A stretch of DNA of 27,661 bases from a virus. Under the pieces are notes generated by a model. The model was given only the letters and a program-made list of their open reading frames with translations. It was not told the origin of the DNA and did no database searches. The DNA lies in IMG/VR virus record IMGVR_UViG_3300047317_000209, positions 1-27,661 of that record. The stretch is one strand, 5' to 3'. Position numbers and translations under genes: made by a program. Below, piece by piece: positions 1 through 27,661 of this stretch; the first letter of the stretch is position 1; every line of letters starts with the position of its first letter.

Positions 1-349
1 ACACGGCGGTGATCGCCACGGGCAGGTGATGCCGCGGCGGGTCGACGTTGTCGCCGGTCTCCTGGTCCAGCAGCCACCACGGGCCGCTGCTGCCCTCCGC
101 GGTGTCGACGTCGTAGCCCCACAGGCCGGTGGTCACGCCGACGGTGTACCGCGGTTCCGACGCGTCGTTGGTGACGCGGGCCCGCCCGTCGATGTCGAGG
201 ACGTCCCCGGGGGCCACGGGCACGATCAGGCGGGCCATCGTCCGGTACGTCGACCCCGCGTGCGTCCCGACAGGCAGCGTTTTGGCCGTCGTCTCGTCCG
301 TCGAGTAGGTGGCCGCCACGATCAGGCCGTCGGTGCTGGTAATGGTCAT
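1..349 (-). CDS. Tail-associated protein, 3' end outside window
   Basis: An open frame begins at the ATG at 349, which overlaps the stop of the preceding gene in an ATGA arrangement, and stays open to base 1, giving the first 116 residues. The product starts MTITSTDGLIVAATYSTDE and is rich in Thr, Val, Gly and short beta-strand patterns, with no Cys cluster and no membrane segment. It is the last visible member of the tail gene run, downstream of the large minor tail protein, which is where siphoviruses keep baseplate, fibre or receptor-binding subunits. I do not recognise the family; a structural tail role is inferred from position and composition only. The C-terminus lies beyond the left edge. 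Confidence 0.7.
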   Translation of the reverse strand, partial: MTITSTDGLIVAATYSTDETTAKTLPVGTHAGSTYRTMARLIVPVAPGDVLDIDGRARVTNDASEPRYTVGVTTGLWGYDVDTAEGSSGPWWLLDQETGDNVDPPRHHLPVAITAV

Positions 350-603
350 GAGGTGGGGACCTCGCACCAGTACACGGAGTAGGTCGACTCCGTGGCGAAC
401 GTGAACCACGTCCCAGGGCTCGGCTGGGCGATCACCCAGTCACCCGTGTTGAGTGTCCACGAGTAATCCCCACGCTGAATCGTGAGGGCACCGTTCACCT
501 CCGACACTGGGCTGATGGTGCCACCACTCCACTCGCCGCAAATGTAAGCACTGTTGGTACCGTCGTACTGGACGGAGATCTTGTATTCCACTACACGGGG
601 CAA
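346..603 (-). CDS. Small beta-rich tail-region protein (85 aa)
   Basis: An 85-residue product starting at TTG 603, five bases after a perfect AGGAGG; a later in-frame GTG is too far from that site. The N-terminus MPRVVEYKISVQYDG resembles the start of the 170-aa gene at 3304-3816 (MPRYKVWNVPM), hinting at related N-terminal strands in two tail proteins. The rest is aromatic and Thr/Ser/Gly-rich (GDYSWTLNTGDWVI, STYSVYWCEVP), typical of a small all-beta domain. Its stop overlaps the next start (ATGA). Function unknown; a minor tail or accessory surface protein is the reasonable inference. Confidence 0.75.
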   Translation of the reverse strand: MPRVVEYKISVQYDGTNSAYICGEWSGGTISPVSEVNGALTIQRGDYSWTLNTGDWVIAQPSPGTWFTFATESTYSVYWCEVPTS

Positions 604-631
604 AGCAGCCTCCTGGTATGTCGAGCCCGGG

Positions 632-1090
632 TTATGAGAGCGGCACTACCGTCAGTTCACGCAGCGCCACATTGCCGCCGTTCGCGGTGACTTTGTGGAG
701 CATCCGAATGTTGTACGTCTGCCCGGCGTTCAGGCCAGAAATGAAATGCGCTGCACCGACCCGGGCAAACTCCGTGCCGTAATTCGACGGCCCCCGGTCT
801 CCCACGGCATCCACGATGTTCCCGCTACCGACGACGGAACCCTCACGGGTCTCCGTGCATACCATCGTCCCTGACGTGGCCGTCGTGTTGTTCATGCGCG
901 CAGCCATGTGCACCAGGACCCGGCCCGTCGTCGGTGCGATGAAAACGGCCGCACAGTCGGAGTAGCTGCCCCCGGTCGACGTCGTCGCATACGAGGTGTT
1001 GGTGAGGCTGAACGTGGGGTCAACGGTGGAATTCAGTGCCGGCGGAGTATCCGCCGCGTACACCGTCGTACCAGCCAACAGATCAGGCAT
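632..1090 (-). CDS. Minor tail / putative fibre-tip protein (152 aa)
   Basis: The start at ATG 1090 is preceded by TAGGAGGACGA, an excellent Shine-Dalgarno, so longer upstream frames are rejected. The 152-residue product is a Thr/Ser/Asn-rich beta protein: a short N-terminal arm (MPDLLAGTTVYAADTPP), then SYSDCAAVFIAPTTGRVLVHMAARM and AHFISGLNAGQTYNIRM, a pattern like jelly-roll or C1q-like trimeric tip domains in which a GRV-I/L-V strand and a late YNIR strand recur. No signal peptide. It directly follows the 733-aa tail protein with an 8-base gap. A receptor-binding or fibre-tip role is inference from fold-like pattern and position. Confidence 0.75.
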   Translation of the reverse strand: MPDLLAGTTVYAADTPPALNSTVDPTFSLTNTSYATTSTGGSYSDCAAVFIAPTTGRVLVHMAARMNNTTATSGTMVCTETREGSVVGSGNIVDAVGDRGPSNYGTEFARVGAAHFISGLNAGQTYNIRMLHKVTANGGNVALRELTVVPLS

Positions 1091-1098
1091 TCGTCCTC

Positions 1099-3300
1099 CT
1101 ACAAGGCTCGAACAGTCGGGCGGACCACATGCACCTCGGTCTGGGCGGTCTGCGCTTTCACCACACCATTCGCGGACCTGATGACGGCGAACAGTTGCGG
1201 ACTCGACGCCCCCGCGATTCCGGTGACGGTGACCCGCTCCCCGCCGACCATCAAGTCCTGCGGGAAATCGGCTGCGCTCGTCGTCCACAACGGGCCGTCA
1301 GGAGTGGCGACCTGCCACACCGTGTCCACCGGCGACACGTCAACAGCCAGGTAACTGCCGGCCGAGTCACGCCGCGCACGGATCGTGTCGTCGCGGACGC
1401 CCACCTGGTACGGCGACTCCGGGACACAGTTGATGGACATGTCGTGCTCAAGTGCGCCCAGCGTCTCGGTGTAGCCGATCGCCAACTGGCTGATCACGTC
1501 CGGCGCCCACCACTCGGCCGGCGGGTTCGCGATCGTCACCCGGTCGCCCTGCTCCAGGGCCAGCACAGCGTTCATCATGTCGGGGTTGTCGGTGAACGTG
1601 GAGTGCCGAAGGTTCAGGGCGACCTGCGGGTACCGGGCCTCGTCCACCACGCCCAGGTGGAGGCGCCACCCGCCCTGGTTGGGCAGCAGATCGTCCGCAG
1701 CCAGATTCAGGGACACCGAGTCCGGGTACGTCCCCACACCGCCGTCCTCGGGGCGTGCAGTCGACAGGCGCCCCGTGGTCTCCTCGGCGAGGACCGACGA
1801 CCCGTTCGTGCGACCCACGGTCAGGCTGTTCCGGGTGAAACGGTCATCATCAACGGGCTTCGGGTTCCCCGCCAACTGGTGCGCGGCATAGTCCAGGGCC
1901 AGCCGCGGATCCTGCCCGTACAGGGACACCCGGTCCCGGTAGGTGAACCCGTACCCGTCACGGGGCTCGTAGAGGATCCCCATGTCTGCGGCCGCGCACT
2001 CCGCGAGGAGTGTCCCCAGCGACGCCACCAGTTGCGGCCCCATCGCCGAAGTGCTCCCCGCCCCGATCCGCCAATACTGCACGCCCTCCTCCGCGCACAG
2101 CCGGGCCGCCCGGTCCCCGGCGGTCTCCCCGACGTACCCGGACGTGGTGTTGATGAACGCGATGACCGCCGGGTTGTAGGTGTCGTACACGGCGATGTGG
2201 CCCAGGGCGACGCCCTGGGCGTTCGCGTCGTAAGTCCCGGACACCCCGGTGACCCGCCCGGATGAGGCGTTCGTCGCGGTGAATGAGCTGTGCCATCCGG
2301 TCTGCTCAATGTCGGCAGAGGTCTGCCAGAGGACGTTCACGTCCGACCCGGAGTCAACGACCTCGACCACGGTCCGCTGCCACCTGCCGAACAGCGGCTG
2401 GTCCGCAGCCGGCGTGACCGTGTGGACCTGCGCTGTCCCGTCGGCTACGGCGTTCGTCAGCGTCACCGTGCCGGCGGCGTGCACGATGACCGCCCATTCC
2501 ACGTATGTTCCGGTCGCTGTCACCTCCAGGAGGGTGACGTCCCCGGCCGGGGCGGAGTCCATGAGCCACACGAACTCGACGCGCCACTGCCCCCCGGACC
2601 CGGTGGGGACGCTCCCTCGGATCTGCCCGGTCGCCCCCAAGCTTGGGAGTGGCTCCGACCCGGGCAGTGACGACACCGCCGCGAACGACAGCCCGGTCGC
2701 GGAAAGCGGGCCCACGCCCGGCACTGCTGATGCGGCCTGTGCGGAGTCGGCGCCGTCACTCATCGGCCAGTACGCGAGTAGACCCTTAGCGACCTGGATA
2801 CTGCGGCGCATCGCGGACTGTAGGGGTGCCTCACCCTGGCCCATGCGGCGGAGGATCCCCCCGGCCTGCGCCTGAACGTAGATGTCGCGGCCGGAGATGT
2901 CGCCGTCCACGGGCAGGGAGGAGATCTCCCCGGTGAAGCGCACCCACTTGACGCCGTTGCGGATGACGGACACCCGCAGGGGTGTGGCGCGGCCGATGGA
3001 CCCGTAGTAGGGGCCGGTCGGCTTGCGGGTGCTGAAACGCCCGTCGTGGTTGTTCAGGGTCAGGGCGCACGTCGACGGGTCGACGGCCGTACCGGACTCG
3101 GAGGACCGCCCCCGGGTGATGGTGATCATGCCTTCGTAGCGGACATACGACGACACGTCGATCCACTGCCCGCCGAGGTACAACTCGGTGACCGGCCACG
3201 TCGGGGCGGGCCCGGAGTCACCACCCGTGGAGGGCGTGGCGAAGCGGCCGCCGTGGCGGCGCTTCCAGCCCTCGACTAGCGGGGCGATGCTGTGCGGCAT
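1099..3300 (-). CDS. Large minor tail / baseplate hub-like protein with LamG-like insert
   Basis: This 733-residue protein is the largest tail gene after the tape measure and lies two genes downstream of it, the usual place of the Dit/Tal-type baseplate proteins. Residues about 35-165 look like a phage tail-hub N-terminal region (VTELYLGGQWIDVSS, CALTLNNHDGRFS, VRFTGEISSLPV). Residues about 173-395 resemble a concanavalin/LamG-like lectin fold, opening with LLAYWPMSDGADS and closing with GHIAVYDTYNP. The remainder returns to tail-hub-like sequence. The C-terminal 57 residues hold a GERVTVTGI...VIRSANG module that resembles two copies in the neck protein at 9945-11000. Role: distal tail structure and probably glycan contact; the exact equivalent in model phages is uncertain. 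Confidence 0.85.
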   Translation of the reverse strand: MPHSIAPLVEGWKRRHGGRFATPSTGGDSGPAPTWPVTELYLGGQWIDVSSYVRYEGMITITRGRSSESGTAVDPSTCALTLNNHDGRFSTRKPTGPYYGSIGRATPLRVSVIRNGVKWVRFTGEISSLPVDGDISGRDIYVQAQAGGILRRMGQGEAPLQSAMRRSIQVAKGLLAYWPMSDGADSAQAASAVPGVGPLSATGLSFAAVSSLPGSEPLPSLGATGQIRGSVPTGSGGQWRVEFVWLMDSAPAGDVTLLEVTATGTYVEWAVIVHAAGTVTLTNAVADGTAQVHTVTPAADQPLFGRWQRTVVEVVDSGSDVNVLWQTSADIEQTGWHSSFTATNASSGRVTGVSGTYDANAQGVALGHIAVYDTYNPAVIAFINTTSGYVGETAGDRAARLCAEEGVQYWRIGAGSTSAMGPQLVASLGTLLAECAAADMGILYEPRDGYGFTYRDRVSLYGQDPRLALDYAAHQLAGNPKPVDDDRFTRNSLTVGRTNGSSVLAEETTGRLSTARPEDGGVGTYPDSVSLNLAADDLLPNQGGWRLHLGVVDEARYPQVALNLRHSTFTDNPDMMNAVLALEQGDRVTIANPPAEWWAPDVISQLAIGYTETLGALEHDMSINCVPESPYQVGVRDDTIRARRDSAGSYLAVDVSPVDTVWQVATPDGPLWTTSAADFPQDLMVGGERVTVTGIAGASSPQLFAVIRSANGVVKAQTAQTEVHVVRPTVRAL

Positions 3301-3303
3301 GCC

Positions 3304-3816
3304 CTACTCCTCGAAGACAATCCAGCAGAGCATGTTCACTGCGGTGGACATGTCGACGCGGACCCGGAGGAACGACGACGCGGCGACCTGCGGCTGCTCG
3401 TCCGGCATGAACTGGTAGGAGTAGCTGAGCCCCAGGGTTGCGGTCGACGTGCCGCCCGCGATCTGCACCGTGTCCAGTGACCGGGCGGCCGTGATCGTGC
3501 CCTCGGCCGAAGCGGTGTACCCGGTGCCCGATACGCTGAGCGTCAACAGCGACGCGGTCTGCCCCGGGTCCAGGGGCTGCACGCCGGCCGCGACGTGCGC
3601 GGTGACGGTCGCGGCGACGTTGGTCTGGAGGAGTTCCACCACGGACACCGACGTGTTCGGCGGGGAGTCGAGGCTGTACCCCCAGGAGACGACGCTCAGT
3701 TTCCGGCTCGACGGAGTTGCGAGTTGCAGCATCGTCTTCACCGCGGTGCCGGTGGTCACTCCGACCGGCGACGTGGTGGTGACCATCGGGACGTTCCACA
3801 CCTTGTAACGAGGCAC
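3304..3816 (-). CDS. Beta-rich minor tail protein (170 aa)
   Basis: A 170-residue product starting MPRYKVWNVPM, immediately downstream of the tape measure (15-base gap) and 3 bases before the next gene. It contains alternating polar/hydrophobic stretches (VSVVELLQTNVAATVTAHV, TASLLTLSVSGTGYTAS, ATLGLSYSYQFMPDE) consistent with an all-beta domain. No Cys clusters or membrane helices. In siphoviruses the gene directly after the tape measure is often the distal tail protein, but this one is shorter than usual and lacks recognisable Dit hallmarks, so I leave the function as a tail structural protein of unknown class. Confidence 0.75.
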   Translation of the reverse strand: MPRYKVWNVPMVTTTSPVGVTTGTAVKTMLQLATPSSRKLSVVSWGYSLDSPPNTSVSVVELLQTNVAATVTAHVAAGVQPLDPGQTASLLTLSVSGTGYTASAEGTITAARSLDTVQIAGGTSTATLGLSYSYQFMPDEQPQVAASSFLRVRVDMSTAVNMLCWIVFEE

Positions 3817-3831
3817 CCTGCTGCTCTCCTT

Positions 3832-6297
3832 CTACTTCGGGAAGGCGGCTGCGAGGCCGCCCACTGCGCGGACTTGTTGGCGGCCGGTGTCGAGCCAGAC
3901 CCGGCCGAATTCCCGCTCGCCGATCTTCAGGACGATCACCGTGGGCTGCCCGGCGCCGCCGCCGGCGGCGAGGATCTGCCGGGTCGCACCCGCGGTCCGT
4001 ACCCTCGACCCGGCCGCGAGGTCCACGAGTTCGGGGCCGGCCTCGCCGACGAGCGTGCGACCCGACCGGGGCCCGCCGCCGGCCGCACCGATGACACCGC
4101 CGTGCGCGTACCCGCCGCCTTCGTGGGACACAGTCCCGGTGGAGGTGTGGGTCGTGGTGATGTTGACGGTCTTACCGTGGACGCTGGCGATCGCCGCCTT
4201 GGCCGCCGCGATCTGCTTGAGCAGGTCCGCGATGGTCGCCTTCAACGCGGTCGTTTTCGACGACGGGGCGGACTTCAGGGCCGCTCTCGCCTTGGCCAAC
4301 TTCGCCTGGAGGTCCGATAGGTCGCCCTTCAACGAGGCGGTCTTGTCGGGGGTCTTGAGGATCTGGTTGGCGAGTGCCTTCGCCTGGTCCTTCGTGAGGC
4401 CCATGGACGTGGCGAGCTTGATCAGCTGGGTGCGGCCCCGGTCGTAGATCCCGTACACCGTCGCCCACGACTTGCCCTGGTCCCGTGCTGCTGCGCCCGC
4501 GGCGTCGGTCTTGTCCGCGAGGTCGTCCAGGGCAGAGGCTTCGTCCCGGGCCTTCTGCGAGGTGAGGACCAACTGCCCGTTGACCATCTTCAGGGCCTGC
4601 CCGTTGTCCTTCAACGCCTTGTTGCCGTCGGCAATGGACTGCTCGAATCCGATCTGCGCATCAATGCCCGCACGGTTCACGTCGTTCAGAGCCTGGATTG
4701 CCTGTCGCAGCCCGTCCGCTGACTGCTTCTGCGAATCGAGGGTCTTCTGGGTGTCCTGGGCCTGCCGCCCGAACAACCCCATGGAATCGGCGGCAAGGTC
4801 CGACTCGAATTTCGCATCGGCCAAAGCCGACCTGTAGTTCTCCAGCTGCTTCGTCAGGTTCTCGGCGGGCTTTCCGCCCTTCTCGTACTGGGCCGACAGC
4901 TTCGCCACCGCTGCGGCGGCAATGTCCGCCTTCCCACCCTGCACCATCCCCGCCAAAGCTTTGTCGAGGGCGCTGATATTCTCGGTGGACTTGAAAGGAT
5001 CCGACGAATGCTCAATGTTTTTATTCAGGTCGGACAGGTCATTGCCGAATACCCGCAGTAGCTCCCCGGTGTCTTTCCCGGTGCGGCCCAGGTTTCCCAG
5101 CGACGTCGTGAGCTTGTCGACGTTCGGCGGGGCCTCCTTCGAATCCCCGAGCTTCTTCAGGACGATCACCAACGCTGCGATCGCAGTGATCGCAATGCCC
5201 ACCTTCGCCCCGGTCGACAGCGTCGCCAGCGCGGCGCGCACACCCGCCAGACCACCACCCGCTGCGATGCCCGCCCGGCCCATGCTCGCCAACGCCCGAT
5301 CCAGCCGGCCGATCGCACTGGTCGCAGCGAGCATCCCCGCCGACGCCGTCTTGATCAGCCGCATTGCCGTATACAGCTGAAGCATCCGCGTCAGCACCGG
5401 CGTCGGAATCGCCGACGCCAACCCCGCCAGGGCGTTCACCACCGCCAGCATCCCCGGGCCGGCGTTCGACGCGGCCTCCCCGATGTGCGCCAGCGCCTCC
5501 ACCAGGTGCTTGAGGGTGTCCTGCACCATCGGCCCGTTGCGCTTGGCGTAGTCCATGAACTCGTGGAGCGGCCCGTGGTCGTAATCGCCGGAGGACACCA
5601 CCCGGGAGAAGTGGATGACCCCGTCGACGGCTTTCTTCAGCGAGCCGACCGCGAACCGGTTGAACTCCCCGGACAGCTTGTCCAGTTGCGGGGCTTCCAT
5701 CGCCCCACCCAGGACGTTCATCAACCGGTCGAGCTGATCCGAGGTGCCCTTCACCATCGGAGTCAGCCGGGGGAAGATCGCCTCCAGAATCCCGAACGAC
5801 TTGATCGCGACGGGCATCGTGTCGCCCGCCAGGCTGTTCGACCACGCCGTGTACTGATCCTGCAGATCCCCCAGCGCCGCCGCCGCCTTCCGGGTAGCCG
5901 GAGGCATCCCCTGCAACGTCGCCAGGTACTCCGTCTCGGCCTGCGCCGCCGCCTTCGACCCGGCCCCCGACTTCGCCACCGCGGCCGCATACTTATCGTG
6001 AGCCTTCGCGGCGTCACTGACCGCCTTGAACTGCGGGATCATCGCTGCGGCGAACACACCGACCGCTACGGTCGCCGCACCCATCTGCGCGGCGATCGGG
6101 GCAAGCGCCGCCACCAGGGACGCCGCGACGGGGACCGCGGCCGGGGCGAGCCCCATCAACCCGCTCCGCAGGTTGCCGAGCGCCCGGTCGGATGCGGAGG
6201 CGTCTTCCTGCAACCCGTGCAGGGCCCGCTGTACGCCGATCAGTCCCGACGTGGTCGACGCCCGCAGGGACACCACGATCGACACGGCACTGGGCAT
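3832..6297 (-). CDS. Tail tape measure protein
   Basis: 821 residues placed just after the frameshifting tail chaperone, the invariant position of tape measure proteins. It sets tail length and is ejected with DNA. Visible features: a long hydrophobic Ala/Val segment at about residues 48-88, a second at about 365-381 (VGIAITAIAALVIVLKKLG), long Ala/Lys/Asp/Gln helical stretches between 380 and 690, and a Gly-rich C-terminus with GRTLVGEAGPELVDLA, a signature often seen near tape measure C-termini. By the rule of about 0.15 nm per residue the tail would be near 120 nm. The ATG at 6297 follows the stop of the chaperone T frame (TGA 6301-6299) by one base and is preceded by GGAGACGCC. No lytic transglycosylase domain was recognised. 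Confidence 0.93.
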   Translation of the reverse strand: MPSAVSIVVSLRASTTSGLIGVQRALHGLQEDASASDRALGNLRSGLMGLAPAAVPVAASLVAALAPIAAQMGAATVAVGVFAAAMIPQFKAVSDAAKAHDKYAAAVAKSGAGSKAAAQAETEYLATLQGMPPATRKAAAALGDLQDQYTAWSNSLAGDTMPVAIKSFGILEAIFPRLTPMVKGTSDQLDRLMNVLGGAMEAPQLDKLSGEFNRFAVGSLKKAVDGVIHFSRVVSSGDYDHGPLHEFMDYAKRNGPMVQDTLKHLVEALAHIGEAASNAGPGMLAVVNALAGLASAIPTPVLTRMLQLYTAMRLIKTASAGMLAATSAIGRLDRALASMGRAGIAAGGGLAGVRAALATLSTGAKVGIAITAIAALVIVLKKLGDSKEAPPNVDKLTTSLGNLGRTGKDTGELLRVFGNDLSDLNKNIEHSSDPFKSTENISALDKALAGMVQGGKADIAAAAVAKLSAQYEKGGKPAENLTKQLENYRSALADAKFESDLAADSMGLFGRQAQDTQKTLDSQKQSADGLRQAIQALNDVNRAGIDAQIGFEQSIADGNKALKDNGQALKMVNGQLVLTSQKARDEASALDDLADKTDAAGAAARDQGKSWATVYGIYDRGRTQLIKLATSMGLTKDQAKALANQILKTPDKTASLKGDLSDLQAKLAKARAALKSAPSSKTTALKATIADLLKQIAAAKAAIASVHGKTVNITTTHTSTGTVSHEGGGYAHGGVIGAAGGGPRSGRTLVGEAGPELVDLAAGSRVRTAGATRQILAAGGGAGQPTVIVLKIGEREFGRVWLDTGRQQVRAVGGLAAAFPK

Positions 6298-6298
6298 G

Positions 6299-6840
6299 TC
6301 AGGCGTCTCCTTCCGGGTCGTCGTCTACAGGTTGTTCGCGGCGGCCGGCCCGCTCGACGGCCAGGAGCTGTAGTAGCTCCACGGATTCGGCTCGCAGGCT
6401 GGTCAGGGTGTACGCGGGGAACTGTCGGAGTAGGCCGAGGAGGATCTCGGCTTCGGTCAGGCGGCCTGGCTTGGTGAGGGGACGTCCATCGGAATCTGCG
6501 CCACCAGGGACGGCTCGCCAGCGGGCGAGCTCGGCTCCAAAGGGACGGGCACCCCGTGCAGGGACGACACCCAGGCGGTGGTCAGGGCGAGGATCAGATC
6601 CTTGTCTTGGTCGCCGGCCGCCTCAATGGGGATGGGGGTCCCGTCGTCTTCTTCGAGGTTCCACGCGATCAGGTTGTCGCGGAACGCCTCGATGGCCTCG
6701 GAGACGGGCACGTCGTCGGCGGTGAACCCGGCCAGGCGCAGGTACTTGGCGATGCTGACGCCGGTGACGGTGACCTCCAGGCCGTGGAATTCCTCTCCGA
6801 GGTCGAGGGGGTATTCGCGGCGGGGTGCGGTGTAGCCCAT
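6299..6840 (-). CDS. Tail assembly chaperone, frameshifted G-T fusion product
   Basis: Between the chaperone stop at 6457 and the tape measure start lies a 59-codon stretch, open in the -1 frame, with clear coding character: LTEAEILLGLLRQFPAYTL and LRAESVELLQLLAVERAG, a helix-rich pattern like the T half of phage G-T chaperones. It has no good start of its own. Slippage of the ribosome by -1 on CCCC at 6481-6478 joins it to the G frame and yields about 180 residues ending VDDDPEGDA. In siphoviruses G and G-T bind tape measure protein and recruit tail tube subunits. The T-frame stop is one base before the tape measure ATG, as expected. The frameshift itself is inferred. Confidence 0.8.
6457..6840 (-). 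CDS. Tail assembly chaperone G
   Basis: A 127-residue acidic protein starting at ATG 6840 behind GAGGAG with about 8 bases spacing; longer frames upstream run through the nuclease gene and are rejected. It begins MGYTAPRREYPLDLGEEFHG and includes VTVTGVSIAKYLRLAGF and LILALTTAWVSSLHGV, then a Pro/Ser-rich end. Position between tail tube genes and tape measure plus the overlapping -1 frame identify it as the G-type tail assembly chaperone. The unshifted form is expected to be the major product. A nuclease gene has been placed directly upstream, between it and the tail tube genes. Confidence 0.85.
   Translation of the reverse strand: MGYTAPRREYPLDLGEEFHGLEVTVTGVSIAKYLRLAGFTADDVPVSEAIEAFRDNLIAWNLEEDDGTPIPIEAAGDQDKDLILALTTAWVSSLHGVPVPLEPSSPAGEPSLVAQIPMDVPSPSQAA
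6476..6483 (-). other. Putative -1 ribosomal frameshift site
   Basis: Read on the minus strand, the G frame passes GAC GTC CCC TCA at about 6486-6475. A P-site tRNA on CCC can slip back one base within TCCCC and still pair fully, after which the ribosome reads CTC ACC AAG in the -1 frame. Seven codons later the G frame stops, while the -1 frame stays open for 59 codons to the tape measure start. This is not a canonical X XXY YYZ heptamer, so the exact slip position is the least certain part. Confidence 0.6.
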
Positions 6841-6842
6841 GG

Positions 6843-7496
6843 TCAGGTCTCCTCGTGAGGGCAGGTTCGTCCGCCCCGGGTCATTCCGTTGCAGTTCCAG
6901 CACAGGAGCCGGTGGCCCTCCTTGGGCCAGCCCCTGTGTCGCAGGTCTGCGTAGGTGTGGCTGCCGAGTTTCATGCGGTGCGCCTTCCCATCCCCGTTGA
7001 CGTGGTCGAGGGTGAGGAACGCGGTGTTCGTCTCGGGGCAGTTGCGGCAGGCGCACCGGCCGCCGTAAGCCGTGACGAGTTCGTCACGAAGACGCTTCCG
7101 CGTCTCAGCGCCCGATTCTCGGGCCGCCTCCCGGTACTTCTCCGGGTCGTCCCAGTAGCGGTCTTTGGCGTAGCACTGGTGGCACATTCCACGGGCGAGC
7201 GCAGGGCGGTCGGGGTGGCAGGTCGCGTTGCCAGGACCGGCGATGCGGCGGGCCTTCTGGTAGCAGGAGTTGCACATGCCCATAGCGACGTGCTTGAGGT
7301 CCGGGTGGCAGTCCGGCACCCGGGGCGGTTTGTTGGGCGGTGTGCGGTAGTTCGGCGCATAGTCGCTCGGGTCCTTTCTCCGCCGGTCCTTGGGGCGGTT
7401 CCTGTCGTATTCGGCCTGGTAGCAGAGGTTGCACAGGCCCTTGGCTTGGTGCGGTCGGTCGGGGTGCCATTGGGCGACGACGTGACTATTCGTCAA
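6843..7496 (-). CDS. HNH endonuclease with N-terminal Cys/His repeats, inserted in tail module
   Basis: 217 residues if translation starts at TTG 7496, which overlaps the stop of the upstream tail gene (TTGA). No ATG or GTG exists early enough to keep the repeats intact. Three repeats at about residues 11-27, 63-80 and 93-110 share (C)HPD(R/L)...G(L/M)C..CY; the first has Trp where the others have Cys. The C-terminal half is nuclease-like: CACRNC around 148-153, LDHVNGDG at 163-170 and GHRLLCWNCNG at 194-204, matching an HNH/endonuclease VII-type beta-beta-alpha metal site with two CXXC zinc ligands. It sits between tail tube and tail chaperone genes where no nuclease is needed, which fits a homing or moron-type insertion. 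Confidence 0.82.
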   Translation of the reverse strand: MTNSHVVAQWHPDRPHQAKGLCNLCYQAEYDRNRPKDRRRKDPSDYAPNYRTPPNKPPRVPDCHPDLKHVAMGMCNSCYQKARRIAGPGNATCHPDRPALARGMCHQCYAKDRYWDDPEKYREAARESGAETRKRLRDELVTAYGGRCACRNCPETNTAFLTLDHVNGDGKAHRMKLGSHTYADLRHRGWPKEGHRLLCWNCNGMTRGGRTCPHEET

Positions 7497-7903
7497 CTCC
7501 AGGTAGGCACTTGGCCATCTGCAAGGACACCAGGCACGGCCCACGTGAACTCGCCGGAGTCGGCGCGGCTCGGCGGGTAGTCGGTGTACAGCACCTCGTT
7601 GTTGAGGCTGACCCCGTTGACGGTGAGCGACGTGGTGCGGGCCACGCTGGTGGACGGGATCGTCTTCCACACGGTGTGCGACACGGCCGCGTTGAACACC
7701 CCGTTGAGGGTGATCGAGAAGTCGGCGAGGAGCAGCAGCCGCTCCATCGCGGACTTGTCAATGCCCGTGACGTCCTGAACAGCTCGCGGGGTCGCGAACT
7801 GCAGGTTCGTCACGTCGTTCTTGATGACGACCGGAGTGCCGCTCGCGTCGTCGACGGAGCAGGTCGTCCATCCGATTCCGCTGGCCTTCGCCAAGGGACT
7901 CAC
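7493..7903 (-). CDS. Short tail-tube-like protein (136 aa)
   Basis: Starts at GTG 7903 just after AAAGGAT. The sequence contains VTGIDKSAMERLLLLADF and SRADSGEFTWAVPG, which align by eye with VTGIDKGATERIGGVRDG and SRADDGAFTFALQA in the 246-aa protein at 8353-9093 in the same order. I infer that the two are paralogues derived from one tail tube fold, this one lacking the C-terminal beta extension. Located two genes before the chaperone, where the major tail protein normally sits. Which of the two forms the tube cannot be decided from sequence; the shorter one could be the tube proper and the longer a decorated version, or a cap. Confidence 0.8.
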   Translation of the reverse strand: MSPLAKASGIGWTTCSVDDASGTPVVIKNDVTNLQFATPRAVQDVTGIDKSAMERLLLLADFSITLNGVFNAAVSHTVWKTIPSTSVARTTSLTVNGVSLNNEVLYTDYPPSRADSGEFTWAVPGVLADGQVPTWS

Positions 7904-7912
7904 ATCCTTTCG

Positions 7913-8353
7913 TCAGCCCCGGTCGATCCGGGTCTTGAGGTGGTCCTGATTCGTCTGGAACTCGTCGAGCCAGCCCTCGGGCCCGGAGTGGGTGAGTGGC
8001 CCGGTGGTGGTACCGCGCCAGTCCCCGCCGCGGGACAGGTAGATCTCCGGCCGGCCGACGGGTGCCTGGTGCTTGTCTGCGGCGAAGCACCGCTGCCCCG
8101 CCTCGAACGCGAACGCGGTCAGCCCGTCGGGCTGGCGTTCCTCGGTGTGGCGGCGTGACGTGTCGTGCCGGATGTAGTGGGCCTGCTGCTGCCCCAGCTC
8201 GGTGGACTCGTCAACGCGGGTGGTCCAGCCGTTCAAATGCGGGGTGCAGTCGACCTCGCCGCACGTCGCGGGCCGGTAGTGGGTGGCCAGCGGGGAGCGG
8301 ATCTCGAAGCTGCGGTACGCCTGCACGGGCATGTTCGGTGTGATGCGGTTCAT
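7913..8353 (-). CDS. Conserved-looking phage protein of unknown function in tail module (146 aa)
   Basis: Start ATG 8353 overlaps the previous stop as TGATG. The 146-residue product begins MNRITPNMPVQAYRSFEIR, has a Cys pair (ATCGEVDCTPHLNGW) and a polar, His/Arg/Asp-rich body (QQAHYIRHDTSRRHTEERQ, GWLDEFQTNQDHLKTR). No signal peptide or membrane segment. It lies between the two tail-tube-like genes. I do not recognise a domain; its constant placement would suggest a structural or assembly role, but that is inference. Confidence 0.78.
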   Translation of the reverse strand: MNRITPNMPVQAYRSFEIRSPLATHYRPATCGEVDCTPHLNGWTTRVDESTELGQQQAHYIRHDTSRRHTEERQPDGLTAFAFEAGQRCFAADKHQAPVGRPEIYLSRGGDWRGTTTGPLTHSGPEGWLDEFQTNQDHLKTRIDRG

Positions 8354-9093
8354 CAGAAGCTCACCGCCACGGTGTTGATGTTGACGATCACGATGAAGCT
8401 CGCGGAAGTGAAGCCGCCGCTGGTGGTGGTGACGGCGCGGACGTAGCGGCGCACTGCCTGCGTGCCGCCCACCGCGATGCGCTGCGCGGTCCGGGCGGTC
8501 GTGGTGGCCGCGAAGGTCAGCCCGGTGACGTCCGCGAACGTGACGTTGTCCGCCGAGTCCTGGATCTTCACCGTGACGTCCGTCCCGGTCAGTGCCGCGA
8601 CCTGGAGGTACGCCTGCGCCCCGAACGCGGTCGCCGCGCCCTGGTCCAGGGACGCGCCGTTGGTGGCCGCCGTGTCGGTCCGCAACCCCGGGGTGAGCTG
8701 CTGCCCCCACTCCAGCCCGAACCCGTTGGCCTGCGCCTGCAGGGCGAACGTGAATGCCCCGTCGTCGGCGCGGCTCCCGTCGTACCCGATCTGCTTCGCG
8801 ACGATCGTCGCTGCCGGCGCGCCGAGGAGCGTGGTGTGGAGGTACGCCACGTGCACGTCCGCAGTGGGCAGCGCGGACAGCACCGGGTGCGCCTGGCCCA
8901 CTGCGGTGTTGAAGAACGCCGTCCACCCCATGTTGCCATCGCGCACGCCACCGATCCGTTCGGTTGCGCCCTTGTCAATGCCGGTCACGACCAGCGGCGC
9001 AGGCCCGCCGGACAGGCTCGGGGAGTTGACGTCCCCGCTGAGGTCGTAGCCGCCCACGTAGAGGCGGTCACCGAGCCCGGATTCCTTCGTCAT
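8353..9093 (-). CDS. Major tail / tail tube-like protein with C-terminal beta domain (246 aa)
   Basis: The ATG at 9093 follows AGGAGGCGGGGAC and overlaps the upstream stop (ATGA), so it is preferred over an upstream GTG/ATG frame. Residues about 10-165 form the tube-like part: RLYVGGYDLSGDVNSPSL, VTGIDKGATERIGG, GWTAFFNTA, SRADDGAFTFALQA. Residues about 165-246 (VTVKIQDSADNVTFADVTGL, QAVRRYVRAVTTTSGGF) look like an additional Ig-like/jelly-roll domain of the kind that decorates siphovirus tail tubes. Neighbours: tail terminator-like gene upstream, tail module downstream. A paralogous shorter gene follows at 7493-7903. Confidence 0.82.
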   Translation of the reverse strand: MTKESGLGDRLYVGGYDLSGDVNSPSLSGGPAPLVVTGIDKGATERIGGVRDGNMGWTAFFNTAVGQAHPVLSALPTADVHVAYLHTTLLGAPAATIVAKQIGYDGSRADDGAFTFALQAQANGFGLEWGQQLTPGLRTDTAATNGASLDQGAATAFGAQAYLQVAALTGTDVTVKIQDSADNVTFADVTGLTFAATTTARTAQRIAVGGTQAVRRYVRAVTTTSGGFTSASFIVIVNINTVAVSF

Positions 9094-9551
9094 GTCCCCG
9101 CCTCCTGGTCCCACAGGTCGTTGATGATGAGCGGCAACGTCAGGTCGATGACCCGGTACATCCGCCCGTCCTGATTGAGGTAGCCGGCCCGCCCCCGCAT
9201 GGGGTCGCCGTAGGCGCCGAGGAGGTCGACCGTGCGCAGCGCCCCGTCAAGGTCAAAGTCCGCGGAGTATGCGGCGCACAGGGCGTCGAGGGCCTTGAGC
9301 ATGTTGGGGTCGATCGCGTCGGGCGCCTCGGAGATCATCGGCGTGTAGAGGCGCCACATCAGGCCGAGGCGGACGCTCGTCGAGTCCAGGCCGGACGACT
9401 GGAGCGGGTCGAGCTCCTGCACCCACACCGCCGCGGTCACACCGCGCCCGGGTGCCGACTTGGGCTCGTGCCCGTTGACCTCGTCGAGGACACCAAGGGT
9501 TTCCGCGTGGGAGGTGACGCGCGCCATGATCTCGTCAATGTCCAGGGCCAT
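9090..9551 (-). CDS. Tail terminator-like protein (153 aa)
   Basis: 153 residues starting MALDIDEIMARVTSHAET, following the head-tail joining gene by 3 bases and overlapping the tail tube gene at its end. The pattern of an N-terminal helix, a central WVQELDPLQSSGL...LGLMWRLYTPM strand and a C-terminal YRVIDLTLPLIIND strand matches the small alpha/beta proteins that cap siphovirus tails and attach them to heads. Assignment rests on gene order (connector, HK97 gp10-like, terminator, tube) more than on motifs. Confidence 0.75.
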   Translation of the reverse strand: MALDIDEIMARVTSHAETLGVLDEVNGHEPKSAPGRGVTAAVWVQELDPLQSSGLDSTSVRLGLMWRLYTPMISEAPDAIDPNMLKALDALCAAYSADFDLDGALRTVDLLGAYGDPMRGRAGYLNQDGRMYRVIDLTLPLIINDLWDQEAGT

Positions 9552-9554
9552 GGG

Positions 9555-9941
9555 TCACAGCTCCCTGGTGTGCTGGTCGAGGATCCGCTGCATGGTCCGG
9601 TCGGCGCGGGACTCGACGCGCTGCTTGACGCGGCGGAACGTGCCGTAGCCCTTGAAGCGCGTGGACTCGTTCCGGGACGAGGTGCCTTCCAGCCACGGGC
9701 CGTAGACGACACCGCCGTCGGTGATGTCGAACCGGTCGGGAGTCCGGCGGTCGACGCGGACCTGCGACTCGTAGTACCCGGTCGGGTGCCGCAGCACTTG
9801 GTGGAGGATGCGGTGCACTTCGGCTTCGGCGTCGCGGGCGATCTCCTCGCCTGCGTCACGCGTCCACCGGGTGATCATGGAGGAGGCGCGCCCGTCGAAG
9901 AGGGGGCCCGACGCGGACACGCTGACGTTCTCACCGGCCAC
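9555..9941 (-). CDS. HK97 gp10-like neck/head-tail joining protein (128 aa)
   Basis: Starts at GTG 9941, 3 bases after the preceding stop. The 128 residues show an N-terminal strand (VSVSASGPLFDG), a long helix (RDAGEEIARDAEAEVHRILHQ), then TGYYESQVRVDRRTPDRFDI and VYGPWLEGTSSRN, ending in a basic helix (FRRVKQRVESRADRTMQRIL). The V-YGPWLEGT signature with flanking helix is typical of HK97 gp10-type proteins that join head and tail. Position between connector and tail terminator agrees. Confidence 0.8.
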   Translation of the reverse strand: MAGENVSVSASGPLFDGRASSMITRWTRDAGEEIARDAEAEVHRILHQVLRHPTGYYESQVRVDRRTPDRFDITDGGVVYGPWLEGTSSRNESTRFKGYGTFRRVKQRVESRADRTMQRILDQHTREL

Positions 9942-9944
9942 AGG

Positions 9945-11000
9945 TCACACCGCCCTCGTCCGGATCTTGCGGGCGTACACCGACTGGTCGACTTGCTCCC
10001 GCAGGTCCTTCAGGCCGTCGAGGGTGGCTTCCTTACCGGACGACCCGCTGCTGGCGCCGCTGGTGCGGAGGTACCCGGCCTGCTCCTGAAGCAGCCAGTT
10101 CTGCGCCTCCGCGACGGCGAGCTGGTGGATCAGCCCCGGGGGCGCCCACCGGGTCAGCGCGGTCCCGCCAGTTGCCGTCGCGGCGGTGGTGCCGTTGACG
10201 CCGCGCACGACGGTCAGGAGCCGCGGCGCGTAGATCGTGGACCCGGTGTGGGCGGCCAGGGTGCTGCCGTCGGCCGACCGGTCCACGATCAGGGTGTTAC
10301 CGGCGATGTCGCGGATCGTCATGCGCTCCGCGTCGAGGGTGATCGTCTCGCCCTCGTGGAACGCGGACCCGTCGGTGACGACGAGCAGCTGCTCGTTGTT
10401 CTTCGCCGTCAGTGGGGCCTGCAGCGTCTGCCCCGTCGAGGTGAGGCGTTTCCCGGTGACGCGCATCCGCTCCGCGCCCACGGTCAGCAGGTGACCCACG
10501 CCGGCCGCGGCGGAGTCCGACACGGTCACTGCGGTGGCCGCGGCGTCGACCCCGGTAGCGAGCACCCCGGCGGGGACCTGGTCGTTTGAGTAGCCCCACA
10601 GCCCGGTGATGCTGACCGCGCGCTGGTGGGTGTCCCCGGCCTGCCACGCCGCGCCCCGGTCCAGGCGGGTCTCAACCCGCGTGAACGGGGGGCAGCTGTT
10701 CACCGGTTCCAGGAACACTTCGTCAACGGGCACGGTCGTGTCGCCCGACGTGATCGCCGTTGCGCTGATCAGGTCGTTGTCGTCCAGGCGCAGCACCCAC
10801 GACCTCGGGGTCTGCGACGACGGCCAGTCGAACCACCGGGTGCCGGACACGGGCACGAACGTCCGGTTGCAGCGCGACGTCACGGCGCGTGCCGCAGCGT
10901 CCAGCGCACGGTCGAGCTGCGCGTCACTGCGCGCCGCGCTCGCCGCGTCCAGGGCGGACCTGATGTCCTCCCTGGTGCAAAACCAGGCTGTGTTGCCCAT
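9945..11000 (-). CDS. Head-tail connector with internal repeated beta module (351 aa)
   Basis: Residues 1-50 (FCTREDIRSALDAA, DRALDAAARAVTSRCNRTF) and the C-terminal 60 (GLIHQLAVAEAQNWLL, LDGLKDLREQVDQ) look like a gp6/gp15-type head-tail adaptor helical core. Between about 145 and 285 is a large beta-rich insert with a repeat: TVSDSAAAGVGHLLTVGAERMRVTG at 159-183 and TDGSAFHEGETITLDAERMTIRD at 209-231, the second followed by LIVDRSADGSTLAAHTG and a partial copy LLTVVRGVNGTTAATATGG. Adaptors are usually 100-200 residues, so the insert is notable. The same module type ends the 733-aa tail protein. The Shine-Dalgarno before ATG 11000 is weak (AAGGGCACAGGGC). Confidence 0.8.
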   Translation of the reverse strand: MGNTAWFCTREDIRSALDAASAARSDAQLDRALDAAARAVTSRCNRTFVPVSGTRWFDWPSSQTPRSWVLRLDDNDLISATAITSGDTTVPVDEVFLEPVNSCPPFTRVETRLDRGAAWQAGDTHQRAVSITGLWGYSNDQVPAGVLATGVDAAATAVTVSDSAAAGVGHLLTVGAERMRVTGKRLTSTGQTLQAPLTAKNNEQLLVVTDGSAFHEGETITLDAERMTIRDIAGNTLIVDRSADGSTLAAHTGSTIYAPRLLTVVRGVNGTTAATATGGTALTRWAPPGLIHQLAVAEAQNWLLQEQAGYLRTSGASSGSSGKEATLDGLKDLREQVDQSVYARKIRTRAV

Positions 11001-11073
11001 GCCCTGTGCCCTTGCTTTCTTGGCCGGCCACCCGGTGAAGGGTGGGCGGGGTCACGGTGAAGTGCTGCTGTGG

Positions 11074-11454
11074 TCAGGCGTCGTCGTCAGAGGCGGTCGC
11101 CGACGTACCGTCCGCCGGGTCGCCACCCGTCGAAGCGGCAGAAGAGCTCGCCGTCTGGGCCCTCTTGGAGCGGCTCGCCGTCTTGCGGGCACGCGACTGG
11201 GGGGCGCTGCCGCTCGTCCCGGGCGTATTCGGCTCCCTCTCGGAGAATGTCGACGAGTTGGTACCAGGAGCCTCCGGTGTCGGCGATGACTCCTCCTCGG
11301 CGGTGTCACCGGCGGCGACGCTCGCGCCCCCGTGAACGGTCGTCTTCGGCATGTCCTGTCCTTCCTGGCCACGACTCGGGTGACCGCAATGGGGGCACCG
11401 GGGTGCACCGACCGAGTAGGCGGCGGTGCACTCCGGGCAGACCCACGCGGACAC
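11074..11454 (-). CDS. Zinc-ribbon protein with low-complexity C-terminus (126 aa)
   Basis: Frame begins at GTG 11454, three bases after the stop of the upstream gene, with no good Shine-Dalgarno, so translation may be coupled. Residues 1-30 hold a zinc ribbon, WVCPECTAAYSVGAPRCPHCG, with two CXXC knuckles. The rest is Ser/Thr/Ala/Gly-rich with a basic patch (SRARKTASRSKRAQT) and an acidic end (TASDDDA), probably disordered. An internal ATG (MPKTTVHGG) at about 11352 has its own AGGAAGGACAGG leader and could give a shorter product without the ribbon. Sits between the putative decoration protein and the connector; function unknown. Confidence 0.7.
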   Translation of the reverse strand: MSAWVCPECTAAYSVGAPRCPHCGHPSRGQEGQDMPKTTVHGGASVAAGDTAEEESSPTPEAPGTNSSTFSEREPNTPGTSGSAPQSRARKTASRSKRAQTASSSAASTGGDPADGTSATASDDDA

Positions 11455-11456
11455 AG

Positions 11457-11894
11457 TCAGGCGCCCATCGCGGGCAGGTTCTCCGGGGCCCGCTGCGTCA
11501 TCAGGTCCCGGGTCAGCGCGGTGACCGCGCCCGCACCCGTCGAGGTGACCTTCACGAACTTGTAGCCATCGCTCAGGCTGGTGCCCTGCACCTCGAACAC
11601 CGCGGCGTTCTGCGTGGCCGCCGCAGCGGTGGTGACGACCGCGCCGGCCGCCTGGGTGCGCTTGGTCCACGCGTCGGAGGCGTTACCGGTGTTCGTGTAG
11701 TACTCGGTGACGCATGCGAGGTTCTGCGCCCCGGTACCGGCGCTGTCCTTCGCCTCCTGCAGCGTGTAGACGTCGCCGACGCCACCGGTGAGGAAGCACA
11801 GGAACGCCACGCCGCCCGCGTCCTGCAGGCTGACGTATACGCCGTCAGCGGCAGGGGTGGTGTTGAACAGCCTGCCGAGTGCCTTCTGAGCCAT
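11457..11894 (-). CDS. Putative capsid decoration protein (145 aa)
   Basis: 145 residues starting MAQKALGRLFNTTPAADGVY, located directly downstream of the major capsid gene after a hairpin, where decoration or head-fibre proteins usually lie. It is Ala/Thr/Gly-rich, with strands YVSLQDAGGVAFLCFLTGG, LACVTEYYTNTGNASDAWT and FEVQGTSLSDGYKFVKV, suggesting a small beta barrel. No recognisable catalytic motif. The decoration role is inferred from position, size and composition; another head accessory role is possible. Confidence 0.72.
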   Translation of the reverse strand: MAQKALGRLFNTTPAADGVYVSLQDAGGVAFLCFLTGGVGDVYTLQEAKDSAGTGAQNLACVTEYYTNTGNASDAWTKRTQAAGAVVTTAAAATQNAAVFEVQGTSLSDGYKFVKVTSTGAGAVTALTRDLMTQRAPENLPAMGA

Positions 11895-11948
11895 GGTCTT
11901 ACCTCTCGTCTACGGTCCTGCCGGGGCGACACTGCCGGCCCAGTGGGA

Positions 11949-11980
11949 GCCGACGCCGGGGGTTGAATGCCGGCGCCGGC
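11949..11980 (-). terminator. GC-rich hairpin after major capsid gene
   Basis: An 11-bp stem (GCCGACGCCGG paired to CCGGCGCCGGC, one mismatch) with a 10-base loop lies 7 bases after the capsid stop and 55 bases before the next start. There is no T-tract on the minus strand, which is common for actinobacterial terminators. It may act as a partial terminator or mRNA-stabilising 3' end that raises capsid expression relative to later genes. Confidence 0.5.
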
Positions 11981-11986
11981 CGGGGG

Positions 11987-13342
11987 TCAGTTCAGCTCGA
12001 TGAACGGCGACAACTTGTTCGCGGAGCCGTTCTGCGGGGTGATCGCGGACTTCAGCCACGGGCGGCCGTCGACACGCTGGATGATCCGGAACGTGGTCTT
12101 GTCGGACCCGAAGTTGAAGTCCGTCGAGGAGTCCGCCGACATGGACTGGCGGTCGCCGACCAGGTAGTACGACAGGTCGACGAACGACAGGTCGCCACGG
12201 GTGCCGAGCGCGGACGCCTTCTCCGTGATGATCAGCGGCCGGCCGAGCAGGCTCATCGGCATCGGGCCCGTCGCGTTGACGACGAACATGGCGTTACCGC
12301 CGGTGCCGACGGTCAGGGACATCTGCAGGAGCTGCGGGATCGCGTCCGGGGAGCAGATCCACACCGCGTTGTTCAGCGACGACGGGAGCATCTGCGCGTA
12401 CATCGCGATGATGTCGAGGTACTTGATGGTGCTGGCCGTGCCGCGGTTGACGGCGATGGCGGCCTTGTTGCCGGCGCCGCGGTAGCCGAGGGGCTCGCCG
12501 ACGCCGGAGCCGGTCTGGAACGCGGCGTCCTCGGAGAAACTGATGGCCTTCGGCCACAGGTTCTCGATCAGCGCGCTGAAGCTGATCGCCGAGTCCTGCA
12601 GCAACTCGTTCGGCACCGCGGACAGGCCGGTGAGCTTCTTCGCGTCGAGCTCGATGCGCCCGAACTTCGGAGAGCTGTCGGTGAGCGCCGCGCCTTCCTC
12701 ACCCCAGTAGGCGATCATGCCGCCGAACACGGAGCCCTGGTTTGTGGTCACGTCGATCATCGGGAACGGCACCCGCGCCGAGTCCATCGGAACGACCGTT
12801 GCCAGCGGACGGATCACCGAGGACTCCAGGGCGATCTGCATCAACTGCGACCGCAGGGTCTCCGGGACCAGGAACCCGCCGTCCGCCGGCGACACCGACG
12901 ATGCGGCGTTGCGCAGGGCGCCCAGCTTCTCGGGGTCCGCGCTGTTGTTCTTGTGCCAGATCGTCTTGGCGTAGTCCAGGGCGTTGTCGAAGTGCCCGTC
13001 GAGGACCGCGCCCGGCGCCGCCGGGTTGTGCGCGGTGCCCTGCCGGTGGGAGGTGAGCATGCTGCCCTTGGCGCCGCGGTTCTGCGGGTCCAGGTTGAGG
13101 CGCTTGACGTCCTTGTTGGTGACGTCGGCGCCCTGGTCGCGGAGGAACGTGGCGAGCTGCTTCTGCGTCTCCTCGGCGACGAGCCGGTTCAGGTCGGTGC
13201 CGTCGCCCTGCTGCTTGTTGGCGTAGGCGTCGATGAACTTGTGGAGGCTCTCGGGGGTCTCCGCGATGTTCTTGACCGCCGCGGGGTCGGCGAGCATCTC
13301 GCCCAGTTCGTCACTGGTGCGCGGGATGGTGGGGGTGGCCAT
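11987..13342 (-). CDS. Major capsid protein, HK97 fold
   Basis: 451 residues directly downstream of portal and protease. The first 110 or so residues are helical and charged (TPESLHKFIDAYANKQQ, RLVAEETQKQLATFLRDQG), like a delta/scaffold region that may be cleaved. From about residue 150 the HK97-type sequence follows: DGGFLVPETLRSQLMQIAL, SARVPFPMID, YWGEEGAALTDSSPKFGRI with ELDAKKLTGLSAVPNELLQD, then AAFQTGSGVGEPLG and a C-terminal DLSYYLVGDRQSM...TTFRIIQRVDGRPW. These are classic landmarks (E-loop entry, A-domain, P-domain). No separate scaffold gene is present, so the N-terminal region or the protease tail may serve as scaffold. Confidence 0.96.
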   Translation of the reverse strand: MATPTIPRTSDELGEMLADPAAVKNIAETPESLHKFIDAYANKQQGDGTDLNRLVAEETQKQLATFLRDQGADVTNKDVKRLNLDPQNRGAKGSMLTSHRQGTAHNPAAPGAVLDGHFDNALDYAKTIWHKNNSADPEKLGALRNAASSVSPADGGFLVPETLRSQLMQIALESSVIRPLATVVPMDSARVPFPMIDVTTNQGSVFGGMIAYWGEEGAALTDSSPKFGRIELDAKKLTGLSAVPNELLQDSAISFSALIENLWPKAISFSEDAAFQTGSGVGEPLGYRGAGNKAAIAVNRGTASTIKYLDIIAMYAQMLPSSLNNAVWICSPDAIPQLLQMSLTVGTGGNAMFVVNATGPMPMSLLGRPLIITEKASALGTRGDLSFVDLSYYLVGDRQSMSADSSTDFNFGSDKTTFRIIQRVDGRPWLKSAITPQNGSANKLSPFIELN

Positions 13343-13351
13343 GGCTCCTCC

Positions 13352-14428
13352 TCAGGATTCCGTCGCGCTGGACGACGCTGGGCCGGTAGTCAGAACTGCG
13401 AATGCCGCGGCCCACGAATCGGAGCCGGGAGTAGTGAGGGCTGCGAAGGCGTCGGCCCATGAGTCGGGCTCGATCGCCACGAGTTCGGGGCCGTGCTCGC
13501 CACGCATTTCGGCGATTGGTGCCGCCGGCTCCGGAGTCGGGGGGGCGTCCTCCGGGCCGGCGGCGGGCGCCTCGTCCTGCCCCGTCCCCACGGGTTCGGA
13601 CGCGGCGGTCTCAGGGGCGGCCACGGCAGCACGGACGGCTTCGGCGATCTGCTCGCCGATCGCGTCCCCAAGGCTGATCGTCAGGGCGATCGGCGCGGGC
13701 TGCTCCTGCTGCGCCTTCACATGGGGCGGGCCGGGCTTGGGCTGCGCCGGGCCGGCGTACCCGTAGGCGGCAGGGTCGAAGCGGGCGGCCATCTGCTCCG
13801 GCACGTCGTCCTCGGAGGCGCCGCCCGTAGGCAGCGCCACGTCCGCCAGTCCCGCAGCGACGGCGTCCGCCGCCTTGTACCAGGACTCGGCGCGCATGGC
13901 TTCCCGCCACTCGGCCGCTGTCCCGCCGGCTTTCGCGGCGTAGGCGTCGCTGATGTTGTCGCTGATGATGTCGAGGACTTCGGCCATCTTCGCCATCTCA
14001 GCTGAGTCGCCGAGGCACACCCCGGACGCTTCGTGGATCATGAGCATCGACTGGGGGGCCATCTCGATCCGGTCCGCGGCCATAGCGATAACGGAGGCGA
14101 TGCTGGCCGCGAGTCCGTCGACCTGGACGGTGACGTTCGCCGGGTGGGCGCGCAGGGCGTTGGCAATCGCCAGACCCTCGAATACGCTGCCGCCGGGGCT
14201 GTTCACGTGGACCCGCAGGGACGGCGAGGTGACCGCAGACAGGTCGGAGACGAACTGCTCCGCCGTCGCGCCGAACCAGCCCCCTACCTCGTCGTACAAG
14301 TACAGGGCCGCCTCGTCCGCCGAGGTGGCGTTGCGGATGCTGTACCAGTTCCGGGTGTCGCCTGCCTTGGCGCGGACGGTGTTAGCGCGTGCTGCGCCCG
14401 GGGCCTGCGGCACGTTGATCCAGGCCAT
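13352..14428 (-). CDS. ClpP-like (S14) prohead protease, with possible scaffold tail
   Basis: 358 residues from ATG 14428, which overlaps the portal stop (TGATG). Residues about 25-215 form a ClpP-type serine protease: VHVNSPGGSVFEGLAIANAL at 73-92, the nucleophile region DGLAASIASVIAM with Ser109, and MLMIHEASG with His132; the third residue is probably an Asp in the LDIISDNISD stretch or nearby. Residues about 225-358 are Ala/Pro/Glu-rich, with AIGEQIAEAVRAAVAAPETA and a repeated DSWADAFAALTTPG / DSWAAAFAVLTTG at the end. Such a tail could act as fused scaffold, since no scaffold gene is present. Acts in prohead maturation by cleaving capsid and scaffold. Confidence 0.92.
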   Translation of the reverse strand: MAWINVPQAPGAARANTVRAKAGDTRNWYSIRNATSADEAALYLYDEVGGWFGATAEQFVSDLSAVTSPSLRVHVNSPGGSVFEGLAIANALRAHPANVTVQVDGLAASIASVIAMAADRIEMAPQSMLMIHEASGVCLGDSAEMAKMAEVLDIISDNISDAYAAKAGGTAAEWREAMRAESWYKAADAVAAGLADVALPTGGASEDDVPEQMAARFDPAAYGYAGPAQPKPGPPHVKAQQEQPAPIALTISLGDAIGEQIAEAVRAAVAAPETAASEPVGTGQDEAPAAGPEDAPPTPEPAAPIAEMRGEHGPELVAIEPDSWADAFAALTTPGSDSWAAAFAVLTTGPASSSATES

Positions 14429-15933
14429 CAGTCCTCCTCCTCGTTCCCGTCGTTGCCCTTGCGGCGCTTGACGACCTTGCAGCGGCACTCGTTGCCGTAC
14501 TTCGCGCCGATGCAGTTCACGTAGCCGACCCCGCCCGGGTAGTCGGCGTAGGCGTCGGCCCGGTTGCGGTACAGGTGGCCGTCGTTATCGGCGCAGGGCT
14601 GGCAGGTGTCCTCGTCGTCCACGGCCACCGCCTGCCAGCGCATCGCGTTCTCAGGCTCGTCCCGGGCGAACAGCCCGGACATGGCATCAGCAAACGTGGG
14701 GTCGGGCATGGCCGGGGCGGCGGGAGCAACCGGGGCCTCGTACCGCATCGGCGGGAGGCCCACCGTCGTCAGGATGTCCTCAGGGTTCCAGCCGGCGCCG
14801 CGCATCACCGCAGCAGCAGCCGAGCGGGCCGTGAGCAGCGCTGCTTCGGCGTCTACGTCGTCCGGAACGGGGTTGTCGTAGTCGAACTCCAGGCCCTCAC
14901 CAGTCGGCCCGTACATGGGCAGCAGGCGCGTATTCAGTGCGGCTTTCATGCGCTCCAGGCGGGGCACGAGCAGCCACCGCGCAAACACGACCTCGGCGGC
15001 CTCGGCGTTGGCCCGGTTCACGTCGTCGACCGCGCCCAGCATCGGTTTGGGGAACCCGAACGCGCCGCGGATCTTCTCGTCACCGACCTGCGTCAGCTCC
15101 ACGAACTGCATGTCGCGGGCGGTGTACTTGCGGTCAACCCAAGTGATGCCGTTCTCCAGCAGCGCCACTCGGCCGGCGTTGGAGACGCCCTTGTGCTGCT
15201 CGTTCCACCGCATTTGGTGCTCGTTGAACTCGTCGTCCGACAGGCGCTTGTCGACCTGCAGGATGCCGCCGGGCTCGGCGCCGTTCAGGAACGTGTTCCG
15301 GTTCCACTCCGTGCCGTACCGCACCGAGTCCAGGTCGGTGAGGACCGTCTGCACGGGGCCCAGGCCGCGGTAGGGGTCCAGGGGGTTCGGGCGCCGCAGG
15401 AACACGACCTCGTCCAGGCCGAGCGGGATGACCTCGCCGCCCGGGCCTGTGTACTCGTAGCCGGATATGAACAGGTCCGGGTCGGGTAGGGGGCGCATAC
15501 GGTCGGGGCGGACGGGCCAGATCTCCAGCGGCACCTTGGCGCGCGGGTTGCGGGCGATGATCCACCACTGCTCGCCGGTCAGTTCCTCGTGCTGTTGCGC
15601 GGTCTCGCGGAACGCGGGGCCGGTCATGAAGCCGTTGGGTCGTTTGATCAGGTCGAGTGCGGCGTGGCGGGTGACCTCGATGCGGTCCTCTTCGAGGCCC
15701 GACGCTGCTTTGCGATACAGGTGCCATTCGACCTGCGAGTACGACGTGATGATGCGGTCGACGATGGCGAAGAGAACGCCGCTGCTGCCTTGGGCGCGCA
15801 TCTGCGCCTGCATGCCAGAGGGCCGGCCGAGGAGGCTGCCGGTGTAGCCATGGCGGGCGCCGGGAGGGGCGAAGGAGATGGGGGTCTGGTTGCGGAGAGA
15901 GGAGCCGATGACGTCGAAGAAGCTTCGTCGCAT
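14428..15933 (-). CDS. HK97-type portal protein with Cys-rich MuF-like C-terminus
   Basis: 501 residues. The body matches HK97-family portals: VLFAIVDRIITSYSQVEWHLY near residues 53-73, ALDLIKRPNGFMTGPAF, GEQWWIIARN, LGLDEVVFLRRPNPLDPYRG, NTFLNGAEPGGILQ, and GFPKPMLGAVDDVNRANAEAA. It forms the dodecameric DNA channel at one capsid vertex. Residues about 440-501 are unusual: WQAVAVDDEDTCQPCADNDG, a YADYPGG segment, and NECRCKVVKRRK. This DxxTCxxC...CRC arrangement resembles the C-terminal metal-binding part of MuF/gp7 minor head proteins, as if a remnant were fused. No separate MuF gene was seen in the window. Confidence 0.95.
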   Translation of the reverse strand: MRRSFFDVIGSSLRNQTPISFAPPGARHGYTGSLLGRPSGMQAQMRAQGSSGVLFAIVDRIITSYSQVEWHLYRKAASGLEEDRIEVTRHAALDLIKRPNGFMTGPAFRETAQQHEELTGEQWWIIARNPRAKVPLEIWPVRPDRMRPLPDPDLFISGYEYTGPGGEVIPLGLDEVVFLRRPNPLDPYRGLGPVQTVLTDLDSVRYGTEWNRNTFLNGAEPGGILQVDKRLSDDEFNEHQMRWNEQHKGVSNAGRVALLENGITWVDRKYTARDMQFVELTQVGDEKIRGAFGFPKPMLGAVDDVNRANAEAAEVVFARWLLVPRLERMKAALNTRLLPMYGPTGEGLEFDYDNPVPDDVDAEAALLTARSAAAAVMRGAGWNPEDILTTVGLPPMRYEAPVAPAAPAMPDPTFADAMSGLFARDEPENAMRWQAVAVDDEDTCQPCADNDGHLYRNRADAYADYPGGVGYVNCIGAKYGNECRCKVVKRRKGNDGNEEED

Positions 15934-15951
15934 CGGCCCCCCTTTCCCGCG

Positions 15952-16128
15952 CTACCCGTCGCTCTTGGTCCACCAGTGATGGAGGGCCACGAGGCTGATC
16001 CCGCCTGCGATTTCACCCGCACCGGTGCCGCAGATCGTCCCGACTCCAACCGACAGTAGCGCAAATCCTCCTGTCAATAGCGCGATCGACAGGAAATCCT
16101 TCAGTTTTGTGAGCGTCAGCCAGTGCAT
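15952..16128 (-). CDS. Small two-helix membrane protein between TerL and portal (58 aa)
   Basis: A short ORF starting at ATG 16128 behind GAGAGGTCATC and ending with TAG at 15952. It encodes 58 residues, MHWLTLTKLKDFLSIALL..., with two hydrophobic segments at about 13-32 (LSIALLTGGFALLSVGVG) and 36-50 (GAGEIAGGISLVALH) and a charged C-terminus WWTKSDG. Spacing to both neighbours is tight (38 bases after TerL, 18 before portal). The hairpin-like topology and size recall small holin-like or membrane accessory proteins, but no endolysin lies nearby, so function stays unknown. Confidence 0.7.
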   Translation of the reverse strand: MHWLTLTKLKDFLSIALLTGGFALLSVGVGTICGTGAGEIAGGISLVALHHWWTKSDG

Positions 16129-16166
16129 GATGACCTCTCAGTAGTGGTATGGGAGCGCGGCGTAAC

Positions 16167-17504
16167 TCAGACCCAGCGGATCCGGGGCCGGCCACCAACG
16201 TCCAACTCCGCGACCGCGTAGCGCAGGGCGTCCATCCCGTGATCGTTGACCTTCACGGGGGCTTCCTTCGGCGGCTTGTCGTTCGCCTGCTGCTGCGCTG
16301 TACCCCGGTCCCACACGTACCCGGTGATCTCTTCCTCGGTGCAGCACGGCTTCTTCGCCGCATCCAGCTCGACATCCCGCTCAACCAGAGCGCCCCGCAC
16401 CAGGAACAGGCGTGGCTTCCCGTCGCCAGCCGGCTTCAGCCGGGACTGCACAGCCTGGATTCCGTCGGACACGCCCTTGTGCGCGGCCACCGTCGACAGC
16501 CCCAGGTGGCGTTCCAGAGTGGCCCGGTCCTCCGCGTCGTGGTCACAGATGACCGCACGGGGCTTCGGCCCCCGCCAGTTGCCGTGCTCGTCCTTCAACA
16601 CCCGCAGGATGTCCTTCGCATGGTCCTCCACCAGCCGCCCGGACCGGTACAGCTCCCGCGTCAGGTACAACCGCCCGTCCGAATCCTCCAGCCAGAACTG
16701 GACGACGGTCGGGTTGGTGAACCCGAAGTCCACGCTGATCCACAGCGTGCCGCCCTCGGGCACATCCGTCGGCTCGACCACGTGGACAGCCGGGTCGAAG
16801 CTCTCGTACACCAGGCCCTCGGCGGCCACCCACTTGCCCCACCGCATCCGCTGGTACCGCGCCCCCGTGAGGCTGTCCAGGCGGGCAAGGTACGCCTGCC
16901 CGTACTCCGTCCACTCCCCACCCGAGTACAGCCGCGGATTGTCCTCGTGGGTGGAGTACAGGAGGCGACAGCGCCCCGAGTCCGCCCGCTGCTTGATGTG
17001 GTGCGTAGGCGGGCCAGGATTAGTAGCCATGATCAATTGCTGGCGGGAAATCCGCCCATTGCGAAGACGGGTGACGATCGTGTCGAGGTCTTCGGCGGTG
17101 ACCTCGATCGCCTCGTCCACGAAGCACATGTCGTATTCGGTGCTGAGGAGTCGGGTGGCCCGGTCCAGCCCGCCGACGACGATGACCGAACCGTTGGCGT
17201 ACCGGAAGGATGCTGGCTCTTGCGCGGACCCGCCGTAGAAGGACACGACCCCGGCCGTGATCGCCTCTGCCGCAACCTTCTGCCGGAAGGTGACGAGCGT
17301 AGAGGCGGCAAGAGAAGCGTGGGTCTTGCGGACGATGAGCGCGCGGACCCGTGGCGTGTTGAGGCACGTCAAGTGGACCTTCATAAGTGCGCCCACGGAT
17401 TTTCCGGTGCCGGCGGCGCCGCTCAGCAAGATCTCCGGGTCGGACGAGCGAAACAGCTCAAGCGCTGCGCCCCGAGGCTCGTACCGGACCACCGTCTCAG
17501 CCAT
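16167..17504 (-). CDS. Terminase large subunit
   Basis: 445 residues forming the packaging ATPase and nuclease. ATPase domain: Walker A GAAGTGKS at 29-36, Walker B MCFVDE at 126-131 and the coupling motif ATNPG at 160-164. Nuclease domain (RNase H-like): SVDFGFTN with Asp259, VICDHDAED with Asp321/Asp323, and VNDHGMDALRYA with Asp425. These match terminase_6-type large subunits. The start at 17504 overlaps the end of the upstream endonuclease VII-like gene by 8 bases, indicating coupled translation. Partners: the small terminase at 18342-18830 and portal downstream. Confidence 0.96.
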   Translation of the reverse strand: MAETVVRYEPRGAALELFRSSDPEILLSGAAGTGKSVGALMKVHLTCLNTPRVRALIVRKTHASLAASTLVTFRQKVAAEAITAGVVSFYGGSAQEPASFRYANGSVIVVGGLDRATRLLSTEYDMCFVDEAIEVTAEDLDTIVTRLRNGRISRQQLIMATNPGPPTHHIKQRADSGRCRLLYSTHEDNPRLYSGGEWTEYGQAYLARLDSLTGARYQRMRWGKWVAAEGLVYESFDPAVHVVEPTDVPEGGTLWISVDFGFTNPTVVQFWLEDSDGRLYLTRELYRSGRLVEDHAKDILRVLKDEHGNWRGPKPRAVICDHDAEDRATLERHLGLSTVAAHKGVSDGIQAVQSRLKPAGDGKPRLFLVRGALVERDVELDAAKKPCCTEEEITGYVWDRGTAQQQANDKPPKEAPVKVNDHGMDALRYAVAELDVGGRPRIRWV

Positions 17505-18249
17505 GGTGCCTCTCTAGGTAGGCGGCAGCAGCGCGCAGCCGGTCCGATTGATCCTCGAACTTGCCGATGCCCTGGTTGCAGTTGCTGCACAGGAGCCCCC
17601 GGATGCAGCGACCGCACGACCTCGATACGTCAGGGCAGCAGCCGTGGTCATGGTCGACTGCGAGCAGGCGTCCAGTGGAGCACGCCTGTCCGCAGATGGC
17701 GCAGCCCCCGCCTTGGGATTCGAGGAGGCGTTCGTACTGCTCCCAGGTCATGCCGTAGTTCTTGAGCCGGTGCTTGTCGCGGTTGCACTTCCGGCACTGG
17801 TACCCCAGTCCGTCGGGGTTGCGGCTGCTCCGACCAAACTCCGCTTCCGCCACCCACTGCTCACAAGTCCGGCACAGCTTGCGCCCCTCGGCGTCGCGTG
17901 TCGCGTTAGGTCGCCACGCCCGCACCGGTGTCAGAGGCTTGCCCTCGGAGCGCTGGCGGTTGTGCGGCTCGCACAGGCCATGGGCGACCGAGGTTCGCTC
18001 GCAGGTCTCGAACCCGCACTCGCTGGGGACCCTGACCATGGTCCGGAGCGGGTCGCCGTAGAGGTTCCATCGCCGGTAGTGCATGTCGCACCAGCCGCGT
18101 TTCACGGCTGGCTTGTCGCAGTCGTCGATCGAGCAGGGCTTGCGGTTCGGATCCTGTGTCCGCTGCCACTGGTTGTAGTGCCGGGTGCACCGGTCGCGGG
18201 CAATGTGCGGACGATCGCATCCGTCGACTATGCAGGTACGCTGAACCAT
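17497..18249 (-). CDS. Endonuclease VII-like nuclease with zinc repeats (250 aa)
   Basis: ATG 18249 follows GAGAGG with 7 bases spacing; longer frames upstream lack support. Residues 1-100 contain three C-x4-C-x9-C-x2-H repeats (C6/C11/C21/H24, C39/C44/C54/H57, C78/C83/C93/H96). A CXXC...CXXC ribbon follows (126-129, 152-155). The C-terminal domain, about 170-230, is a recombination endonuclease VII fold: CAICG at 183-187, AVDHDHGCC at 198-205, and IRGLLCSNCNQGIG at 217-229. T4 gp49-type enzymes resolve branched DNA before packaging; a homing endonuclease is the alternative. It lies between the two terminase genes and overlaps TerL. Confidence 0.88.
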   Translation of the reverse strand: MVQRTCIVDGCDRPHIARDRCTRHYNQWQRTQDPNRKPCSIDDCDKPAVKRGWCDMHYRRWNLYGDPLRTMVRVPSECGFETCERTSVAHGLCEPHNRQRSEGKPLTPVRAWRPNATRDAEGRKLCRTCEQWVAEAEFGRSSRNPDGLGYQCRKCNRDKHRLKNYGMTWEQYERLLESQGGGCAICGQACSTGRLLAVDHDHGCCPDVSRSCGRCIRGLLCSNCNQGIGKFEDQSDRLRAAAAYLERHHG

Positions 18250-18341
18250 GAGGACGCCTCTCACATAGGTGCTCTCCACGCCCCGGGGGTGTTCCCGCAC
18301 CCGCCGGGGTTCTGTGCCTCCAATTCTACTGTTTTTGCTGG

Positions 18342-18830
18342 TCACTTGAGGCTTTCCGGGTCTACTCCGACGATCTCGTACTTGACCCCGCCGGACATCT
18401 CCATCTTCGCCGGCTGGTCCAAACCGTGCAGCTTGCGGTACGACTCCCGGATCTGCCGCAGCTCCCGCAGCGCCGCCAGCTTCGGCCCGTCGTCGAGGAC
18501 CGGCCGGCCGTCGTCGCCGTACATGACGCGCCCGTTCGACACGGTCGGGTGATCCCGGTCGAGGACGTCCAGGGCGGCCACGTACAGCTCGTCCAGCCGC
18601 GCCGACTCCACCTGGATCAACTCCTCAGCCGGCTCCCGCAGGATCGCCCTGCGCGCCCGCTGAATGCCGCGCCAGGCGTGCCCGCGGTCGTGGTATCCGA
18701 GCGCGTCGGCGATCTGCTGGTACGTCTTACCTTCCGACCGCAGGCGCGATGCGTCGGCGTCACGTTGAACGCTTGCGTTGACGGACAAGAACCCGCCGTT
18801 GCCGTCTCGGGGCTGCTCCTCGTTGCTCAT
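18342..18830 (-). CDS. Terminase small subunit-like DNA-binding protein
   Basis: ATG 18830 follows AAAGGAGGTACAGC, a near perfect site. The 162-residue product has an N-terminal helix-turn-helix (EGKTYQQIADALGYHDRGHA at about 33-52), followed by long charged helices (AEELIQVESARLDELYVAAL, LAALRELRQIRESYRKLHGL) that would form the oligomerisation core, and a C-terminal tail KYEIVGVDPESLK that could contact TerL. The layout of HTH, coiled helices and C-terminal arm agrees with small terminases, and TerL is two genes downstream. It binds the pac/cos region to start packaging. Confidence 0.85.
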   Translation of the reverse strand: MSNEEQPRDGNGGFLSVNASVQRDADASRLRSEGKTYQQIADALGYHDRGHAWRGIQRARRAILREPAEELIQVESARLDELYVAALDVLDRDHPTVSNGRVMYGDDGRPVLDDGPKLAALRELRQIRESYRKLHGLDQPAKMEMSGGVKYEIVGVDPESLK

Positions 18831-18928
18831 GCTGTACCTCCTTTCTGCGTTCCGATCGTCGCATGCATGTCCACATCGGGGGTGATGAGGCATCAGCGGA
18901 GCCGGACGTCCCGATCGAGTGAACAGAC

Positions 18929-18959
18929 GGCCCTGGTACCCGCCACGGGTACCAGGGCC
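18929..18959 (-). terminator. Strong 13-bp hairpin between HNH and TerS genes
   Basis: GGCCCTGGTACCC pairs perfectly with GGGTACCAGGGCC across a 5-base loop. It starts 31 bases after the HNH stop and lies about 100 bases before the terminase start. The minus-strand continuation GTCTGTTCACTCG has only scattered Ts. The position suggests that it ends the HNH or early transcript before the late operon; it could instead be part of the packaging site. Confidence 0.65.
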
Positions 18960-18990
18960 GGCGCAATGACGGATGGGGCCGGATCGTGCC

Positions 18991-19635
18991 TCAGCCGATC
19001 AGTCGGAGCTGAATCTGTCCGCCGATGCCACGTCGTGAGTTGCATCCTCGGTGGGCCAGCGCAAGGTTCGACGCTTCATCGGCGCCTCCCTGCGAGGCCG
19101 GCACGAGGTGGTCCAAGGTGGCCGCATCACGGTGCTGGAAGTGGAGGCCCGGGTCGACAGGACGCTTGCAGAGATGACAGCGCCACCCGTCCCGTAGGCC
19201 GATGTCCTCTACCTTGGGCCGCGGCCCCACGATCACCGCGCCGCGTCGTGCTGCTGCTGCACGGCGATCTTTCGCCCGACGCCGGACTCGTGCACAGGCT
19301 TCACAGAACCGTCCTTCCTGGTTGCGACCGCGGGCTGTCAAGGCGCCGCAGTCGTCGCAAGGAACCGGTTGCGCAGGGGCGTCATTGAGCCGCCGGGCGT
19401 TGTTCCCCATCCGGACGCGTCCGCATTCGACTGAGCAGACACGACTCCTGGGATTGGTGAACTGGGCACCACAGTGGGCACATGAGCGCGGCTCGTACAG
19501 CTCGGGCCGGGAGTACGGCTGAGTCATTTCGCGTCTGCAGGGACGGCACACGGCATTGCCTGTTGGGAGGCTGCCGCGGCCTCTCCACATCAGGGTGCCG
19601 CATCTTGCACAGGGCATATCGGGGTGCCGTGACAT
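18991..19635 (-). CDS. HNH endonuclease adjacent to terminase
   Basis: ATG 19635 follows AAGGAGGGAACGGC; upstream frames are rejected. The 214-residue product has an N-terminal half with several zinc-knuckle pairs (C9/C12, C30/C33, C52/C55, C67/C71, C93/C96, C111/C114) and a C-terminal HNH domain at about 145-205: WRCHLCKRPV, ATLDHLVPASQGG with Asp175/His176, and SNLALAHRGCNSRRG. HNH proteins encoded next to terminase genes are established parts of cos-type packaging machines in HK97-like phages, needed for specific cos cleavage. This gene is directly upstream of TerS, so such a role is likely. Confidence 0.9.
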   Translation of the reverse strand: MSRHPDMPCARCGTLMWRGRGSLPTGNAVCRPCRREMTQPYSRPELYEPRSCAHCGAQFTNPRSRVCSVECGRVRMGNNARRLNDAPAQPVPCDDCGALTARGRNQEGRFCEACARVRRRAKDRRAAAARRGAVIVGPRPKVEDIGLRDGWRCHLCKRPVDPGLHFQHRDAATLDHLVPASQGGADEASNLALAHRGCNSRRGIGGQIQLRLIG

Positions 19636-19772
19636 GCCGTTCCCTCCTTGTTGGCGCCGAGGTCGTCTTGGCGGCGGTTCGGCTCTGAGGGTGACACCGG
19701 GGCCGGACATCGGCCCTTGCCGGTGGGGCGTCCCGTAGAGCTGTGGCAGGCCGGGGACGCCCCTTCGTCACG
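19636..19772 (-). other. Non-coding gap, candidate cos region
   Basis: 137 bases with no supported gene, lying between the early hypothetical gene and the HNH-terminase block. It holds the inverted repeat 19725-19763 and the HNH leader. In cos phages the cohesive end site is typically just upstream of the HNH/terminase genes, so this is the best candidate interval; no actual overhang sequence can be recognised by eye. Confidence 0.4.
19725..19763. repeat. 10-bp inverted repeat
   Basis: GGGGCGTCCC at 19725-19734 and GGGACGCCCC at 19754-19763 are exact reverse complements separated by 19 bases. No T-tract follows on either strand. It could be a terminator for the early transcript or a protein-binding dyad of the packaging region. 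Confidence 0.55.
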
Positions 19773-20090
19773 TCAGGGGGCGGCGCGCAGGACCGGCTGA
19801 GGCCACGTGTCGGGCAGCGGGACAACAAGGGCGGCGATCCGCTCCTCACTGGCCGCGTAGTCGCTACCGGGGTTGGCGTAGCGGTGGCCTTCGGCGTTGA
19901 GCAGGTACACGGTGTACCGGATCAGGTGGCCGCTGCTGCAGGGCTCGATGCTGAGCGTGCTGGTGTCCGGTACTTCATTCGGGTCAATCCCGTTGGCGCG
20001 GAGCCACGCGAGGAGTTCGGCCAGGCGCTGCTCATCGCGGCGGATCGTCGGCCAGATGTTGGCGTCGCTGATGATCTGAACGGGGGTCAC
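19773..20090 (-). CDS. Hypothetical protein (105 aa)
   Basis: GTG 20090 is preceded by GGAGGACTGACC and lies 2 bases after the upstream stop. The 105-residue product has a helical N-terminus (IWPTIRRDEQRLAELLAWLRANGIDPNEVP) and a strand-rich C-terminal half (LIRYTVYLLNAEGHRYANP, RIAALVVPLPDTW). No Cys cluster or membrane segment. The single-copy helix followed by sheet looks like a small DNA-module accessory protein as found in many actinophages, but I do not recognise the family. It is the last gene before the candidate cos region. Confidence 0.78.
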   Translation of the reverse strand: MTPVQIISDANIWPTIRRDEQRLAELLAWLRANGIDPNEVPDTSTLSIEPCSSGHLIRYTVYLLNAEGHRYANPGSDYAASEERIAALVVPLPDTWPQPVLRAAP

Positions 20091-20092
20091 GG

Positions 20093-20758
20093 TCAGTCCT
20101 CCGTGGGGTCGGTGCTGGGGTTGAGCCGCGCGGACAGTTTGGGTGCGAGGACGTAGGCGGGGTGGTCGTCGAGCTGGCGCCGGCGGCGGTAGACCTCGGC
20201 CACGCCGTGAATCGGGTCGACGTAGGGCAGGCGGATGCCGAGAATTTCCGCGGGCGGCCTCTCGCGGTAGCCGCGGAAGAGCCCGTCGTCGTGGGGTTCA
20301 GCGCTGTTGCAGTGCCGGCAGAGCAGGCCGCGGATGATGCCCGTCTCGTGGTCGTGGTCCTTGACGAGGCGCGGGGCGCGCATCCCGCAGACGGCGCACC
20401 GCCGGTCGTGCCAGATCGCGAAGGCCAGACGGAGGGCCGCTTCGTCGCTGTTCTGGATCCGTCGCACGAGGTCTTCGGCAGCGTCCTCTATGCCGGATCC
20501 TTCGTACTCGGCCAGGATGCGGTCCTCAGTGAGGGTCGGATCCCAGGACCAGCAGGCGGGTTCGCGGCTGTCGAGGCGGGCGGCGTGACGGCGCTCTTGC
20601 TCGGCGAACCCGGCGTCCCGGATGTCCCGCAGGTTCACGGGCAGGTGCGTGCCGCAGAGCAGCGGGTTGCCAGGGACGCCTTCGGGCCAGCGGCTGGCGG
20701 TGCCCTTGCAGGGTTTGCGGGCCTTCGTCATGCCGGTGCAGGGCGGCTCGGTGTCCAT
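20093..20758 (-). CDS. Endonuclease VII-like nuclease (221 aa)
   Basis: ATG 20758 follows AAAGGAGAACGGC. Residues 1-40 carry a small Cys/His site (C7, C17, C35, H38) within GMTKARKPCKGTASRW. A helical linker follows (AEDLVRRIQNSDEAALRLAF). The core at 121-151 is endonuclease VII-like: CAVCG, LVKDHDHETG with Asp134/His135/Asp136/His137, and IIRGLLCRHCN. This family resolves Holliday and other branched junctions during phage replication and packaging. It sits directly after the integrase gene. A second member lies between the terminase genes, with different N-terminal zinc modules, so the two are probably not recent copies. Confidence 0.88.
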   Translation of the reverse strand: MDTEPPCTGMTKARKPCKGTASRWPEGVPGNPLLCGTHLPVNLRDIRDAGFAEQERRHAARLDSREPACWSWDPTLTEDRILAEYEGSGIEDAAEDLVRRIQNSDEAALRLAFAIWHDRRCAVCGMRAPRLVKDHDHETGIIRGLLCRHCNSAEPHDDGLFRGYRERPPAEILGIRLPYVDPIHGVAEVYRRRRQLDDHPAYVLAPKLSARLNPSTDPTED

Positions 20759-20775
20759 GCCGTTCTCCTTTGGGT

Positions 20776-21828
20776 TCACAGGCCGATGTCTTCGCTGGCG
20801 GCGTCGGTCCACTTGTCGGCCTCGCGGATGTAGCCCCAGAACGCCGGGCTGTTCTCGGCGTGGCCCGATTGGGCGCGGATCTTCTCCTCGCGCTTCCCGG
20901 CAACTCTCGAGGTGGTGATGAACCCGGCCCGCATGGAGTGCCCGGTGAGGCGCACGGCGATCCCGGCGCGTTCGGCGGACCGGGCGATGACCTCCCGGCA
21001 CGCTTCGGGGGCGAGATGCCCTGTGCCGAGATGGCCCCACTTGTCGATGGCGACGAACGCGGGGCCGCTCGAGACGCCGGCGGCGGACTGCCAGGTGAGC
21101 CAGGACCGGACGGGGCAGGTGTCGGGGCTTTTGCCGTAGGCGACGACGACGTCTCGAGCGGGGCGGCCCTTGACGCTGGGGACGTGGACCTCGAGGCCCT
21201 TGCTCGAGAGGACGATGCCTTCGGCGGTGAGCGCGGCGACTTCGGCGGATCGGCCGGCGATGCCGAAGGCGAGGAGCCAGAGGGCGTGGTCGCGGAGTCC
21301 CGTGAGGCTGTCGGGGACGGCGGCGGCCATCTCGCGGAGTTGGGCGGGCGTGGCAGCGGGGGCTTTTCCTCTGCCGCGGGCGATCCGGTCGGCGTCGGCC
21401 TTGAGGGGCTTGAGGGCTTGGCGGGCGGCGACGGTGGCGGCCTTGGGGACTTCGACGCCTTGGGCTCGAGCGGTGACGGTGACGCCGGTGATGCGGCGGT
21501 CGATGGAGTTGGGTGCGGCGAGCTTGACGGTGTCGAGCCAGACGACGAACCCGACGAGGGTTCCTTTGGTGACGGCGGTGAGCGGCAGGGTGTGGCTGGT
21601 GCGGTCGGAGAGCCAGGCGTGGAACTCTGCCCAGAGGGCCCAGTCGTTGGCGTAGCCGCGTTTTGTGTTGGCGGGGCGGATCCGCTCGAGGTGTTTTTCG
21701 GCTGCCTGCTCCATGGCGTGGAGGACGGCGAGGGTCGCCGGGTCGTAGGTGGTGGGAGCGCTCGAGGAGTGCCCGGGCTCGAGCGACGGGGTGGGGGTGC
21801 GGTCGATGATGCCTGCTGATTGCGACAT
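20776..21828 (-). CDS. Tyrosine recombinase / integrase
   Basis: 350 residues from ATG 21828, nine bases after GAGGA; a TTG three codons earlier is less well spaced. N-terminal core-binding (SAM-like) domain at about 30-140 (NTKRGYANDWALWAEFHAWL). Catalytic domain at 160-350: Arg193 in AGRSAEVAAL, Lys220 in SVKGR, His297 and Arg300 in TGHSMRAGF, His323 in SGHAENS and the nucleophile Tyr333 in FWGYIREADKW. The full R-K-HXXR-H-Y set makes it likely active. It catalyses site-specific recombination between attP and attB, making the element temperate or derived from a temperate phage. The gene holds nine CTCGAG palindromes in three reading frames, unlike the rest of the window. Confidence 0.93.
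   Translation of the reverse strand: MSQSAGIIDRTPTPSLEPGHSSSAPTTYDPATLAVLHAMEQAAEKHLERIRPANTKRGYANDWALWAEFHAWLSDRTSHTLPLTAVTKGTLVGFVVWLDTVKLAAPNSIDRRITGVTVTARAQGVEVPKAATVAARQALKPLKADADRIARGRGKAPAATPAQLREMAAAVPDSLTGLRDHALWLLAFGIAGRSAEVAALTAEGIVLSSKGLEVHVPSVKGRPARDVVVAYGKSPDTCPVRSWLTWQSAAGVSSGPAFVAIDKWGHLGTGHLAPEACREVIARSAERAGIAVRLTGHSMRAGFITTSRVAGKREEKIRAQSGHAENSPAFWGYIREADKWTDAASEDIGL
20906..21783. repeat. Cluster of nine CTCGAG palindromes in the integrase gene
   Basis: CTCGAG begins at about 20906, 21068, 21153, 21190, 21203, 21465, 21685, 21761 and 21778. The copies fall in all three codon phases (for example Leu-Glu, Ser-Arg/Ser-Ser and Ala-Arg contexts), so codon preference does not explain them. 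Six more occur at about 25544, 25762, 25915, 26427, 26487 and 27527. I found none between 1 and 20900. Confidence 0.75.
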
Positions 21829-21879
21829 TCGGGTCAATCCTCACCAGTGATATGGCATGTTATCGGGGGTGGTTGGATG

Positions 21880-22092
21880 TCAGTTCGACGCGTCACCCGA
21901 GGGGTCCGCTCCCGGATCGGGTGGCGAACTGGCATTACTCACTGGATCCGTGGGCGCCTCGGTGCATCCGCAGACCTGTCGCTGGTCGGGCATGGGTGTG
22001 GTGGTCTCGCCTCGCTCGGCCGCGGTGACTTGGTCGGCGAGCTGAGCGCGTTGGGCGTCACTCAGGCAGTCGGGCCAGATGCACTCAGCCAC
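21880..22092 (-). CDS. Small Cys-containing protein (70 aa)
   Basis: GTG 22092 follows GGGGAGGCCGACC and overlaps the upstream stop by 8 bases. The 70 residues begin MAECIWPDCLSDAQRAQLADQ, with a helix at 12-28, a second Cys pair QVCGCTE, and a disordered Pro/Asp/Ser C-terminus. Four Cys (C4, C9 and the CGC pair) could bind one metal. It lies just upstream of the integrase; an excisionase role cannot be claimed because no helix-turn-helix is visible. Confidence 0.7.
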   Translation of the reverse strand: MAECIWPDCLSDAQRAQLADQVTAAERGETTTPMPDQRQVCGCTEAPTDPVSNASSPPDPGADPSGDASN

Positions 22093-22456
22093 GGTCGGCC
22101 TCCCCGGGGGCGGCAGGAGCAGCGGGGACGGTGCAGGTGTCCGTCTCGCGAATCTCGGTACGGATCGGGCGCGGCAGTTCGTAGCGGTCGCGTGCGCGGT
22201 CCGTGCAGGTGTTGAAGCGCAGGCAGTCCAGGGCGATAGCGAGGGACTTGTGCAGGCGTGCGATGTCGCCGGGCGGGTGGGGGCTGGTCCGGTGCAGGCG
22301 GACCGTCCGGGCGGTCAGGGTGATCTCCGTGCCGGCCGCGAAGAACATTGCGGCGGTCTTCGCGATCCGGTCCGGTCGGGTGAAGAAGTCGTCTCCGGGC
22401 CGATGGCGGTCGCTCGGTCGAGGGCAGGTGACGGTCAGTTCCCATTGCTGTCCCAT
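22085..22456 (-). CDS. Hypothetical early protein (123 aa)
   Basis: ATG 22456 follows GGAAGGAAGGAAGACCGCC. The product begins MGQQWELTVTCPRPSDRHRP and includes KTAAMFFAAGTEITLTARTVRLHR and a helix DIARLHKSLAIALDCLRFN, ending in an Ala/Pro-rich tail. One strand-helix-strand unit seems likely. Not recognised. It is in a run of small early genes separated by GC hairpins between the methyltransferase and the integrase. Confidence 0.72.
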   Translation of the reverse strand: MGQQWELTVTCPRPSDRHRPGDDFFTRPDRIAKTAAMFFAAGTEITLTARTVRLHRTSPHPPGDIARLHKSLAIALDCLRFNTCTDRARDRYELPRPIRTEIRETDTCTVPAAPAAPGEADRG

Positions 22457-22473
22457 GGCGGTCTTCCTTCCTT

Positions 22474-22499
22474 CCGGCCCGGCTGGTGGGCCGGGCCGG
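22474..22499 (-). terminator. 10-bp GC hairpin in early region
   Basis: CCGGCCCGGC pairs perfectly with GCCGGGCCGG across a 6-base loop, 14 bases after the stop at 22513 and just upstream of the next Shine-Dalgarno (GGAAGGAAGG). Lacking a T-tract, it may attenuate or stabilise mRNA rather than fully terminate. Confidence 0.5.
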
Positions 22500-22512
22500 G
22501 ACGGGGCGGGGG

Positions 22513-22815
22513 TCAGGCGGGGTCGACGGTGTACGCGGTGGTCTCGCGGACGAGGCGGTACTGCACGGGCGTTCCGTCGGCCCACTGGGGGCGTTGGGTC
22601 CGGGCCGCTTTGAGGCGCTGGAGGGCGGTGGGCCGGTCTGCGTGACGGGCTCCGGCGGGCATCCACTCGCTGCCGTCTTTGATCTCGACGTACCAGCGGT
22701 CGAAGGGCGGCGGGGCCTTGTCGGGCTCAGGCTTCTTCTCGGCGACGCCTTCGCACTCCAGGCCCCAGCCAGCGCAGGGGCAGGTGTCGCAGGGTGGCGG
22801 CGGGCGCTTGCTCAC
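22513..22815 (-). CDS. Hypothetical Cys-rich protein (100 aa)
   Basis: GTG 22815 follows AGGAGGAACCC. The N-terminus MSKRPPPPCDTCPCAGWGLECEG carries four Cys within 13 residues, a likely small metal site. Then come FDRWYVEIKDGSEWMPAGAR and a helix TALQRLKAARTQRPQW, and PVQYRLVRETTAYTVDP, a compact alpha/beta pattern in which a VEIKDG strand, a helix and an YRLVRE strand follow each other. Function unknown. It is flanked on both sides by GC hairpins. Confidence 0.72.
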   Translation of the reverse strand: MSKRPPPPCDTCPCAGWGLECEGVAEKKPEPDKAPPPFDRWYVEIKDGSEWMPAGARHADRPTALQRLKAARTQRPQWADGTPVQYRLVRETTAYTVDPA

Positions 22816-22855
22816 GGGTTCCTCCTGTGTGGTGGGTGTGGCAGGGTCAGGGCGG

Positions 22856-22884
22856 GGGCGGTGCCGGGTCGAACGGCACCGCCC
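22856..22884 (-). terminator. Hairpin after methyltransferase gene
   Basis: GGGCGGTGCC at 22856-22865 pairs perfectly with GGCACCGCCC at 22875-22884 across a 9-base loop. It begins 11 bases past the methyltransferase stop on the minus strand. No T-tract. Likely a transcript end or processing barrier. Confidence 0.55.
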
Positions 22885-22894
22885 TCTTGCGTGG

Positions 22895-24022
22895 TCATGC
22901 GGCTATACGGGCGGTGAGCAGCCGGAGTGCGGCGGTGGCTTGCTGGGGGACGACGCCGTTGCCGAGGGCGTGTAGCTGCTGGTTCCGGGTGAGGTCGGGG
23001 ACGTCGGTGACGTGGCCGGCGGGCAGGCCCATGAGCCATTCGACGAATGCGGGGCTCAGGCGGCGTCGATCGTCAACTGCCCGTGGGGCGGGTCGGCCGG
23101 TGGCGTGCTCCCAGCGGCGGATAGCGGGGGTGAATCGGCCCCACTCGGCAGGAGCAGCCGTGCCGCATCGAGGAGCGTCATCCCGTAGCCCTCGCCGTAG
23201 GGCGTCCCGTCCGGGCGGAAGTTCGCCGTGTTCGTGGAGTCCGAGGCGGCCGGCGTCGGCAGGAGCGGCGCCAGGGAGTTCAGCGACGGCCGGACTGCGG
23301 CGCCCGGACTCGCCGACTGGTTGTTCCCGTAGGGCGTCGCCGTCGGTGTCGGCAGCAGGTGTTCCACCTCGTCTGCCAGCGTCGGGCCGTGCCCGCCGGC
23401 TTTCCGCTTGTCGGGGTGCTGCGAGCCGCCGTTGATCGCGAGTTGCGCTGTCGGCGTCTTGAGCAGTGGCGACGATGAAGAGGCGCTCGCGGCGGTGGGG
23501 AGCGCCGACCTCCGACGCGCGAACAGTGCACCACTCGACATCGAACCCGAGGTCGGCAAGGTCGGCGAGGACGGTGTCGAATCCGCGTCGAAGGTGCCCT
23601 GCGACGTTCTCAAAGATCGCGCGTCGGGGTCGTAGAACGCGAAGGGCGTCTGCGATGTACGGCCAGATGTGGCGCTCATCTTCGATTCCTTTCCGGAGGC
23701 CGGCGTTGGAGAAGGGCTGGCAGGGGTAGCCGCCGCAGACGATGTCGACGGGTTCTACGGCGGCCCAGTCGGTGGTGGTGAGGTCGCCGAGGTTGGGCAC
23801 GGTGGGCCAGTGGTGGGCGAGGATCTTCGAGGCGCCGGGGTCGATGTCGGAGACCCATGCGGTGGTCCCGCCGAAGACGGCTTCGACGGCCATGTCGAGG
23901 CCGCGGTAGCCGGAGCAGAGGGAGCCGATGCGGGGCCCGTCGTCGATGGCGAGTTGGCCAGCGGGGATGGGCGGCTCGGGTTGGGCGAGGAGCGCCGCGG
24001 CGGTGTCGAGGCTGAGGGCCAT
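22895..24022 (-). CDS. C5-cytosine DNA methyltransferase
   Basis: 375 residues from ATG 24022, seven bases after AGGAG; a GTG one codon earlier is possible. Ordered C5-MTase motifs: motif I SLCSGYRGLD at 34-43, motif IV GGYPCQPFSNAG at 97-108 with the catalytic Cys101, motif VI FENV at 137-140, motif VIII HRRERLFIV at 176-184, and motif X LGNGVVPQQA near 353-362. The variable target-recognition region spans about 190-300. It transfers a methyl group from AdoMet to cytosine C5, probably shielding phage DNA from host restriction. No partner endonuclease is adjacent. A second long ORF with its own Shine-Dalgarno lies inside it in another frame. Confidence 0.93.
   Translation of the reverse strand: MALSLDTAAALLAQPEPPIPAGQLAIDDGPRIGSLCSGYRGLDMAVEAVFGGTTAWVSDIDPGASKILAHHWPTVPNLGDLTTTDWAAVEPVDIVCGGYPCQPFSNAGLRKGIEDERHIWPYIADALRVLRPRRAIFENVAGHLRRGFDTVLADLADLGFDVEWCTVRASEVGAPHRRERLFIVATAQDADSATRDQRRLAAPRQAESRRARPDAGRRGGTPAADTDGDALREQPVGESGRRSPAVAELPGAAPADAGRLGLHEHGELPPGRDALRRGLRDDAPRCGTAAPAEWGRFTPAIRRWEHATGRPAPRAVDDRRRLSPAFVEWLMGLPAGHVTDVPDLTRNQQLHALGNGVVPQQATAALRLLTARIAA
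23056..23679 (-). CDS. Nested ORF with LLPTP repeats inside the methyltransferase gene (207 aa)
   Basis: Entirely within the methyltransferase gene, same strand, different frame. ATG 23679 is preceded by AAAGGA with 7 bases spacing, both inside methyltransferase codons. The product opens FAFYDPDARSLRTSQGTF and STPSSPTLPTSGSMSSGAL, then carries spaced repeats LLKTPTA, LLPTPTATPYGNNQ, LLPTPAASD and LLLPSG, with QHPDKRKAGGHGPTLADEVE between the first two. From memory, proteins with such Y-D-P, S-G-S-M and LLPTP landmarks are frequent next to or overlapping phage methylases in actinobacteria; I cannot verify this here. Low-complexity Ser/Pro/Thr could also arise as a shadow of Ala/Arg-rich codons, hence moderate confidence. 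Biochemical role unknown. Confidence 0.6.
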   Translation of the reverse strand: MSATSGRTSQTPFAFYDPDARSLRTSQGTFDADSTPSSPTLPTSGSMSSGALFARRRSALPTAASASSSSPLLKTPTAQLAINGGSQHPDKRKAGGHGPTLADEVEHLLPTPTATPYGNNQSASPGAAVRPSLNSLAPLLPTPAASDSTNTANFRPDGTPYGEGYGMTLLDAARLLLPSGADSPPLSAAGSTPPADPPHGQLTIDAA

Positions 24023-24168
24023 CACGCGTCTCCTGTCGGTTCATCGGTCGATCGGGTTGGCTGGGCGTCTCGCTGCCGCTCTGCGGTGCCGGGGCCCGGT
24101 TCCACGTCGGAGGGGAGTTCGGCGCTCCTAGGGGCCGTTGTGGGCCGTCTCGGGGTCATGGCGTCCAT
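24022..24168 (-). CDS. Possible 48-aa small protein upstream of methyltransferase
   Basis: ATG 24168 to TGA 24022 encodes 48 residues starting MDAMTPRRPTTAPRSAELP, polar and Pro/Arg/Asp-rich, probably unstructured. Its stop overlaps the methyltransferase ATG (TGATG), the coupling used throughout the window, and it fills the only gap between two longer genes. No Shine-Dalgarno is visible before either Met. It may be a leader peptide coupling methyltransferase translation or a chance ORF. Confidence 0.4.
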   Translation of the reverse strand: MDAMTPRRPTTAPRSAELPSDVEPGPGTAERQRDAQPTRSTDEPTGDA

Positions 24169-24196
24169 TCGGGTGAGGGTCGCGGTCGGTGGCGGG

Positions 24197-25114
24197 TCAG
24201 GCGGGGATGGTCGTCTGCGGGTAGGCGCGGTGCCGGAGGTAGACGGGCCAGTAGTCGGGATCGCCGCCCTTCGTGTCGCCGTGGCCGTGGACGGTCTTGC
24301 CGCCCCACGCGGTGTCGCGGGCCCACACGGAGCCGAGCTGCTTCACGAACGGGGCGGTCGCCGTCTCGGCGCAGTTGACGAGGAGGTCTTCGACCCAGGC
24401 GACATCCAGCGGCCGGGCGCCGGAGCCGCTTTCGCCGCCGATGATCAGCCAGTCGATGTCGACGAGGTCCAGGTTGGGCAGGGCACCGATGAGGGGTTCG
24501 GCGGAGATGAACCGCACGGCGGCCGGCGCGGCACGTAGGGCGTCGGCGCGGCGGGTGTACTCCGCGGACTCGATCGAGGTGCCCAGCCACACGTTCGGCA
24601 GGGGCCACCCGGAGCGGTGGTAGATGCCGTGCTCCAGGCCCGGGACGTAGGTCGGGCTGTGCGAGGTGGCGGCCCACTCCATGTCGGACCGGAAGTGCTC
24701 GCCGGGCGGGTGGCCGACGCCGCAGGTGCACAGGTCTCGCAGGATGCGGGCGGCGCGCTCGGGTCGCTTGGTGAGGATCTGGTAGGTGTGCTGCGGGGTG
24801 GCGGCCATGACGGCGAAGACCTGGGCCAGGAACTCCCGCGGGACGCGGGCGTGGAACAGGTCGCTCATCGAGTTCACGAAGACCCGACGCGGCTTCTTCC
24901 AGCGCAGCGGCTCGGTGAGCACGTCACCGTGGACGGTCAGGCCGAAGCCCGGGCCGGACGTGACGGGGTTGCCGTCGTTCTGGTACTTCGCGGATCCCAT
25001 GCCCTTGAGGCGGCGGGCCATGGTCAGGGCGTAGCAGTTGTCGCATCCGGGGCTGATTCGGTCGCAGCCGGTGGTGGGGTTCCAGGTCTGGTCGGTCCAC
25101 TGGATGGCGGTCAT
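24197..25114 (-). CDS. Phage Gp37/Gp68 family protein (DUF5131-like), CX6CX2C motif
   Basis: 305 residues opening MTAIQWTDQTWNPTTGCDRI with Cys17, Cys24 and Cys27 in TGCDRISPGCDNCY, the hallmark of the Gp37/Gp68 family in actinophages and related bacterial proteins. Further family landmarks: VFVNSMSDLFHARVP, YQILTKRPERA, NVWLGTSIES, AVRFISAEPLIG, IDWLIIGGESGSGARP and FVKQLGS near the C-terminus. Those line up with a TIM-barrel-like layout and a three-Cys site that may hold an iron-sulfur cluster, as in radical SAM-like enzymes; activity is not established. Start ATG 25114 follows AAAGGAACCCGAC. It lies just upstream of the methyltransferase block. Confidence 0.9.
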   Translation of the reverse strand: MTAIQWTDQTWNPTTGCDRISPGCDNCYALTMARRLKGMGSAKYQNDGNPVTSGPGFGLTVHGDVLTEPLRWKKPRRVFVNSMSDLFHARVPREFLAQVFAVMAATPQHTYQILTKRPERAARILRDLCTCGVGHPPGEHFRSDMEWAATSHSPTYVPGLEHGIYHRSGWPLPNVWLGTSIESAEYTRRADALRAAPAAVRFISAEPLIGALPNLDLVDIDWLIIGGESGSGARPLDVAWVEDLLVNCAETATAPFVKQLGSVWARDTAWGGKTVHGHGDTKGGDPDYWPVYLRHRAYPQTTIPA

Positions 25115-25139
25115 GTCGGGTTCCTTTCGGGGTGGCGGG

Positions 25140-25322
25140 TCAGGCGAGGTCGCGGAGTTCGGGCTGTATGCCGAAGTCCTGGTAGGCGGCGGCGGACCGC
25201 CGGGTGGTCCACGTGTGGCCGCAGGACGGGCACCTGTACGTCTCGGTGGCCTGCTCGTCGTCGGAGCGGCTGAGGATCGGCTCGTTGGGGCCGGCGCAGC
25301 ATCCGGGGCAGTTGTCGGTCAC
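25140..25322 (-). CDS. Zinc-ribbon protein (60 aa)
   Basis: GTG 25322 overlaps the upstream stop (GTGA); a longer start at 25355 would overlap that gene by 36 bases and is less likely. Two CXXC-type knuckles are present, DNCPGCCAG near residues 3-8 and RCPSCGHTWTTRR in the middle, typical of a TFIIS/RPB9-like zinc ribbon, followed by a short helix AAAYQDFGIQPEL. May bind DNA, RNA or polymerase; specific role unknown. Confidence 0.75.
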   Translation of the reverse strand: MTDNCPGCCAGPNEPILSRSDDEQATETYRCPSCGHTWTTRRSAAAYQDFGIQPELRDLA

Positions 25323-25564
25323 GGCGCGCTCCCGGGCGGGTGGTTGAGGGCGCATTCGCAGTCGGGGTCGCAGGTGTTCGGTCCGGCCGGTCGGGTGCCG
25401 GCGGGCCAGGCTCCGGGCCGGTGGCCGGGCCCGAAGGAGATGGGTTCGGGCTTCGCCTTGGCGGGCTCGGGCGGCGGGGGGCCGCCGACGAGGGAGCGCA
25501 GGTACTCGGCGAAGTCGCCCTGCTTCCGTAACGCGGCGATGTCCTCGAGGCTGAGTTCCGGCAT
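25319..25564 (-). CDS. Hypothetical protein downstream of helicase (81 aa)
   Basis: ATG 25564 lies one base after the helicase stop. The product begins MPELSLEDIAALRKQGDFAE, a helix continuing YLRSLVGG, then a disordered Pro/Lys-rich stretch (PPPEPAKAKPEPISFG) and a Cys-bearing end NTCDPDCECALNHPP. The longer frame upstream would overlap the helicase and has no advantage. The helix plus flexible linker plus Cys tail may be a helicase or replication accessory, by position only. Confidence 0.7.
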   Translation of the reverse strand: MPELSLEDIAALRKQGDFAEYLRSLVGGPPPPEPAKAKPEPISFGPGHRPGAWPAGTRPAGPNTCDPDCECALNHPPGSAP

Positions 25565-25565
25565 G

Positions 25566-26912
25566 TCAGTAGCCCCCTGCCATGGAGCGCAGACGCGCAA
25601 AATGACCTTGGAAGGAAAGCGGGATCACCCTTCCGGTGGCTCCGTTGCGGTTCTTCGCCACGATCAGGTCGACTTCGCCAGCCCGGTTCGTTGTGTCGGA
25701 GCCGTCTTCGGCGAGGGGCCGGTGCATCAGGATGATCACGTTCGAGTCCTGCTCGATGGCGCTCGAGTCCTTGAAGTCCGTGACGACGGGCAGCCGTCCG
25801 GCGGCGCCGCGGTTGAACTGGGCGAGGGCGACGACGGGGATCTCGAACTCCATCGCGAGGAGCTTCAGCCCGCGGGAGAGGGCGGCGACTTCAGTGGCCC
25901 GGTTGGTGGTGCTGCTCGAGCCTTCGGGAGTGAGGAGCTGGAGGTAGTCGGCGACGACCATGGCGGGCGCTTCGCCGCGGCTGGCCATCCACCGGACTCG
26001 GGACCGGATCTTCGACAGGGACAGGTTCGGGGAGTCGTCGAGGATGAAGTTGTGGGCGTTCTGGAGCCGGTCCGACGCGCCGATGATCTTCTGCCAGTCG
26101 TGGTCGGTGAGCTGGCGGCGGATCAGGTGGTCGAGCTCGACCGAGGCTTCGGCGGCGGTGAGGCGGGCCATGAGCTCGGAGCCGCCCATCTCCATGGACG
26201 CGACCAACACGGGGCGGGCGCGGGTGAGGGCGATGTACCCGGCAAGGTTCAGGCCGAACAGGGACTTGCCGCCGGAGGTGGCGGCGCCGACGGTGATGAG
26301 CTGGCCGGGCTTGAACTCGATGACTTCGTTGACGTCGTGCCACGGCGTGTTGAGAGCCCGGGGGTCGGCGCCGGCTTGGAGTTCGTCGAGGAACCCTGCC
26401 CACCGGTCGCCGACGGACAGCTTCACCTCGAGTGCGGACCGGCCGGAGCCGGCGCCCTGGAGTTCGGCCATGGCGTCGTCGAGGATCTCGAGGGCTTCGC
26501 CTTGGGCTCCGTGGGCGCGTTGGATGGCGCGGGTCGCGGATTCGATGACGCGCCGCAGGGTGGCCTTGTCGTGGACGATCTCGGCGTAGTGCTCGGCGCT
26601 CGCTGCGACGGGCACCGCGTTGACGAGGGTCGTCAGGTACAGGGCGCCACCGATGCGGGTCAGGTCGCCGTTCTTGCTGAGTTCGTCGCCGACGGTCAGG
26701 TTGTCGATGCGGGGTTCGCGGGACCGTCCGTAGAGGTCGCGGATGGCGAGGAAGATCGTGGTGTGGGCGGGGCGGTAGAAGTCGCCGGGGTCGACGGTTG
26801 CGAGGACGCGGTCGATGACGGCGGCGGAGAGCATCATCGCGCCGAGGACTGCTTGTTCGGCTTCGGTGTTGTGCGGGGGCTGGCGTTCGAAGTCGGCGGC
26901 GTCGGTGGTCAT
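25566..26912 (-). CDS. dnaB: DnaB-type replicative DNA helicase
   Basis: 448 residues. N-terminal DnaB domain at about 12-125 (PPHNTEAEQAVLGAMMLS, DFYRPAHTTIFLAIRDLY, LYLTTLVNAVP), a linker, then the RecA-like motor at 185-448: Walker A GAATSGGKS at 209-217, VASMEMGGSELMAR at 237-250, Walker B-type MVVADYLQLL at 318-327, AQFNRG at 364-369, and DSSAIEQDSNVIILMHRP near 382-399. These match the hexameric 5'-3' helicase that opens the phage replication fork. Overlaps the upstream gene by ATGA. No primase or polymerase is visible here, so other replication genes must lie to the right or be supplied by the host. Confidence 0.95.
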   Translation of the reverse strand: MTTDAADFERQPPHNTEAEQAVLGAMMLSAAVIDRVLATVDPGDFYRPAHTTIFLAIRDLYGRSREPRIDNLTVGDELSKNGDLTRIGGALYLTTLVNAVPVAASAEHYAEIVHDKATLRRVIESATRAIQRAHGAQGEALEILDDAMAELQGAGSGRSALEVKLSVGDRWAGFLDELQAGADPRALNTPWHDVNEVIEFKPGQLITVGAATSGGKSLFGLNLAGYIALTRARPVLVASMEMGGSELMARLTAAEASVELDHLIRRQLTDHDWQKIIGASDRLQNAHNFILDDSPNLSLSKIRSRVRWMASRGEAPAMVVADYLQLLTPEGSSSTTNRATEVAALSRGLKLLAMEFEIPVVALAQFNRGAAGRLPVVTDFKDSSAIEQDSNVIILMHRPLAEDGSDTTNRAGEVDLIVAKNRNGATGRVIPLSFQGHFARLRSMAGGY

Positions 26913-27304
26913 GCGGTGGTCTCCCTGGTTCGGGCTTGCTCGTAGCGGTGGCGGGCCGCGATGAACGCTTCGTCGGTGCCGCCCCGGTCGGGGTGGGCGT
27001 CAGCCATGGCCGTCCAGAGGTCGGCGAGGCTGGGCGCCTTGTGCTGCTCGATGGCGGGCGGGTTCAGGTAGACCGTCAGGTCCGGCTCCCACCAGCCGCC
27101 GCGCTTCCGCAGGACTTTGCCGTCGGTTTCGAGGCGGTGTCGGTCCACGAACCGGGTCCAGCCCTTGATCTCGTAATAGACGCGTTTGGGTGTCTTCTTC
27201 ACGACGCGGAACTTCACGACGTGCGGCGCTCGGTAGAACCGGGTGTCATCGGACACGGTGCTGTCGATGCCGTAGACGAACTCGACGAGTGCGGGGGCGG
27301 TCAT
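26909..27304 (-). CDS. J-domain-like protein upstream of helicase (131 aa)
   Basis: ATG 27304 overlaps the upstream stop as ATGA; the longer frame to 27487 only runs over the previous gene. Residues 1-85 form a beta-rich domain (FRVVKKTPKRVYYEIKGW, RFVDRHRLETDGKVL). The C-terminal 40 residues, SLADLWTAMADAHPDRGGTD followed by FIAARHRYEQART, match J-domain helix II, the HPD loop (His104-Pro105-Asp106) and helix III, with the shortened helix I often seen in phage and viral J-like modules. J domains recruit and stimulate Hsp70/DnaK. Directly upstream of the DnaB-type helicase, so a chaperone-assisted replisome step is a possible role (inference). Confidence 0.78.
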   Translation of the reverse strand: MTAPALVEFVYGIDSTVSDDTRFYRAPHVVKFRVVKKTPKRVYYEIKGWTRFVDRHRLETDGKVLRKRGGWWEPDLTVYLNPPAIEQHKAPSLADLWTAMADAHPDRGGTDEAFIAARHRYEQARTRETTA

Positions 27305-27657
27305 GCTGCAGCTGCCTTTCGTTTGGGGTGGCAGTTGGGGCAGGGCTGGGAGTAGCGGAGGCCCTTGTCGTCCTCGACATCGCGGGTCCGGGTGACCGGG
27401 TCGCAGTACGGGTCCTCGCACCAAGCGGGCTTCTCGGCCGCTTGAGGCGGCGGAGGCGCGGTGCTCTTGGGTGGCAGGCCACGCCAACCGCCGCGGAGGA
27501 AGAACGTGGCGTAGCGCACGGGCTGCCTCGAGGAGGCGGCGGTGTCCTTCGCGAAGCTGACCATCGCCGGGGCTCCGGCTCGGTCAACGATGCTGGCGAT
27601 GTCGTGCCAGTCCTTCGGCTGCATCGACCAGCTGACGGTGATCCCGGCTTCGGTCAT
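27301..27657 (-). CDS. Hypothetical Cys-rich protein (118 aa)
   Basis: ATG 27657 is near the right edge and no ribosome site can be judged. The product starts MTEAGITVSWSMQPKDWHDI, with the helix IASIVDRAGAPAMVSFAKDT and YATFFLRGGWRGLPPKST, then a Cys-rich tail: WCEDPYCDPVTRTRD and QPCPNCHPKRK, likely one zinc site (C-x5-C and CPNC). It is the first gene of the visible operon and overlaps the J-like gene by ATGA. Function unknown; zinc binding and a basic C-terminus would suit nucleic-acid contact. Confidence 0.75.
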   Translation of the reverse strand: MTEAGITVSWSMQPKDWHDIASIVDRAGAPAMVSFAKDTAASSRQPVRYATFFLRGGWRGLPPKSTAPPPPQAAEKPAWCEDPYCDPVTRTRDVEDDKGLRYSQPCPNCHPKRKAAAA

Positions 27658-27661
27658 TGCA

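Follow-up and report, generated by a model that had tools for sequence, protein, structure and literature searches.

The window (the whole 27,661-nt stretch of phage DNA analysed here) carries, to the right of a long stretch of left-hand genes, a recombinase gene hereafter called int, a C5 cytosine methyltransferase gene, a DUF5131 gene and a DnaB-like helicase gene, dnaB (Table 1). An exact count gives 15 copies of the palindrome CTCGAG in the window. This total is ordinary, since dinucleotide shuffles gave 12.5 +/- 3.4 copies and 28 of 100 shuffles reached at least 15; the anomaly is the placement of CTCGAG, not its total number. All 15 copies lie within the last 6.76 kb (P = 6.6e-10 under random placement, a post hoc value), and the first 20,905 nt hold none against 8.8 expected under a Markov model. 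With the protein fixed, the left-hand genes tested had 0 sites against 6.3 expected from the codon null (P = 0.001). The C5-methylase and DUF5131 genes are site-free as well, and the sites therefore form two clusters rather than one rich half.

Table 1. Features of the window and positions of its CTCGAG sites.
Feature	Position	Strand	Remarks
CTCGAG-free stretch	1..20905	.	tail, head, portal, terminase, HNH and endonuclease VII genes
Predicted Cre-like tyrosine recombinase ('integrase') gene, 353 aa	20776..21837	-	all nine first-cluster sites lie here
CTCGAG	20906..20911	.	phase 2 (ACC TCG AGA); in 4/5 other array ints; alignment column 950
CTCGAG	21068..21073	.	phase 2; also in L005, L009, L010; column 788
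CTCGAG	21153..21158	.	phase 1 (GCT CGA GAC, uncommon codons); 6/6 array ints; column 703
CTCGAG	21190..21195	.	phase 0; 6/6 array ints; column 666
CTCGAG	21203..21208	.	phase 2; 5/6 array ints; column 653
CTCGAG	21465..21470	.	phase 1 (GCT CGA GCC); 6/6 array ints; column 388
CTCGAG	21685..21690	.	phase 0; window int alone; column 168
CTCGAG	21761..21766	.	phase 2; window int alone; column 92
CTCGAG	21778..21783	.	phase 0; window int alone; column 75
C5 cytosine methyltransferase gene	22895..24025	-	PF00145 1.8e-34, TIGR00675; without CTCGAG
CTCGAG	25544..25549	.	Leu-Glu codons, small ORF 25319-25600 after dnaB
DnaB-like replicative helicase gene	25566..26912	-	DnaB_C 4e-60; CTCGAG at 25762, 25915, 26427, 26487
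CTCGAG	27527..27532	.	within ORF 27301-27657

A preliminary description of this DNA had correctly reported the absence of CTCGAG over the first 20.9 kb, nine sites at the integrase gene followed by six from 25544 to 27532, and pairs only 13 and 17 bases apart. Its chance rate of one site per 3 kb was slightly low, the shuffles giving one per 2.2 kb. It had also described the copies as lying in all codon phases and as a signal at the DNA level. Both statements agree with our data for int, in which three sites fall in phase 0, two in phase 1 and four in phase 2, and in which the excess persists with the protein fixed: nine sites against 1.4 expected with right-hand codon usage (reached in 0 of 1000 trials), or against 2.05 from permutation inside the gene (reached in 0 of 5000).

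The int product matches the phrog_216 integrases (4e-9); its matches to PF00589 (1.9e-4) and XerC (1.5e-5) fall just under the Pfam gathering score and likewise under the cut-off, respectively. GC by codon position is 0.67/0.56/0.88, and codon-position composition together with homology rules out an overlapping 583-aa ORF and plus-strand ORFs as the integrase. A structural model of the homologous L006 Int (mean pLDDT 62) had Cre as its best Foldseek match in the PDB (E 5e-7, probability 1.00, TM 0.3), so that in a low-confidence prediction the recombinase resembles Cre. Residues R181, H285, R288, H311 and Y321 of L006 Int, within the motifs GRSAEV, TGHSMRAG, SGHAENSP and WGYIREADKW, are invariant among 23 aligned homologues and fit the tyrosine-recombinase pattern Arg ... 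His-x-x-Arg ... Tyr, their roles being assigned by analogy.

In the window (20093-21837) int is paired with an endonuclease VII gene, as it is in Streptomyces phage pZL12 (GQ919031), where a homologous recombinase (40% identity) is likewise followed by an endonuclease VII gene; unlike int, however, the pZL12 recombinase gene has no CTCGAG, and 19 copies are scattered over 90 kb. The DUF5131 gene (24197-25114) adjoins the C5 methylase gene, belongs to phrog_2045 and weakly matches a radical-SAM mobile pair protein. From 20000 to 27661, plus-strand GC skew, near 0 before, climbs to about +0.2 at 20-21 kb, and the right-hand part prefers other codons, with CTC over CTG and more GAA. The skew and the codon shift indicate a different compositional history for the right-hand part of the window.

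Integrase genes with and without arrays

A protein-similarity search blind to CTCGAG provided 55 usable integrase homologues of 62-84% identity. In 50 of the 55, int has no CTCGAG, while the remaining five carry 8-12 copies (L005, 8; L006, 9; L009, 12; L010, 12; L061, 9), and no intermediate counts were met among the homologues examined. The preliminary description had named in advance related integrase genes without the sites as evidence against a signal. Most relatives (50/55) do lack them, but the counts have two peaks, at 0 and at 8-12, and the array is the more striking for it. Further int homologues, some from a second scan and others from genomes of the genus and order around G031, likewise had 0 CTCGAG in the matched int, and no array int was found in the Streptomyces-related genomes searched; G031 itself, which bears chaplins, is taken to be a Streptomyces.

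A branch with support of 100/99 splits the array ints from the rest in the tree; the window int's own place within the array group is weak (68/63). By this phylogeny the five array homologues and the window form one group, and the six array ints, being related, represent a single evolutionary origin sampled several times, not six independent ones. The five relatives are metagenome contigs, several of them fragmentary. Every CTCGAG of G002 (12/12 in 46 kb), G003 (12/12 in 19 kb) and G004 (9/9 in 28 kb) lies inside int; the 70-kb G001 has 9 of its 28 copies in int and 10 in a stretch where its own DnaB-like gene is situated. In the records compared, several of which are fragments, int is the sole gene common to all array phages, and no tRNA attachment site was found near the array ints. 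The array phages are a small family of soil phages whose hosts are probably Streptomyces and its kin.

With each relative the window int has 4-6 site positions in common; it is without five of the others' consensus sites and has three of its own. The finding was chosen for its striking look, and the relatives' extra sites, their conservation and the otherwise empty contigs are evidence from outside that choice.

Exactness and retention of the int sites

When codons were shuffled among synonymous positions, the six array ints together had 59 CTCGAG against 5.8 expected (z 27), and the 8-12 copies per gene compare with about 0.8 under neutrality. One-mismatch neighbours of the hexamer showed no clear excess, the largest being that of CTCAAG (12 vs 6.5), and some were depleted (GTCGAG 0 vs 4.7, CTCGCG 0 vs 4.7, CTCGAA 0 vs 2.9). 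The 49 other ints tested had 0 CTCGAG where 16 were expected. In a calibration over 5,238 genes, drawn from the fetched loci, and 64 palindromes, the five array ints took ranks 1-5 (z 9.6-15.2), and the runners-up, from loci not chosen for CTCGAG, reached z of about 6. The exact counts, the protein-fixed nulls and this calibration rule out chance.

At 32 of 66 bases the hexamers depart from the non-array consensus, whereas such differences affect 29% of the flanking six bases and 8.1% of the remaining gene; from the flank figure, the sites sit in faster-changing parts of the gene. Ten of the 11 consensus sites are 2-4 changes away from the non-array consensus, and the residue is changed in 13 of 32 site codons, as opposed to 27 of about 303 elsewhere. 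Among the five array relatives, 82% of third positions at sites are invariant, as opposed to 48% elsewhere, and when the genes are compared in pairs CTCGAG is retained in 75% of cases and other hexamers in 45%. Codons beside the sites vary while the site stays constant, AGC, TCC or GCC standing ahead of the same TCG AGC. Judged from these alignments, the array was built mostly by gain, through multi-base, amino-acid-changing substitutions, and was then retained. Its site number is steady (8-12) while positions turn over, which is the signature of a recognition-site cluster.

Codon bias predicts sites in phase 0, yet 10 of the 11 consensus sites are in phases 1 and 2 and a single one is in phase 0, which argues against an origin in codon usage. 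Codon or dipeptide bias is ruled out by this position mainly off phase 0 and by the excess over synonymous shuffles, and tandem or dispersed repeats by the flanks of the copies, whose mean identity is 0.26-0.31 against 0.25 for random sequence. Nor does every int have an enriched palindrome of its own: none of the 49 other ints has a comparable excess, and CGGCCG in the L047 and L050 ints is ordinary for their GC. Restriction avoidance alone demands that no sites exceed the neutral number, and is ruled out by the total over the six homologues. On comparative grounds, the int array is a selected DNA signal and not the result of drift, codon bias, repeats or mRNA folding.

The dnaB cluster is weaker than the int array. 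With the protein fixed, the window dnaB has four CTCGAG against 0.9 expected (P = 0.003), or 0.62 by within-gene permutation, and three of its four sites are in common with L082 dnaB. Several relatives carry CTCGAG at a Leu-Glu codon pair just downstream of dnaB; this conserved copy was ruled out as a functional site, being merely that codon pair. Sites confined to dnaB in other phages (6 of 7 in the 48-kb G208, the seventh lying just downstream, and 6 of 8 in the 98.7-kb G209) are mostly Leu-Glu pairs, about 2-6 fold over synonymous shuffles, and close homologues are without any. The dnaB cluster may reflect only relaxed avoidance, with at most weak selection.

Relaxed avoidance has also been considered for int, on the idea that int and dnaB come from a background without counter-selection of CTCGAG and that their sites are neutral leftovers. 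The Leu-Glu character and modest excess of dnaB sites in relatives are in its favour, as are the four sites, all Leu-Glu codons in phase 0, of an ORF resembling D12-class adenine methyltransferases (L306:12113-12328, equal to G206:52113-52328), and the existence of IMG/VR phages with at least 4 CTCGAG per kb. The int sites, however, far exceed the neutral number, lie mainly off phase 0 and are more conserved than their surroundings, and array ints were found only in CTCGAG-poor phages and in none of the CTCGAG-rich ones. As an account of int, relaxed avoidance is largely refuted, and we hold it to be improbable.

Candidate readers of the array

The int gene probably carries a DNA signal for a putative CTCGAG-specific protein. 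The preliminary description had suggested the phage's own methyltransferase as reader, and this was not borne out: the C5 methylase encoded between the two clusters of the window was not found in the other five array-phage records (some of them fragments) and is not supported as reader, and the six array-phage records (several of them fragments) yielded no PaeR7I/XhoI-type methylase. A second suggestion, selection against the sites of a host XhoI-type enzyme in the late half but not in a recently acquired early half, survives in part. Outside the clusters this phage does avoid CTCGAG, as do many relatives, in agreement with XhoI-type restriction by hosts, but a recently acquired early half without avoidance is insufficient, because int holds about 10 times the neutral number of exact sites, which are better conserved, with none elsewhere. 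The third, a binding array for a regulator or recombination protein, is a possible reading of the int sites.

An XhoI-family endonuclease (PF04555) is present in 20 of 392 genomes (about 5%) of the Streptomyces-like genus around G031, and at one inspected locus the adjacent gene is methylase-like with an NPPY motif. As the array phages have no gene but int in common and no XhoI-type methylase, the reader probably comes from the host, unless it is Int.

We tentatively favour, with a probability of roughly 0.4, the reading that the array of exact six-base palindromes is selected and is read by a putative host-borne CTCGAG-specific protein that conditions int. A putative symmetric dimer recognising CTCGAG would act on the int gene via the array. 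This reader would most likely come from the host, because the array phages are without any other common gene, and the best candidate would be a CTCGAG-specific modification enzyme of an XhoI/PaeR7I-type system or a site-binding protein. The state of int, and hence integration or recombination, would be set by the host's CTCGAG-specific activity, and avoidance of CTCGAG elsewhere in phages would be an outcome of the same widespread XhoI-type enzymes. That the recombinase gene doubles as a recognition array, making integration or recombination conditional on the modification state of the host, is in our estimate rather unlikely. Several points count against the favoured reading: a 12-site gene should carry a cost in a restricting host, the Streptomyces-related genomes searched yielded no array int, and no helical phasing of the int sites was detected. 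A common phage-borne reader may also be hidden, several contigs being fragments.

Phages are known to avoid restriction sites; here one gene gained many exact restriction palindromes and paid for them in altered residues, in phages that avoid CTCGAG elsewhere. The int array is a rare clean example of strong DNA-level selection within a protein-coding gene, and it predicts a new reader protein, possibly linking host modification systems with phage integration. If the favoured reading is true, the phage exploits as a signal a restriction site that its relatives avoid. To our knowledge, no described system has an in-gene array of a restriction palindrome within a recombinase gene, and we found no precedent in the literature on CTCGAG, XhoI or PaeR7I with Streptomyces phages.

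Decidedly improbable, in our view, is a packaging or processing site within coding sequence, like the methylation-controlled, GATC-bearing pac of phage P1. That site consists of clustered short palindrome-bearing hexamers within coding sequence, with a sequence-specific reader and control by adenine methylation, and P1 combines Cre with headful packaging. The int array resembles it in its clustered hexamers inside coding sequence, and P1 also has Cre, the top fold match of our low-confidence model; moreover, among named phages the closest one with this recombinase, pZL12, encodes ParA/ParB in the manner of a phage-plasmid, and the terminase-like contig L176 has a CTCGAG array of its own. Unlike pac, however, the array is of CTCGAG and occupies about 0.6-0.9 kb of the recombinase gene itself. 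No terminase, methylase or other gene common to the array phages was found, the pac-like combination of a shared small terminase with packaging genes near the array is absent from them, and in G001 a terminase-like ORF is about 25 kb away from int. A packaging site in int would be a variant of the P1 pac kind, for which a passage of PMC4190342, citing Sternberg and Coulby 1990, states that packaging requires GATC methylation.

We give just as little credit to the idea that the Int protein binds CTCGAG in its own gene, for autoregulation or synapsis, array and reader travelling together. Int is the only gene common to all array phages and Cre-like enzymes bind inverted repeats, but array and non-array ints have 40 consensus differences, few of which fall in the first half of the protein, the half with the core-binding domain, while the non-array ints are site-free, and known core sites are longer than a bare 6-bp palindrome.

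It is very improbable that the array is a restriction switch, by which a host XhoI-type enzyme would cut unmodified phage DNA only in int and so disable integration, the compatible ends being rejoinable. The three phages with every CTCGAG in int and the frequency of XhoI-type nucleases in the searched genus agree with such a switch, but a phage would always be safer with no site than with 12, and the gain of extra sites is left unexplained. An mRNA signal (CUCGAG), for instance a nuclease site or copy-copy pairing, would suit the limitation of the array to one coding sequence but can hardly be entertained, since array mRNAs have the folding energies of their synonymous shuffles (z -0.8 to +0.9) and only 1-3 site-site stems each, and an exact palindrome is expected for double-stranded DNA.

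Three other known systems bear comparison. Avoidance of Type II restriction sites by phages is alike in that most of the window and several relatives lack CTCGAG (0 copies in the 70-82 kb records G211, G214, G219 and G007) and in that candidate hosts have XhoI-type enzymes; it is unlike in that avoidance removes sites, whereas int holds about tenfold the neutral number. In the GATC clusters of SeqA/Dam and at the targets of the sequence-selective silencers Rok, H-NS and Lsr2, clustered short motifs, some of which are methylated, bring proteins to a gene or an origin; they share motif clustering with the int array but their motif is not CTCGAG. The stoperators of cluster A mycobacteriophages are asymmetric, genome-wide and bound by the phage repressor (PMC9283540). 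They too recur many times as short recognition sites within a single actinobacterial phage, but the int sites differ in being palindromic and restricted to one gene.

Other palindrome clusters and biases

When 84,980 genomes were scanned for a three-site pattern, the matches listed came from Sorangium, MAGs and others, and none had the integrase. Among the matches listed in a pattern scan of a huge collection, L486 has 12 CTCGAG in 440 bp (8537-8979; 12 vs 2.5 expected), in all phases and with none elsewhere in its 10.8 kb; they lie in a primase/VapE-like gene, in the AEP-primase part, and the N-terminal part of this gene is 66% identical to phage BcepC6B. L464, also among the matches listed, has nine CTCGAG in all phases (2921-3624) and none elsewhere in 5.9 kb, wholly inside an intein that carries a LAGLIDADG homing endonuclease and is part of a terminase gene; likewise among these matches, L176 has six in 160 bp (5412-5569) of a terminase large subunit gene and none elsewhere in 6.8 kb. 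The L464 and L176 arrays could be extremes of chance in a huge collection.

All nine CTCGAG of a 73-kb phage record lie within 3.3 kb near the record end (L303, G217:62187-65527), in a stretch with HTH regulators and a second integrase-like gene. Dense clusters of other palindromes in L071 (GATATC), L051 (CGATCG), L103 (GGTACC), L179, L254 and L282 resemble repeats or repetitive proteins. Downstream of the L040 int, 560 bp (3710-4266) of a region beginning with a LexA-like HTH ORF hold eight GGCGCC, a palindrome otherwise avoided in these ints; this is possibly an array of another palindrome, its per-gene excess being weak. Besides CTCGAG, the 49 non-array ints under-represent several palindromes relative to synonymous shuffles: GAATTC (1 vs 21), CGTACG (0 vs 10), GGCGCC (3 vs 20) and, likewise strongly, CCGCGG and GCCGGC.

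Follow-up and report, generated by a model that had tools for sequence, protein, structure and literature searches.

The locus analyzed here raises the question of whether an open reading frame (ORF) lying entirely within the gene for a C5-cytosine DNA methyltransferase encodes a protein of its own and, if it does, what that protein contributes to the enzyme. The locus is found in the virus record IMGVR_UViG_3300047317_000209, of which positions 1 to 27,661 were analyzed (the whole 27,661-nucleotide stretch is hereafter the window), and the nested frame had been singled out in an initial annotation made from the letters alone. In this enzyme family the second frame proves to be nearly universal, yet it is rarely annotated. 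Here we combine conservation, chance expectations and frame-specific substitution patterns across viral and plasmid relatives to establish whether the nested frame is a gene, and use the distribution of sequence motifs among relatives to put forward an interpretation of its function.

Methods

Throughout this work, alpha denotes the methyltransferase chain and beta the product of the nested ORF, an LPTP-repeat protein read in the +1 frame. Loci were gathered with the beta of the window, with a beta from a second subfamily and then with stretches of alpha upstream of the overlap; these alpha-only queries were chosen so that the resulting set of loci would be free of beta-query bias. Chance openness of the second frame was evaluated on synonymous shuffles of alpha, in which the methyltransferase protein and its codon usage are held fixed.

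Frame-specific constraint was estimated by counting. Using a nucleotide-guided alignment, each difference was classed by its effect in both frames, yielding a dN/dS-type ratio per frame, with bootstrap over pairs. The main set comprises 72 independent nested pairs with a GC content of 55% or more, no locus being shared between pairs.

Results

Layout of the locus

The features of the methyltransferase and of its nested ORF are listed below in order of transcription.

22895..24025, minus strand: C5-cytosine DNA methyltransferase ORF (alpha), 376 aa, with motifs I-X in a single frame
23894..23926, minus strand: alpha motif I, GSLCSGYRGLD, read from the translation
23708..23734, minus strand: alpha motif IV, GGYPCQPFS, with the catalytic PCQ, read from the translation
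23687..23692, minus strand: beta Shine-Dalgarno sequence, AAAGGA, with a 7-nt spacer to the beta ATG
23056..23679, minus strand: nested ORF beta (LPTP protein), 207 aa, ATG start, +1 frame, entirely within the alpha ORF
23464..23679, minus strand: beta N-terminal part (SGRTS..FYDP..SLRTSQ..LPTSGSM..), overlapping alpha motifs VI-VIII, with constraint indicated in both frames
23603..23611, minus strand: alpha motif VI, ENV, read from the translation
23468..23506, minus strand: alpha motif VIII, GAPHRRERLFIVA, read from the translation
23171..23467, minus strand: alpha-frame linker (ADTDGD-type), which in relatives has residues without purifying selection and is always free of stops
23359..23466, minus strand: LPTP module 1, LLKTPTAQLAINGGSQHPDKRKAGGHGPTLADEVEH, of the type that occurs most often (123 loci)
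23266..23358, minus strand: LPTP module 2, LLPTPTATPYGNNQSASPGAAVRPSLNSLAP, of a type present in 27 loci
23140..23265, minus strand: LPTP module 3, LLPTPAASDSTNTANFRPDGTPYGEGYGMTLLDAARLLLPSG, read from the beta translation and module comparison
22895..23170, minus strand: alpha C-terminal part, constrained in the alpha frame and containing motifs IX and X
23012..23065, minus strand: alpha motif IX, within the C-terminal part
23058..23056, minus strand: beta stop codon TGA, falling within the L-S codons of alpha motif IX
22937..22975, minus strand: alpha motif X, within the C-terminal part

The methyltransferase ORF starts with GTG, its second codon being ATG, and direct reading of the translation places motifs I, IV (PCQ), VI (ENV), VIII, IX and X in order in a single frame. 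The chain matches Pfam DNA_methylase (PF00145, 1.8e-34) and PHROG 363 (5e-71), and scores above the family cut-off of TIGR00675. Upstream of the methyltransferase, a gene at 24197-25114 (minus strand) encodes a DUF5131 protein (Pfam 3e-84, PHROG 2045), and elsewhere in the window there are long antisense and other-frame ORFs of the sort typical of GC-rich DNA.

The nested ORF described in the initial annotation, with 207 codons and an ATG seven nucleotides past AAAGGA, is present within the methyltransferase gene, and its product contains the repeats that had been listed for it: LLKTPTA at residue 72, LLPTPTA at residue 108, LLPTPAA at residue 139 and a degenerate LLLPSG near residue 175. The Shine-Dalgarno sequence is spelled by two rare alpha codons, AAA GGA (K112-G113). 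The first ~70 codons of beta overlap alpha from just upstream of motif VI through motif VIII, and the remaining codons overlap the variable alpha region between motifs VIII and IX.

The association of LPTP-type proteins with phage methylases, mentioned in that annotation, is supported. A profile search with the 207-residue product returned PHROG_1008 ('DNA methyltransferase') at 7e-16 over 151 positions (profile positions 63-213 of 329). The same profile is matched by the C-terminus of alpha, at positions 103-320, and by 24 of 25 relatives. Against Pfam and NCBIfam the 207-residue beta gave no match, and hence no HNH or LAGLIDADG domain, and searching the PDB with a profile of the LPTP family gave no hits.

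Conservation and coding potential of the second frame

The length of the ORF is weak evidence for a gene, since 25% of the synonymous alpha shuffles also leave the 207 codons free of stops. This unremarkable length (P about 0.25) is what would be expected of a shadow ORF, a second frame that yields no protein and is open, and seemingly conserved, only by virtue of the conserved, GC-rich methyltransferase frame; many long spurious ORFs in the GC-rich window and the overlap of part of the beta N-terminus with strongly conserved alpha motifs are also in keeping with it. Relatives combining an intact methylase with a broken second frame were looked for among the 159 viral loci retrieved by alpha-only queries, and 157 of these were found to keep the beta N-terminal (LPTP) profile in the +1 frame; the other two both end at a contig edge, and this test, named as a refuting one in the initial annotation, did not refute the proposal. 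The GC content of these loci spans 41-75%, and conservation of beta extends to those with 41-45% GC.

Several signals internal to the overlap agree with this conservation. Third-position GC is highest in the alpha frame as far as motif VI, then in +1 across the LPTP stretch, and once more in the alpha frame at motifs IX-X, both in the window and in nearly all other nested loci. The +1 frame is open across the overlap in 116 of 122 nested loci (53.5 expected), and a start codon preceded by a Shine-Dalgarno sequence with at least four matched bases is found in 98 of the 122 (20 expected). Just upstream of motif VI, the alpha codon for L, I or V before R-P ends in A or T in all 92 GC-rich loci with a long beta N-terminus, compared to a background rate of 0.12 and to 26 of 116 loci in a control subfamily with a short N-terminus, and in 90 of the 92 this A/T-ending codon is followed by CGA, spelling F/Y-D-P in the +1 frame. 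The rare alpha codons CT[T/A]-CGA are used because the beta residues F/Y-D-P force them, and the rare AAA GGA codons of the window are consistent with the same picture.

The second frame is protein-coding and selected, has a conserved start signal and is coupled to alpha in nearly all relatives, and it is on account of this comparative evidence, rather than of its length, that the ORF stands far above chance. The proposal that one DNA sequence specifies two proteins is hence upheld by comparison across relatives.

Frame-specific constraint along the gene

The 72 nested pairs reveal a division of constraint along the gene. Ratios over motifs I-VI are 0.22 in the alpha frame and 0.81 in the +1 frame; over the overlap with motifs VI-VIII, 0.31 and 0.62 [0.56-0.68]; over the LPTP stretch, 1.40 [1.24-1.60] and 0.19 [0.16-0.23]; and over motifs IX-X, 0.20 and 0.98. 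An earlier, first set of pairs showed the same pattern, and low-GC nested loci agree, with ratios over the LPTP stretch of 0.08 in +1 and 1.60 in alpha. The alpha ratio above 1 in this stretch is the value that the method yields for an unselected frame overlapping a selected one, and we do not take it as positive selection.

Over motifs VI-VIII the constraint on the +1 frame is modest (0.62, against 0.81 in motifs I-VI) and, given that the baseline of the method for an unselected frame is about 0.6 to 1.0, the claim for this overlap leans also on the open-frame and start-signal tests reported above. Taken together, these comparisons indicate that motifs VI-VIII are constrained in both frames, and motifs I-VI and IX-X in the enzyme frame only. 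The simultaneous constraint on both frames posited in the initial annotation therefore holds for the part of beta over motifs VI-VIII and fails for the LPTP modules, which are constrained in +1 and not in the enzyme frame.

This substitution pattern also bears on the shadow ORF. Substitutions in the LPTP stretch fall on +1 third positions while the alpha frame is unconstrained, the GC frame plot moves to +1 and, in split phages described below, the same ORF is an annotated gene that contains motifs IX-X. Based on the substitution pattern, the GC frame plot and the low-GC relatives, we reject a shadow ORF, to which we assign a negligible probability.

In the region separating motifs VIII and IX, the alpha frame of the 122 nested loci has 0 stops, where 133 would be expected if beta alone were of consequence. 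The same region of the alpha frame in split loci contains 110 stops versus 122 expected, and the stop counts of the third frame are as expected in nested and split loci alike. Alpha remains stop-free even though its residues are neutral, and is thus translated through the stretch as a linker whose openness is selected.

Nested, split and motif-IX-bearing relatives

In the split phages ArV1, Samy, phiBT1 and Zaka, alpha ends just past motif VIII and the +1 ORF spans the LPTP modules and continues to motifs IX-X. The window, Darolandstone, CheeseTouch and Fushigi instead have motifs IX-X in the alpha frame, with beta terminating ahead of them. Both beta and the C-terminus of alpha match PHROG_1008 because split +1 ORFs join the LPTP modules to motifs IX-X.

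Annotation of these genes is uneven. The nested form is without annotation in the actinophage records examined, and the second frame is missing from the annotation of CheeseTouch (gp88), Fushigi (gp80) and Picard; split forms frequently appear in records as a pair of methylases (Zaka, ArV1), and the second frame is named as a second 'DNA methylase' in Zaka, ArV1, K1H and Bloom. The phiBT1 product gp9.1 is annotated as possibly inactive; its motifs IX-X lie in an unannotated +1 ORF (L004 1988-2917), and the phiBT1 enzyme may be complete as two chains.

A further layout is seen in C72C1, in the Paenibacillus phages Picard and Bloom, in the Escherichia coli phage K1H and in a Lacticaseibacillus (L. 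paracasei) and a Bacteroides (B. finegoldii) plasmid. Alpha in these relatives comprises motifs I-VIII plus X, and the +1 ORF nested within it carries an LTW..SxPRT..WPTP region together with motif IX; a motif IX within beta is found in loci L388, L389, L306 and L395-L399. Profile-profile comparison (hhalign) links the beta family of the window to these motif-IX-bearing betas (97.3%, E 1.7e-11), which also match PHROG_1008. A blastn search with a relative in E. coli genomes yielded only two short matches. The arrangement is old, being present in phages or plasmids from Actinomycetota, Bacillota, Bacteroidota and Escherichia, and the birth of the gene by overprinting within a phage, as initially suggested, is conjectural.

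One-chain HhaI/SPRI-like phage C5 methyltransferases have a +1 ORF of a different kind at the same place (L390:1943-2422, L394:2099-2557 and L391:1931-2356), with the sequence LLSxVLETGxxxQRYYLSxKACxGILRRAEKRGKKLP, which a Vibrio phage and an environmental myovirus have in similar form. The L390 ORF matches phrog_16143, and these ORFs may represent a second overlapping-gene family in this enzyme class.

Movement of modules and motifs between frames

The LPTP array was resolved into 915 modules with a median length of 33 aa and 47 types present in five or more loci. These modules, exchangeable units of a few tens of residues, sit between motifs VIII and IX, and identical module types occur in either frame. 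Some nested loci, which we term nested-b, have one to three of the modules in beta and the remainder in alpha. Ratios in the first part of nested-b loci are 0.12 in +1 and 0.98 in alpha; beyond the beta stop, they are 0.19 in alpha and 1.02 in +1. As judged from these substitution patterns, constraint follows the modules into whichever frame reads them.

On a tree of alpha built outside the overlap, which has few columns and many open forks, nested and split forms interconvert with at least 17 parsimony changes, about 7 of them forced by supported branches. The comparison indicates that modules and motifs IX-X pass between chains repeatedly, as single indels would allow. Other configurations were also observed. 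In L056, L057 and L072 alpha is joined in-frame to the LPTP modules and motifs IX-X are in the third frame, due to either rearrangements or assembly errors, and L068:2362-5277 encodes its methyltransferase in a single frame, with a pair of LPTP modules placed between motifs VIII and IX; a pattern search did not find the beta N-terminal motif in this locus, which offers a naturally single-chain form for comparison.

Such frequent interconversion lends some plausibility to the idea that the LPTP frame of the window is a decaying relic of a split ancestor, left behind after a frameshift returned motifs IX-X to alpha. The +1 constraint in nested loci (0.19 [0.16-0.23]), however, differs little from the value for split loci (0.11 [0.08-0.16]), with alpha being neutral there, the start codon and Shine-Dalgarno sequence persist, and no disabled +1 frame with an intact alpha was found among the close relatives of the window, making a relic highly improbable. 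Programmed frameshifting, in which ribosomes would switch from alpha to +1 past motif VIII, translate the LPTP modules there and then return to the alpha frame, would make one continuous chain with the modules lying between motifs VIII and IX, much as in the alpha of nested-b loci. It would nonetheless require two shifts in nested loci; inspection by eye revealed no shared slippery heptamer before the alpha stops of split loci, the start signal and N-terminal residues are selected, as predicted by internal initiation, and alpha stays stop-free across the region. We therefore consider frameshifting very unlikely.

Structure predictions

AlphaFold predicts beta alone with moderate confidence (mean pLDDT 62), and predicts for the alpha of a nested-b relative (L160) a C5 methyltransferase fold close to M.HhaI. 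In the natural fusion of L160, the linker and module stretch is predicted to be largely disordered, with no folded recognition domain seen. This predicted disorder neither supports nor excludes the folding of beta on DNA or on alpha.

Discussion

The nested ORF is best explained as a real protein with its own start, most likely (with a probability of about 0.7) the second subunit of a two-polypeptide C5-cytosine methyltransferase, as suggested by sequence comparison. Beta would be translated from its own internal start within the methyltransferase mRNA. Alpha carries catalytic motifs I-VIII and, in the variant of the window, also motifs IX-X, connected through a freely varying linker. Beta consists of an N-terminal piece followed by LPTP modules of ~33 residues, placed where one-chain enzymes have their target recognition region, and would probably bind alpha and help in DNA recognition, the simplest candidate for what the neutral linker of alpha does not provide. 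We infer such a contribution because the modules stand between motifs VIII and IX when they are in alpha; beta would be needed for activity, and the modules would recognize DNA. As a counterpoint to the subunit reading, the beta of the window is without motif IX, so that its alpha could be a complete enzyme alone.

The presence of motifs I-X in a single alpha chain and the lack of methyltransferase motifs in nested betas would fit an independent overprinted protein that acts apart from the enzyme, for instance on host restriction, or that regulates it. This is close to the modulator or anti-restriction role initially suggested for the product. Beta is, however, strictly coupled to alpha, motifs IX-X are fused to the LPTP modules in split loci, and in nested-b loci LPTP modules lie inside alpha and are constrained there. 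Since motifs IX-X and LPTP modules switch chains in relatives, an integral subunit is likelier than a free modulator, and we view an independent role as unlikely.

Within the subunit reading, a more tentative possibility, which we hold at somewhat less than even odds, is that the LPTP modules are frame-portable target-recognition cassettes of 33 residues: phages would change methylation specificity by exchanging them and, when read from a second, nested gene, they would act in trans on the catalytic chain, whose own frame there encodes a neutral linker. If so, a single stretch of DNA would serve as a spacer in one protein and as a specificity array in another. If beta is indeed a subunit, the annotations of many phage enzymes, and probably their clones as well, correspond to proteins that are incomplete or have the wrong boundaries. 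The relatives also constitute a natural series (beta with motif IX, beta with motifs IX-X, beta with modules only and modules in both chains) that allows one to ask how a functional region moves between overlapping frames with both proteins still working.

Comparison with known systems

The two-polypeptide enzyme M.EcoHK31I has the recognition sequence YGGCCR, and its smaller gene was reportedly described, in a 1995 paper, as being read in another frame inside the larger one. M.EcoHK31I is a naturally split enzyme (PMC3439449) and, together with M.AquI, a two-polypeptide C5 enzyme; its alpha has motifs I-VIII and X and its smaller polypeptide motif IX, while in M.AquI alpha has motifs I-VIII and the second chain motifs IX-X (PMC3404938). 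Like M.EcoHK31I, the window has a second ORF nested in alpha in another frame, with a selected start and selected residues; unlike it, the beta of the window lacks motif IX, alpha having both IX and X, and bears an ordered array of LPTP modules. The layout of M.EcoHK31I, as described, is shared by the relatives in C72C1, Picard, Bloom, K1H and the two plasmids. We thus do not file the beta of the window, which has no motif IX, as M.EcoHK31I-type, but it probably works like one and is homologous to betas of that layout. The split relatives phiBT1, ArV1, Samy and Zaka, with motifs IX-X in the second chain, resemble M.AquI, from which the window differs by having these motifs in alpha. It likewise departs from the PHROG_1008 profile, which has motifs IX-X at its C-terminus, in that its nested ORF stops before them.

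An out-of-frame HNH endonuclease inserted in a phage methylase has been described as the ShiLan domain (PMC11855218). The window similarly has an out-of-frame protein in a phage methylase whose own frame stays open. The ShiLan domain, though, is a homing insertion of patchy occurrence that contains an HNH domain and lacks a detectable Shine-Dalgarno sequence, whereas the LPTP ORF is near-universal, has no HNH match and is preceded by a Shine-Dalgarno sequence. With no HNH and a distribution that is not patchy, a homing insertion of this type was rejected for the LPTP ORF.

Multispecific phage C5 methyltransferases of the SPR/phi3T type carry short, exchangeable target-recognition modules between motifs VIII and IX of the same chain. 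The LPTP modules are likewise short, exchangeable and placed between these motifs, but most of them are in a second frame and their role in recognition is putative. Relative to the literature found, the novel elements of this system are a nested beta without motif IX, constraint that hops between frames along one gene, a linker that is neutral but stop-free, and modules that stay under selection whichever of the two frames they occupy.
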